Shown: piece by piece, positions 1 to 64,000 of the stretch
Position numbering within the stretch: the first letter of the stretch is position 1
Layout of the letters: every line of letters starts with the position of its first letter
Notes under the pieces: generated by a model
Told to the model about the DNA's origin: nothing
What the model saw: only the letters and a program-made list of their open reading frames with translations
Database searches by the model: none
Program-made: the position numbers and the translations under genes
Assembly: GCA_033977485.1 (NCBI GenBank)
Contig: CM066994.1
Span: 84,754,871 to 84,818,870 of the forward strand
Direction of reading: 5' to 3'
Source: Hydrangea macrophylla
Taxonomy: Eukaryota; Streptophyta; Magnoliopsida; Cornales; Hydrangeaceae
DNA: 64,000 bases

Positions 1-359
1 AGCTTACAATTTATCTAGAAAAAGGAAATAGCAAAAAAGAAATAAAAGGCTAGGGAAACCGGTGCGACTTCCTTTTCGTAGGATTGAAGCCGCAGCGCCC
101 TTTACATACGCCTTAAAACCAAACCATTAATAAATTACAACATGCACCAATCTCAAACAATTTAAATATAAATATTTAAACGACTTGGTGCCATGGGAGA
201 TAGCGACTAATTTTGCTGCAAAAGGGTTAGTCGTACACACATCCACACATACATAACAAATATATGTAACTATTGGAACACTTAATTGATTCACACAGTA
301 TATAAACACTTTACATACTGAATTAGAACTTAAAACTGCATCTTACTTCTCTGTCACAG

Positions 360-427
360 TTCGATTGATCGAAGACCGTTCGATCGCTCGAACCTTCGAT
401 CGATTGAACACTGTTCAATCGCTTGAA
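360..427. repeat. Palindrome array (TTCGATCGATCGAA family), leader copy 1
   Basis: Four degenerate copies of a 14-base self-complementary word with variants GATCGCTCGAA and CAATCGCTTGAA, spaced by about 5 bases, in the copia leader. Confidence 0.75.
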
Positions 428-539
428 CATTCTGTTTCACAGAATGATTTGAAAATTTTACAGAATATTTTAAAATTAAAGTTTTTAATTTCAAAACACT
501 TTAAAATTGTGAAACAGAGAACCTGACAAAGTATCTATC

Positions 540-657
540 TCGATCGATCGAACTTCATTCGATCGATCGAACACCAGAAGGTTCGATCGATCGAAGACTG
601 TTCGATCGATTGAGAACAGAATGTTCGATCGATCGAAACAAGTTCGATCGATCGAAC
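540..657. repeat. Palindrome array (TTCGATCGATCGAA family), leader copy 2
   Basis: Six copies of the self-complementary word, most of them perfect TTCGATCGATCGAA, separated by 5-9 unrelated bases. A spurious 75-residue frame across it reads FDRSN over and over. Confidence 0.8.
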
Positions 658-812
658 CCACCTTGCATCCTATGCAATCACAGTTTTGTATTCTGCTGCG
701 ATAACACTGCAGAAACAAATCTGTGACGATGCAGTTTCGAAAACAGTTCTAAAATCAACATGCAAATCAAAACTAGGGTTCCAAAAACGCATTTATAGAT
801 CCAAACGAGCGT

Positions 813-825
813 GGCTCTGATACCA
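813..825 (-). other. Primer-binding site (tRNA-iMet type)
   Basis: The minus strand reads TGGTATCAGAGCC directly after the LTR terminal CA. This is the usual plant copia primer site complementary to initiator methionine tRNA, and it fixes the orientation of the element as minus. Confidence 0.8.
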
Positions 826-1164
826 ATTGAAGGAAAAAGTGGTTTAAAGTTAGAGTTTAAACGCGCAGCGGAAATAGGTTAAGTTATAAAACTTTTGGTA
901 TTCCAGGATCTACTACTCGTCAATTCCATAAATGCGTACAAGGGGGTGCAAGAATTATACCTTAGTGTCTTGAACCCAATTCTGAAACTTTAACTTCCAG
1001 CAGCCTCCACTAGATGATTATGACTCCTGCGGATGCCTGCCGGAAAGACTAGGGTTCGTGGGCACCCTAATAGAGAGGATAGGAAGGTTTTGGGAAGACT
1101 ATGATAGTTTCTGCAGCTTCTGCGTATAAAAACGACGATCACTTACTTCCAGAACGCAGCTGCC

Positions 1165-1174
1165 CTATTTATAG
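1165..1174 (-). promoter_or_regulatory. TATA box of copia LTR
   Basis: Minus strand CTATAAATAG, followed by GGCAGCTGCG. The same word is found at the same place in the related solo LTR (17320-17329). Confidence 0.6.
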
Positions 1175-1195
1175 ATTTCCAGAACCGACCTAGAC

Positions 1196-1290
1196 TTCGA
1201 TCGATCGAAGTGACTTCGATCGATCGAACCATTCTCGATCGATCGAACCTGCTGACTTCAATCGATCGAACATACTTCAATCGATCGAAC
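1196..1290. repeat. Palindrome array upstream of LTR TATA box
   Basis: Five copies of TTC(G/A)ATCGATCGAA in 95 bp, ending 22 bp upstream (in minus sense) of the TATA box. Two copies have one outer CG changed to CA. Confidence 0.8.
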
Positions 1291-3271
1291 TTGTCTTAAC
1301 AGCTTCCTCAAGTGTCTTTCCAAGCATCCTAGCGGAGCTAAGAGTGGGACCTCCTAGGCTCTTTATTGTTGGCTCAGACCAGTTTGTTAATTACCATGAC
1401 CAAACTCTTTGATCAGCAAACTAACTAACTGGTCAGTTAACGTTTATTCCACTATAAAACGATAACTGAACTCCAACGCAAAAGAACATATCCGAAGCGA
1501 TAACTAGACTTGTATGGTGTACTAATGTCCCTCTACCGTCAGCATTCGTAATCATATTCAGGTAGTCGGATAACTGTTACTATCAACCTGAATCATGATT
1601 ACTTCTTGTATTCCTTGAGTCTCATTCACTACTCATGATTACCAAACATGTTGATAACTCTTATCAACAAGACTGCAGTACTCAGTAATCAACTTGGTGA
1701 CATTCTCAAGGGAATGCTTACTCTGAATCAGAGGGTAGATTCTATCTTGACAATATATGTTCACAACCCTATGGACATGACATACCCAAGATACCCAGGT
1801 GTTGATCTTCTATAGACCTCACTGATTGGTAAGTCAAAGCAGCCATATCCATAGTCTGTGTTCATAATCATCTCAAGATTGAGAACACGTACCTTATACA
1901 AGTTATGAGTTCCTATTGACTGTTGACAGCCTTAAGCGTCAATAGGAAAGCTCAGGTCCGTCAATGCACTATAAGCACTAGCATATCAACTAAGAGCTAC
2001 ACTCTAGTGATTGAGATTAATCACTCCATCCAATGGTAATTAATTATGCTACAGTGTAGACCTGATGAGGTATCCAGTCTCATCATCCACTGTGACATAT
2101 TCTAAGTATCAAAGAATAGTAATTCGTATCTCACTTGTGTGTATCTCATACACACACGAATTGCTTACTATGATACTTAAGGATAAAACAATCATCTCAT
2201 GAAAGAAACATACACAATGAAATGTAAAGCTGATATCAATATATTATATTGCTAATGTCTCATACATAAAGTAATGGTTTGAGGGCACAAACCCAACACA
2301 CAAAACTCATGACCAAACCTTTTTAAACATAAAATCTTCTTAATACAAAAATTACAGTGGTAGGACATTGTGTTATTGACACTTTTCCGTTGGTTTCATT
2401 TAATTCCAACGGTTAGATTTCGAACTAAAAATCTTTGATCAAAACCGATTTATGAATCCACCATTTCATTGTCAAGTTCAACTTTTATTTATTAACCCCA
2501 ACTATTAAACCATGAAATTGGACTTAAACTAAACCATTTTCTCCTACCATTTGATGGTCATTGGAGGCTAAAGACCTTTGTATTTATAGATTTCAAATGA
2601 AGTATGAATAGACTTTATGAAATCTCAAGATAATGAATCTAAACCATGGAGATAGGCTTAGACCCAAACTACTTTCTCCTATCACTTGATGGTCATTGGA
2701 GATGAAGATATGACTAATACTCATGAGTCTCAAAGGAATATAGAAAGGATTCCATGAAACATCAAGCTAGAGGACCCAAGTCAGAAGTATGGACTTGGAT
2801 CCATCTATTTGCTTATAAAATGAAGTGATGATCAAACTTTGACTCCCATGTGAAGTATAAGCTTACATGAAAATCAAAACATCAAACTCAAGAGCTTTCA
2901 AGAGAGATATTCAAGATCTCCAAGAATCTCAAAAGGAAAACATAAACAAGAAAAATAGAAGAAGGATCACAGAATTAGAAATAAGGACTTCCAACTTTAC
3001 TTAACAAACTCTAAAACTTAATCAAGAAAAACTAAATGACTTGAAGATTAGAGGCTCAAAAGAAAGAAAACACAACTAAGATTAGAGGGTCACCTCCAAG
3101 ACTATCCTCAAATTTCTATATTTTGAAGATCTTCCAAGTTCTTCTTTAAGCTCTCCAAAAACTCTATATCTCTCTCAAATATGTGTTGTTGTAGTGGTAG
3201 TGATCTCTTGGTATTTTTTGTGTATATTCTCCTCTTTTCTTTTTTTGTATCTCTCCCAAGGAAGATCCTCC

Positions 3272-3284
3272 CTCTTTTATAGAC
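3272..3284 (-). promoter_or_regulatory. TATA box of the 2299-3972 LTR-like repeat
   Basis: Minus strand GTCTATAAAAGAGG followed by an AG-rich leader. The GCCGC palindrome array lies upstream of it in the same orientation. Confidence 0.45.
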
Positions 3285-3372
3285 AAAATTACCAAGTATT
3301 CTCAGTGAATTCAGAGTAAAAGACAGGTGTAAATGTCTTATTTGGTGGTACAATACTTACTTCCTGAAAATA

Positions 3373-3700
3373 GACAGACTGCTGCACAGGCCAGCAGTCA
3401 AAAGTCCTCTGCGGCAGTAAGTGGATGCAGCTGCGGCACTACATGACTGCCGCTGCGGCATTCCATGACTGCCGCGCGGCACTTACTGAGGGCCGCGCCA
3501 AATTATTTATTGCCGTGTTTTTGTCAACCTTACTTTATCAGTTTTTTGTTTTTATCCGCATACATATACATATTGTACTACAAAATATGGACTTTGAAAG
3601 TAAACGGCAGTCAGAAAATGTCGGCGGCACTCAGTGAGAGCCGTTCCGACATTCTGTGAGTGCCGTACGACACTCACAGAGTGTCGCAAAAAACTGCCAT
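3373..3700. repeat. GCCGC-type palindrome cluster
   Basis: Repeated words built on CTGCCGCTGCGGCA, GCCGCGCGGC, GTGCCGTACGACAC and ACACTCACAGAGTGTCG, that is, short self-complementary G+C-rich units in an otherwise A+T-rich stretch. They lie upstream of the minus-strand TATA box. Confidence 0.55.
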
Positions 3701-4154
3701 GTGCCGGCTTCTGGTAAACTTCTCCTTTTACGTCTTTTCTTCTCTCCTTTTTCTAAAAAAAACTTATTTTTGAAGATCTTTTCCAAAAGTGATGTTTTAT
3801 ACCTGAATTCTCCAAAATACCTGGTATTTCCTTCTTTCTGTGAAATTTTATTGCGTTTGGAGAACTTTCTGAAGAGCTTGGAATACTTCGAATCTTTCGG
3901 TCCTTATCATCATCGGACGTGGAGGAGATGCTCTCCTAAATTCGACGGTTGGTCAAAATCGGGGTGTCTACACTCGCACCTGCAATGGTGTTAGCATTGA
4001 GGGTGGTTTACAAAAGATATTGAAGAAAAATGCTTTAAGGCTTTAAGTTCAGAGACAGTTTTGACAAGCTGAGCATTTGGGGATAGTTTGATGACAAATC
4101 TGTGAAACAAAAAGTCTAGGAATACTGTATTGAATGTTCTCAAAAATCAGAGGG

Positions 4155-4275
4155 TTTGATCGATCGACACGCTTTCGATCGATCGAACATCTTCATCTCT
4201 CGATCGATCGACATGTCTTCGATCGATTGACTGTATCTCTGTCTCGATCGATTGAACTACTTCGATCGATCAAAC
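4155..4275. repeat. Palindrome array
   Basis: Six copies of TTCGATCGATCGAA or one- to two-base variants within 121 bp, spaced by 5-12 bases. Confidence 0.75.
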
Positions 4276-4770
4276 ACAGGAATTATTCTGATGCATGACA
4301 GAGGCTTGAAATCACAATTTCATCGCGATTTCCCAACCTGGGAACTGCTCAGACATGGTCTGGAGTGTCACAGATGCGTTTTTAACGTAAAGATCCATTA
4401 AGGTGTCGTTTGGTTATATTTTAAACATAAAAACTATGAAAACTAATGGTGTAAACTTATCTAACATGTAAAACTACTAGTATAACAGATTGAACTATAA
4501 TAAATTATGAGCAGAATATAAGTAAAGTAATACGAAGTAACCTGGAAAGATGAACTTGTATTAAACTACGAGAAATCAAGCCAAACAATACCAATCTTTG
4601 ATAAAACCTACAAAAACAAAAAGAAACTCTCTTCTCCCTATATGAAACTAATAAAAAATAAAAGTAGGCATCCTTCAAGACGTATATAATACGACTATAT
4701 ATATATAAACCTAATGCTAGGGTTAAAACTTCGTTTCTGCTGCATGCGCGTTATTTCTGATAAAAGCCAT

Positions 4771-4883
4771 GTTCGATCGATCGAACATATCTCGATCGAT
4801 TGAACTTCTGGGATCTTCGAGCGCTTTAACTGCATTCGATCGATCGAAACCTCGATCGCTCGAGACCTCTTCGATCGCTCGAA
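4771..4883. repeat. Palindrome array
   Basis: Five copies of TTCGATCGATCGAA or variants with CGATCGCTCGA. The frames on both strands read FDRSN or SIDRD repeats, as expected from a palindrome. Confidence 0.75.
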
Positions 4884-6452
4884 ACTCTCTTTTCATGTTT
4901 GAATTGTCTTTATTGAAACCAAACACTTCCTTTTATCTTGCTTATTCAATTCTTCACACAGCGATAGTAATCTGCACAAATAACCACTAAAACAATACCA
5001 CTTATCATAGATTAATCATATTGTGTAAAAACTGGCATTGTAATTCAAATTGCAGATAAACAAGGGAGTTGTAAACTAATTCAGTGTATTTTCTTCTTTT
5101 AGCGCGGTAGTATTTTACAAATACCCCTGCTTGTCAAGCATCCTAGCCAAACTTTGCCTATTTACACTTACACCCCTAATATTTCTTAAAGCTCTATTAT
5201 GAAATCCCCTAAACAATTATATTAACTACCCAATATTGAAGTTGGTATATGTCTATGTCACATGTGGGTTCCAAACGTGGTCCCACATATTTTGTGAAGT
5301 TGATAATTATCATACCCGTTATGAATCTGGTTTCAATTTGCTCTCACACGGTACCCACACTAGTACCAATAAAAGATCATAACTAACAATATGATATCAA
5401 AACAAATCATCAAGTATTTATTTAATCACATAAATGAAACTAAATGCAATTTATCCAATCAGACCTCTCGTGGGTCCCACTTAATGTCACGCCCCGGAAC
5501 AACAAAAATAGAGAAAGGTAAATATCTTTTTTGGATTCATAGGGAATAACTGGTGAAGTCACTTAAATTGTCCACACCATGCAATTCTAAATAATAAATG
5601 ATAAAGATAATAAACTGGATCATATATCAACATGATAAGGACTTCTATAACTTATTACATTAGAGTCGACATCATAATATAAAAAAAGTCCTAAGGCAAC
5701 ACATGCCCCATGATAAGGACTTCTATAACTTATTACATTAGAGTTGAGATCATAATATAAAAAAGTCCTACGGCAACACATGCCTCGAAAAAAAAACCTA
5801 AAAATAAAGTTTGGAAGTAGGATTAGAACTACAATCTATCCTACGTCTTCAGTTGGCATACACATAATCATCAACATAGTAATCCTCCTTGGTGCCTCCA
5901 CCTTCTGTCGATCTGGCCTCAACATATCCTTGCTCTAGATAGTAGTTGTCCTCATACAGTACACTACCTGCATTATAAGCAACAAGATAGTTTGGATGGG
6001 GAATGTCCAGGCATAAAAGACCATCAGCTTGTTTAAAGCTGAGTGAGTAAAAACTAAAACTGTATCATAAGCACAATATAGTACTAGTTATGAAATATGT
6101 AAGTATAGTTCTATAAATAGTATCTTTCTCTTTATTCTAAACCATTAATTGGTTAAGCGCATCTTGTTATACAAAGACCAACAACAGTACCTCCCTTGAT
6201 TGTCCAGACGCGATCGTTCAACTTTATCAATATACCATTATTTTGTCCACTACTTTTAAGGACCTTAACCGCCCATTGCATGTCATGGACCATGTCAGTC
6301 CATCCCCCGCTTTTAAGGTCTTAAACTGCCCATCGCAGGTCAGGGATACAACGTTTCGAATAATAGCATGTCATCTTATTGCCACAACTTAGTGACGTCT
6401 ACCAGTGATCCCCGCCCACCGTTTTTAAGAACCTGAACCGCCCACTGCTTTT

Positions 6453-6839
6453 AAGGACCTCATGGATCATCTGGTTATCTTAGGACTACTTGGTCCCACC
6501 AACTGTTTTTAAGGACATAACCGCCCACCGCTTTTAAGGACCTATGACCAAGTGTCCACCCATGTACAATTACCAGAACTTATCAAACCTACCTCATTTC
6601 AATCAGAGTAGTCAGACCACAATGGGAATTGTCATAAGGACCTCATGGATCATCTGGTTATCTTAGGACTACTTGGTCCCACCAACTGTTTTTAAGGACA
6701 TAACCGCCCACCGCTTTTAAGGACCTATGACCAAGTGTCCACCCATGTACAATTACCAGAACTTATCAAACCTACCTCAGTTCTGAATTAACATTGACAC
6801 ATGACAATTCCCATTGTGGTCTGACTACTCTGATTGAAA
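6453..6839. repeat. 144-bp direct repeats interleaved with 39-bp inverted repeats
   Basis: Bases 6453-6596 and 6636-6779 are direct repeats of 144 bp. Between them lies a 39-bp segment (6597-6635) whose reverse complement appears at 6801-6839. The repeats also contain the internal phrase CGCCCACCGCTTTTAAGGA, found several times from 6225 onward. Confidence 0.8.
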
Positions 6840-7040
6840 TGAAATGAATACCAAATTGATCCCCAACTACAATGTTATTTCATTTTAAGAATGTTCTCAC
6901 ATTACTCTTAATCATGTCTCATTATCGCATCGTGGTATTTCTTATTCAAACAATAACATATTATAAAAGTACGAACCAATGATCAAACAACTAAGTAATT
7001 CACAACATATATAAACAAAGATATTCCAAAACTATAAGTA

Positions 7041-7204
7041 TCAATTGATTAAATTCATTTTCAATCGATTGGGAAGAGTTGGTTTCAATCGATTGAAACA
7101 TCTTCAATCGATTGAGGAGAATAAGTTTTGATCGATTGAAACAACTTTGATTGATCAAAAAGAATAAGTTTTGATCGATTGAAACAAGTTCAATCGATTG
7201 AAAG
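7041..7204. repeat. Palindrome array, TTCAATCGATTGAA type
   Basis: About eight copies of TTCAATCGATTGAA or TTGATCGATTGAAA within 164 bp, on the transcribed side of the LTR. Confidence 0.8.
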
Positions 7205-7391
7205 TCATCTTCTCCAGAAACTGGACAGTGAATGCCCAGAATTTCTGGGGTGTTCTTGGGTTCATTCCTTACGTCCAAAACTTGTAAAAATATATAAGTT
7301 CTTGGAGCTTTCCTTTAATGGCCAATCTCTCTCTATCTCTCCTTTGTCCCCTTTCTTTCTCTTTGTCTCTTCTCTTTGTCTTCTTTTTTTG

Positions 7392-7393
<2 letters not shown>

Positions 7394-7432
<39 letters not shown>
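7394..7432. repeat. (CT)n microsatellite
   Basis: About 19 CT dinucleotides, flanked by TATATA-rich and CA-rich simple sequence. Confidence 0.9.
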
Positions 7433-7435
<3 letters not shown>

Positions 7436-7640
7436 ACAAATTATATATAGAGTATGTGCATGTATATATATATGAGAGTATGTGTATAATATATATCTCC
7501 ACTCTCTCTAACCTCTCTCTAATTGAACAAACACATACACCCATGAGCACAACACACACACACATACACACACATATATGTAGGGATTAAGGGTGCAATG
7601 TGGCAGTTTCTCCCCAAACTGGGGAGAAAGATCTTTTCAT

Positions 7641-7836
7641 GTTCAATTGATCGAAGCATTTTTCATCGATTGAGAATAGTTTGGTCAGGGGTTCGATCGA
7701 TCAAGAAGGGCTCAATCGATTAGGAAGGGGGACCATGTCATAAATTATGTCGGCAGGGTTTCAATTGATCGAAGAGAGTTTGATCAATAGAAACTGCACA
7801 CCTTCAATCGATTGAAGTTAGTTCAATCAATTGAAC
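7641..7836. repeat. Palindrome array near LTR start
   Basis: Eight degenerate copies of TTCAATCGATTGAA in the first 280 bp of the minus-strand solo LTR. This is the position equivalent to the array at 13829-13999 in the plus-strand copy. Confidence 0.75.
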
Positions 7837-8136
7837 ATCACTTTACAGAGATGGTCCAAAATAGTATATAGAACCTTATTTATTATATACACATACAAAA
7901 AGATAGGGTATTACACTTAATTTATGTCCAACTGTGCTCCTTTCAGAACACTTATCACACCGAGGTAACTGGAACTTACCCAAATTATCACATGCTAACA
8001 ATTATACTAATTAATGCATGCAAAATAAATATTATCTTATTTCTCCAGGTACGGGTATTACACTATATCTGTTTTCCTAGACCCTGTAATAATTTCAAAA
8101 TCAATTTCAAACAAACCAAAACTCTTCTTTCTCGCA

Positions 8137-10670
8137 GGGTGGATCCCCGTGTCCACACCCAGTTGCAAGAGTTGTTGGACAAGGGGCTTATTTAGCCTAG
8201 TGTGTCACCTTGGGGTGTACTGGTATTATTTGTTAAGAATGAGGATAGGACAATGAGTATGTGCATCAATTATTGGGAGATCAAAAAGGTTACTATTAAG
8301 AACAAATACCCGTTGCCACGTATTGATGATCTATTTGATCAGTTGCAAGGAGCCCAGGTATTTTCGAAGATAGATTTGAGGACAAGGTATCATCAACTAA
8401 AATTTAAAGTTGACGTTGAAAATACAACATTCAAGACCTGGTATGGACATTACGAGTTTTTAGTGATGCCATTTGGGGTGACAAATGCGCCAGCCGCACT
8501 CATGGATTTGATGAACCAAGTGTTTAGAACCTACCTAGACAAGTTTATAATTGTATTTGTCAATGAAATTTCAATATATTCTAAAACTCTAGAAGAACAC
8601 GAGCAACACTTAAGATTGGTTCTACAATGGTTGAGGGATAAATTATTGTTCAAAAAATTGAAGAAATTGAGTTTTGGTCAAAAAGTGTCATATTCCTTGG
8701 ACGCGAGATTTCTAAGGAGGGTATTTCTGTAGAGCTACAAAAGATAGAGACTGTGATGTATTGGTCAAGACCAACGAATGTGTCAGATATTTCAAGTTTC
8801 TTGGGATTAACCGGTTATTACAGAAAACTCATGAAGAACTTTTCTAGAATTATGACACTGATGACGCGATTAATGAGGAAAGATATACCGTTTAAAAGGA
8901 ACAAGGAGTGTGAAGATTACATCTTACAGTTGAAGGACTAGTTGACAACAACATCGAAACTTGCGATTCTGTCAGGTACCGAGGGATTTAGAATTTATAG
9001 CAATGTTTTTAACCAAGTCTTGGGATGTGTTTTGATACAGAATGATAAGGTGATAGCCTTTGCTTCAAGGCAGCTGAGGCCACACGAGAAGAACTACCCG
9101 ACACACGACTTAGAGTTAGCGGTGGTAATCTTCGCATTGAAGATTTGGAACATTATCTATTCGAGGAGACTTATGAAATTTTCACTGATCATAAGAGTCT
9201 GAACTGCTTATTCACCTAGAGAGAGTTGAACATGTGGCAAAGAAGATGGTTGGAACTTATAAAGGATTATGATTTGAAGATTCAATATCACCCAGGTAAG
9301 GCTAATGTTGTTGTTGATACTTTGAGTCGAAAGTCATTAGAGAACATAGCTTATACCTTGACAGCACAAGAGAAGTTGCTAAAAGAGTTTGAACGGATAG
9401 AACTTGAGGTTGTTTCCAGAATTGAAGGTTGTTTAATGGCTGCGATCGTGGCACATCCTAGTTTGATAGGTGAAATCAAGCCAAATTAACTTCTAGATCC
9501 AAACCTGAGGATAGTAGATAAGTTACCCGAAGGCAAGTGACTAGAATTTAGTTTTCACGATGGTATGTTGAGATACATCAATCGGTTATGTGTTCTTAAT
9601 GTCGGGGGATTGAAAGAGAAGATTCTAAAATAGGCACATAGTACTCGATACTCCGTACTTCCAGGAAGCACAAAATGTATAGGAATTTGAGAGAGATTTT
9701 TTGGTAGAGTGGTATGAAGCATGAAGTCAGTAAGTATGTGGCTAAACGTATAATTTGTCAACAAGTAAAATTGGAACACTAACGGCCTATGGGAGAATTT
9801 CAACCATTGGAGATACCAGAGTAGAAATGGGAAAATATTACCATGGATTTTGTATCAGGATTGTTGAGATCTCCAAATTGAATGTAGCATTTGGGCGATA
9901 ATTGATCGGTTGACTACGTCAGCCCATTTCTTGCCAATTAAGACCAGAGACCCAACAAAACTTACAAAGATTTATATTAGAGAGATTATTAGAATTCATG
10001 AGGCACTAGAGTCCATTGTATCTGATTGTGACACATATTTTGTGTCTAAGTTTTGGGAAGGATTACAGAAGGCGATGGGGACAACTTTACATTTCAGTGC
10101 CGCTTTTCATCTCCAAACTGACGGTCAATCTGAAAGGGTGTTTCAGATCTTGGAAGACATGCTTAGGGTATGTGTTATAGATTTCAAAGCTGGTTGGGAG
10201 ACTCATTTGCCAATGATCAAGTTTATCTACAATAATAGTTTTCAGACTAGTATTGGAATGGTGCCTTACGAGGCATTGTACGGGAGAAAGTGTAGATCAT
10301 CGGTATGTTGGACAGAAGTTGGTGAAAGACAGCATTTGAGGCAAAAAATTGTTCAAATCAGTATCGATAAGATCAAGTTGATTAAGCTGCAATTACAAAT
10401 GACTTAGAGTCGTTATAAAAGTTACGCAGATATGGGTAGAAGGCCGTTAGAATTCGAGGTAGATGATTACGTATTTCTGAAAGTTTCGGGAGGATTTAAT
10501 TGACTTATGTTGAGCATCCGGTATGAATCCTTGATAGGAAAGACCAAGTATTGAGAACCAAAGTGATTCCTCTTATGATGGTTTTATGGCATAATAATTC
10601 AGTAGAAGAACTGACTTGGGAATGGGAGGATAAGATAAGAGAAAAGTACCCTCACTTATTTGATTCTTGA
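8137..10670 (+). pseudogene. Decayed Ty3/gypsy chromovirus pol (RT-RNase H-integrase-chromodomain)
   Basis: This is the remains of a Tekay-like chromovirus polyprotein in the plus strand. It starts inside reverse transcriptase ([24 protein letters not shown]); gag and protease are missing. The catalytic YxDD box is lost: the frame reads FVNEISIYS where family members have two aspartates. RNase H (8942-9330) and the integrase core (9910-10407, with TDGQSERVFQ and the HLPMIKFIYNNS region) follow, broken by several stops and frame changes. Remnants of a chromodomain (SVEELTWEWEDKIREKYPHLF) end near 10670. It is followed by a polypurine tract and an LTR. It cannot make active enzymes. The 5' part is replaced by an LTR in the opposite orientation. 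Confidence 0.85.
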
Positions 10671-10701
10671 GGTAGGAGTTAGTTTGGGGACCAAATTTCC
10701 T

Positions 10702-10717
10702 TTTAGGGAGGGAGAAA
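10702..10717 (+). other. Polypurine tract
   Basis: TTTAGGGAGGGAGAAA directly abuts the TGTAAC start of the 3' LTR, as expected for the plus-strand primer of a gypsy element. Confidence 0.7.
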
Positions 10718-11842
10718 TGTAACACCTGTACCTGGAAAAATGATTAATTATCTTGTTAATATGCATTAATTAGTACAATTAGTATATATATTGAATTAAG
10801 GTGAGGCCGTGGACTCACCAGTGGAAAAGTGTTCGGGTAGGAACACAGTTGGAAGTCATGTGTCAGGTGGGACAGGTGTTTAAGTGGGTCCCAGTGGGCG
10901 TCCAGTTGTTATTATTTGCATTTAAATGCATTTATATACTAAGATGAATATGTGTTTAAAGTTGCTTTTATATCATATTGCTATATATGTCAACTAAAGG
11001 TACCAGTTTGGATACCCATGTAAGGGCATTTTCGCAAATAGTTCATAATTAGTAGGTTTGTTAGCAACTTTATGAAATATTTGGGACCACGTGTGGGACC
11101 CATACGAAACATAGACAAATACCTACTTAGACATTTGAATAGTTAATTGAATATTTGGGGGATTTCATAATAAGATGTTAGAAACATCGGGGGGCGTAAA
11201 CAAAGGAGAGAAAATGAGATGTATATCTCAATTCTCAGTTGGTTAAGTCTTAAAAGAAATAAAATAAAATAGAGAATAGAGAGAGAAGGTTTGGCCCAGA
11301 GAGAGAGGGGGGGAGAGAGAGAGATATGTGGTTCTCCATTTCCGTTTTCTTGTTGTTTTGTTGCCGTCCGACAACCAATTCGCAAACCAAAGCCATATTC
11401 TCTATGGAGGTGAGACTGTGATTTCTATACCTTTCTTTTATGTTTTAATCGTCAAATTTTGATGACCCATTTTAGTCAATAACATGCGGTTTACCAAAAA
11501 TGTGTACGAATAACTCTGGAGTAAGACTTGGAGCTAGGTTTTGGTAGAAATCAACATTTCTAAGCTTATTTTGGGTAGAATTTGAACGAGATGAGCTTTC
11601 TAAACCGAAATTAGATGTGATTATAGGTTAAATGCTTCAACTGATATTTGAAATGATAAATCTAGACTTGTTAGCTATACAAATACTATAATTGAGCTTA
11701 AAATGTCAATAGTGTAGAAATTACCATGTTTATATGCCTTATGTAATGCCCACTATTTTGATTATACTTTTGTATTTTTGTATACTAGCATTGACCCGTG
11801 CTATGCACGGGTTTTGTGTAAATAGTTTGAGATAGTACTAAT

Positions 11843-11999
11843 AGAGTAATGCTATGCTTTCTAATTTTCCATCCCAAATCCCCGTCCCAAATGATGTCGC
11901 AGTCGGACCACTGGATTTTGATTGTAGGATAAGTGACCTTAGAGTGATCTCATTGTCACAACATATGGGATAAGGATTTGGAAAGCATAGCATTACTCT
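11843..11999. mobile_element. 157-bp MITE inside the Helitron
   Basis: Terminal inverted repeats AGAGTAATGCTATGCTTTC and its complement at the other end, flanked by TACTAAT at 11836-11842 and 12000-12006. The 7-8 bp duplication and TIR length would suit a hAT-like or Mutator-like MITE. It has no coding capacity. Confidence 0.8.
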
Positions 12000-13239
12000 T
12001 ACTAATAAGCACATTTCTAGATGGGATTTAACTACAAAGCCGTATGTGAACCTACCATAAATTTCAATGAAGTGTATATGAGCCCAAGATTATTGATGTG
12101 GCTCCATTACGAAGTGAAAAATAATTCTCGAATTAAGATCTAAAATTGATACATTGTGGTTCTCCCACAAAATATTGATACACTGTGACAGATGGTGTTA
12201 GTTCACGACCATTAAGCAAAACAAAAACTAAATTATAGTAACATGTATTTTGTACCTTTTCATGATTTAAGATATGGAATGCTAGGTATGGCTAAAATGG
12301 TTTTGGGTAATGCTATTATAAGAAGCTTATCATATGCTAGTGTATTTAAAAAGTCAATTTAGTTTTACTATTCAATTTATAAGTATTGTTATACACAAAA
12401 CTATCTCACTTATTATTCTAATGTGACAGAAAATTTCACCATAATAGTAAAATTTCTTAAATAGTTATCGGTAGCTTAATTCAGTAGGAGCGATTATTCG
12501 AACATTGGCTGATGTGAAGTAGGCCAGAACATGCAGTTTCAAGAACCACTACTCATCTTGGAAACCAATGTCATCAATTTGACTTGAAACTATAGTAGAG
12601 TGATGGAGATAGTGAGATATGTGATATTACAACTTGAACATGAAATAAACAAATCATTCCACTGCATTGTTAATCCACACATCTAGGCTCATACTTTATG
12701 CTCAAGAACAAATCTCAGTCGTCTGTTAAGGGAGACACTTCCATGCCGTTTGATCATTTTTCCACCCATGCGCACAAATTTTCCCCAAAATAGCTGGTAC
12801 GCTCTTTTACTCTCCATTCTCCACCACCACATATCCTGGTCTCCTCTCTCCCTCTAGGAACATTTGAATTTCAAACCCTCTTTCTTCATCTCATCTGTTC
12901 CAAAACAAATACCCTCATTATTTATACCCACATATAATATTATACCCTTGGTTTCATTATGGGAGATATAGAGGAGAGAGAAGAAATGACTTTACCTAGA
13001 TTGAAGGGTATGTTCCATATACTTGGCCCTGCAACTCTATGAGATAGCATATATAAATATGCTATAGCATTGGAATTCTACAAAAACAATTAACCCTGCG
13101 ATTCTCTCACAGTTAAGTGAAATGGACGGTTCGAGTGATGCACTAATCACAGTTTTCTGTTACTTTTCTTCTACCCTGATCACATCACCTCAAACCCCAA
13201 AACCTGCACACATAATTGAAAGTTACACATGCATACTTG

Positions 13240-13242
<3 letters not shown>

Positions 13243-13284
<42 letters not shown>
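13243..13284. repeat. (GA)n microsatellite
   Basis: About 21 uninterrupted GA dinucleotides within the Helitron. Confidence 0.9.
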
Positions 13285-13287
<3 letters not shown>

Positions 13288-13828
13288 GAGAAAGAGATTG
13301 TTGTTGAGAGAGATTTATGGTAGATTAATATTATAGGGTGATAGAGAAAACTGTTGAGATGAAATCATGAAAGAGGCATGGGAGAAACTGGAAGTGGTGT
13401 GGGGGGTTTTTTAAATTAAAAATTTTTGTTTTAGGGGATTTCGAGTTTCTTATCTCTCAACTGCACATTATCAATTTTTTTTGGCTGATACACACAAGTT
13501 ATGGTAACTAGCAGTTATTTGTTGGTCTGATTATGGTTTGAAATTTAATGCAGAACTAAAGTGTGAGTGAATTAAGGAGAAAGTGGGTTATGTGAGGGAG
13601 AACTTTAAATTGTACGAGTGCCACATAGCATAAATCCTACACCTACTATCTATAAATATATATATACACACATTGTATTTATAAAACAAAAGGCATACGT
13701 GGGTTCTTGATATTGTTGGATATTGTCATGTGCCAAGCCTTATGAGAGGAAAATACATTAGTATCTATATATTTATAGATACAAATAAGATTCAGTATGT
13801 TGGTATTTACATTTCCTATAATAGCCTT

Positions 13829-13999
13829 CTCAATCGATTGAAGTTTTCACAATCGATTGACTTTATGTTCTTCTCAATCGATTGAACGTGTGCAATTTCA
13901 ATCGATTAAACCTATATCAATCGATTGAAACTCTGCCGTCCTGAATGTAAGATGTGGACCCATTTCAATCGATTAAACCCTACTTCAATCAATTGAAAG
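13829..13999. repeat. Palindrome array upstream of type-B LTR TATA box
   Basis: Seven copies of TTCAATCGATTGAA or close variants in 171 bp, ending 56 bp upstream of CTATATATATG. Confidence 0.8.
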
Positions 14000-14054
14000 T
14001 GACTGAACTTTGCCACCAAGTTTATTTCGTGTGGCTCTCCCTCACTCACCTCTC

Positions 14055-14065
14055 CTATATATATG
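14055..14065 (+). promoter_or_regulatory. Putative TATA box of type-B LTR
   Basis: CTATATATATG after a pyrimidine-rich stretch and directly downstream of the palindrome array. The following TA/CA-rich simple sequence makes the exact box uncertain. Confidence 0.4.
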
Positions 14066-14490
14066 TATCATATGTACACACACAAAAGTTTGGTATACTT
14101 TGGAGAGAGAGGTATATACAAGATTTTATATATACACATATATATACACACATACCCGTATATATATATATATCTATACACATACAAACACTCACACACA
14201 CACACACATATACACACACCCTCTCTGGAGAAGAAGAAAAAGAGCCGAGGAAGGAGAAGGAGAGAGACAGAGAACAAAGAGAATGAGAAGAAAAGAGATT
14301 GAGAGAGCTCACTGTGGACCCGAGCACCACTCGCGGCCCTCGAACGTCATCGGCATCACCGAACTTTAACGGTGAGTGCCTATACCCAGTTAGTAGCATA
14401 AATACATAGTTATATATGTGTTTCGGCAAGAAAAAATGGACCTTGAACGTACGTACAAGGTCCAGTTCAGTTTTTAGAAGAAAACAACTT

Positions 14491-14655
14491 CTTAATCGAT
14501 TGCAATGGTTTCAATCAATTGAGAACAGGACCTTTTCAATCGATTGAAATGGTTTCAATTGATTGAACTAGGACCAATCATTTCAATCAATCGAACTCGT
14601 CTCAATCGATTGCACCCAACTTCAATGGATTGAACTCAACTTTAATCGATTGAAA
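14491..14655. repeat. Second palindrome array of type-B LTR
   Basis: About eight copies of TTCAATCGATTGAA variants on the transcribed side of the LTR, equivalent to 7041-7204 in the solo copy. Confidence 0.8.
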
Positions 14656-15027
14656 TGTTTAGTTGTTTATTTCTAATGAACTATTAAGCTGATTTTATAT
14701 AATGTGTTGACTGTAAATGCGAAATTGGAATAATACACACGTTGAATAATGGGGCATATTGCATTAAACATTAGAACCCTTTGGATAATGAGATTATAAC
14801 GCTGTTAATCAAACTATAAAGCCTACATGCATTGGTAATAGGTTCATTGGCTTGGAAGGCTAATGTTATTCATGTTCAAGTGTATGATGCAATCGTGTAG
14901 ATTGTACAAGGTCGGGTGTAGGATTCTGATGAGTGGAGATAGTCAAGTGCATGAGATTTGGTTATATGTCGAGAAAGCTGGGACTGTGTGTCAGACTTCG
15001 TGGGTATAGATGTGATTGTGACAACCT

Positions 15028-15580
15028 ATATCACCTTAGTCCGATAGAGACTAAAGGAATATTACCTTAGTCCATGATAGAGGCTAAGGGATATGTCACT
15101 TTAGCCCATGGCCGAGGCTAAGGGATATTTTGGTAGTATCACATTAGTCCAAGACCAAGACGGGAAGTCTGATAGAGGCCAAGGGATACAAATCATGGGA
15201 ATGGTAATGTGGCTAGCACCCTAGTCCCGATAGAGGCTAATGGAATGTCACCTTAGTCCAAGACTGTTACGAGAGATCCGATAGAGGCTAAATGGTCACG
15301 TTAGTTCATGACTTAGACTGAGGGTTATGCCAATGCGATCATCTTAGTCCAACAGAGGCTAAAAGAATATTACATTAGTCTATGACCGAGACGGGAAGTC
15401 AGATAGAGGCTAAAGGAATATGTCAGTTTAGTCCATAACCGAGACTAAGAGGGATACATCATGAACTTAGTCCAATGGAGGCTAAAGGAATATCGCCTTA
15501 GTCCATGACCGGGATGGAAGGTCCAAGGACTAAGGGATATGTCACTTTGGTCCATAACTGAGACTGAGAGGTATACGTTA
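15028..15580 (+). repeat. Degenerate minisatellite (GATAGAGGCTAAAGGAATAT / CCTTAGTCCATGACCGAGAC)
   Basis: Roughly eight to ten imperfect copies of a two-part unit of 45-60 bp in the 3' half of the LTR. The solo copy 5485-7915 has an unrelated repeat (CTTAAAAGCGGTGGGCGG in its own sense) at the equivalent place. Confidence 0.7.
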
Positions 15581-17196
15581 TGGAAGAGATATGTATCAGG
15601 GCATGTTGGCCAGAATGGATCGAGGCATTTCGACCATAAAGTTGGGACTAGATATCGAGCTCGATAAGTCGTGATGTATATGGCTACATGCTAGGTTAAT
15701 AAGGGATTGTTGAGTAATGAGTAGTTTGGAAAGTAAAGCTACGTGCGAGATGTGGACCCAAGAGCCCATGTTATGTTTAATATTGGTTGGGACGAAGTCA
15801 CTTGTTATACATGCATTCACGAAATCGAACGATGAGATGATCTTTTAATGATGTTGTTTTATATACTACATATCTATAGATACTCCGTTAGTATTTGCAT
15901 TCACTCAGCTTTCATAGTTGACGGCGTTTTATGCCGATAGATACCCTACGTCCAGCTAGCTAGGGTTATGAAATACAGGGGAAGAGTACATGGCGAGAGG
16001 CTATGAGGAGGAAGCCTACTATGATGAGGCTCTGTTGGAGATGACTACTACGCGAGCTGAAGATCTAAAGTTGTGTCGTAGTTAGTTTATGTTTATGTTT
16101 ATGTTTCAGAGACTCTATAATAATACTAGGTTTGTAGTCGGCATATGTTGTCGTAATACTTTATTTATGCTTTTGCAAATACTTAGGGTTTGTAATAGTT
16201 TAGTATTGAACTCTGGTTTTATATATCGAACTTAGAATTTCCAAATGCGTGGTTTGATTCATTACTCTGATGATTAAACTTTATTTATGGACAATATGGT
16301 GACTTTCAACTTGTTGGGATTGTGCCCTCAAACCATTACTTTATATATGAGACATTGACATTTTAATATATGGATATCAGCTTTACATTTCATTATGTAT
16401 GTTTCTTTCATAAGATAACTGTTAATCCTTAAGTATCACAGTAAATAATTCGTGTGTGCATGAGATACATATAAGTGAGATACGAATTACTATTCTTTGA
16501 TACTTAGAATTTGTCACAGTGGATGATGAGACTGGATATCTCATTAAATTTACACTGTAGCATGATTAACTACCATTGGATGGAGTGATGAATCTCAATC
16601 ACTAGAGTATGACTCTTAGTTAATATGCTAGTGCTTCTGGTGCATTGACGGACCATGAGCTTTCCTATTGACACTTAATACTGTCAACAATTGATAGAAC
16701 TTATAACTTGTATAAGGTACGTGTTCTTAATCTTGAGACGATTATGGACATAGACTGTGGATGTGGCTGCTTTGACTTACCAATCAGTGAGGTCTATAAA
16801 AGATCAACACCTGGGTATCTTGAGTAAGTCATGTTCATAAGGTTGTGAACATATATTGTGAATGGGACTCAAGGAATGGAAGATGTAATCATTATTCAGG
16901 TTGACAGTAACAATTTATCTGACTACTTGAATATGATTATGAATGCTGACAGTAGAGGGACATTAGTAGACCATACAATTCTAGACATCGCTTCGGATTT
17001 GTTCTTTTGCGTTGGAGTTTAGTTATCATTTTATAGTGGAGTAAACGTTAACTGATCAGTTGGTTAATTTGCTGATCAAAGAGTTTGGTCATGGGAATTA
17101 ACAACTGTCTGAGCCAATAATAAAGAACCTAGGAGGTCCTACTCTTAGCTCCACCAGGATGCTTGGAAAGGCACATGAGGATCTTGTCAAGAAAGG

Positions 17197-17297
17197 TTCG
17201 ATCAATCGAAAGTGTTTCGATCGATTGAAGTCAAGACAAGTTCGATCGATCGAAGGTTCGATACCTTCTATCGATCGAAATAACTTTGATCAATTAA
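17197..17297. repeat. Palindrome array in copia solo LTR
   Basis: Five to six copies of TTCGATCGATCGAA variants, ending 23 bp upstream of the TATA box. Confidence 0.75.
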
Positions 17298-17319
17298 ATG
17301 TGAAAGTCTGTTGGGGAAT

Positions 17320-17329
17320 CTATAAATAG
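17320..17329 (+). promoter_or_regulatory. TATA box of copia solo LTR
   Basis: CTATAAATAG followed by GGCAGCTGCG, identical to the box in the LTR at 828-2298. Confidence 0.55.
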
Positions 17330-18313
17330 GGCAGCTGCGTGCAGAATTATTTTTAATTGGCGTTTTTCACTGCAGCAGCTATAGAAACTGTTTTAGGGTT
17401 TCTCAAACCTTTTCTATCCTTCTTATTAGAGATTCCACTATCTCTAGCCTCTCTGGAAGTGTTCAAAGGAGACATATGAGAGAAGACCATCTAGTGAAGG
17501 CTGCTACACCGTCAAGGAAGAAGAGAATCAGAATTGGGTTCAAGACCGTTAGGTATAAACTCTTCTCCCTCTTGTTTTACGCATCTATGGAATTGATAAG
17601 TAGTAGATCCGGGCATACCAAAAAGTTTTTTAAACTGTCTTTCTGCTGTGCATATAATTAAATTTTCAAAACCTAATTTTTCCTTCACAACTGTCATGGC
17701 CTACGGGTCCAAAAAGGAATTTATTTTCTCTATTTTTGCTACTCCAGGGCGTGACACCTTATGTGCTTATGTGATATGTGGTCGATGAATGCTCGAAAAA
17801 TGGATCATTATGTGGGGTTAATAAGGTTGGGAAGGATACAAAATCCGTTTGAAGAACGGATGTCCAAGGAATAGAAGTGACAACGGGACCAAGGGTGGTC
17901 TTCGTGTCTGAGTGATCCATTGACCCAATAGTTTGGAGACCACGATTATTGTTGACGTGCTTGAATTGTTGCATTGCACACATGTTCATCATTCAATAGC
18001 ATGTTTAGAATAACCACTAAGCATATCGCTTAAGAAAACAAAACTGTTTTTTCTGTGTGGATAACCCCTGCAAGTTCGGACCAAGGTGCGGACAGGAAAT
18101 GATTGGAAGCTCGGTGTTGGGCGGGGAATGGTGTGCTTACTCTTATGTTTGTATGTTTAAAGTTCGGTTTTAGTTGTAATGGAGTTGATAGTACTCGTGT
18201 AGTAGTTATGTTGTAATCCATAAGACCTCGTAGTTTATAACTTGTAATACTTGTAGTAGGTTTGTAATCAAGATTCATGTGTATGGTAGTGGTTAGTTTG
18301 GGCCATTACGACA

Positions 18314-20525
18314 GGTTGGAAGTGAGTCGCAAACGTTTGGTTAATGTTTGGATTATGAACAAGTGAAGGTTGTGGATGTCAAGCTCATATCCACGAAGTT
18401 TCTATGTAAATATTAGTTTTGACAAAACACGAATTTCATTGCTTTTATTTGTTTCAAAATGAGTTTAAATTCATGTTTCAATACTTAAAAATGCTTAAAT
18501 GTGTTTGGCGAGCATGTTCTTGGAAGTTTGAAAGTGTTGTGTAGTGCTTTTAAACGATTTGAGAAGTTTTTACACGTTTTAAACTTGCTCGTAGCAGTTT
18601 TTCTGCAGTTTTTAGCAACAAATACCTTGACATGTACCTAGGATCGGTCGATGGTACCCCTTGGGCTGGTTGATGGTACCTGAGTGAGTTTTAAACTTCG
18701 AAATTTTGAACTTCTATTTTCATGAAAAGGGTCCTTTAGTGTCCCTAATAAGCCCTAAAATAATTCTTTTTAATTTTGACTATTTTAAAGGTATTTTAAT
18801 GGCATTTTAGCCCCATTTTCTCTACTAGTATACTCTTCAATCAAGTAATGATTGGCAAGCTTGACTTTTAACTTTGTCAACGTTAATAATCGGTTAATTA
18901 GGTGTTAATCTTCAACCTTACACGTCCTAATCCGTGTGGGGCGGGTTGAGATATGACATACTTTCAATCATAACTTCTAGAGTGGGTAAGAAATTAGAAA
19001 CCTGCTTGGTCTCTTCCGGTTCTCTGGTGAGTTGCAATTTAGGTTGTTCATTAGGGCCTCGAATCTTCAAGATTGACAAACTTAGAATCAAATCTCGACT
19101 CAAGCCTGGCAATTCTGCTTTAAACATCAACCATTTAGGTCTTAAAAGCATTCACTGAGTGATGATGGTGGTCTGTAAAAACCAATGCCTCATCATTTCT
19201 GATTTCTGGTGATAATTCTTCCATATTGCAACGAACAATTTTAACCATTTACCTATATGATTCTTCTAGAGGGAACTGCTCTCATAGCAAATTGTAAGAA
19301 CCCATCTGATGATTGGCTGAATTCTTACTGACACAAGAAGTTACTAGAATAACAGAAGATTTGGGAAGAACGTTCACGAGAGAGAGAGAGAGAGAGAGAG
19401 AATGTTTAGAGAGAGAAAACTGAATTCTCATTTTGCATACTGAATTACAGAGCTGGTTTCAGCTTAAGAACAGATTGATCAACAGATTTACCAACCCAAA
19501 CTCTCCACCAATAGCTACATTACACGTGTAAATTCCTAACAACCAAATGCACTAATTACCGCGTATTGACAATTCTTTTACAATATTAAAACAAAATACA
19601 TAGCTTCCAACGGTAATATACCCAACGGCTGAGATGTAAGAATTTGAAATCAATGGCTGAGATTATATCTTCCACTTGGATCATTACAAAATTCAATTTA
19701 AAATTGAGCAAGCAAGCTCAAAGTGAATAGAACCTCTTCCTGAAAATAAAAAATTAAAAAACCAAAAGAAAGATAACAGCAAAAAATAAAACTGCAACTT
19801 AAAACTAGAAAGAATAAAATAGCAAGAACTCTTCCTCATTACCAAAATTTATTGCACTTTCTACACTACAATCTGCTCATACATCTCTACAAGAAAGAGA
19901 ACCAACTGATTTATAACTTATCCACCAAATAAGCTACCATAGTACCATCCAACAAATAAACAAATTTCTGTACAAATTCCTATCTACCATAGGAGTGTAG
20001 ACACAGCAGAACTCAATAACATTTAATTCCTAAAAATATTCTTACTCACCTCAATCATGCCAGCTATTATGCACTTGAACAATTCCACTGCCCCCTTCCA
20101 TTTCAGAACTGGATATACGTTGTTAGACCTAAATTAAATGGTATCAAGCGTTCGAGGAGGTCTTGAGTCCAAGTTTATGTCCCTCATTTCCATTTGCATA
20201 TCATACTTTGTTATCTGCCTCCACTATGATGGATTTCTGATTGTTGCCTCTCCACGTGCAAGACGGTTTTGCACGTGAAGTAGGGTGTTAACATATATCA
20301 TACACTATTGGGCACATTCTCTAATAGCTTAAGCTTCTGGAGCTACTAGTAACTTACCAGTCCCACTACTGCATTTAAATTTCTCCAAAATTTTGACCCA
20401 TATTGTTTCTCAATTGGTTCCTAAGTTAAGTAATTCTATGGATACATAATGTTATGTCCGCCAAGTAGGTTTCAAACTGATCTTAAAGGAGCACAACTCA
20501 CTGGTTTCCAAGTGACGAGACAAGT
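18314..20525. other. Intergenic and host-gene 3' flank, no gene seen
   Basis: No credible reading frame. A GGTACC-containing repeated phrase (CGATGGTACC, TGATGGTACC) is at 18650-18685 and a short (GA)n tract at 19379-19402. The part next to 20525 should hold the 3' UTR of the minus-strand host gene, but I could not choose a polyadenylation site. A TRIM-like fragment lies at 20130-20355. Confidence 0.4.
20130..20355 (+). repeat. TRIM/SMART-like dispersed repeat fragment
   Basis: Contains the phrases CTCCACGTGCAAGACGG, GTGTTAACATATATCATACA and AGCTTAAGCTTCTGGAGC, which recur in the same orientation and order at 57480-57780 in intron 2. A decayed ATGGTATCAAGCG resembles a primer-binding site. 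Confidence 0.5.
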
Positions 20526-21309
20526 TCACTTTCCCTCGGGGCCTTGTGATGTACTTTCAATCCTAACTTGCTCGTACGCTTTCAAAGCCTCCGAACTGTA
20601 ATTCCCCAAAGCCTCAAAAATCGGAACCAGACCTGCTTGTAAACTACTAGAAGCTTTCCTACGCACTAATTTTACAGCCTCCTTATGCTTTTCTCTCTCT
20701 CCATCTAATCTCTTTCTCATCGAATCTAAATCCACCTTCAGATCATCCATTGATGAGACTCCACTTTCTGATAGAACAATTGAATCTTGGTCATTTTCCG
20801 TTCTTCCCCTCTCCATGCGAAGTGTTCTAAGTCGTCTCTCAAAATCCTTCGATATGTATTCTGCTTTGACCCTCCTGTTTTGCTCCACATATTGTTTCTC
20901 CAATAACTTCTGTAAGCTCGAAGCAAAACTATGCACTGAATTTTCCACACCCATTTCTGAAACGGTTTCCATAGCTTGGACCCAATCATTGGCAATTAAG
21001 AAAACCGGAGGAGCTCCAAGACGTCCTGGGGAGAAGGGAATTACTCCGTCAGGTGTTTCTTCAGGTTCATAAAGAAGGCACCTAAAAAGCCACCCATTTA
21101 AGGACTCTATGAATGATTTCTGAGTGTTAATCCAATCCTTGAAACAGGTGCACCAAGTTAGGAGCTCCACTTCTAATTCAAGAGTAGCCCTCAGGCTCGA
21201 ATCTCTTCGAAAGCCAGTTTTGGCTCTCAAACTTTGAGCTTTGCTGTCCATGATAGCTTGGAACTGCTTCTGGTGGCATTTGAGCATGGACTTCCACATC
21301 CTTATTAGC
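20526..21309 (-). CDS. Exon 4 of DUF630/DUF632 gene (end of DUF632, C-terminus)
   Basis: The acceptor TTTGCAG precedes GCTAATAAGGATG ([13 protein letters not shown]). It encodes the last 261 residues and the stop TGA at 20526-20528. The final 130 residues are charged and helical. Confidence 0.85.
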
Positions 21310-24300
21310 CTGCAAATTGCAACGGATAATAATGTCAAGAAGAACGTGGAAGCACGCAGAATTTTAAGGTTCATAAAATAACTCAGTCTAACATATTAAT
21401 TAGGTGAAAGAAAGAACTTCCTTTAAAAATAATATTATGGGATTGCTTTTTCTAACCATATCCTACTTGCAAGTTAAGCAGACAGAAGATGATGCTATTA
21501 GCAATTGCTGTTCTTACCTACTTCTGCTTAAATTTGAGAAGAAAATCGAAAGATCATTTCAACACAGAGAGAAGCAAGTACCACTATACACCCTAAAGCA
21601 GCTTCTGCTTATGTTTTTAAGCAGAATGAGTTAAGCAATCCCAGAGAAGGAATGAGACTTTAAATACCAATTAGAGATAATACTAATGTCGCCTGACTTT
21701 AACCACTAATCAAACAAGCAAATTACAAGCATTTATCATGTTATCCAGGGTAAGTAAAAAATTTTACTCAATGCAAATAATCCCAAAGAATCATAAGTGT
21801 TGAATTCTGAAACCAGTCCCATAGTCCTTTCAAAGATCAGAAAATGATGGAAATACACTTAAAACAAATATCTCCAACTTGATGTAATTTTCCATCTGCA
21901 ACTGTTCAACAACATGATGTCTGCAAGCACTCTATTTCTGATTCTCAACTAGAAACTTTCCATCTGCAACTGTTCAACAACATGATGTATGCAAGCACTC
22001 TATTTCTGATTCTCAACTAGAAACTTTAAGTACTTTATATATGCCATCACCTACCACCGTCAGCAACAACGATAACTCTTGTAAGGCCCAGCCCATTCAA
22101 CTCCTTAAAACCCAAGTGTCAAGGAGAGGGTAACTAAGGCCTTATAAACTGCACATGCAACAACACATCTAAACGATGTGAGACGACAACACACCCCCGC
22201 ACGTGTGGCAAAGGCACACACGTGGATTACGGAGATAGGGGACAAATAAGGCTCTGATACCACTTGTAAGCCCAGCCCATTCAACTCCATAAAACCCAGG
22301 TGTCAAGAATAGAGGAACTAAGGCCTTATAAACCGCACAGGCAACAACATATCTAGGCGATGTGGGATGACAACAATAATTGGATCCAACATCACCAGTA
22401 AAGATGGTGGTTTTTTGGTTCTATTGGGTATCGGGTGGTCGATTTGCTTCGTCAACCAATGAGACCTACCAAAAATGTTTTCTTAACTTCCCAGTATCCT
22501 AAAACAAAAAAAAAAACTAAGATACATAGAAGTTTAACGATAAACATACATGAAACGTTTCAAATTCCTTCATATTGTTCAGATTCCTTCATATTATTCC
22601 AGCTATAATATGAATTTAACTATTCCAAAAATTAAATGCTTATTTTGCATATATAGAAAGATCAATGAGCCCGACTCACCCTCAAAAGACGCCTTATGAG
22701 GGGAGGACTACCCAGGCTTATAAGAACCACAGATACAACCTATTCCTGGGCAATGTGGGACAATCCAACACATCCCCTGGATCCCACATCAACATGGAAA
22801 AGCCCAACAAGGGGAGGGAGCCAACTCAGTGTTAGAGTTTGATAGATACGTCTTCAACCCAGTTAGCTTACTGTTACTATTTGTAGACATTCGATTAGTT
22901 TATTTATGAATATCATTTACATTTGAATATGTATGTTTCATGAGATGAATGGTTAACAGGGCTGTATCCTTAAACAGTTTATGGAACTCATATATGCAAA
23001 TGAGATTTGTGTATGAGGATATATGAGTACTCTATATGAATGTTAAGAACTGTCACAGTTGATGATAAGATTAGATAACTTATCAGGTTTAGACTGTAGC
23101 ATATTATCTTCTATTTGATACAGTGAAGAATCTCATTCATTGGAATATTTGATTCCTAGTTTACTGTGCTGGTGTATTTGATACATTGACGGACTTGAGT
23201 AAGTTCTATTAACATAATAGAGTCCATTGGTTAATAGACACTCAAACTTGTGTAAAACACTTGTCCTTAATCCTGAGATGATAGTGGACACAAGCTGTGA
23301 GCTTTGGTTGCTTTAAGTTACTAATCAGCGTAAGGTCTTCAAGATTAACACCTAGGTATCTTGGGAAACCAAGTTTGTAGTATTGGGAACACTTATTGTC
23401 AAGATGGAATCTACCCTCTCGAATAGAGTAATTCTCTGGTAAAGAGTGAAGTAGGCCCTTGAGAATGTCACTTGGTTGATTACTGAGAACTACAGTCATG
23501 TCTTCAAGTATGTTGATGACATGTTCAGAAAGCTACGAGTAAGTGAATGAGATTCAAGTATTGTAAGAGGTAATAATTCGGGTCGACTGTATAGGTTTGA
23601 TATCTCGAATATAATTACGAATACTATTGATAGAGGGGTATTAGTGTCAGTACACGTCCAGGTGCTACTGATATACGTGTGGTTTGTTTCTTATGCACTG
23701 GAGTGCAGTTATCGTTATATAGTAGAGTTAACGATAATTGATGAAGAATTAATTCCTTAGTTAAGAGATTAACTAGAAGGAATTTAATGTTAAGCCAGTA
23801 ATTAAGATCCTAGGGGTCCCACTCTTAGCTTAATAGAATGTTTGTATAAAAAGGAACAAAGGTACAAGTAATCGATTTGTGGGTACAAACCGGTCACTGG
23901 GAAACCCGGTTTGTGGGAATAAACCAGTTACTGACAAATCGGTTTGTTGATTTGTAGGAACAAACCGGTTAGTGGTAAGCCGACTCTAAAAGCTTATAAA
24001 TAGGAGACCTAATGGCAAAATTAAAATAACACGCAATTCTCAGTCCCTGAGGTCCCAGATCTGTTTCTAAGCCCTACGTGGTTGTATATAATGAAGGATA
24101 AACGAGAAGTCTTCTCCATTTTTCAAAATTTTCACAAAATGATAAGTACCCAGTTCGGGGCGGTAGTGAAAGTCTTAAGGTCTGATAATGGTAGTGAGTA
24201 TATTGATTCGGGTCTAGGTAAGATTTCGGTTCTCATAGGATTATCCACCAAACTTTTTGCACTAGCACTCCACAACAAAATAGAGTGGCTAAGCGTAAGA

Positions 24301-27300
24301 ATTGTCACCTTCTTGGTTTTGCCCGGTCTTTACTCTTCCAGGTTCAAGCTCCTCGCTCCTATTGGAGTGAGGCAGTGTTAACCGCAACTTACCTTATCAA
24401 TCGTCTCCTACTCGTGTGTTGGATAAGAGAACACCTTTACAGGTTCTTTCTCACTCATCCTCATCCATTCCTTCTCGTGTCTTTGGTTGTGTTTGCTTAC
24501 AACCACAGCCCAACCCGTGGAAAATTAAACCCCCGTGCCATTAAGTGTGTATTCGTCGGTTACTCCCCCACTTAAAAGGGCTACAAGTGCTATCATTCCC
24601 CGTCTAGAAAGTGGTTCGTCGCTATGAATGTCACATTTGGTGAGTCCCAATCTTACTTCCTTGACTCTCCGGTACGTCTTCAGGGGGAGACGAGGTGTGA
24701 AGAGATACCGGTTTTTCCTTTGCCTACGATGATTGAGGTTGAGAGTGTTGAGACAAAAGAGACCGAAGTAGAGAGAGTTGAACCAGAGAGAGAAAGTAAG
24801 AACAGTGAGAGGGAGCCTGAAGAAGAAGATGAAATTGAGGGACGAGGGGAGAAGGAGTAGAGAGTTTATTCCAGGGGAACATGGAGTAAAAGAAAAATCA
24901 GAGAGACTACAGAAGTTAGTACTACTGCTCCATTGCCACTGCCTGTCTCTCTAAGTGATGAAGATTCAGGAAATTATACACCCTCTCTTGACTTAGATGA
25001 GTTAGATGTTCCTATTGCTGTTCGAAAGGGTCTTCGATCCTGTACTCAACATCCTATATCTAACTTTGTGTCTTATTATTTTGAGGTTTTAACTTAGAAA
25101 ATATTTTCAAAAGATTGTTTTTGCCATTGATGTAATTAATGAAATTCTTAAGGGCCGTTTGGTCGTAAATTTCTAAAAGCTTATATTATTGTAAACTTTC
25201 AAAGTGAAACTCAAACATTTGTTTCTTTTCTCCATGAGGCTTCACCCAAGTTTAAAGACCAAAACTATGTTGATTGACCCTATTTGACCTGTTTGGTCCT
25301 CGTGGGTCAATCCTTGACTTTTGACACGTAGGATTACAATTTGCTTCTGCCTTGTGGATTGGTCCACGTTGGACTATTCCGTACTTTCGCTGTATTATTT
25401 GACTCGTTGGTCCACCCTGTGAAACTCAAACATTTGTTCTTTTCTCCATGAGGCTTCACCCAAGTTTAAAGACCAAAACTATGTTGATTGACCCTATTTG
25501 ACCTGTTTGGTCCTCGTGGGTCAATCCTTGACTTTTGACTTTTTCTTTAGAATGCACGTAGGATTACCTTTTGTTTCCGCCTTGTGGATTGGTCCACGTT
25601 GGACTATTCCGTGCTTTACGCTGTATTATATGACTCGTTGACCTTGTCCACGTGGCTTGGTTTTCAGGGCATTATAGGTGAGTACATTGATGCAGGTTTA
25701 GCTGATTTCTGGTCTAAGAGTATTATTTATTAGACATCTTGCACTGCCACCACTCAATAAAATGGGGTTGCAGAACGCAAGAATCGACATCTCTTAAATA
25801 TTGCTCGTTCCTTGCTTTTCTCTGTTAATGCTCCTCGGTCCTTTTAGAGTGAAGTAGTCCACAACAGCTTATCTTATCAATCGTCTTCCCACTCCTTTTT
25901 ACATGGTGATTTGGAAGAGGAAGTTTACATAGAGATTTGGAAAAGGAAATTTACATGGATATTCCTCCGGGTTTCACAGATTCCAAAACAAAAGGAACGG
26001 TGTGTAGACTCAAGAAATCATTACATGGCCTCAAGCAGTCCCCAAGAGCATGGGGTTTGAGAGATTTTCACAGGCTATGACCCGACGCGGCATAAGATAG
26101 TCATGCTGATCACACATTGTTCATAAAACACTCTTTGCAGGGTAAGACCACTGCTCTTATAGAGTATGTTGAAGGCATTATGCTTAAAAGGGCTGACTTA
26201 GAAGAAATGGAAAAATTGAAAAAGTTTTTGGCCACTGAGTTTAAAATAAAGGACTTGGGAGCTTTAATGTTTTTTCCTTGGGATTGAACTCGCTCGATCT
26301 AAACATAGGATATTTATTTCCCAAAGAAAGTATGTTCTTGATTTATTGAAGGAGACATGAATGCTTGGAGCAGAGCATGTGACACACTCGTTGGTAAGCT
26401 CATTTACTTATCTAATACTCGTCCAGACATCGCTTTTGCAGTTAGTATTGTCAGCCAGTTTATGCATTCTCCTCGATAGTCACACCAAGAGGCAGTTTTC
26501 CGAATTCTTCGGTACTTGAAGTCCGCTCCTGGAAAGGGTTTATACTTTGCCAGACATGACCACCTTAGGGTGGAAGCATACACTGATGCAGATTGTGCCA
26601 GTTCAGTCAGTGAGAGGAGGTCTATTTCAGGATACTGCACATTCGTGGGAGGAAATCTTGTTACCTAGCAAAGTAAGAAAACAAAACACAGTAAACAGGT
26701 CTAGTGCAGAAGCTGAATTCAGGACTATGGCCCAAGGTATTTGTGAGCTTCATAATACTGTTCATAATACTGTTGAACATGATCGAACCAAACATGTGAA
26801 GATTCAACACTTCATCAAGGAAAATCTCAGTAGTAGTACTAACTATTTGCATTCCCTTTGTGAAGACCAGTGATCAAGTTGCAGATGTCCTCACCAAAGG
26901 GAATGGAAGTTGACCATTTCACTCTATTCTAGGGATGCTGCCCGAGCTAGGCATGAGAGATATATTTGTACTAGCTTGAGGGGGAGTGTTGCGAGTTATT
27001 TTCTATTTTTCCCGTTAACAAAAGTGTCTAGGGACTTACTTGAAAACTAATTTTCTCTCTTTCTTTCAAGAATATAATAGGGGTCTGACACATTGCCAAC
27101 CCTATGTTTGGTTAACCTGATTGTCAACAAAAATGTCCTACGATTACAGATTATAATTCAAAATGTGTATAAGACGATGTTCCACAAGATCTCATGAATG
27201 TATAGAATAAGGGTGTTCCTAAGCATTAAACATGCTCTAGACAAAGAAAAAAAAAACGTTCGTACCCATGAATCAATTCATTGACTTGCGGCTGCAACTC

Positions 27301-30300
27301 CTCATCTCTCAACTTGTGTATCCTGCTAGATATAGCATCAACAGCTTTGATACATACATCAAGTTTTGTCAGCAACTTCCTTATCGAAGACTGAGTAGCA
27401 TCAATCTTACTAGTTTCAGCTCCTTGGTCATCCAAAACTGTCAGCCTCTTGCACATATTCTCGTATATAACTCGAAGTCTTTCTTCTTCCTTGAATCACA
27501 GCAACCACCATAAAACACTTCAGCATAATAGTATTAAAACTGACATAACAACAGTGGATCTCGATGTAGTATAGAAAAATGTCAAAAAAAAAAAAAACAG
27601 AGACAACAATCATGTGTGAAATGATGGCCGTAATACTACTGTTAGCAATAGTACTAACATTTACGATAACAATAATGCTGGCAGGGGTATAACAAAGTTA
27701 GGCTAACAAATCCAGTTCACAACATAAATAAATGCATACATACATACCAGGTGTTCACATTAGCTGTGAAAATTGACTGCTTTGGTCCGTTTTAATGACT
27801 GTCAAGGACTACTGCTAATATGGGAGTATCTATTCCTTTTCAAATAATGCCATAATTTCAGCATAACTTTTCTTAACTTACCACTAAAAACATACTAAAC
27901 AAGATAATTTATAAATATGTTGCAATTTTCTTAACTATAATCTAACATGGTTGTCCCACATCGGTTAAAGAGTAAACAGTCTAGGTTAGATCAAGCCTAT
28001 ATAAAGGCTCATTGTATTCTCTCATGTTATGTTGAATATACCAAAAGAGATATTCCCATCATACTTTTCATCTTTACATGGTATCAGAGCATCCGGCCTC
28101 TAGGATCGCTCATTATCTTTGTTTTTCCGCCTTTTTCGTTAATCAAGAAGTTCGGATTGTCAAATCTGTTTGAAGATTTGATGTTATTTCTTTTTTAAAC
28201 ATAACCCCCTAACCCTAGCAGCCACTATTCACGATCACTGTTCGTCGGCTACTATTCACGATCACTGTTCATCGGTTACTATTCACGATCGCTGTTCATC
28301 GACACTATTCACAGTCACTGTTCATCGGCTACTATTCACAGTCACTGTTCATCTACTACTATTCACAGTCACTATTCAGGGCTATTGTTCATTATTTTTC
28401 AACAACTATGGATTCCAAAACCACTTCCCAACTCACTAATCGTAAGTTGAATGGTAACAACTTCCTTCAATGGTCCAATGCTATTACCATGTCCCTTACG
28501 GGCTTAGACCACGATGCCCATCTTTCTGAGACTCCACCTACCGCCGATGAAAAAGCCACTAAGGCATGGAAACAACTGGACGCTCAACTTGTGACTCTTA
28601 TCTGGAATTCCATGGAACCGGATGTTGCCGATTTATGCAATCACTTGGGCTCTGTTAAGGCACTTTGGGAGTATCTCCACCTTCTTTACTCTAGTAACTT
28701 AACACGGATGTATGACTTGTCCCCTCAGTATTTCAAGCTCGAGCATAATGATTTGTCTGTTACTGATTATTTTGCTGCTATGAAACGGTTACATGAAGAG
28801 TTGAATACTATTATGCCCCCTACCACCAGTGTTCGAGATCAACAGAAACAGAGGGAACAAATGATGGTTATGAAGTTTCTTGCCGATCTCAAACTTGAAT
28901 ATGAGGCTATTCGGTTTTAAATTCTTGGGAGTGATAGTCTTCCTACTTTTGCTGAGACATATCAGCGTGTTCTACAGAGCACCCCTCGGGACCCACCTCC
29001 CTCCCCTTCACTTGTTGATCGCTCCGCCCTTATTACTCAGACTCCACCAGCTCTTGGTAGGAGTGGTGGTCCTAACCGTGGAAGACATGGAGGGGAATTT
29101 CGGGGTGGTCGTCCTGGCCGTGGTCGAGGCCAGACTCTCCAGTGCACTTATTGTTTTCGAGATGGGCATAGCAGAGACACATGCTGGCAGCTCCATGGTC
29201 ATCCCCACCAGGTTGCGAATGCTGCCATCTCTGATTCTGGGTACTCGCCTGTTATTACTCCTATGGATACCGTTTCTGTTCCTCGCGAGGAATACTCTCA
29301 GTTGCTTCAGTATCAGGCAGCACGCCAGGCATCCACCTCATCTGCTTCCTTAGCTCAGCATGGAGGTACACATACTGCTTGCATTGCTTCAGGTTCTTCC
29401 CCATGGGTAATTGATTCTGGCACTAGTAATCATTTGACAGGTATATCTAGTCTTTTTACGTCTATCTGACTGTCATTGTCTCTTCCCCCAATCACTTTAG
29501 CGGATGGGTTCTCGACTCCCGTTGAAGGAATCGGGATGGCTCAACCCTCTTCGTCTTTATCCTTGTCTTCTGTTTTGTACATACCTCGTTCGTCTTTTAA
29601 TTTAATGTCTGTTGGTCAGTTGACTAAGGATCTTAACTGTTGTGTCTTTTTTTCTCCTGATTCTGTTCTTATTCATAATTTGACGACTCGGAAGACAATG
29701 GGCGTCGGGCATGAGTCCAATGGCCTCTATTACTTTGATGGTGATCCTGTCCCTGCTCCTTCACCCACTGCCTGTCCTGCTATCGTTTCACTTCATCAGA
29801 TCCACTGCCGCCTCGGTCACCCTTCATTGGCTAATTTGAAGCTCTTAGTTCCTGGTTTAAGTTCTTTACAGTCTTTAGAGTGTGAGTCGTGTCAGTTGGG
29901 AAAGCATCATCGTGTTCAATTTGCTCCCCGGGTCAATTTAGTCCTTTTCAATTAGTGCATTCTGATGTATGGGGTCCTCATCGTATAACCTCCCAAAAGG
30001 GGTATCAGTATTTTGTTACTTTTGTGGATGATTATTCAAGAGTAACTTGGCTATATTTAATGAAAAATCATTCTGAGTTATTTTCTATTTTTTGTGCCTT
30101 TTGTGCTGAAATTAAAACTCAATTTGGTGTGCCAATTCGTGTTCTTCGAAGTGATAATGGAAAGGAATATTATTCTGACCCTTTCAGTACTTTTATGACA
30201 CATTCTGGCATAATTCATCAATCTTCTTGTGTACACACACCACAACAAAATGGTGTTGCCGAGAGGAAAAACAGGCATCTATTAGAAGTCACACGCACCC

Positions 30301-33300
30301 TGTTATTTGAAATGCGTGTTCTAAAATTTTTTTTGGGGGATGCTATTCTCACTGCTTGTTATTTGATTAACCGTATGCCATCTTCTATTCTCAGTGGCCG
30401 CACACCACACTTCAACTTGTTCCCTGTTAAGTCACCCTCTCGATCGTTCCTCGTGTTTTTGGGTGTGTTTGCTTCGTTCATCAGCTAGCTCCTAGTACTG
30501 ACAAATTAGACCCACGAGCCATTCAGTGTATATTCTTGGGATACTCTAGGACTCAGAAAGGGTACCGTTGTTACAGTCCTTCCCTTCATCGGTACTTTGT
30601 CTCTGCCAATGTCACATTCTTCGAGTCTAAACCCTTTTATTCAGAGTCCCACTCGGCTACTGATCCAGATTTTATGCTTCCTGTTCCTCTTCCTGTCTCT
30701 CCTATCCCAACTACTACACCACCTACTCATGATGCTTCCACCCGCTTGTCTCGACCTGAATTGCAAGTTTATACTCGTCGTCCACGTCCAGAGACTCTAT
30801 TGGACTCCGCTGCTCCGCCTCCGCCTACCGTGTCCTCAGATCCGCCATCATCTTCTCTAGAACCGATTGATTTAGATCTTCCCATTGCTCTAAAAAAGGG
30901 TAAGCATTCTTATACTACTTCTCATCCTATTTCTAACTTTGTGTCTTATGATCATTTATCTCCTGCATTTTCTTCATTTGTTGCTTCCGTGTCTACCATA
31001 TCTATTCCTAAGAATGGTGCAGAGGCACTTGCCCATTATGGTTGGAACCAAACTATACAGAATGAGATGTGTGCCCTTAAGGAAACTGGTACTTGGGACT
31101 TGCTCCCTCTCCCGCCAGGGAAATCTGTGGTTGGTTGCCGTTGGGTGTATGCAGTTAAGGTTCATCCAAATGGCACTCTGGATCGGTTGAAGGCACGCCT
31201 TGTTGCCAAGGCTACACTCAAGTTTATGGACTTGATTACTTAGAGACTCGCATTTTCATCTCACTGGCCACTACTTATCACTGGCCCCTTCATCAGTTGG
31301 ATGTTAAGAACGCATTTCTAAATGGTACCCTCCTTGAGGAGGTTTACATGGAGCAACCACCTGGGTTTGTTGCTCAGGGGGAGTCTAGTATGGTTTGCAA
31401 ATTAAAAAAGTCTCTTTATGGTTTGAAGCAGTCTCCTCGTGCTTGGTTTGGCAGGTTCAGTGATGTAATTGCTAAGTTTGGTCTTCAGAGATGTGGTGTT
31501 GGCCATTCTGTTTTCTATATACACACTGTAGCGGGGAAGATACTGTTAATTGTTTATGTTGATGATATTGTCATTACTGGTGATGACCCTAAGGGCATTC
31601 AAGAGTTGAAATCCTTCTTACAAATCAAGTTTCAGACCAAAGACTTGGGGCAACTTAGGTATTTCTTAGGCGTTGAGGTGGCCAGGTTTAATGAAGGGAT
31701 TTGCTTATCTCAGAGAAAATATATTCTTGATTTGCTGACTGAGACAGGAATGTTGGGATCAAAACCTTCGGATACTCCTATGGATCCCAATTCCAAATTA
31801 TTGCCAGATCAAGGGGAGCTACTTAATGATCCAAGACAGTACAGACGCTTAGTTGGGAAACTTAACTATCTAACGGTCCCGAGACCTGATGTTGCCTTCG
31901 CAGTTAGTGTAATTAGTCAGTTTATGGACTCTCCTCAAACTACACATTGGGATGCAGTGATACAAGTCTTGAGGTAGTACCTCAAGGGGGCCCCAGGCCG
32001 TGGTTTGTTGTATAAGGATCATGGTCACAATCGAGTTAAGAACTACACAGATGCAGATTGGGCAGGATCTCCTAGTGATAGAAGGTCTACTACAGGGTAC
32101 TGTGTACTTGTTGGAGGAAATCTTGTGTCCTGGAAAAGCAAGAAACAAACCGTTGTTGCTAGATCTAGTATTGAGTCGGAATATAGGGCTATGGCGCATA
32201 CTGCTTATGAGTTAGTATGGATGAAGCATTTGTTGGAGGAACTTGGGTTCACTCAGTCCGAACCTATGAACCTATTTTGTGATAACCAGGCAGCGGTTCA
32301 TATTGCTTCTAATCATGTGTTTCATAAGAGGACGAAACACATTGAAGTTGATTGTCACTTTGTTCGTGAAAAACTCCTACAGAAAGTGATTAATATAGTT
32401 CTTGTTAAATCTGCAGACCAGTTAGCGGATTTGTTTACTAAAGCATTGGGTGGGACACGTGTGAAATATATTTGTAACAAGCTAGGTGCATATAATATGT
32501 ATGCTCCAGCTTAAGGGGAGTGTTAAAGGGTATATGTGTAAATATAGTATATGTATATATGTGATTGTCACACATCGGTTAAAGAGTAAACAGTCTAGGT
32601 TAGATCAAGCTTATATAAAGACTCATTGTATTCTCTCATATTATGTTGAATATACCAAAAGAGATGTTCCCATCATACTTTTCATCTTTAAAAAACCGAA
32701 ATAGTCAGTTCACACGCGATCGATTTCGGTTTAAGCCGTTCGTTTGGGCTTTTAGTTTGGGCCTCATTCGGGCCAGACAATTTGAATTTTTAAGGAAGCC
32801 CAAAGATGACTAAAAGGCCGACTAAACAAAGCGAAGCCTAGAGCACCAAACCTGAAGCGAACTAAATCCCAAACAAAAGGGAGAAATGGGCGTCCCAAAA
32901 AAACCTAACACAGAAACTCAAAGATCAAGGAAAAAAAAAAAAAAAAACCATAAAAAATCATAAGCTTTGAGAGGATATGACTCATTGACAGGAGTTAGTT
33001 TTCAAAAATTGTCTGATTCAGATGCCACTGGTTGACCCAAAAAAAAGATGCCACTGCAAACCTTATGCTTATACACAAATGGAAAACCGTTACAAAAAAC
33101 CTCGAATTCGTGTTATTGATTCATAGTGTGTGAGGTTCTTTTGTGATGTATGTGAAAGATACAGAGAGATATAACACGCAAGCCTGGATTAGTACACGTG
33201 GAACAAATATGTGAGATATAAGCAAGAGTATATAAAATATAATAATAATGGCAATAGGAATAATAGGATTCGGAGAGACTTTGGGTTCGGATGAGAACCG

Positions 33301-36300
33301 AAGTAGTTCCAAGTGAGAGAGAGAGAAAGCAGTGTATATCCCGAGGCGATAGGTAAGTATTGGAATGTTCGGAGTGGAACGAAGGACGAGTTGAGACGAC
33401 GGGTGCAATAGGGCTAAAAAGGAAGTTTGGTGATGTGAACGGCGCTATGAGGCGGAGGATAGAATGAGACGAAGGTGCTGGTGGGGGCGAAAGGTCAAAG
33501 TGGGCTGGAGACTACGGGAATGTTTTGGCAATGGCTGGGAATAAGAATGACTGCTAATCCTTTACTCTAGTACCGGATTAGACCAAGTTAGGTTGTCGGA
33601 TGTAGTAAATGAGGGTGCTTATTTATAGTTGAAGCCGGTGGTGTATTTGCAAACCTTTGACATGATAGAGCAAGGCCGAGTTGGCATCCTCTTACTGGGT
33701 TGTTTGCTTAAGGTAGGTGAGGGGCTTAAATGCTGCTGTTTAGGGTGGTTGAGGGCATTAAATGGGATGTAGACGAAGCATGTATCGAGCTGGTGGAGAC
33801 AAATGGGAGAGAAATGTTTGTCGTTTGGTTATGAACTGATATCATTGGTTGGTCAAGGGAGGAGGAGGTGCTACTGGTGCAGAGGTTTCAGCGAGTGAAG
33901 GTACCGAGGCTTTTGCTATTGGCTCCGAGAGGTTAAACGAGGGCAAGTGTCGAGGCATGCAGACGGCTTAAGCGAGGGAGGGAACCGAGGTGTTTTCTAT
34001 TGGTGCAGCTGGTTAAGCAATTTTGACATGACTAAGCATAGACGGTCAAAGGTCCGACGAGATTTGCAGTAATGAGCTTTGCTTATTGGCTGTGGGTGGA
34101 TCGGGGTGAGGCACGTGTGAAAGTCACGTGTCTCTCTCTCTCTTTGGGCCCAACCCTAACCTTACCCGTAGGGCGCAGGTTAGGGAGATGCCTTCGGTTC
34201 TAGCCACCTTACCATGAGTTTCCGAGATCCCAATAGACTTGCCCACCCTTAGGTACTGCTTCCAAACCAAGGGTAGGTGTCCGAGTGTAAGTGTGTGCAT
34301 ATTTGGAATGTTCTTCCTTTGTGGGCTGCTTTAGGCTTTTTGGTGAGTGAAGTTTCGGAGTGGAGTTAAAGTGGGCCACTTTACGCCTTTGGAGAATAAG
34401 GCTTTCGGAATGGAGTTGACCGTGGTGAAGGCTTTGGAGTAGGCTCATCCGGAATGGGCCCTCGGAGTGGGCTTTATTAAAGTGGGTCTCGGGGGAGCTT
34501 CGTAGTTACCTACATTTGTAGTGTGCTTTGTGGGTGGGCCCGTTTGAAGTGGGCTAACGGTTTTGGAGTCGCTACACGTAGAGTCCACAATAGTGATGTT
34601 GTTACACGTGGAGTCGTCGGTGATGTGTATAGTCAAAGTACATGAGTTGTCGACTATTACCTACATTAGCCCCCCTGTCCGTATTCTAGGCGTGGAGCGG
34701 CTAGGATGCGGGCATAGTCCTTGCGTATCTTTCCCAGTTTATTTTGCTGGTAATTAATGGGCCTTCTCGTCTTTTGCGGGTCATGTTTTGTTGACAGTTG
34801 GATAGATGTCTCAACTTTTTGCAGGTAGTACTGTCCTTCTGGTGAGGTTTTTGATGTCGAATCTGGTTAATAGATTGGTCTGGTAAGTATTAGTGTTGCC
34901 TGCTGTGTATGTTCGTTGTGCAGTTCTGGGGTGGTAGTTATAAAAAGGGGAGGGTTGTGGAGACTGCATGCAACCCATCCTCAACGCATACTTGCATTCT
35001 TGCTCCTTTATAGTGTAAAACATGAGTTCCTTGTCTGGATTATTACCAGGTGAGGCAGGAGTGTTTTGGCGATGGTGCGGGGTCAAAATTTCTTGGGACC
35101 TCTGCTATGACCTGTATCAGACTTATGCGTGGAGTGGCGTTACAAGTTTTGCATAGTATATTTCTAGGGATCTTTTCTATCAGTGCAAAGATGGGGAGAG
35201 ATCCTTTCTAGCAGTGCACATGCTTTATTAGGCGGTGCGTGTTCTATCTGGGTGCTATGTCGTCGTGGTGCTTGGGATGAGTAACTGCTTTTTAGATCTT
35301 TCTCCGTGTTTTGGGGTGAGGATCACGATATTTGGGGCGGGCTGGTAATAACTGATGTTTCTGCTCTATTGCGCCGTGAGTTCTTCTTTCACGAAAGTAC
35401 TGGGCTACTGTGGCCTGGTATTTTTGTGCTTAGGAGATCCGGGCTGGATGCGAAATGGTTGTACAAGTTCTCCCTGAGATATCCTGATTTGAACAGTCAT
35501 TGGCCCGTGATGTGGTGATCCAGGCTTTGTTCCTCATCCCGAATCTGATTCCAATAAATCATGTGTGTGTCCTTGTAATGTATGTATTGGGTCTGTAAGA
35601 GACACGCATGTTTATCGTTGTCATGTATTGGTGTATGTATTGGGTCTGTAATGTTTCATAATAAAAATTGTATTTTGTGCTAGTCCTCTTGTACTTGTGA
35701 TTGGTGATTTTGACTCTTTGCCTTATTCTGTGAAAAACCATTAGGAGTGGTGGTCGGAGTCTATACTCATGGAGTCCCTGTTGTGGTGTGATGGAGTGTG
35801 CCTCTCAGAGGGGTGGGAGAGGTGTATCCTATGGAGAGATGGAGATGGGGAGTGTGCCCCTTGTGGGGAGTGTGCCCCGTGGAGAGAGAAGTTCCTATCT
35901 AAGTTCCTATCTGGAGAGGATACTGTATTTGAAGAGGCGATGTTGGGGAATGTGCCCCTAGGATATTTGGAGAGGCGATGTTGGGGAGTGTGCCCCTGGG
36001 TGAGGTGTGTGTTCCTGTACTTTGATTGACGTGTTTGTATGTATACGTGTACTCTGCATCCGTTCCAGTGGTCTATATATAAGTGTAGTAACCCCTTTAT
36101 GATCCTTTGTAGCGGATATACATATGGCTGACTCCACTTCGTCCCATGTTGTAAGAGGACGTCGTCCTCTTCCCGACTTATTTGGTAATTCAGAAGATGG
36201 TTGGAGGGGTGTCAAGGTGCATCACTGGTATGCTGAGTGTTTAGAGCGTGTTTATAATCATAGGCCTGATACTTTTGTTGATTTTGCTGATCGCGCTCCG

Positions 36301-39300
36301 GAGCAGCAATCTACCCTGCTGAATCATTTGGGGTATGTTTTGGATTACCTGTCCATGGTTACTTTGTCCACTAGTGATGAAGATGTGTATTGTGTTTGTT
36401 TCCCAAGAGTTCACATCATGATGGAAGCTGAGCTGCCAGTACAATGGTTGCTTCATCATTTGGAAGACATGCAGCAAAAATATTTTGTTTTTAAGATTGT
36501 GCTTCATAGGAAGAGTCTCGCTGTTCGTCGTAAAGAGATTTTGCGGGAGATGGAGAAATGTAAGGATGTTCTGTCGTGGCTGGGAAGACTTTTGAGGCCA
36601 GATAGTAGACAAATAGCTCTTTTTGAGGGTCATGAGAAAGACCTGATGGGTTTGGAGAGTGAGCTGGCGGTGATTCAACGAGAACTTGCGGAGGTTGTTG
36701 CCAAAGAGCTTCCTCTTCGTCCGTTTGTAAACGAGAACGGCCTTCATGAAGATTACGAGCTGGACACCGGGCTCTTTTGATCGGAGTCTCCAACGCTGTC
36801 CCCCTTGATAAATGTAAACATATATAGAATATATTTTTGTTTGTTTGCATAGTGGGTAGCAGATCCTGTGTGGTGTAGTATCCTGTATTTTGTCGCCATG
36901 TGGTTAATGTGATATGGCACGTGTTGCGTTTTGTCTTGATGTTCCTTTATTGTCTGTCTATATATTGTGGGTTTGGGTGCATCTTGAGTTCCTCATATGT
37001 ATTGCCTTTGTGTGCTTGATTTTGTTTCATTGCAGTGTGGTTGGTTTTGTTTGTGGAGATGTCTGGTGTTGGGTCTTCCGGAGGTTCTTCGTGGGGTTTG
37101 CCACTGCCAGAGTCATTTGGAGATGCGGAGGATGGCTGGAGAGGTGTGAGGCTAGATCAGAAGTTTTTTGATAATCTAGAGCAAGTTTACCAACGATATC
37201 CTGAAACTTTTGTTCGTTTTGGACGAATTGGTGCTAGATCTCAATCCGATTTACTAAAACGTCTTTGCCGGATTCTGCGCCGCTTGCGGAAGACGACGTT
37301 AGAGGAGGCCGATAATGATTTCTTTGCTGGCTTGCTAGAACAGGTGCGAAATCTGGTACAAGATAGACTGGCGGTCCACTGGTTGCATTCCCATGTAGAG
37401 GAGATGGAGCGTAGGTATGACCTTTTTGAGCCAATGTTGGAGCGGCGTGCTGCTTTTGATACTTATTTGGAGTTGGAGAATTCTGTGGCCGAGTGTGCAC
37501 GAACTATGGGGCGTTACGAGAGTATAGTGTGCGGTGGCAAGCGGGTTGGCTCTCTAGATCCGAACACGGTGGAGTTTATTGAAATGTATGAAGCTGAGCA
37601 TCGGCGTTTTTTGGAGCTGAAACGGGAATATGCAGATGCTAATGTTCGTTTTGAAGCGGCTAGAGCTGAAGTGTCTGCTGTTGAGCAGCAAATTCGTGAA
37701 CTGGGTTTGCATATTAATTACAAGTTGGATACCGGCTTGTTTGGCTAGCCAGACCTTTAGTTGTATTTGAAGGCATGGAGTACCTGTTTTTTTTTTATTT
37801 TTTATTGTTTTGTTACTGATATTAGGTGGAATATATGTATGTCTTTATTTTTGCTCCGAGCAGTGGCGGCTTTGTCCACTGTTGGTATCTTAATGACTGT
37901 AATGGAGTTGTGGTTTGCAAAAGAAGAAAAAAATTTTTATTGTTTAAATCTGCTTATCTCGGGCACCTTCAGTAGTGTTGAAATTAAAACAAAAAAATTT
38001 AAGAATGAGGGTATTGTACGAAGGATAATAACCAGAGGATATGGACGTGTAGAGGATCAGAGTGTATTTTTGATTCTTTCGTAGAGAAAAATCTGGCAAA
38101 GATTTAATTGTACTGGCGATGTGAGTGAGGGGACTAGTGATCAGGAGCTAGTAACTTAAATAGGGACCATGGCCGGATAGGCTGCGTGTTTTAAGTGGGA
38201 GCTCCTCTTGGTTTTTTTTTTTTTTTTTTAAAGTTAGTTGATAGGGAGTAAAGGAAGAAGAAGAAAAGAAGAAGAGGAAGGAAAAGGAAGAAGGAAGGGG
38301 TATAGACATTGGAGGCAAGCTTGGAGTGGAGACACCATTGGTGGTTTCTCAAGGTATGGATTTCTCTTTGTCTCCTACTTCCCCCTATGTGTAGATGTGT
38401 GTATATATGTGTTTGTATGTGTGTAGTTGTAAAGTGGGTTGGAGTTTGTATGTGTAAGGAGATGGGTCCATTGGGAGGGCGGGAGGTGGTGAAATCGGGT
38501 GGGGGGGGATAGTTTGGTGGTGGTGGTGTGGCGAGGCGGGAGGTCCGTGAGGGAGAGGGGTGGGGAGCCGAAGGCAGAGCTAGGGGCCGATGCCCCTTTT
38601 TTTTTTTTAGGTTTCCGATGATTCCGAAGGGGGGGGGGGGGGGGGATTGCCGAGTGGGTGGGGGTGTTGCCGGAGGTGGGGGGGGTTTCCAAATGGTGGA
38701 GGAGGGCCGGCGGTGTATTTTGGAGAAGGGGGCCAAGAGGGAGAAGGTTCCGAGAGTGAAAGAGGGTGATCCGAGAGTTAGGGGCCGAAAGCCCCTTTCG
38801 GTTTTTCTTTTTTTTTTTTATTCCGAATGGGGGAAGTTCCGGAGGTGGGGTTTCCGATGGGGGTTTCCGAACGGTATGAAGGGGCCGAGTGGGTGTGGGT
38901 TTCCGGAGGGGATTCCGAGAGTGTTCGGATCCGAGGGTCCTTCGGGTGTGTTTCTTTTTTTTTTTTTATATATACGAGAGCGGGTTGGGTGTTCGGAGGG
39001 TGTGGCAGTTCGGGGGAGGTGCCGAATGTGGGGGTTGTTCCAAAGGTGGTTCCGAGGGTGGTTTGGGGTTTCCGAAGGTGTGGGAGTTTCGGTTTTTGTT
39101 TTTTTTTTTTTTTAGGATAGGATTCCGAAGGGGGGGGGGGTTTTCCGAGTGTCGGGTTGGTGGTTCCGAGAGTGGGAGCAGGTTTTCGAGGGTCGGGGTG
39201 GTGGTTCCGAGGGTGGGGGAGGTTTCCGAGTGTCGGGGTGGTGGTTCCGAGGGTGGGGGGAGGTTTCCGAGTGTCGGGGTGGTGCTTCCGGGGGTGGGGG

Positions 39301-39529
39301 AGGTTTCCGAGTGTCGGGGTGGTGGTTCCGAGGGTGGGGGGAGGTTTCCGAGTGTCGGGGTGGTGCTTCCGGGGTAGGGGGGAGTTTCCGAATGTCGGGG
39401 TGGTGCTTCCGGGGTAGGGGGGAGTTTCCGAATGGGGGAGATCCGGGTGAGGGAGAACCGGGGGTGGGCGTCGGGTGTGTTCGGGTAAGGGGTTCCGGTG
39501 TTGGGGTTCGGACCCCTATTCTGAGTGTC

Positions 39530-39573
<44 letters not shown>

Positions 39574-42500
39574 CCGGAAAAAAAAAAAGGGGGGGGGGGG
39601 GGAGATTTCCGGAGGGTGGGGGAGCTTCTAAGGCTTTGGGTGTTTCGCATGTTACTTAGCGGGTGATGGTTTGCGAGAGGGCGAGTGTATGTTCGGGAGA
39701 AAGAGAGTGATGCGATAGGTTGAGAGGGGGAGTCCGAGAGTTAGGGGGAGTGATCCGAGAGTTAGGGGCCGGAAGCCCCCCTCTTTTTTTGCAAAGGGTT
39801 TTTGAATGTGGGGGTTCGAGTCTCCCTCTGTTTGATAATGAATAATAACGACGTTTAAAACAAAAAGAGAGATTGATGTTGGAGGGGACTAACCTTGTCG
39901 TTGTTGTCTTTTGATTTTTAACAGTATAGTTTTATTGCCGTTGGTTGCAAAGCTCTGTGATTCTTATCAAGATGTATTGTTTTGCAGCATTCTGTTACTC
40001 GGTGCTGATCCTTTTTCGGGATGGTGCAAGAGCTTGGTGGTGGGGCAGGTGATCCTCCAGTTATAGGTATTGATGAAAGATTTTGGCAGCGTGCCCCATA
40101 TATACTTACAGATGATAGCTTCTGGCAGTTGATTGTTGAAAGTGTAAATGGAGGTGGCATATGTTCTGAGGTGGATAGTGCGGCGAGGTTTGATTTGCCG
40201 CCTGCTCATGCTATTATTCGATTGGGTGTGGAGAGAGGTGAATATCCTCATGCTGTACTGAAGTTTGTATCTGCTACGGGGGTTGCCCAGTGTGAGGCGT
40301 GGAACGAGTGGACGGAGTACATATTGGCAAACTTTGAGACTGTTCTGAAGGAGGCGCGGATTTATGACTCTATTTGTTTATTTAGAGATATGAGGTGTAC
40401 TTTGGAGGAGAGGGAGATATTGACTTTGATTTCCCGGTGGTGTCCAGTTACACATACATTTGTTTCTGCATGGGGTGAGTTTACCCCTACTTTGGAGGAT
40501 GTTTCCTCTCTGTTTTTATTGAATATTATTGGTGGCTTGGATTTTGGCTCCTACCAGCTTTCAGCGGAGGATATGGTGGTAGTTGGGGCATTAGAAGCCG
40601 GTACCTTAGCCTGTCAGTTTACTTCGCATTTTCTGAGTGATGGGAAGGAGAGGCCCAGGGGTCCTATTCCGAACGGAGATAAGGCGGATTATCGTGCTTT
40701 TCTTCGATATTTCTGGGAAGATCGACAACCTGGTGCGAAGCGGCGGCATCGAAAGAGTTTTGTTGGGCAGGGTAGGGATTATAGTCTTGCTGCTTATCTT
40801 GTGTGTTGGCTCTCAAGGTACATATTTGGAGGTGCCCCGGAAGACGGGCCTTGCTCACATTTATTCGGATTGGCTTCTATTTTATCACGCGGGCAGGCTC
40901 TCCCATTAGCACAGATGTTTCTTGGCTCTCTATATTTGCGATTAGATATGGTGGCCCATGATATGCGGCGCTCGGTGGGGCGATATGATATTGCTACACA
41001 TGTATCATATTTATTTTTGCAGCTGTTTTTGTATGAGAGATGGCGTGGATATGCAGGACCCGGGTCTCCGAGAGGGACGTCTAAGTTTTGGGGACAGCGA
41101 TGGGGTTCTGAGGTACAACCTGAGTTTCCTTTGGCTCAGGTTATTGATGATGAGTCTGCGTTTATTTTTCGGCCGTATATTGAAGTTGTCGATATGACCT
41201 CGTTACCGGTGCCGTTGTTTCGTCGGGTTGGGACTCGGAGTGTGAGGAGGAGTACTTTAGGAGGTGAGGAAGCGGATGTGGTGGCCGCCGTCTATGCTGT
41301 TACACGTATGTACTTACCTGGGTTTACTGAGCGGGGGGCCCGTGAGATGGTGTACCGTCCAGATAGAGTATGTAGGCAGTTCGGCCTTAATCAAGGAGCT
41401 GTGGTTCTAAATTCGTCGTGTCCGCTTGTCGGTTTGCGTGACTGTTATGAGGGACGTAGTAGCATGGGTCCTGACACAGTGTTATTAGTTGGGCCGGAGA
41501 CTTCTGGTGTTTGTGTAGGCGACTATGCTCTCTTTTGGCGACATGCTCAGGCGAGGTTTTATGCGTATTGTGATGGTGTGCCTATGCCGGTGTCGGTGCC
41601 GCGGATAAGAAATGCGGACCCCTCGTTACGAGTGATAAGTAGTAAAGATGGTACCACTCGTACTCATGATGCTTCCAGGTGGGGTAAATCCCGTTTTTTT
41701 GACCGATTACAGAGGAGTGTTGTATTAGTTGATGGAGTTGAATGGGATAGTGGTTTCGCCTTGATTGAGTTCGATAATTCTGAGGCCAGTCCCATGCGGA
41801 GAAAGAAACACGTGAGCCTTTCTTCTTCTTTTTATATCATTATTATCCATAATATAAAAAGCCTCTGTTGATTACGTTTTTGTCTTCTACATTTTCAGGT
41901 TGTGCCTCACACTGTAAATAAAAGGAAGAGAAAAAGTGGGGGTAAGAGGCGCGAACCCATTATCATTGATACGGAGGACACCGAGGATACCAGTGATGTA
42001 GGGTTATCAATTCCTTCGGATGATATTCATGACATTCCTTTCTATGGTACAGCTGTGGAGGATTCGCTGTTGGTGAATGCGGGTGTTGCTCCGGTTACAC
42101 GCCCGCGCATGGAGGAAGTGTTTATGTGTGGTGAAGTGGGAGATGGTTCGATTGACGAGTCTCGGGAGAATCAGGCGTGTAATATTAGTTCAGAGGATGG
42201 GCGGCGGGAACGATTCGAGGGAGTGGACAGTGACACGTCGGATGAGGTCGTGGAGCGTATGGAGCTACCGGTGATGGACACTTCGGGTTCTGCCTCTGCC
42301 TCGGTTGGATGTATTTTTGGTTCTATCCGTTCTTTGGATGGTGTTGGCGGTACGTATTTGGCTGAGAGTGGGCTTTCACTTTCCGATTCTGGTTTCGGTA
42401 GGTTTGCAGGTTCCTCCTGTAGTGGGGATACTGTTTTTGGGACGGCCACCGGTGGTGTTGGGGTAACTGTGGCGCTTGGAGCTTTTCGATCCGGTAATGA

Positions 42501-43320
42501 TACGACTTTAGAGCTGCCCTCAACTGAAATCGGTGGGCGGACGTCGGGCTCTAGTGCTATCTATCCTCTGTCGTTTGGGGGGACTACTGATTCGATTTTG
42601 GGGTCGGCTTCCGAGGCGGTTGGTGTTACTGCTTCTGTAGTAGCTCCTGTCGCAGTGTCTTCGTCCGAAGGTGAGTTATCTGTTCCGAGTTTGGCAAGCA
42701 TTCTGGGGGAAGTGCCTAGTGACGTTCCTTTCCCGCCTCTTGCGCATGTTACTGAGAGGGCTGTGTTGAGTATGATATATCGTCGTTATCCTCAGACTTT
42801 TTCTTCTTCCGTTATGAAGGTTGCCGCGGGTTTGAGATCATTTTTCTTAAGTACACTTGCGTCTATAGTTTGGAGCTTGTTTGCCACGAATGTGGAGGAT
42901 TTAAGTGGAAGCCTTCTTAATAACATGGCGAGCGAGCTTGCGTCTTTTAGAGAGGTTATGGGCTCTGATGTGAGTTGGTTGGAGTCTCGTGTAGCCTTGG
43001 TTAGGGTAGCCGCTGGGTTGAGATGTGCAGATACCGAGATGGCTGGCGTGAGTACGAGGATGGTGGAGATAGAACAGGAAGAGGTGGAATTAGAGCGCCG
43101 GTTGGCGGCACTGAAGGTGGAGAAGTCAAGTCTTGGGGATCGCGAGAGGGCAATTATTAAGGTTCGTGCATATTTGGGTACTTTGGGTACTTTTGAGGCT
43201 AGTGACCTTCAGATGCCTGCGGGTAGTCCTGGGATTGGCGCTCTGTTTCCCGCCGTGGACATAGATGCTCTTCGTGCATTCCGATAGTTGTTCCTTTGTC
43301 CGAGTAGAGATATGTGCTAT

Positions 43321-43374
<54 letters not shown>

Positions 43375-46300
43375 CGTGGCGGATATGTCCATTGTAATGT
43401 ATATCCCCCTCTTTTGTTTATCTTAAAAGAAAATTTTATTTTTAATGCATGTTTTAATTTTTATGCAATATATGTGATATTTGTGTATCGTCGGAGACAG
43501 GGGGAGAAATTGGGTGGGATAAGTTGCGAACAAATGTGATAAGGATAGTTGCTCCGAAAGAGGATAGAAAAGTAAAAAATAAATAAATAAATAAAAAGTG
43601 TTTATATGTCCACACGTGGCACGTACAGAGATTAGGAGGTGGGGTTAGATTTTGCTAGAAGGTTTGTGTGGTTACAACGTGCTAGTGTACGGTTTGCTTT
43701 TAAGTAGTGTATATAAGAGGAGTATGTATAACATTCTTGTTGAGTATTTGAGTATTAAGTGGGCTAAAGTATGGCAGGCTCGTCATGGGCGTCAAATTCG
43801 GGGCCGGGCTTTTCACGGCTACCGGAGACGTTTGGGGATACGCAAGATGGCTGGCGAGGTATTCCCGTATGGGAAATACTTGTGCCTTTTTTGGAGAGGG
43901 TGTATGTACACCATCCACAAACTTTCATCGGCTTAACATATATGAATCAACCAGAACGATTATTAGCTTGTAAGATGTTGGGCAATGTACTTTTAGAGAT
44001 GTCTAGGACTAAACTAGGGGATGCCACTTACGATTATATGCAGCGAGTAAGAGGTGATATACATGATATAAGCACACAAGGGCTGCGTCTGTTGTGGCTG
44101 ACGGAGCATCTGGACATGGTGGTTTTACTGCGACAATTTGTGGAGGCTAGACGGCGAAGGCTTTTTGATGAGCGGCAATTTGTTGCTGTCGGCGAGAATT
44201 TCCGGAGAGCTCGAGTGGAATTGGTAACTAATGCTGGTCAGTGGAGGAGGTCGGGAGTGCCTCGCTCGTCGCAGCAGGAGGCTCAAGCATTGCGGCTTCA
44301 GGCGGCCGTGGATCGTGGTGAGGAGGAGTACAAGCTGTTTGAGGAGAGACTGGCGAGGTCGAAAATAGTGGAGCAACGTTCGCGGACAGGGATTTCTACG
44401 GACGAAGTTACGAATGAAACATTGGTGATTGCAGGGTTGTTTGCGGAGTAAACAACTACTGTTGAGTTTAATGGATATCGAGTGACCTTTGTAATCTAGG
44501 GGAGTTGATTTTTTTTTTTTTTAGCTGGGTGCTTTGTTTAGTAATGTGGGGAGAGTAACTTTGAAAATATTAAGTTGTTCATGAATGTTGTGGTACATAT
44601 CTTCTTTCGACTAACAACTTTCTCTAGTGCAAACAAAACAGTAGAACAAAAAGATGATAAACAAAAGTGCTGGCTAGGCATGATATAGCTTTAACCATTG
44701 GGTGTTGATTGGTCCAGATATGGATTTTTCACCAACCTTCTGGATCCTATAATACCCGCTGGGGTTTGCTTCCTTAACTTCATAAGGTCCTTCCCACTGC
44801 GGCGTGAATTTGGGCGCCGAAATACCACGCATGATGTGCTTGGCTGCCTTCAAAATTAAGTCTCCTTCCTTAAAAGCTCTGGGTCGGACCATAGCATCGT
44901 AAGCCCGTGCGATTTGCTTTTGGTACTTTTGGAGGTTTGATTGCGCCTTGTCCCTATGCTCATCCAGCTGCTCGAGCATAGTTGGGCGAGGGTCATGTAG
45001 AACCTCGCTTTTCATGGCAATTCGGGCAGAGGCCACCACCAGTTCTGTGGGTAAAACTGATTCGGCTCCATAGACCAAGGAGAAAGGAGTCGCCTGAGTT
45101 GGTCGTCTCTTGGAAGTTCTGTAGGCCCAAAGAGCTAGAGGGAGTTGGTCGGCCCAAATCTTGGGACAGTCCTTCATCGTCCTGCTTAAGATCTTCAGTA
45201 GTGTTTTATTTGTTGCCTCGGCCTGACCATTGCCTTTTGGATAATAAGGAGTGGACTTGTGGTGGGTGATGTCGTAACTTAGGAGGAGCTGTCCCACATG
45301 CTTGTTGATAAATGGTGTTCCGTTATCGGATAGGACTACTTTGGGGATTCCGAAACGGCACACAATGTGCTCTCGGATGAAGGCCGCGACTGCCGGCCCG
45401 ACTGCTTTCCGCATTGGTATGGCCTCCACCCATTTGGTATAGAGTTCTGTTGCTGCGAGGATCCAAATATTGCCTTTAGACGCCGGAGAAATTGGCCCTA
45501 TGAGGTCGAGGGCCCAGGTGTGAAATGGCCATGGTGTTGATAGTGCTCGCAAGTCAACGGCAGGTGCATGGATTCGATTTCCGTGGATTTGGCAAGGATG
45601 GCATCTCTTGACATGATTTTTTGAATCTTCTTCCATTGTTGGCCAGTAGTACCCCAGCCCTAAGAGATGGCGGTATAATTTTGTTCCCCCTTGGTGCTCA
45701 AACCCATGTGCTTCAGTCAAGACTTGGTGAATTTCTCCCCCAGCAAGACATCGCAGTGGCTCTCCATTGAAGCTGCGACGAAACAGCTGCTTCTCGTGGA
45801 TAAAGAACTTCGAGGCCCGCTTCTTTACTATGGCTGCGTCGGTTCTATCGGGGGGAAGAGAGTTCTCGTTCAAATAATCCATATATGGGTGGCGCCAATC
45901 TGATATCTGATCCGTAAAATTGCATTCTTCCTTGCTCGGATCCTTCGAACATTTCGAGCAAGTCTGCTGGAGCATGGAGGCCTCTTTAGACATTTCGGGC
46001 CAGTAGTACCCTTTCCTCTGTATCATCCGATAAAGACTAATATCCTTGTCCCCGCACGTATTTTGGTGAATCTGGCGGAGTCGAAGTTTTGCCTCTCCTT
46101 CCCCCACGCATCGTGCTAAGACGCCTGTGGGAGCGCGAAAATAAAGATTGCGTCCGAGGAGGGTGAAGCTTTTTAGGTCCGACACTTTTATTTTTCCTTC
46201 ACGACTCGATAATTGGGTGATGATAGATGTTCTCCAGTCGTTGATTTCCTCGGGGGGGAGTAGTTCCAAAACGGTGCATGGTAGAGTTCTTTTGATGATT

Positions 46301-49300
46301 TCGATTTGGGTGGAGCCTTCGGGTACATCGATTTTTGAAGCCAAAGTCGCCAAAGCATCTGGGAAGCGATTGTCCGACCTTGGCGCATGCTCCATCCGGA
46401 TGGCCTTAAATTTATCCAATAGCCTTTGAACTATGGTCCTGTATTCTGCCAAAGCTGGCTCCCTGATCGCGAATTCTCCTGAGGTTTGTTTGACAACAAG
46501 ATTGGAGTCGCCCTTGATGCACAGGCGGGTGACTCCCATATTAGCGGCCGCCAGGAGTCCTAATATTAGCGCTTCGTACTCCGACTCGTTATTTGAGCAT
46601 TTGAAGTCAAGCTTATAGGACAAATGGAGCTTGGAGCCGTCTGAGTGAGATATCAAGTTGATTCCTGCTCCTCCTCCCAGTGACGTAGAGGACCCGTCGA
46701 AGCTGAGAGCCCATTCCCCGAGGTCTTTGGTTGCCATTACACAGTTAAGTTCTTCTCCCGGAAGTGTTTCCCAAGGCGGTTCAAATTCTCCACTGGGGAA
46801 CTGGGCTAGTAGATCTGCCAAAGCCTGACTTTTGATTGCTTTTGGTGTCACGCAAGTGATATCAAATTCGGCCAGGAGAAGGAGCCACCTCGCCATTCGT
46901 CCTGAGAGAGCAGGCTTAGATAGGAGATATCGCAATGGGTCACACCTCGTAACCAAGTGTACGATATGACTGAGAAAGTAGTGCCTGAATTTTTGGGCTG
47001 CGAATGTGAGTGCGAGACAATGCCGCTCGATGGGCGTGTATCTTACCTCAGCATCACGGACCACCCGACTAATGTAGTATACCGGTTTTTCTTTTCCGTC
47101 AATCTCCTGGGCAAGGAGTGCCCCGATAGATTTGTGCGTGGATGTGAGATAGAGGAGCAGCGGTTTTTCCTGTGTTGGAGCCACCATGGTGGTGGGAGCT
47201 GACAAAGTTCTCTTGACAGCTTCGAAAGATTGCCGGTGGACTTCTTCCCATCTGAATTTGGCTTTCCCCTTCAGCAGATCTCCCAGGGGGTGAGATATCT
47301 CTGACAACGCTGGAATGAATCTACGGAGATAGGACACCCTTCCCATGAACTGCTTTAGTTGCTTCTGAGTACTTGGCGGTGGCATGTCCATGATTGATTT
47401 GGCCTTTGTCGGGTCTAGGTCGATGCCATGGCGATGGACTATGAATCCGAGGAATTTTCCCGCCGTAACCCCGAAGGCGCACTTGAGTGGATTCATCCGG
47501 AGCTTGAATTTTCTGCAACGCTCAAAAACGGCACGGAGATCGTTTTCATGGCCTTTCCCTTGTCTGGATTTCACTACGATATCGTCCACGTAATCCTCCA
47601 AATTATGGTGGAGCATATCATGGAAGATGGTCGTCATTGCCCTTTGGTAAGTGGCGCCTGCGTTCTTCAGTCCAAAGGGCATGACGGTGTAATAAAAATT
47701 GCCAAAGGGGGTACGAAAGGCTGTCTTTTCTGCGTCTCCTGGATCCATTTTGATCTGATTGTAACCGCTGAACCCATCCATGAAGGAGAAGTCTTGATGC
47801 CCGGAGGTGGCGTCGATTAGAGTATCGACATTTGGCAGAGGGAATTCATCTTTCGGGCATGCTTTGTTTAGGTCCCTGAAGTCGACACAAATTCTGATCT
47901 GTCCATTCTTCTTTTTCACCGGTACCACATTTGCCAACCAAGTAGGGTGCTTGATGGGCTTAATGAACCCTGCATGAAGGAGTTTCTCCACCTCGGTTTT
48001 AATTTGGAGTTCTAGTTCATGCCGAAACACTCGAGGTGCTTGCTTCACCGGCCGGTGGTTTGGATCGACGTTGAGCTTGTGTGTTACCAAGGACGTATCC
48101 AGTCCCGGCATCTGTTCGTATGTCCAGGCGAATACGTCGATGTATTCCTTGAGAAGGGAAATCAACGTGGCTCGTTCCTCCGAGGTTGCTGCTTTGGAGA
48201 TAAAGGTGATACGAGGGGTTCTCCCTTCTGGTGCGAGATTAATTTCCTCTATTTCTGGTCCTGCGGTGCGTGGTCCATCCTGGAACGTTTCCGGGGCTAC
48301 CCCAGGTTCGGTAGCTTCAGGTGTCCCTATGGTATTGCATTCTGGGGCTTCAGGGCCGCGAGGTGTAGCTTGTGGTCCCGGCCCCGCGCACCGTCATAAG
48401 CAGCGGTATACGAAGCGTCCGTCAGGGAGCTTGACTCGAATGCATTCCGGGGAAACGCTACGGCGACGTTTCTGTTTCCCCTTCGAGGAGAAATCTTCTT
48501 TCCGGGCGTCCTCCCATTTTGGTACGGTCAGGCCGCGTGGTGAGACTGGTGGTGTGGCCTCCTCTTCGGAACAAACATCCTCGAATAGTTCCGCTTCCGC
48601 CATATGAGCCTCGTGATTCCCAAACGGTTTTAGGGTCCCGGCTACGGTGAATACTTTCCTTCCCTCGCTAGTATTTACTTTTCCTTTCATGCATTGATGG
48701 TAGGTGGATGGTACGATGCCGAACGTGTGCATCCATTTGCGTCCTATTAGGAGATGATAAGAGGTATCTGCATCGATCACATGGAATCGGGCCGGTGCTT
48801 GGAACTTTCCAAGGCGAAGTGACGTGGTGACAAACCCAATCGTTCGGCGTGTGTCATTGCCGAACCCCGCGATGTCTGTGGCCTGTGGAATCAGTTTCTC
48901 GAGGGAGATGCCAGTTGCCCTGAATGTGGTTAACGACATGATGTTGAGGGAGGCTCCTCCGTCTAGCAATGCTCTTTTGAACTCTCTTTCGTGGACCGTG
49001 GCTGACACATACAACGGGCGATTGTGTGGGTGTGGGACCTGTATGTCCGCATCCGTGAAGGTGATCGCTGACTCAGCCTCTAAAGCAGCGCGACGGACGG
49101 AACCCCCGGTGGCTACGCATGCTTGCTGGTAGGTTTCTGCCACTTGTAGGATAGCTTTGGTGGCTTCAAGGCGTGCTTCCTCACAGAATCCAACCTGATC
49201 AAAGAAATATCTGAATTTGGTGAGGTTCTTGACTTTTGACGCTGTGAATTCCATGGTGCTCCGAGAAGGGTTTGTCATGATCATACTGGTGGATGGATTT

Positions 49301-52300
49301 CTAGCGATTGGTGATGTTTCTTCTTCTTCTTCTATGAGTTCGATGAGAGGAGCCGTCATTCCCACATGCGACAACCCACTAGGGTGATCGATGGTAGGAG
49401 ACGCAATTTTTCGCAAGTGGTGGGAAGCCATGTGGAGGGAAATCATATTAACAGCTCCTTCGTTGTGTCCCCGCAGTTGGCGAGGTATTTCTTCAGCAGC
49501 ATCTGGCTGAGTAGTGGTTACCAGCTCTCCGTTGGCTATTTTCCTATGGAAGATGCCGCGAAGGGCCCAGCAGTCCTTGGTTGCGTGCTTTACCATCTGG
49601 TGATAAGCACAGTAATTATACCTGGCCTTGTCACCTTCTGTCGGAGGTCTTGTGGGCGGGCGAAGGGTGATTACTTCATCTCTTATCCATTTCTTGAGTA
49701 CGGCATGTACTTCCTTCATGCCGCAAGGGAATGGAGCCGGTGCGTCAGTTTCGTCCCTTCTGCGCTTGTTATCATTGCATTCTCGGTCTCGTCCACTTCT
49801 TCTTTCTTCGGTTACAGCAGCGGTTGGATAACGACGGGGTGCCGAAGGGCGGGTATCTCGGTGTATCCTTGATGGTATTCTCACATCCTTTGCTAAGTTT
49901 CGTGCAGCAACCATGAGATCTGAGAATGCCGGGAACGAATGATTGATGAGGTGAATCCTGTAGTCGCGGAGCATTCCATGTACACAGAGCTGGACGAGAC
50001 CTTCTTCAGTGGTGTTGTCGTGGCATTCCATGGCGAGATCGCGAAACCTGTCCACATACTTAACCAAATGCTCATTTTCACCTTGGACTTCTCGGGAGAG
50101 GGAGATGGTGGTAACTTTTTCCGTTACGCTGAAGAATTTCGCGTGGAACATTGAGGCCAGTTGAGCCCAGGAATTAACGGAACCAGGCTCTAGGTTGGCA
50201 TACCAAGTGTATGCCCGGTCGGTCAAGGATTTAGAAAATTCTCGAAGACGCAAGTTTTCGTCTTCTCGGTAGGTACCGAGACCGTCGAGGAATCTGGCCA
50301 TATGTTCTTTGGAGTTTCCTCGCCTGCCGTCGTACCTTGCAAAGTGTGCGCTGCTGTATCCCTCTGGATAAGGGAGGCTGGCCAATCTTAGCGGATAAGG
50401 AGGTCGGGTGTCTAGTGCTGGAATATGCGGGATTGATAGAGCTTTTTCCTTCAATAATGATTCCACCTCAGCCAAGGTGACAAATCCGGTGGGGGTTTGC
50501 TTCTCCGTCCCGGAGACGACACCGGTGGGTGTTGATTCTTTTTGTGCGTTCTGCTGATTGTTATTGTTAACATCGGAAATGTTAAACGAGGTTCTGACCG
50601 CGTCTTCCAGCCCAGAGGCGCCGTTTGGCGCCGATGGGGGAGTCACTTTCTGGGCCATAGCGGTCAGGGTTTCGATGATGAGGTGGTTCTGCTCTTCCAA
50701 TCTCTGGAAGTGCTTTTGCTGTCCTTCTATTTGTTCTAACCGCTTTAAGATGTCGAGCTCGACGTCAGCGGCGATGGATTCCCGAGAATCCTGAGTCTGT
50801 GAGTGGGTTGGATTGAGGCTTACTGGGTTGATGTTTGACCCGGTAGGTTGGGCCTTGGACTTCCTGGGGCGTCCAGACTTTTTGGGAGGCGGTTGTTCTC
50901 GTTCGCTAACCATACTTGCGAGTATATCTCCCACTGTGGTCGCCAAAATGTGTGAGGTTCTTTTGTGATGTATGTGAAAGATACAGAGAGATATAACACG
51001 CAAGCCTGGATTAGTACACGTGGAACAAATATGTGAGATATAAGCAAGAGTATATAAAATATAATAATAATGGCAATAGGAATAATAGGATTCGGAGAGA
51101 CTTTGGGTTCGGATGAGAACCGAAGTAGTTCCAAGTGAGAGAGAGAGAAAGCAGTGTATATCCCGAGGCGATAGGTAAGTATTGGAATGTTCGGAGTGGA
51201 ACGAAGGACGAGTTGAGACGACGGGTGCAATAGGGCTAAAAAGGAAGTTTGGTGATGTGAACGGCGCTATGAGGCGGAGGATAGAATGAGACGAAGGTGC
51301 TGGTGGGGGCGAAAGGTCAAAGTGGGCTGGAGACTACGGGAATGTTTTGGCAATGGCTGGGAATAAGAATGACTGCTAATCCTTTACTCTAGTACCGGAT
51401 TAGACCAAGTTAGGTTGTCGGATGTAGTAAATGAGGGTGCTTATTTATAGTTGAAGCCGGTGGTGTATTTGCAAACCTTTGACATGATAGAGCAAGGCCG
51501 AGTTGGCATCCTCTTACTGGGTTGTTTGCTTAAGGTAGGTGAGGGGCTTAAATGCTGCTGTTTAGGGTGGTTGAGGGCATTAAATGGGATGTAGACGAAG
51601 CATGTATCGAGCTGGTGGAGACAAATGGGAGAGAAATGTTTGTCGTTTGGTTATGAACTGATATCATTGGTTGGTCAAGGGAGGAGGAGGTGCTACTGGT
51701 GCAGAGGTTTCAGCGAGTGAAGGTACCGAGGCTTTTGCTATTGGCTCCGAGAGGTTAAACGAGGGCAAGTGTCGAGGCATGCAGACGGCTTAAGCGAGGG
51801 AGGGAACCGAGGTGTTTTCTATTGGTGCAGCTGGTTAAGCAATTTTGACATGACTAAGCATAGACGGTCAAAGGTCCGACGAGATTTGCAGTAATGAGCT
51901 TTGCTTATTGGCTGTGGGTGGATCGGGGTGAGGCACGTGTGAAAGTCACGTGTCTCTCTCTCTCTTTGGGCCCAACCCTAACCTTACCCGTGGGGCGCAG
52001 GTTAGGGAGATGCCTTCGGTTCTAGCCACCTTACCATGAGTTTCCGAGATCCCAATAGACTTGCCCACCCTTAGGTACTGCTTCCAAACCAAGGGTAGGT
52101 GTCCGAGTGTAAGTGTGTGCATATTTGGAATGTTCTTCCTTTGTGGGCTGCTTTAGGCTTTTTGGAGAGTGAAGTTTCGGAGTGGAGTTAAAGTGGGCCA
52201 CTTTACGCCTTTGGAGAATAAGGCTTTCGGAATGGAGTTGACCGTGGTGAAGGCTTTGGAGTAGGCTCATCCGGAATGGGCCCTCGGAGTGGGCTTTATT

Positions 52301-55300
52301 AAAGTGGGTCTCGGGGGAGCTTCGTAGTTACCTACATTTGTAGTGTGCTTTGTGGGTGGGCCCGTTTGAAGTGGGCTAACGGTTTTGGAGTCGCTACACG
52401 TAGAGTCCACAATAGTGATGTTGTTACACGTGGAGTCGTCGGTGATGTGTATAGTCAAAGTACATGAGTTGTCGACTATTACCTACACATAGAAAAAGTC
52501 ACCACCAAAGAACTACAAAACTAAAATTACGGGTGACTACAACAAGAATATACATCCATGGGACATGTATCTGTTAAAAGCGTAGTTTTGTATTAGGTGT
52601 TTTATTATGTGTACATGTCCCACATCGAAAAAATGTAAAGTGTGGTTAAGTTAGCTAAGTATATAAATAGGCCCTTGTATTCTCTTTTTTATTCATTCAA
52701 TATACAAAGTGTTTTCTTATACATGGTATCAGAGCACCCGATCTTGCTCCTCTTGTTGTTGCCGATCAAAGTTAATCGAGAGTGTTTCTCGTGTTCTATC
52801 ATTTGCCGGATCTCTGTCCAAGATCCGAGAAGACCAGCAGCCCCTCAAACCCTAACCGCTGCCCCTCAAGTACTGTTCATCTGAAAGTTACTGTTCATTC
52901 GAAGGTTCGAAGGTACTGTTCATCGCAAGTTACTGTTCATCTAAAGGTACTGTTCATCGCAAGTTATTGTTCATCCGAGAGTTACTGTTCATCTGAAGTT
53001 ACTGTTCATCACAAAAGTTACTGTCCATTGGCAGCCTCTGGTTTTCTCCATATCTGATTTTTTTTCTCTTTCTCTTATTCTTCATGGAGTCTAAGGCTCT
53101 CCCACAACTCACTAGAGCATGAGGATCACTACCTGTTTGGGCCAAGGAAACACTAGGAATACCAGATGAGGAATTGGACTTTAGCAGTTTAAGAACTGGT
53201 CCATCTGCTCTTTACTGAAGGAACTCATCTCAGCTTCATTTGCAGAAGTAAACCCGCGGTTGGGTCTATCATTAGGTTTGCTGCTCTTCTACTTGGCCGG
53301 TTTTCCATGGATCTTCCAACAATTTTCCCTAGTATGGCATGGCTTGTTGCAATTGTCGCATCACACGCGAGGCTTGTCATCCATGCGAGGCTTGTCATCC
53401 ATCCTACGTTGATTTGCAATGGTCCTGCTAGCATTTGCACCAGCCGCAGCCAATGCAAAGTTCTCAATAGGACCTCCAGTTAGGGCTGGGCAAAAACCGA
53501 ACGGAACCGTCAAACCGAACCGAAACCGACCGAACCGAGACATAATGGTCGGTTTTAGAGCGGTTTGCGGTCGGTGGCGGTTATAACTACTACTAAACTG
53601 CGGTTCTTCGGTCGGCTATCGGTTGCACAGTAAAAAAACCGCTAAAAACCGAACCGACCGAAGCTAACTTTAGTTTAGTAACATTTCTATATTTATTGAT
53701 CTCTGTGTCAAGTTAAAAGCTTACAGTTGAGCTATAATTTGTGTAAGTCCCAAGACTATATGGCTCAAGTCTCGAAATAATAAATTGGACATAGAGTATT
53801 AGTACATGAGCTGGAACTTGTGTATGTCCCAAGGACTAATGCTTATAATAGTTATATGTATAAAGTAGTACTGGCTGACAACATGAAGGGATGGCTCAAT
53901 AATTCAAAAAGTCAAGAGCAAAAGTTATACTGCTAGTTTGCAAAACAATACTTATTCTCTCTCAAGACTGAAAGTGAGGCCCATACGAGGTTTGTAAACA
54001 TCATCCCCACCGTCCAGTCCTCCAATCGCTGGCCGACGATGTCACAAGCCACCATCCAGTCGCCGACAACGTCACAGGCCACCGTCCATTTGCCAACACA
54101 CTAACACCGATGGCCAAAGGTACCCTTTCATTAGACCCACTCCTTCTAGATTCTTGAAACCCTCTCTCTACTTTTTTTCTTTCGGAAAACTCTCTGTCTC
54201 TACTGTAAATGAAATGATTACAAACGAAAATAAATTTCATCCTACTCACTGCTCAACCGACCGTAAACCGACCAACCCGACCGTAAACCGACGAAAACCG
54301 AAACCGATCAAAACCGAGACAAATCGGTCGACTGGCGGTTCAACACACTGAAAAACCGACTATGTCGGTTCGGTCGCCGGTTGTCGTAAGAACCGAGCCG
54401 ACCGACCGTTTGCCCACCGCTACCTACAGTAGCTTGCGCTTTCCAAGCATGACCCTCCTGCGGCTCTCCTCTCTTCTAACTTCAGAAAATACCTCTCCAA
54501 TTAGAGGTAGGGGTTTTCTGCCTATTATCCTCCCCCTTACTTCATCAAACTCAATATTGAGCCCAACAAGAAATTTGTAGATCCGAAAGTCTTCCTCTGT
54601 TTTCTTGTAGTGGTTGCAGTCCTCTGTAGATTTCCATTCATAATCGTTGAACAGATCAAGGTCTTACCACAACCGTTTCAATGTGTCAAAGTATTTGGTG
54701 ACGTTGTCTTCTCCTTGCCGGACGTCACCAAGTTTCAAAATCAGGGCATAAACTTGGGACTGATTAACCATATCAGAATACATCTGGTTAACGTTGTCCC
54801 AGAGTTCCTTCGCCGTTGGATAACACATATAGTTGGAGCTGATATCTTCGTCCATGGAATTCACAAGCCAAGTCATAACCATGGAATTTTCAGCGTGCCA
54901 TGTAGCATATGTCGAGTCCTTCTTTGTTGGCACCTTCTTATCTCCCGTTAGATAACCGATTTTCCCTCGCCCCCGAATATACATGCGCACAAACTGGGAA
55001 CAACACAGGAAATTGTCGCCATTCAGGCGGATGGTGGTGATCTGGACAGAGTACGACTCAGTGTTGGAGGCTTGGGTCAGTTGGGTGGTAGCCGGTTTTG
55101 ACAGGTCAGACATGGTGAACAAGGGAGGCATAGGAGGAATAAGTCTTAGGTTTTTTTTTTTTTCCAGAAAGAGTCAGTGATCAAATCCCTGCTTTGATAC
55201 CATATAAACAGAAGAATTTGAGAAGAATTTTGTATATTGACTCTCAGAACAATAGACTGTGTACAATTCCTGTTTAAAGGAAAATATAAGGCATAAAATC

Positions 55301-58300
55301 AGGAACTAATTTATAGCCAAATCACAACCAAATCAGCTAGCCTAATTAACAGCTTTTCCTGATTTACAGGAGTTGACTATCTCTATATTTACAACCATAA
55401 AACACCGAATAAAATCTGAGAATATCCTAACAATAAAATCTGTCCAGAATCTTCTATTTTCCAACAGTCACCTATCTCCGTAATCCACGTGTGTGCCTTT
55501 GTCACACGTGCAGGGGCGTGTTGTCGTCCCACATCTCTTAGATATGTTATTGACTGTGCAGTTTATAAGGCCTTAGCTCCCCTCTCCTTAAAGCTTGGGG
55601 TTTAAGGAGTTGAATGGGTTGGGCCTTACAAGTGGTATCAGAGCTTAGTTGGGCTTGTCTTCCGGCGTGCCGAGTGTCCGGCTGTTGTGCTCCAGGATAT
55701 GTCGAGTGTCCGGCTCCTGCGGTTCAAGGGGTGTGTTGGAATGTCCCACATCACCCCTGTGTGCGGTTTATAAGGCTTTAGTTCTGCTCTCTTTAACACC
55801 TTGGTTTTAAGGAGTAGAATGAACTGGGCCTTATAAGTGGTATCAGAGCAGATTCTTGTTGGGTCAATTGGTTTTGGGTTAGATGCTCCAATTCAACATG
55901 GTATCAGAGCTAGGTTCTTGTTGGGCCAATTTATCCACGTGTGCTCCACGTCACTCTATCTCAGTAATCCACGTGTTTGGCTCTCAGTCATGCCACACGT
56001 GCGGGGGCGTGTTGAGATTGTCTGTCCCACATCGGAGACTTATAACCTAGCTACTCAATATATAAGTTCAGGGGGCTACTTCACCTATTGCCAATTGGTT
56101 TTGGGTTGGATGCTCCAATTCAACAGACAACCTGGCTTTGATACCAGAATTGGAGCATCCAACCCAAAATCAATTGGCAATAGGTGGAGTAGCCCCTTGA
56201 ACTTATATATTGAGTAGCTAGGTTATAAGTCCCCGATGTGGGACAGACAATCTCAATAGATTTATTTACAAAGGCATTAGTTGGAACCCGAGTTAAATAT
56301 ATTTGTGACAAGCTGAGTGCATATGATATTTATGCTCCAGCTAGAGGGGGAGTGATAAAAGGGTAGTTTTGTATTAGGTGTTTATTATGTGTATATGTTG
56401 TCCCACATCGGAAAAATGTAAAGTGCTGTTAGGTTAGCTAAGTATATAAATAGGCCTTTGTATTCTCTTTTTAATTCATTCAATATACAAAGTGTTTTCT
56501 TTTACAATATCCATCTTAAGAACACACGAACTACTCAGAATTACACAAAATAGAAGCTAAAAAAACCTTCAAAATGAGGGTTTCTAAGGAGAGAAAACAG
56601 TTACCACTTACTAATGAAGAGGGAGGAGGATGGTGTTATAAACCCACTAGGTAGAACTCACCCTTGAAAACCGGCTTGCAGGGGGAGGGTGTTAGAAGTT
56701 AATAAACCACCAACCACCCCATATTTAGTTGGATGTGGGATCGAAACAATCCACAACGCTCAGCAACCGACGTCCACAGCAGCCCATCTTCCCAACTAGG
56801 TGATTTCACGGATCCCACTCTAGCCCTCCCCAGGTCGCCACATCCGCAACGTGGCCGCAGAACCGCATCCCATACTATGTATGTGGTGCCTGCTCTGATA
56901 CCAAAGTTATGAACCCACAGAGTAGAACTCACCCTTGAAAACCGGCTTGCAAGGGGCGGGTGCCTAGGTGCTAATAAAGCACCACCAACCAACCCTATAT
57001 TTAGTCGATGTGGGATCATAACAGATGGAGATTGGATAGTGCCGGACGACATACACGAGAGACCGACTATAAATGGCGGCTATTCTCAATGGAGGTGGTT
57101 GGTCGCGGAGAAGTCTGCAAACGATTAGGGGGTAAGGGCATCGAGAGTCTTTGAGAGATAGAAGGGTTATAGTAGTGTATAAGCGTTAATTTTACTTTTG
57201 TACAGACCTAATATTGATAGGCATACTAGATAACATGTTATATATATTCGTGCTAAAGACCAGAAGGTTCGATCAGCCTTGGTTTTCAATTTTCAAAAAT
57301 TGGCCACCGAACCGAAGCCCCAATTTCCTAAATTCCAATAACCGATCACCAACTACTAATATAAAAAACCGATCATAACCGGAGAGATTAGTCTATCGTT
57401 TCGGCCTTTTTGGACACCCCTAATTCTTCACATGCAGTTCACAACCGAAACCAACAATTTTTTAGAGCTTGATATCCCTTGTTGGGCGGCTTGGGCCCAT
57501 TATTTAACAAGTTAAGCTTCTAGCAGCTTCAACTTTTGGATCAACTTATGACTTAACATGGTATCTGAGCCTTGTTTGTGGGAGATGTTGGGTTCAAGTC
57601 TCCATCCCTGTTTTGGTTTTCATATTACACTTTGTTTTTTGTCTTACTTACGATGGAAGTCCATTTATTGCTCTTGATGTAGACGGGGTTGCACGTGAGG
57701 GAGGCTTTAGAGTCTGATATACACTGTCGGGCTCTTTCTCTAATACTTAAGCTTTTGAAGCAACTGATGACTTACCATAGTACATTTGGTAGGTTTAAAA
57801 GACAATTTAGTACACGTAAACAAAATATATAACATCAACGTCCGCAAAGAACAAAGGCACAAAAACAAAACTACAGAAATAATCATTCAAAGACCGTAAG
57901 TACATATGCTTCAACAGCTTTTACACTTGAAACTCTATTTCTTACCATTCTGGCATTCTTGAACTAGTTTCAAAATCTCATTCCATTAAAATTAACCTCA
58001 TATTCTCACAATGCACATACATCTGTTGTAGGAAAAGATGTAGCAACTTGACAACAGTTAGGCAACACCTTTGGAGATATGATAAAACATTTTGGTATAT
58101 CAAGAGGGGAAAAAATGCTTACTTACTAGTATCATTCAAGTTACCAAATCTAGGAAAGAACCTTGAAATTCTACTCTCTTTTTTTTTTACCTTAACTTCC
58201 TTGTATAGCTTCTTCTCCCACATATACAGCTTCTCCAAAGTAGAAGAAATATTACTAGGCTTCATATATATGTCTTCCCCTGAATCACCATAGTACGATT

Positions 58301-61135
58301 TTGCCAGTTTCATTGTGCTAAAAGCTAATCTTACTGACCGCCTCGATGCAGGCCGTGAAGATGGCACGAAAGGTGCCACCAGATACAGAATCCTGGACAA
58401 GAGAACTGACATAAAACGAATAAATCCTTGAAAATACTGCATAGACACATGTAAATTATTATATTTTAATAGAGTAACAAGTGATGATTTCATAATTTGT
58501 AAAGACTGTAATTATTTTCTAGACAAGATGCTAGTGCAATTCAAAATATGGAGTTCTATAATTGGTATACCCGGTGGCCTAAAGTTTAAAAAAAAAAAAC
58601 AATGTTTTATCCTTTCAGCTTTTATTTTGTACAGTGCTCATTAAGTTTTCATGCTCCACGAGTGCTGGGACAGATGAATGTTCTATGAATTGCTCAAGAA
58701 AAATTATTCACCAGAGAAAACTCTCACTAGTCTGAACAACTTTAATAATATGGCCTTGTGTATTACATTGTGGTTTACAGACCACAAAAAGCACAGTAAT
58801 CAACTTGGTAGATAAAGATAGATTAGAAACACAAACAAAAACAAACAAACAAAACTCAAACATTCGAAAAAGTAAAACAGAAGGATAAATATCAGAAAAA
58901 TACCGTGGAGACTACTGTTGAGGGTAAAATGATCATTCTCCACTACGCGGGAAAAAGATAATCACCTAACATTTGACATAATTTCTGCACAAAGTAAATA
59001 CTGTCACATCTGAACCTATATTCTTACGCTTTTCGCTTTTCTTTGTTTGTTTTTTATTGGGCAAAGATTCTCACGTTTATTAACACAAGCTTTGATCCTT
59101 ACTATCAAGCAATAGAAAACTCATTTTTACAGCTAAGTTGCTTCAGTAAATTAACTACTCAAATACATGAATGTAACGTGTCACGTATCAACACGACGAA
59201 CACGACACTTCACAGACCATAGCGCTAAGTACTAGCATTAGGTAGAAATACAATGGTATAAGTGGTCTCAATTGCCAAAATATATGTCCCTTCCATTTTA
59301 TTGTAACAAACAAAGAAACTTATCTTCTCAGCTTCTCACTGAACTTCATTCAAATGTCGGCCACTAGGTTTACAGCTCACAACGAACAAAAGATTTGGGG
59401 AAATGAACATAACTAGGTTCACTATACGGCCACCCCTTTAGATTTGTTCGAGTAAAACAGCACTCGGAAGCCATAAAAATCTCCAGTTAAAACGTTAAAG
59501 CATAGCAGCAATAGCCAGCAAGAAAATTGTGAGGTAAGTAGACAAAAGAGCTATTCAAGCAAGCATTGAATTTTTAACAATACAGTGAACAACATTAGTT
59601 GAAAATTGAATTAGTACTAAACTAATACCTTTAAGTGCGGAGTACTTAGGCTGATAAGGTAACTTTTCCACCTCAAGCATCAAAGCAACCTCTTTCCCAT
59701 AACTGGAAGCGACCTCAAATTCATCCCTAATCTCCATAACAACCTCCTGAAGGTCTCTTGTGCCATGAACAGACAATGTTGTCAAGCTACTTGACTTTGA
59801 TGATTCAACACCATGAACTAAGTCCTCGTCGTCTACCTCAAAACTCACCCCTTTCTTTCTCATAGATCCATCATCTGAGCTCCTCGATACAACACTATTT
59901 AAATTCCTCTTGTCTTCATTCAAATAAGGTGATTGTGTTGTCTCACTATCTGGAGCCCTCGAAGTCGATTCACTGTTTTGTGGTGGCATTCCCTCGCTAC
60001 TAGTACTGTGTGTTGGCATTGTCCTTGAATTGCCCTCCCTGTTTTGTGAAGGCATTGCTGCCTTAGAAGTGCCCTCCACCGAACTACTACTACTTCTCTT
60101 ATTAGTTTCTTCCTTCACCACCTTCATCCCCTTGTAAACCTCTCTATCAATGCCTTCATTCTCTGTTTCATCTTCTAAATCAGGGATTCCCTCCCTCTCT
60201 CTCACCTCATTCGAATCAGGACTACTCGCAATAGACCCATACCCATATCTACTTTGGGAATAATAACCCGGGTAACCATTATCATATGAATCAAATGGGT
60301 TCAGAAAAAAATCCCAAGCAGAGGTGGCCTCTGGCGGCGGTGGAGGAGGAGGCGGTGGAGGAGGAGGCAGAGGAGGACTCGGTCGCCTACTATCATTGGA
60401 TTGACTAGGCGGTTGTGAACCCATTCGAAACCCAAAAAATCCGACATTCTCATATGGGTTGCTCATATATGACTTTGAATACATATAAGACGTACCCGGT
60501 TCCTCATATATTACAGACTCAATTGCAGGTTCAGACATCTTCTTCTTCTTCATATAATATACATTCGAATATGTATATAAATTTGGATTCACTCCATAGC
60601 CATAATAGGGTCCCCAACCTGTTTGAGGGGGCGAGGTGGGTCCATATGGGGCCCAATCAGTTTGAGTAGGTGGGGAAGAAAATGAATTTCTTTCAAATTG
60701 TGGAGGACTATGACGAATGTGGTGCCCTGATTCAGAGTCATAACCAGAAGACAAATCCAAATGTGAATCTCCTACATCATCATGATGACAAACTGAACCA
60801 GAATGTGAAAGTGAAATTGAAGGGGAAGAAGATGATTTTTTCTTCTTGTTACTACTACTAGTAATAGTAGTATTATTCTTATGTTTCTTTTTCAGCAATT
60901 TTCTTTCATCTGAGGGCAAGGGCAATGTGAGTACCGGAGAAGAAGATGGAACGACGAGCTCTTCGTCGACGAAACGGCGAAGAGCTTCGCCGACGTCTTT
61001 CATGGAACGGAAATAGGAGATATGTGCAGCGGCCAGAATGTAGCGGTGGTCGGCGGCGGCCTTGATTAACTGTTTTCTCTCTCTACAACGGATCACCAAA
61101 GGCAAATCATCCTCCTTGGAGGCTCCACACCCCAT
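20526..61135 (-). CDS. DUF630/DUF632 (NRG2-like) protein gene, four exons, 909 aa
   Basis: Exons 59629-61135, 58191-58405, 27266-27489 and 20526-21309 join through GT-AG introns with phases 1, 0 and 2 into one 2730-nt frame. The chosen start gives MGCGASK, a typical N-myristoylation and palmitoylation signal of the family; the frame extends 7 codons upstream without an ATG. Order of parts: DUF630 (about residues 1-62), Lys/Ser-rich linker, a run of prolines before WDFFLNPFD (about 270-310), acidic/serine linker, DUF632 from about 458 to 790 ([62 protein letters not shown]), C-terminal coiled coil. The family is plant-specific; Arabidopsis NRG2 acts in nitrate signalling, other members in cell division or defence. 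A role for this member is inference. Reading frame and splice sites look intact, despite 37 kb of transposon-filled introns. Confidence 0.85.
22080..22375 (-). mobile_element. TRIM element, 296 bp
   Basis: Two LTRs of 112 and 111 bp (22080-22191 and 22265-22375, minus strand TGTTGTC...CTTACA) flank a 73-bp interior that begins with a primer-binding site (TGGTATCAGAGC on the minus strand, 22252-22263) and ends in a G-rich tract. It has no coding capacity. A clear target duplication was not found. Relatives are at 55519-55835. Confidence 0.75.
22666..22770 (-). repeat. Solitary TRIM-like LTR
   Basis: The minus strand starts TGTTGGATTGTCCCACATTG, contains TTCTTATAAGCC and ends CGGGCTCA. The layout (GTCCCACAT near the start, TTATAAG in the middle) matches the TRIM LTRs in this window. 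Confidence 0.5.
22830..24050 (+). repeat. Diverged copia LTR with a CCGG palindrome array
   Basis: It starts TGTTAGAGTTTG and follows the same order of phrases as the LTRs at 828-2298 and 16312-17687 (GTCACAGTTGATGATAAGA, CATTGACGGAC, CTTGTGTAAAACACTTGTCCTTAATC, CACCTAGGTATCTTGGG, GGTCCCACTCTTAGCT), at lower identity. The TATA box TTATAAATAG is at 23994. Its 3' end is truncated near 24050 where decayed integrase begins. Confidence 0.65.
23871..23980. repeat. AAACCGGTTT-type palindrome array upstream of TATA box
   Basis: Five copies of ACAAACCGGTTA or its complement in alternating orientation, ending about 15 bp before TTATAAATAG. It occupies the position where related LTRs carry TTCGATCGATCGAA arrays. 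Confidence 0.65.
24080..26995 (+). pseudogene. Fragmented copia pol (integrase, RT, RNase H)
   Basis: Integrase core with LRSDNGSEY (24177) and [16 protein letters not shown], then [15 protein letters not shown] (24520) and an acidic linker (24624-24860). A second integrase piece ([20 protein letters not shown]) is at 25762-25822, so two related copies have been joined. RT pieces ([16 protein letters not shown]) are at 25998-26050, RNase H pieces ([14 protein letters not shown]) at 26700-26750, and the end near 26960. Stops and frame changes are frequent and gag, protease and most of RT are gone. Antisense to the host gene. Confidence 0.8.
25204..25660 (+). repeat. 215-bp tandem duplication
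   Basis: The segment from GTGAAACTCAAACATTTG at 25204 repeats from 25419 with few changes. It lies between two integrase fragments of the copia remnant and is not coding. Confidence 0.7.
26987..27110 (+). repeat. Start of a copia 3' LTR, truncated
   Basis: A polypurine tract (TTGAGGGGGAG) is followed by TGTTGCGAGTTATTTTC. The right end is not definable. Confidence 0.4.
27266..27489 (-). CDS. Exon 3 of DUF630/DUF632 gene
   Basis: The acceptor GATTCAAG precedes GAAGAAGAAAGACTTCG ([16 protein letters not shown]). It contains [19 protein letters not shown], a family signature, and ends at CATGG|GTACG. It lies 30.7 kb from exon 2. Confidence 0.85.
27949..28078 (+). repeat. 5' LTR of copia element
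   Basis: Ends CATCTTTACA immediately before the primer-binding site. It matches the right LTR from the phrase GTCCCACATCGG onward. Confidence 0.7.
28079..28090 (+). other. Primer-binding site
   Basis: TGGTATCAGAGC, complementary to the 3' end of initiator methionine tRNA, with no gap after the LTR. Confidence 0.8.
28223..28393 (+). repeat. Leader tandem repeat (ACTATTCACGATCACTGTTCATCGGCT)
   Basis: Six to seven imperfect copies of a 25-28 bp unit between the primer-binding site and gag. The core CTGTTCATC recurs in the leader of the other short-LTR copia element (52868-53040). Confidence 0.8.
28408..32514 (+). pseudogene. Copia gag-pol, nearly complete but broken by stops and frameshifts
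   Basis: All parts of a copia polyprotein are in order: UBN2-type gag (from 28408), CCHC knuckle ([14 protein letters not shown], near 29141), protease ([13 protein letters not shown], near 29403), integrase zinc region ([12 protein letters not shown]) and core ([23 protein letters not shown]), reverse transcriptase with intact YVDD (near 31555) and RNase H ([18 protein letters not shown]) ending at 32514. Lesions: stop at 28918, stop near 29467, frame changes near 29945, 30440 and 31220, stop at 31975. So it is recently dead but probably cannot transpose. The host gene is transcribed from the opposite strand. Confidence 0.85.
32521..32692 (+). repeat. 3' LTR of copia element
   Basis: Starts TGTTAAAGGG after the polypurine tract and ends near CATCTTTA; the last bases differ from the left LTR, so the end is approximate. 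Confidence 0.7.
33127..34665 (-). repeat. 3' LTR of the Tat-type element
   Basis: Same 1539-bp length as the 5' LTR. Differences noted: CCCGTAGGGC here against CCCGTGGGGC, and TTTGGTGAGTG here against TTTGGAGAGTG. The minus-strand TATA-like word ACTATAAATA is at 33619-33628. Confidence 0.92.
34666..34680 (-). other. Polypurine tract of Tat-type element
   Basis: Minus strand GGACAGGGGGGCTAA abuts the TGTAGG start of the 3' LTR. Confidence 0.6.
34681..36072 (+). other. Region between 3' LTR and antisense gene 1
   Basis: G+T-rich on the plus strand, like the whole antisense block. Apart from the small frame at 35022 I see two short frames (35306-35518 and 35769-36029), the second made of a GAGTGTGCCCC repeat (about 35846-36000). 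No product is recognised. Confidence 0.4.
35022..35156 (+). pseudogene. Possible decayed fourth member of the antisense family
   Basis: A 44-codon frame, [18 protein letters not shown]..., contains WCGVKI followed by [13 protein letters not shown] at the spacing of WRGVKV and VYNHRPDTF in the paralogs. A TATA box (GTTATAAAAAGG, 34937-34948) lies about 75 bp upstream. The frame then stops. The match is short; chance is possible. An alternative is a short first exon: CAG|GTGAGG at 35049 could be a donor. Confidence 0.3.
36073..36083 (+). promoter_or_regulatory. TATA box before antisense protein 1
   Basis: CTATATATAAG, 41 bp before the ATG, implying a very short 5' UTR. ACGTG cores lie 25-50 bp upstream (36029, 36042). 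Confidence 0.45.
36124..36780 (+). CDS. Antisense small protein 1 of the Tat-type element, 218 aa
   Basis: Unrecognised protein on the strand opposite gag-pol. N-terminus MADSTSS..., then [17 protein letters not shown], then [16 protein letters not shown] (residues 40-56), a helical middle with [13 protein letters not shown], a coiled-coil-prone stretch (about 125-200) and the end YELDTGLF. The paralogs at 37059 and 43771 share LPxxFGxxxDGWRG and the spacing to a VYxxxPxTF motif; 37059 shares the C-terminal LDTGLF. A TATA box is 41-51 bp upstream. The resemblance to the C-terminal module of the mobile-domain protein (YRRYPQTF) suggests a partner or regulator of it; that is a guess. The frame is intact. 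Confidence 0.7.
   Translation: MADSTSSHVVRGRRPLPDLFGNSEDGWRGVKVHHWYAECLERVYNHRPDTFVDFADRAPEQQSTLLNHLGYVLDYLSMVTLSTSDEDVYCVCFPRVHIMMEAELPVQWLLHHLEDMQQKYFVFKIVLHRKSLAVRRKEILREMEKCKDVLSWLGRLLRPDSRQIALFEGHEKDLMGLESELAVIQRELAEVVAKELPLRPFVNENGLHEDYELDTGLF
36959..36968 (+). promoter_or_regulatory. TATA-like box and G-box before antisense protein 2
   Basis: CTATATATTG about 91 bp upstream of the ATG, with a CACGTG G-box at 36918-36923. Confidence 0.4.
37059..37748 (+). CDS. Antisense small protein 2 of the Tat-type element, 229 aa
   Basis: Paralog of the protein at 36124. The frame is open 8 codons upstream (MWLVLFVE), but MSGVGSSGG at 37059 matches the Ser/Gly-rich start of the paralogs. It carries [17 protein letters not shown] (residues 16-32), [15 protein letters not shown], a basic helix ([12 protein letters not shown]), [13 protein letters not shown], a long Glu/Arg/Ala-rich coiled-coil region and the end [11 protein letters not shown]. 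The upstream TTTCATTGCAG at 37025-37035 could be a splice acceptor, and a TATA-like word is at 36959. I know no function for this family. Confidence 0.7.
   Translation: MSGVGSSGGSSWGLPLPESFGDAEDGWRGVRLDQKFFDNLEQVYQRYPETFVRFGRIGARSQSDLLKRLCRILRRLRKTTLEEADNDFFAGLLEQVRNLVQDRLAVHWLHSHVEEMERRYDLFEPMLERRAAFDTYLELENSVAECARTMGRYESIVCGGKRVGSLDPNTVEFIEMYEAEHRRFLELKREYADANVRFEAARAEVSAVEQQIRELGLHINYKLDTGLFG
39137..39435 (+). repeat. G-rich minisatellite, about 40-bp unit
   Basis: Six to seven copies of a unit containing TTTCCGAGTGTCGGGGTGGT and TTCCGAGGGTGGGGG. The surroundings from 38490 to 39640 are also G-rich on the plus strand with G runs of 8-18. Confidence 0.85.
39532..39567. repeat. Poly(T) run
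   Basis: About 36 T, shortly followed by A-rich then G-rich runs. Shorter T runs at 38211-38229, 38599, 38809, 38949 and 39099. Confidence 0.9.
40021..43287 (+). CDS. Antisense plant-mobile-domain protein with C-terminal module, 2 coding exons, 1059 aa
   Basis: Exon 40021-41811 (597 codons) joins exon 41899-43287 across an 87-bp intron (CAC|GTGAGC...TTTTCAG|GTT) in phase 0; without splicing the frame ends at 41871. Residues about 20-480 look like a plant mobile domain (PMD): [29 protein letters not shown], then [13 protein letters not shown] and [18 protein letters not shown] proteins such as MAIN/MAIL1 keep genes silent or expressed in Arabidopsis, and PMDs occur in gypsy and MuDR-like transposons. 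After the junction comes a nuclear-signal-like [12 protein letters not shown], an acidic and Ser/Gly-rich linker, then a helical C-terminal module ([13 protein letters not shown], about residue 890 onward) that resembles the separate small antisense proteins. The 5' UTR probably has an intron ending TTTTGCAG at 39986. Confidence 0.75.
43323..43374. repeat. Poly(T) run, about 52 bases
   Basis: Begins some 35 bases after the stop of the PMD gene. On the minus strand it is poly(A). Length may be unreliable in assembly. Confidence 0.9.
43710..43717 (+). promoter_or_regulatory. TATA box before antisense protein 3
   Basis: TATATAAG followed by AGGAG, 53-60 bp before the ATG, leaving room for a 20-30 nt leader. 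Confidence 0.5.
43771..44451 (+). CDS. Antisense small protein 3 of the Tat-type element, 226 aa
   Basis: Third paralog. [33 protein letters not shown] at the start, then [25 protein letters not shown], an Arg-rich helical stretch ([11 protein letters not shown], about 125-135), more helix and [11 protein letters not shown] at the end, which fits the LDTGLF terminus of the paralogs loosely. A TATA box (TATATAAG, 43710-43717) lies 60 bp upstream, and an ACACGTGGC element is at 43612. It ends 222 bp from the end of pol, which runs toward it. No known function; role in the element is inferred only from location and relation to the PMD gene. Confidence 0.7.
   Translation: MAGSSWASNSGPGFSRLPETFGDTQDGWRGIPVWEILVPFLERVYVHHPQTFIGLTYMNQPERLLACKMLGNVLLEMSRTKLGDATYDYMQRVRGDIHDISTQGLRLLWLTEHLDMVVLLRQFVEARRRRLFDERQFVAVGENFRRARVELVTNAGQWRRSGVPRSSQQEAQALRLQAAVDRGEEEYKLFEERLARSKIVEQRSRTGISTDEVTNETLVIAGLFAE
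44674..48393 (-). CDS. pol: Pol of Tat-type element (RT, RNase H, second RNase H, integrase)
   Basis: Reads on in the gag-protease frame after a single UGA (48394-48396) and stays open for 1239 codons, so it is probably made by stop-codon readthrough. Reverse transcriptase has [13 protein letters not shown] and intact YVDD (about residues 268-271 after the stop). RNase H follows ([10 protein letters not shown]). A second, archaeal-like RNase H ([30 protein letters not shown]) is the hallmark of the Tat group. Integrase has an HHCC region (CHPCQIHGN) and D,D,E core ([30 protein letters not shown]) and ends [18 protein letters not shown] sequence near 44700; there is no chromodomain. No stop or frameshift is seen. 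It converges on the antisense gene ending at 44451. Confidence 0.92.
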   Translation of the reverse strand, partial: RCAGPGPQATPRGPEAPECNTIGTPEATEPGVAPETFQDGPRTAGPEIEEINLAPEGRTPRITFISKAATSEERATLISLLKEYIDVFAWTYEQMPGLDTSLVTHKLNVDPNHRPVKQAPRVFRHELELQIKTEVEKLLHAGFIKPIKHPTWLANVVPVKKKNGQIRICVDFRDLNKACPKDEFPLPNVDTLIDATSGHQDFSFMDGFSGYNQIKMDPGDAEKTAFRTPFGNFYYTVMPFGLKNAGATYQRAMTTIFHDMLHHNLEDYVDDIVVKSRQGKGHENDLRAVFERCRKFKLRMNPLKCAFGVTAGKFLGFIVHRHGIDLDPTKAKSIMDMPPPSTQKQLKQFMGRVSYLRRFIPALSEISHPLGDLLKGKAKFRWEEVHRQSFEAVKRTLSAPTTMVAPTQEKPLLLYLTSTHKSIGALLAQEIDGKEKPVYYISRVVRDAEVRYTPIERHCLALTFAAQKFRHYFLSHIVHLVTRCDPLRYLLSKPALSGRMARWLLLLAEFDITCVTPKAIKSQALADLLAQFPSGEFEPPWETLPGEELNCVMATKDLGEWALSFDGSSTSLGGGAGINLISHSDGSKLHLSYKLDFKCSNNESEYEALILGLLAAANMGVTRLCIKGDSNLVVKQTSGEFAIREPALAEYRTIVQRLLDKFKAIRMEHAPRSDNRFPDALATLASKIDVPEGSTQIEIIKRTLPCTVLELLPPEEINDWRTSIITQLSSREGKIKVSDLKSFTLLGRNLYFRAPTGVLARCVGEGEAKLRLRQIHQNTCGDKDISLYRMIQRKGYYWPEMSKEASMLQQTCSKCSKDPSKEECNFTDQISDWRHPYMDYLNENSLPPDRTDAAIVKKRASKFFIHEKQLFRRSFNGEPLRCLAGGEIHQVLTEAHGFEHQGGTKLYRHLLGLGYYWPTMEEDSKNHVKRCHPCQIHGNRIHAPAVDLRALSTPWPFHTWALDLIGPISPASKGNIWILAATELYTKWVEAIPMRKAVGPAVAAFIREHIVCRFGIPKVVLSDNGTPFINKHVGQLLLSYDITHHKSTPYYPKGNGQAEATNKTLLKILSRTMKDCPKIWADQLPLALWAYRTSKRRPTQATPFSLVYGAESVLPTELVVASARIAMKSEVLHDPRPTMLEQLDEHRDKAQSNLQKYQKQIARAYDAMVRPRAFKEGDLILKAAKHIMRGISAPKFTPQWEGPYEVKEANPSGYYRIQKVGEKSISGPINTQWLKLYHA
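48345..48396 (-). promoter_or_regulatory. Candidate UGA-CGG readthrough signal
   Basis: The gag stop is UGA followed by CGG, and 8 nt after it GGGGCCG can pair with CGGCCCT about 20 nt further on. This matches the type II readthrough arrangement known from several plant RNA viruses. Function here is inference. Confidence 0.5.
48394..50913 (-). CDS. gag: Gag-protease of Tat-type element, 839 aa
   Basis: The frame is open upstream into the LTR, but MVSEREQ at 50913 is the first ATG after the primer site and starts a basic N-terminus ([11 protein letters not shown]). The retrotransposon gag domain lies at about 190-340 ([37 protein letters not shown]). A short Cys/His segment ([16 protein letters not shown]) stands where a zinc knuckle would be. 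The protease follows at about 640-750, with [11 protein letters not shown] as the catalytic aspartate motif and [10 protein letters not shown] later. It ends in UGA, in the same frame as pol. It forms the particle and processes the polyprotein. Confidence 0.9.
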   Translation of the reverse strand: MVSEREQPPPKKSGRPRKSKAQPTGSNINPVSLNPTHSQTQDSRESIAADVELDILKRLEQIEGQQKHFQRLEEQNHLIIETLTAMAQKVTPPSAPNGASGLEDAVRTSFNISDVNNNNQQNAQKESTPTGVVSGTEKQTPTGFVTLAEVESLLKEKALSIPHIPALDTRPPYPLRLASLPYPEGYSSAHFARYDGRRGNSKEHMARFLDGLGTYREDENLRLREFSKSLTDRAYTWYANLEPGSVNSWAQLASMFHAKFFSVTEKVTTISLSREVQGENEHLVKYVDRFRDLAMECHDNTTEEGLVQLCVHGMLRDYRIHLINHSFPAFSDLMVAARNLAKDVRIPSRIHRDTRPSAPRRYPTAAVTEERRSGRDRECNDNKRRRDETDAPAPFPCGMKEVHAVLKKWIRDEVITLRPPTRPPTEGDKARYNYCAYHQMVKHATKDCWALRGIFHRKIANGELVTTTQPDAAEEIPRQLRGHNEGAVNMISLHMASHHLRKIASPTIDHPSGLSHVGMTAPLIELIEEEEETSPIARNPSTSMIMTNPSRSTMEFTASKVKNLTKFRYFFDQVGFCEEARLEATKAILQVAETYQQACVATGGSVRRAALEAESAITFTDADIQVPHPHNRPLYVSATVHEREFKRALLDGGASLNIMSLTTFRATGISLEKLIPQATDIAGFGNDTRRTIGFVTTSLRLGKFQAPARFHVIDADTSYHLLIGRKWMHTFGIVPSTYHQCMKGKVNTSEGRKVFTVAGTLKPFGNHEAHMAEAELFEDVCSEEEATPPVSPRGLTVPKWEDARKEDFSSKGKQKRRRSVSPECIRVKLPDGRFVYRCL
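50929..50946 (-). other. Primer-binding site of Tat-type element
   Basis: Minus strand TTGGCGACCACAGTGGGA two bases after the LTR end. It resembles the TTGGCGACTCCGCTGGGGA-type sites (tRNA-Arg class) of Ogre-like elements; the tRNA assignment is an inference. Confidence 0.65.
50949..52487 (-). repeat. 5' LTR of the Tat-type element
   Basis: Minus strand TGTAGGTAATAG...CCTCACACA, 1539 bp. A TATA-like ACTATAAATAAG lies within it. Followed at once by the primer-binding site. Confidence 0.92.
52572..52723 (+). repeat. 5' LTR of short-LTR copia element
   Basis: Starts TGTTAAAAGCG and ends TTATACA immediately before TGGTATCAGAGC (52724-52735). Confidence 0.8.
52868..53040 (+). repeat. Leader tandem repeat (GTTACTGTTCATC)
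   Basis: About nine imperfect copies of TACTGTTCATC with variable spacers between the primer-binding site and gag, sharing CTGTTCATC with 28223-28393. Confidence 0.75.
53225..55113 (-). pseudogene. Copia gag fragment, interrupted by a MITE
   Basis: On the minus strand [11 protein letters not shown] (55113) starts a UBN2-type gag with [19 protein letters not shown] and [15 protein letters not shown] stop at 54664 replaces one codon and the frame then resumes ([20 protein letters not shown]). After the MITE it continues to a CCHC knuckle, [14 protein letters not shown], near 53340. The upstream primer-binding site (TGGTATCAAAGC, near 55191-55202) and LTR 55204-55466 belong to it. Protease and everything after are missing. 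Confidence 0.8.
53481..54422. mobile_element. hAT-like nonautonomous element, 942 bp
   Basis: Ends TAGGGCTGGGCAAAAACCG and CGGTTTGCCCACCGCTA are imperfect inverted repeats. CCTCCAGT (53473-53480) and CCTACAGT (54423-54430) form an 8-bp target duplication with one change, as in hAT elements. Both ends are dense in AACCGAACCGACCG-type repeats, in opposite orientation. No transposase. It splits the copia gag. Confidence 0.75.
55204..55466 (-). repeat. LTR of the minus-strand copia fragment
   Basis: Minus strand TGTTGGAAAATAG at 55466; ends at the primer-binding site. About 263 bp, noncoding. The exact 3' end (TTTATA) lacks the usual CA. Confidence 0.65.
55519..55835 (+). mobile_element. TRIM pieces (two LTRs with primer-binding sites)
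   Basis: LTR 55519-55630 (TGTTGTCGTCCCACATC...GGGCCTTACA) and 55734-55835 (TGTTGGAATGTCCCACATC...GGGCCTTATA), each followed by AGTGGTATCAGAGC. They differ too much to be a fresh pair. Noncoding. Confidence 0.6.
56014..56254. repeat. Inverted repeat of two TRIM LTRs, 108-bp arms
   Basis: 56014-56121 and 56147-56254 are reverse complements with four mismatches, all transitions. The 25-bp spacer holds a minus-strand primer-binding site (TGGTATCAAAGCC). Confidence 0.85.
56256..56352 (+). pseudogene. Copia RNase H C-terminus and polypurine tract
   Basis: Encodes [27 protein letters not shown], the usual copia C-terminus, then AGAGGGGGAG directly before the 3' LTR. Confidence 0.7.
56353..56506 (+). 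repeat. 3' LTR of short-LTR copia element
   Basis: Starts TGATAAAAGGG and ends CTTTTACA; aligns with 52572-52723. Confidence 0.8.
56634..57023 (-). mobile_element. Intact TRIM, 390 bp, TSD GATGG
   Basis: LTRs at 56634-56748 and about 56905-57023, both with ACTAAATAT and GCAAGCCGGTTTTCAAGGGTG on the minus strand; primer-binding site TGGTATCAGAGC at 56892-56903. GATGG at 56629-56633 and 57024-57028. No coding capacity. It lies in intron 2 in the host-gene orientation. Confidence 0.8.
57029..57479. other. Intron sequence, no gene seen
   Basis: No frame or terminal repeats that I can define. 57265-57400 contains phrases like CCGAACCGAAGCC and AACCGATCA, recalling the ends of the hAT-like element at 53481-54422. 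Confidence 0.4.
57480..57780 (+). repeat. TRIM/SMART-like dispersed repeat
   Basis: Contains AACATGGTATCTGAGCC (decayed primer-binding site), GTTGCACGTGAGGGAGGC and CTTAAGCTTTTGAAGCAAC. A second copy is at 20130-20355. Confidence 0.5.
58191..58405 (-). CDS. Exon 2 of DUF630/DUF632 gene
   Basis: The acceptor TTATGTCAG precedes TTCTCTTGTCC; with the base left from exon 1 it continues [17 protein letters not shown], as in other DUF632 proteins. It ends EKKLYKEVK at donor AAG|GTAAAA. Length 215 nt, closing in phase 0. Confidence 0.85.
58406..59628 (-). other. Intron 1 of the host gene
   Basis: 1223 bp, GT-AG. I see no transposon termini or reading frames; it is A+T-rich ordinary intron sequence. 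Confidence 0.75.
59629..61135 (-). CDS. Exon 1 (DUF630, proline-rich region, start of DUF632)
   Basis: Start codon CAT at 61133-61135 on the plus strand. It encodes residues 1-502. The donor reads AAAG|GTATTAGT and splits a codon after its first base. The retained-intron frame runs only about 25 more codons. Confidence 0.85.
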
Positions 61136-61266
61136 ATCAACCAGAACCACCCCCAAATCTAAACCCTAACTCATTCAAACTCAACTCTACTACTATGACT
61201 TCCAAACCTCTCCATACAAAAAAGCATTGCGCAGCAGAATTCAAGCACCAGAACAGAGAGATTTAT

Positions 61267-61302
<36 letters not shown>

Positions 61303-62266
61303 CAAATTCATACTCCAATAGTAATACACATACACATATGCATTTGCATGTATAACACTACTACTATACTCATTTCTGAGCTTGTCCCTACAAATGCAGA
61401 ACAATAGTTATGAGCATATTCCGAAGCAGAGTTGAAAAACTAGTAATTAGATTAGATCAGATCATCAGACAGCAGAAACCAGTTCCAAAGCAGAGATAAG
61501 TTTGGGAAACTCATATACACGCATTTATATGCATTTGTATATCAAATGCAAAAACCCTAGAATGAGAGAAAATTGACAGATTCAAGCACTGATATCTGAC
61601 CGTTGAGATTGAGTAAATTGACTCCTAGACTCCTGACTGACCACATGAGATGGACAGAAAAATAAGATACAGAGAGAGAAAAAAAAAATTTTGTTTGAAT
61701 CTGAGAATGCTTAACAGAGGAGATAGAGATTGTTGTTGAATTGTTTTTTTTTTTTTTTAATTATTTTTGGCAATAAAGAAGTGTTTTGAGATTTGTGAAG
61801 TTTTGGAGATCTGTTTTCTAAAATTTTAAAGAAAAAGAGTCTTCTACTTCCGATAAGATTATAGTATTATTGTAGAGTAGTAATAATACAGTACTACAAT
61901 TTTCTTTTTTTTTTGAATTTGTGGTGTTTGAGTGTGTGTTATTTTTTTTGGGGGGGAGGGGTTTGTCAGAGAGTTGCAGGAGGAAGCTCGTGGAACCCGC
62001 CATTTTGGTAACAGACGATGTCATTATTACGGAGAGTGAGCCATCATTTCATTTTTTTTGCATTCATTACCAATGTTCTCTCTCTCTCTACTTTCTCTCT
62101 CTTCTTTTTACCCAAACTTGCCTCTTACGGTCATAATGGTTTCATTCCGTAGCACGTAGACGTAGCAGGCATAGGGATTGCGGACTTCGAGGCTTTGTAT
62201 CTGATTTTTGTTCTGACCAAAGTGCCCCAACTCGGATTTTGCTTTGAGGCAATCTGGCAATGTTAT
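61136..62266 (-). promoter_or_regulatory. 5' UTR and promoter region of the host gene
   Basis: Pyrimidine-rich on the gene strand, with a (GA)n tract at 61270-61299 (CT on the gene strand), usual for plant 5' leaders. A minus-strand ATATAAATG near 61520-61530 is a possible TATA box. Poly(T) at 61743-61759 and a CT-rich stretch at 62078-62102. No upstream ATG frame of note was found in the ORFs examined. Confidence 0.4.
61270..61299. repeat. (GA)n microsatellite in 5' leader
   Basis: About 15 GA units, 135-165 bases before the start codon. Confidence 0.9.
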
Positions 62267-62375
62267 AGAGCATCTCTAATGGTTACCAAATTTACTATCA
62301 AAGTCATAAAATAATAAATCATCAAATTTAACTCACTCCAATGTAAGGCCAAATGCTCTATCAAAAAATAACTAA

Positions 62376-63128
62376 CAGTCCGTTTGGTATGAATGTAAAA
62401 TAGAATAGAATTGAATTGGAGAGAATAGAAAAGAAAAGAAAAGAGTAGAATTGATTTGCAATTCTAATTCTCTTGTTTGGTTTGAAACAGAAATAGAAAG
62501 AATAAAATTGAAAAGAGTTAAAATACTTCCTAAAATATCCCCTACCTTAAACCTAATTTACCCAAACACACCGGAGAAGACGACCGGAGAAGACGAAGAA
62601 GACGACCGAAGAAGAAGAAGAAGAAGATCAGACGAAGAAGAAGAATAAGAGATCAGAAGAAGAAGGAAGAAGAACGAAGAAGAAGAGATCAGAAGAAGAA
62701 GAAGAACGAAGAAGAAGAGAACGAAGAAGACGAAGAAGAACGAAGAAGAAGAGATCAGAAGAAGGAGAAGAACGAAGAAGAAGAGAACGAAGAAGACGAA
62801 GAAGAACGAAGAAGAAGAGATCAGAAGAAGGACGAAGAAGAACGAAGAAGACGAAGAATAGATCAGAAGAAGAACGAAGAAGAAGAGATACGGAGAAGAA
62901 CGAAGAAGACGAAGTAGATTTGGGGTATTTTGGGAAAAACACATTCTGAGACTGAATTCTCACCAAATCCGACCATTTTTGGTCGGATTTATAAACAGCC
63001 CAAAACAAGAATTGGGTAGAATTCAAAATGAATTCATTTCTTGTTTTGTGTCATACCAAACACAAGAATTCCACAAAATAGAATTGCAAATGAATTCTAT
63101 TCTACTTTGTGCCATACCAAACAGGGGG
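62376..63128. mobile_element. Tourist/Harbinger-like MITE containing the GAA tract, 753 bp
   Basis: Ends CAGTCCGTTTGGTATG and CATACCAAACAGGGGG are inverted repeats, flanked by TAA on both sides (62373-62375, 63129-63131), the usual 3-bp duplication of PIF/Harbinger elements. Subterminal AATAGAATTG/CAATTCTATT repeats. No transposase. Confidence 0.6.
62572..62922 (+). repeat. (GAA)n purine tract, about 350 bp
   Basis: Imperfect GAAGAAGAC/GAAGAACGA repeats with higher-order duplication (GAAGAAGAGATCAGAAGAAG recurs). The serine/phenylalanine- or lysine/glutamate-rich frames across it are artefacts. Confidence 0.85.
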
Positions 63129-63688
63129 TAAGTCATTTACATTGTCAAATTTCAGAACTCAAATGACTTTTATCAAATGAATGGGCCTACAAATATTTGC
63201 AATACCAACTTACTTTCATACCCTTCCAAATGTCTATAAATAAAAAACTTGAACCCAATTTTTATATTGTGCTCTGTTGTCCAATTTTATTATTATTATT
63301 TTTTTCCTCACAATGGTTGGTTGAGTGTCACCCAAGATCCAATTATTGATAACTTACAGTCACAAAATAATTGAGTGTCTTCATCTCCATGATTATGTTT
63401 TTTTTTTATTATTATTTTTTTATGATTAATGAAAATGTTAATTCTTGTTGAATTCATTAAGCCGTAGAGATTCATATATTAACATTATATTGCAAACGTT
63501 CATACTAGCATTTAGCAGCATTGTAGGTGAAAGTTGACTAAGAGAATGGTTGTTGATCCAAAATTTGGTAGTTTGGATGAAATCTACCATTGGAGCAGTT
63601 TTGACAAAATATAGCTTTTTGGTACTGTAGCAGTGTCAATTATAGCTTTGAGATGGAAAAAATAACTTTTTGCATTGGAGATGCTCTT

Positions 63689-64000
63689 AGGGCATTATCA
63701 ATTTCCACTAACAATTACTAACACACTCTATCTCTTTCTTAGTAGTAGTGTGGAGCCCACTACGGACCCCACAGTACCACTAGGAGAGAGACAGGGTCGG
63801 TCCTGAGCTTTAGGGGGCCCAAAGCGAATTTTTAAAATGGGGCCCGTGCTTATACGGGCATTTGGGGGTAGCGCCTCCGAAGATTTATTTTTTGGAGTCT
63901 ACGTATACATAATTATGCGTATATATTGGTTTTCAATGTCACATTGCAAAATGTGCTAACAATTTGCAGCATAATTAGATACTTATTTGAACAACTAATA
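63689..64000. other. Distal flank with start of a dispersed repeat
   Basis: No gene. From about 63793 the sequence GGGTCGGTCCTGAGC...GGGGGCCCAAAGCG resembles a repeat common in plant genomes; it continues outside the window. Confidence 0.35.

Follow-up and report, generated by a model that had tools for sequence, protein, structure and literature searches.

Extra open reading frames have been known for years in Tat/Ogre retrotransposons, and whether they are functional was a question posed by Neumann et al. (2019, PMC6317226). The same question is raised by a Tat-type element of Hydrangea macrophylla, in which four genes lie between pol and the 3′ LTR in antisense orientation. The element was analyzed in a window of 64,000 nucleotides, the whole stretch of DNA studied here, and was compared with copies from the same genome.

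The retrotransposon and its antisense genes

The Ty3 retrotransposon was 19.4 kb long and occupied positions 33127–52487 on the minus strand (Table 1). Its LTRs aligned without gaps and were identical at 1537 of 1539 bases, the target duplication CTATG/CTATG flanked the element, and a PPT and a TGG-type PBS were both found in the expected place. The gag-pro frame matched the gag family PF03732 and, weakly, aspartyl proteases (Pfam); it shared one reading frame with pol, with a single TGA in between. In pol, RT (residues 159–319), RNase H (409–510), and RVT_3 (565–684) were followed by H2C2 and rve (Pfam). The second RNase H (aRH) in the polyprotein, by which Neumann et al. (2019) recognize the Tat clade, was thus present, and it lay between RH and INT, a feature common to Ogre and Retand. 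These results bear out the preliminary description of the locus as a Tat-type element with nearly identical LTRs. Assignment to the Ogre subclade was rejected: Ogre polyprotein ORFs are ~274 bp apart, the gap being an intron where studied (Neumann et al., 2019, PMC6317226), whereas one frame with one TGA and no such gap was found here. The family was abundant, with at least 150 scored matches to the small gene s2 in the genome. The insertion of the studied copy, a single site, fell within an apparent host gene.

The block between pol and the 3′ LTR (34666–44673) contained four antisense genes, namely s1, s2, the plant mobile domain (PMD) gene, and s3. Every ATG frame of at least 200 aa in the block was on the plus strand (218, 229, 616, 392, and 226 aa, starting at 36124, 37059, 40021, 42109, and 43771, respectively), the 392-aa frame being internal to PMD exon 2. 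The minus strand held one ATG frame of at least 150 aa, which was 168 aa long. Among 500 dinucleotide shuffles read on one strand, one contained an ATG frame of 218 aa or more, and none contained four. The scan agrees with the earlier statement that the intact frames of the block run opposite to the element. Long minus-strand frames at ~38.2–39.6 kb were not accepted as genes; tandem repeats rich in G, together with runs of T, give rise to them.

BLASTP showed that s1, s2, and s3 are paralogs, as had been proposed, with pairwise E-values of 5e-30, 9e-16, and 2e-15. The spliced plant-mobile-domain gene that had been described was also recovered: PF10536 was matched at 85.3 bits against a curated cut-off of 34.9 (Pfam), and at 98.6 bits in copy L021, which carries a PMD of class C (see below). 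Predicted splicing yields a PMD protein of 1059 aa, in which a basic cluster spans the splice junction from residue 593 onward, residues 598–858 form a Ser/Gly/acidic linker, and residues 859–1059 are a copy of the small-protein domain. Like the PMD-A clade of Ikeda et al. (2017), this gene is encoded by a Gypsy element.

Table 1. Features of the element in window coordinates
Feature	Position	Strand	Evidence or remark
3′ LTR	33127..34665	-	LTR-LTR identity, TG..CA ends, target duplication CTATG
TATA-like site, 46–50 nt 5′ of s1 ATG	36074..36083	+	equivalent place in other copies
s1, small antisense gene, 218 aa	36124..36780	+	ORF; paralogy; dN/dS 0.22
TATA-like site, 100 nt 5′ of s2 ATG	36959..36964	+	sequence motif; copy comparison
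s2, small antisense gene, 229 aa	37059..37748	+	ORF; paralogy; dN/dS 0.13
Tandem repeat, 40–41-bp unit, 7.6 copies, s2–PMD spacer	39123..39431	undefined	
PMD gene exon 1, plant mobile domain, residues 1–597	40021..41811	+	PF10536; dN/dS 0.14
PMD gene intron, sequence-predicted	41812..41898	+	GT..AG, 87 nt, 71% AT
PMD gene exon 2	41899..43287	+	basic cluster, linker, C-terminal small-protein domain
TATA-like site, 59–61 nt 5′ of s3 ATG	43710..43717	+	sequence motif; copy comparison
s3, small antisense gene, 226 aa	43771..44451	+	ORF; paralogy; dN/dS 0.13
pol frame	44674..48393	-	RT, RNase H, second RNase H (RVT_3), H2C2, integrase
gag-pro frame	48394..50913	-	ATG 36 nt past 5′ LTR; terminates with TGA
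5′ LTR	50949..52487	-	LTR-LTR identity, TG..CA ends, flanking CTATG

TATA-like sites were present by all three small genes (P ~2.7e-4). In a hand count that omitted partial genes and paralog cross-hits (L021 for s1 and L011 for s3), the site was kept in 17 of 19, 12 of 21, and 16 of 18 copies for s1, s2, and s3, respectively; the uncorrected counts were 18, 12, and 17 of 21. The s1 site was absent from the class C copies L022 and L026, and no TATA-like site was found within 1 kb of the PMD gene. Each of the four genes is probably a transcription unit of its own. Three of these observations weigh against readings that draw on the motifs: the s2 site was retained in no more than 12 of 21 copies, the s1 site was missing from two class C copies, and the PMD gene had no such site nearby.

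Purifying selection on the antisense genes

Among copies within the same genome, the median dN/dS was 0.22, 0.13, 0.13, 0.14, and 0.23 for s1, s2, s3, the PMD domain, and exon 2, respectively; the pol C-terminus gave 0.05 in the same comparison, and wrong-frame reading of the identical pairs gave 0.73–1.85. Pairs with dS outside 0.05–1.5 and broken copies were excluded from these medians. The main set includes three copies twice (L002/L009, L005/L010, and L008/L011), and a duplicate-free set gave 0.21, 0.10, 0.13, and 0.14 for s1, s2, s3, and the PMD domain, respectively, with 0.33 for the PMD linker and 0.22 for the PMD C-terminus. Tree-wide omega values were 0.25, 0.12, 0.12, 0.14, and 0.30 for s1, s2, s3, the PMD domain, and exon 2, respectively. 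As judged from these sequence comparisons, purifying selection acts on all four antisense frames at the protein level, and we have high confidence in both the anatomy of the block and the selection on its genes.

The preliminary description had concluded that the frames are kept by selection and had named dN/dS near 1 in related elements as the result that would speak against it; the values above uphold the conclusion. Its argument, which took intact frames beside nearly identical LTRs as a sign of selection, did not stand. The chance of all four genes staying open neutrally since insertion was estimated at ~0.31–0.87, depending on the indel rate, and the youth of the LTRs is a weak argument because neutral frames would often last that long. 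Counted by locus row, the frames were broken in 6 of 28 (s2), 8 of 16 (exon 1), and 3 of 16 (s3); stops in some copies are expected, since copies decay after insertion. Frameshifts in exon 2 were largely gaps in nucleotide alignments at 73–81% identity, and eight copies with apparent exon 2 frameshifts have open exon-2 frames.

The function of extra ORFs has been questioned (Neumann et al., 2019, PMC6317226), and the studied copy is young enough for its frames to have survived by chance, as would be the case if they were passengers, that is, host genes picked up by the element or antisense transcripts that are noncoding, in neither case with a protein function for the element. This explanation is contradicted by true-frame dN/dS values well short of 1, where the wrong-frame controls came close to 1 or exceeded it, and by the gene order conserved among strongly diverged copies (see below), and we regard it as extremely unlikely.

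A common domain, gene order, and exchange of the PMD gene

When alignments of 36 and 14 sequences were compared by hhalign, the PMD C-terminus resembled s1–s3 with a probability of 96% and a score of 65.1, against a top score of 22.0 in 200 column shuffles and at most 15.9 for 11 real control segments; an earlier run with three sequences only had given a score of 30.1 and a probability of 26. The predicted structure of s2 comprised a helical domain and an antiparallel coiled-coil hairpin, and the helix layout was alike in two predicted models, the second of which is not independent. The profile comparison shows that one helical domain is common to s1, s2, s3, and the PMD C-terminus. The three small paralogs of the preliminary description are therefore paralogs, as stated, but the domain occurs four times, including the divergent PMD C-terminus.

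PEARLI-4 proteins (PF05278) bore a weak likeness only. The PMD C-terminus scored best with 26.3 bits, s2 scored 13.2 and exon 2 of L009 17.3, and s2 and the PMD C-terminus matched in equal register; s1, s3, and exon 2 of L021 had no match (Pfam). With all scores below the curated cut-off of 29.9 bits, the label was rejected for the small proteins and is kept as a lead only.

The site between pol and the 3′ LTR corresponds to the env position in retroviruses, and the predicted coiled-coil hairpin fits an assembly function; a structural, particle, or envelope-like role within the cycle of the element would account for both. We consider such a role very unlikely: the genes are antisense, no window of 19 residues with a mean hydropathy of at least 1.6 and no hydrophobic N-terminus was found in s1, s2, s3, or the PMD protein, and the basic cluster is of nuclear type.

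All four genes were present in the same order in 15 of 20 fetched copies, and the order was kept even between copies whose s3 genes diverge by a dS of ~1.8. Of the 73 scored PMD matches, 62 lay no more than 7 kb from a scored match to s2, as compared with a mean of 0.06 and a maximum of 1 in 200 random placements. pol directly adjoined the block in copies whose stretch extends that far. PMDs are known in host genes and MULE elements (Ikeda et al., 2017, PMC5418596), and selection might date chiefly from a host phase that preceded capture, or the block might be a separate nested transposon. This is barely conceivable, as the set recurs in many element copies with pol alongside and the block has the strand asymmetry of the element itself. 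A nested DNA transposon was rejected on inspection of inverted repeats; the six inverted pairs were weak, and none bounded the block.

Three PMD classes (A, B, and C) were seen, with protein identity down to 41%, and at least two copies were nearly identical to the studied one in s1–s3 while carrying long-diverged PMD alleles. The PMD gene thus behaves as an exchangeable cassette, and by sequence divergence it is the fastest-diverging, exchangeable part of the set. Segment exchange is common among LTR retrotransposons and does not require selection. Positive selection on PMD was not seen, omega being well below 1 despite the fast divergence.

The coexistence and exchange of several long-diverged PMD classes would also suit a module that limits its own copies or competes with rival ones, repressing them as host PMDs do, with the PMD class setting the targets. 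Host PMD-C proteins promote silencing (Ikeda et al., 2017, PMC5418596). The abundance of the family hints at no strong self-limitation, and this reading appears quite unlikely.

Possible functions of the module

The block is best explained as a module of accessory genes that belongs to a single family of Tat-type retrotransposons. We infer, tentatively, that the most likely function of the module is to form a nuclear complex that counters host silencing. Antisense placement would spare the intron and the terminators; in sense orientation, the genomic RNA would lose the intron by splicing or be cut short at the terminators. The PMD protein may reach the nucleus via its basic cluster, which spans the splice junction, and the small proteins may assemble with one another and with the PMD C-terminus via the common helical/coiled-coil domain. 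The complex would disturb host silencing of the element, for example as a competitor of the PMD proteins that serve the host's MAIN/MAIL1 pathway, and specificity would reside in the PMD subunit. Selection, synteny, the common domain, the TATA-like sites, the basic cluster, and PMD exchange support this chain. MAIL1 and MAIN silence transposable elements, PMD-A clades are Gypsy-encoded, and an anti-silencing role was speculated by the authors for MULE-captured PMDs (Ikeda et al., 2017, PMC5418596). MAIN and MAIL1 (PMD-C) belong to the same Pfam domain family and may be a target or a model, but they are host genes (Ikeda et al., 2017). As counterpoints, the connection to MAIN/MAIL1 is one of domain family only, and genomic RNA and antisense mRNAs, if they coexist, could form double-stranded RNA that invites silencing.

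The basic cluster of nuclear type and the position of the module beside pol in the copies seen would likewise suit a PMD complex that anchors the integration complex at chromatin of a particular kind and so steers integration, and chromodomains are targeting domains in other Ty3 lineages (Neumann et al., 2019, PMC6317226). We consider this unlikely; it would be odd for an integrase, which elsewhere has its targeting domain in cis, to be equipped through separate antisense genes, and the position of the studied copy within an apparent host gene also speaks against it, yet concerns one site only.

The anti-silencing reading has an extended form, which is possible but rather doubtful. In it, the quartet would be a multi-subunit hetero-oligomeric arms-race effector, and PMD a traded specificity locus that evades or subverts host PMD-based silencing. 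Three small adaptor proteins and the PMD protein would be built on one duplicated helical domain, long-lived PMD alleles would be swapped among otherwise nearly identical elements, and the host PMD-based silencing system may itself descend from such elements.

That PMDs occur in gypsy elements, as the preliminary description noted, is published, Ogre included (PMC6317226, PMC5418596). PMD was found in 57% of Ogre elements (Neumann et al., 2019, PMC6317226), and the present element resembles PMD-carrying Ogre/Tat elements in having aRH between RH and INT as well as an additional PMD gene. The eORF survey in that study used a threshold of at least 250 codons, under which proteins of 218–229 aa would normally go uncounted, and its passages on extra ORFs are silent on linked small genes, on a common domain, on the exchange of PMDs, and on whether eORFs are under selection. 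The PMD-A1/A2 clades are exclusively Gypsy-encoded (Ikeda et al., 2017, PMC5418596); the PMD protein described here likewise comes from a Gypsy retrotransposon, whereas the account of these clades treats PMD without partner genes. Several genes of one family are now seen to be maintained as proteins, linked to PMD and sharing a domain with it, and the question of eORF function becomes testable on one defined complex. Since host PMD proteins act in silencing, the module may offer an entry point to the interplay of retrotransposons and methylation-independent silencing.

VANC of VANDAL elements is an anti-silencing protein borne by a plant transposable element and provides a precedent, although VANDAL is a DNA transposon and the protein is not known to be related. 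The maize Grande element, also of Tat type and already named in the preliminary description, has an antisense gene downstream of pol; Grande is known to carry one such gene, whereas the Hydrangea element carries a linked set of four.

Selection on the antisense genes and their common domain

The Hydrangea genome (2.22 Gb, 19 contigs) yielded at least 150 scored matches, out of 876 candidates, to s2, one of three small antisense genes (s1, s2, and s3) of the Tat-type element, and 20 copies were sampled by taking each third rank among the first 59 matches. Pairwise dN/dS was calculated for the open copies among these 20 together with eight shorter loci, three copies entering twice. The medians were 0.13–0.23: 0.22 for s1 (235 pairs), 0.13 for s2 (214), and 0.13 for s3 (50), and, in the plant mobile domain (PMD) gene, 0.14 for exon 1 (36) and 0.23 for exon 2 (6); the pol C-terminus gave 0.05 (63). 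In the other two frames of the identical pairs, the medians were 0.73 to 1.85, except that frame 2 of exon 2 gave no value. A protein-guided set without doubles gave 0.21, 0.10, and 0.13 for s1, s2, and s3, and 0.14, 0.33, and 0.22 for the PMD domain and the linker and C-terminus of exon 2, respectively. Tree-based single omegas were 0.25, 0.12, 0.12, 0.14, and 0.30 for s1, s2, s3, the PMD domain, and exon 2, respectively. These low values relative to the wrong-frame controls indicate that the antisense genes are maintained as proteins, with somewhat looser constraint than on pol. Selection on the frames, proposed in the preliminary description, was thus borne out; its argument from intact frames beside near-identical LTRs did not hold up, the neutral chance of all four genes remaining open being about 0.31–0.87 (time taken from 2 differences per LTR pair).

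An ATG frame of at least 218 aa on a single strand occurred in 1 of 500 dinucleotide shuffles of the 10-kb antisense block and four such frames in 0 of 500; the antisense frame set exceeds chance. The three small genes were confirmed as paralogs (about 26–33% identity). Exon 1 of the PMD gene encodes the plant mobile domain (Pfam), and the predicted GT..AG intron before exon 2 is 87 nt long and 71% AT. A basic cluster spans the splice junction, followed by an acidic linker rich in Ser, Gly, and Thr.

The final 201 residues of the PMD protein are a further, diverged version of the domain found in the small proteins. BLASTP against exon 2 gave 5e-5 for s2 and no significant match for s3, and a three-sequence profile of the PMD C-terminus against the small proteins scored 30.1, narrowly above the best of 200 shuffles (26.0). 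With 36 small proteins against 14 PMD C-termini, hhalign returned a probability of 96, an E of 4e-9, and a score of 65.1, compared to maximum scores of 22.0 among 200 column shuffles and 15.9 among 11 real control segments. AlphaFold2 predicted helices at 34–46, 48–51, 59–78, 86–101, and 107–159 for s2 (mean pLDDT 85.9, pTM 0.74) and at 23–35, 37–40, 49–68, 76–93, and 98–174 for the PMD C-terminus (mean pLDDT 70.1, pTM 0.50). The models suggest the same helix order with about equal lengths, the second not being independent because its alignment included s2. The s2 tail was modelled as an antiparallel coiled-coil hairpin, and no specific PDB match to the modelled s2 fold was found.

TATA-like sites lay 46–50, 100, and 59–61 nt upstream of s1, s2, and s3, respectively (chance of 3/3 in 40–110 nt, about 2.7e-4), and none was found within 1 kb upstream of the PMD gene. 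In the uncorrected count, such sites occurred 30–130 nt upstream of s1, s2, and s3 in 18/21, 12/21, and 17/21 copies, compared to 11.7% of random windows; by hand count, minus cross-hits and partial genes, the figures were 17/19, 12/21, and 16/18.

Anatomy, strand composition, and surroundings of the element

Features of the element and its surroundings (window positions)
Feature	Position	Strand	Remark
Tat-type element	52487 to 33127	minus	19,361 bp
TGA between gag-pro and pol	48394-48396	minus	
s1	36124-36780	+	218 aa
s2	37059-37748	+	229 aa
PMD gene exons 1, 2	40021-41811, 41899-43287	+	
s3	43771-44451	+	226 aa
Tandem repeat	39123-39431		s2-PMD spacer; G-rich, 40-41 bp
Unbroken T runs	39531-39567, 43322-43374	+	37 and 53 bases; one soon past PMD gene
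DUF630 and start of DUF632	59558-61165	minus	within part 59555-61165
End of DUF632	20529-21395	minus	within part 20526-21395
Ty1/copia element	27948-32690		adjoins Tat element
Region with Ty3 reverse transcriptase remnant	8196-10407		PF00078 at 8196-8729
Frame beside Ty3 remnant	9868-10407		integrase-like reading; no Pfam match

The LTR pair of the element showed 2 differences in 1539 positions, CTATG flanked the element on either side, and the PPT and a TGG-type PBS were both in place. The gag-pro frame starts 36 nt past the 5′ LTR and is continued by pol in the same frame after one TGA. The next codon is CGG, a context familiar from viral stop-codon readthrough; the RNA fold downstream of the TGA was not significant. 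According to Pfam, the domain order in pol is RT, RNase H, RVT_3 (the second RNase H), zinc finger, integrase. This is the arrangement that the available text of Neumann 2019 (PMC6317226) gives for Ogre and Retand, Tat subclades of angiosperms. The four antisense genes all lie in the remaining 10 kb from pol to the 3′ LTR.

On the element sense strand, A exceeded T and C exceeded G across LTRs, spacers, and genes in both orientations, with values near zero in the flanks. At 4-fold sites of the five antisense coding segments, the sums in sense orientation were A 344, T 143, C 257, and G 111; pol and gag-pro leaned in the same direction, and s3 was without the A/T lean. The A excess in the antisense genes could reflect an ordinary preference for T-ending codons; for the C excess, a strand bias arising when the element itself replicates is the better explanation. 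This element-wide asymmetry provides moderate evidence that the block has travelled with the element for long.

The two DUF-containing parts look like one host gene, in the orientation of the Tat element. Since they flank it, the Tat and copia elements probably lie inside an intron of this gene, which would span some 40 kb. The frames of the copia element are broken, and its terminal repeats are short, with 129 nt matching at 95%. The s2-PMD spacer showed low identity (54–85%) to several otherwise close copies.

Possible function

The antisense orientation would allow an intron and terminators to be retained without damage to the genomic RNA. Given its basic cluster and family, the PMD protein would be nuclear; the small proteins and the PMD protein may form a complex through their common helical domain, and the module may interfere with host silencing of the element. 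This full chain is, tentatively, the most likely reading. A role of the module in targeting is unlikely, self-limitation slightly less likely still, and a structural role improbable. According to the available text of Ikeda 2017 (PMC5418596), the Arabidopsis host PMD proteins MAIL1 and MAIN silence TEs by a route that depends on neither DNA methylation nor siRNA, only Gypsy elements encode the PMD-A clades, and an anti-silencing role for MULE-captured PMDs is the authors' speculation.

Conservation of the gene set and exchange of the PMD gene

The four genes had identical order and orientation in 15 of the 20 sampled copies; s3 was truncated in L025, rearranged in L019, and missing from L011, L021 was without s1 inside the stretch examined, and L027 had s2 and part of s1 only. 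Genome-wide, 62 of 73 scored PMD matches (1954 candidates) had a scored s2 match at most 7 kb away, whereas random placement produced 0.06 such matches on average and never more than 1. For the other 11, nearby s2 genes may simply be among the unscored candidates.

Based on exon 2 identity, the copies were assigned to class A (window-like; n = 7: L013, L014, L015, L016, L018, L025, L028), class B (n = 8: L009, L010, L011, L012, L019, L020, L023, L024), class C (n = 3: L021, L022, L026), an A/B mosaic (n = 1: L017), and no PMD (n = 1: L027). Class C retained the architecture, with protein identities of 41% for the PMD domain (Pfam score well over the cut-off) and about 32% for the C-terminus.

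LTR retrotransposons are known to exchange segments. Compared to the window, dS in s1, s2, and s3 was 0.02, 0.08, and 0.01 for L012 and 0.02, 0.01, and 0.01 for L009; in the PMD domain, linker, and C-terminus, it was 0.42, 1.06, and 0.60 for L012 and 0.48, 1.02, and 0.57 for L009. DNA identity of L012 was 94–100% until about 40.36 kb, 69–91% until about 43.66 kb, then 98–99% over 1.2 kb and 91–96% at the end. This profile marks the exchange of a near-complete PMD gene. The L017 breakpoint fell within exon 2 (linker dS 0.94, C-terminus dS 0.09).

PMDs in Gypsy elements are already published; one survey found them in 57% of its Ogre elements, and its eORF minimum of 250 codons means that genes of 218–229 codons would as a rule be missed (Neumann 2019, PMC6317226, available text). 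In the available portions of that paper and of Ikeda 2017 (PMC5418596), the small genes and their relation to the PMD C-terminus go unmentioned, as do exchange of PMDs and selection on the gene set. L019 carries a second PMD fragment in reverse orientation (oriented 9333-9899), and its s3 was split through rearrangement; family members are therefore nested or rearranged there.
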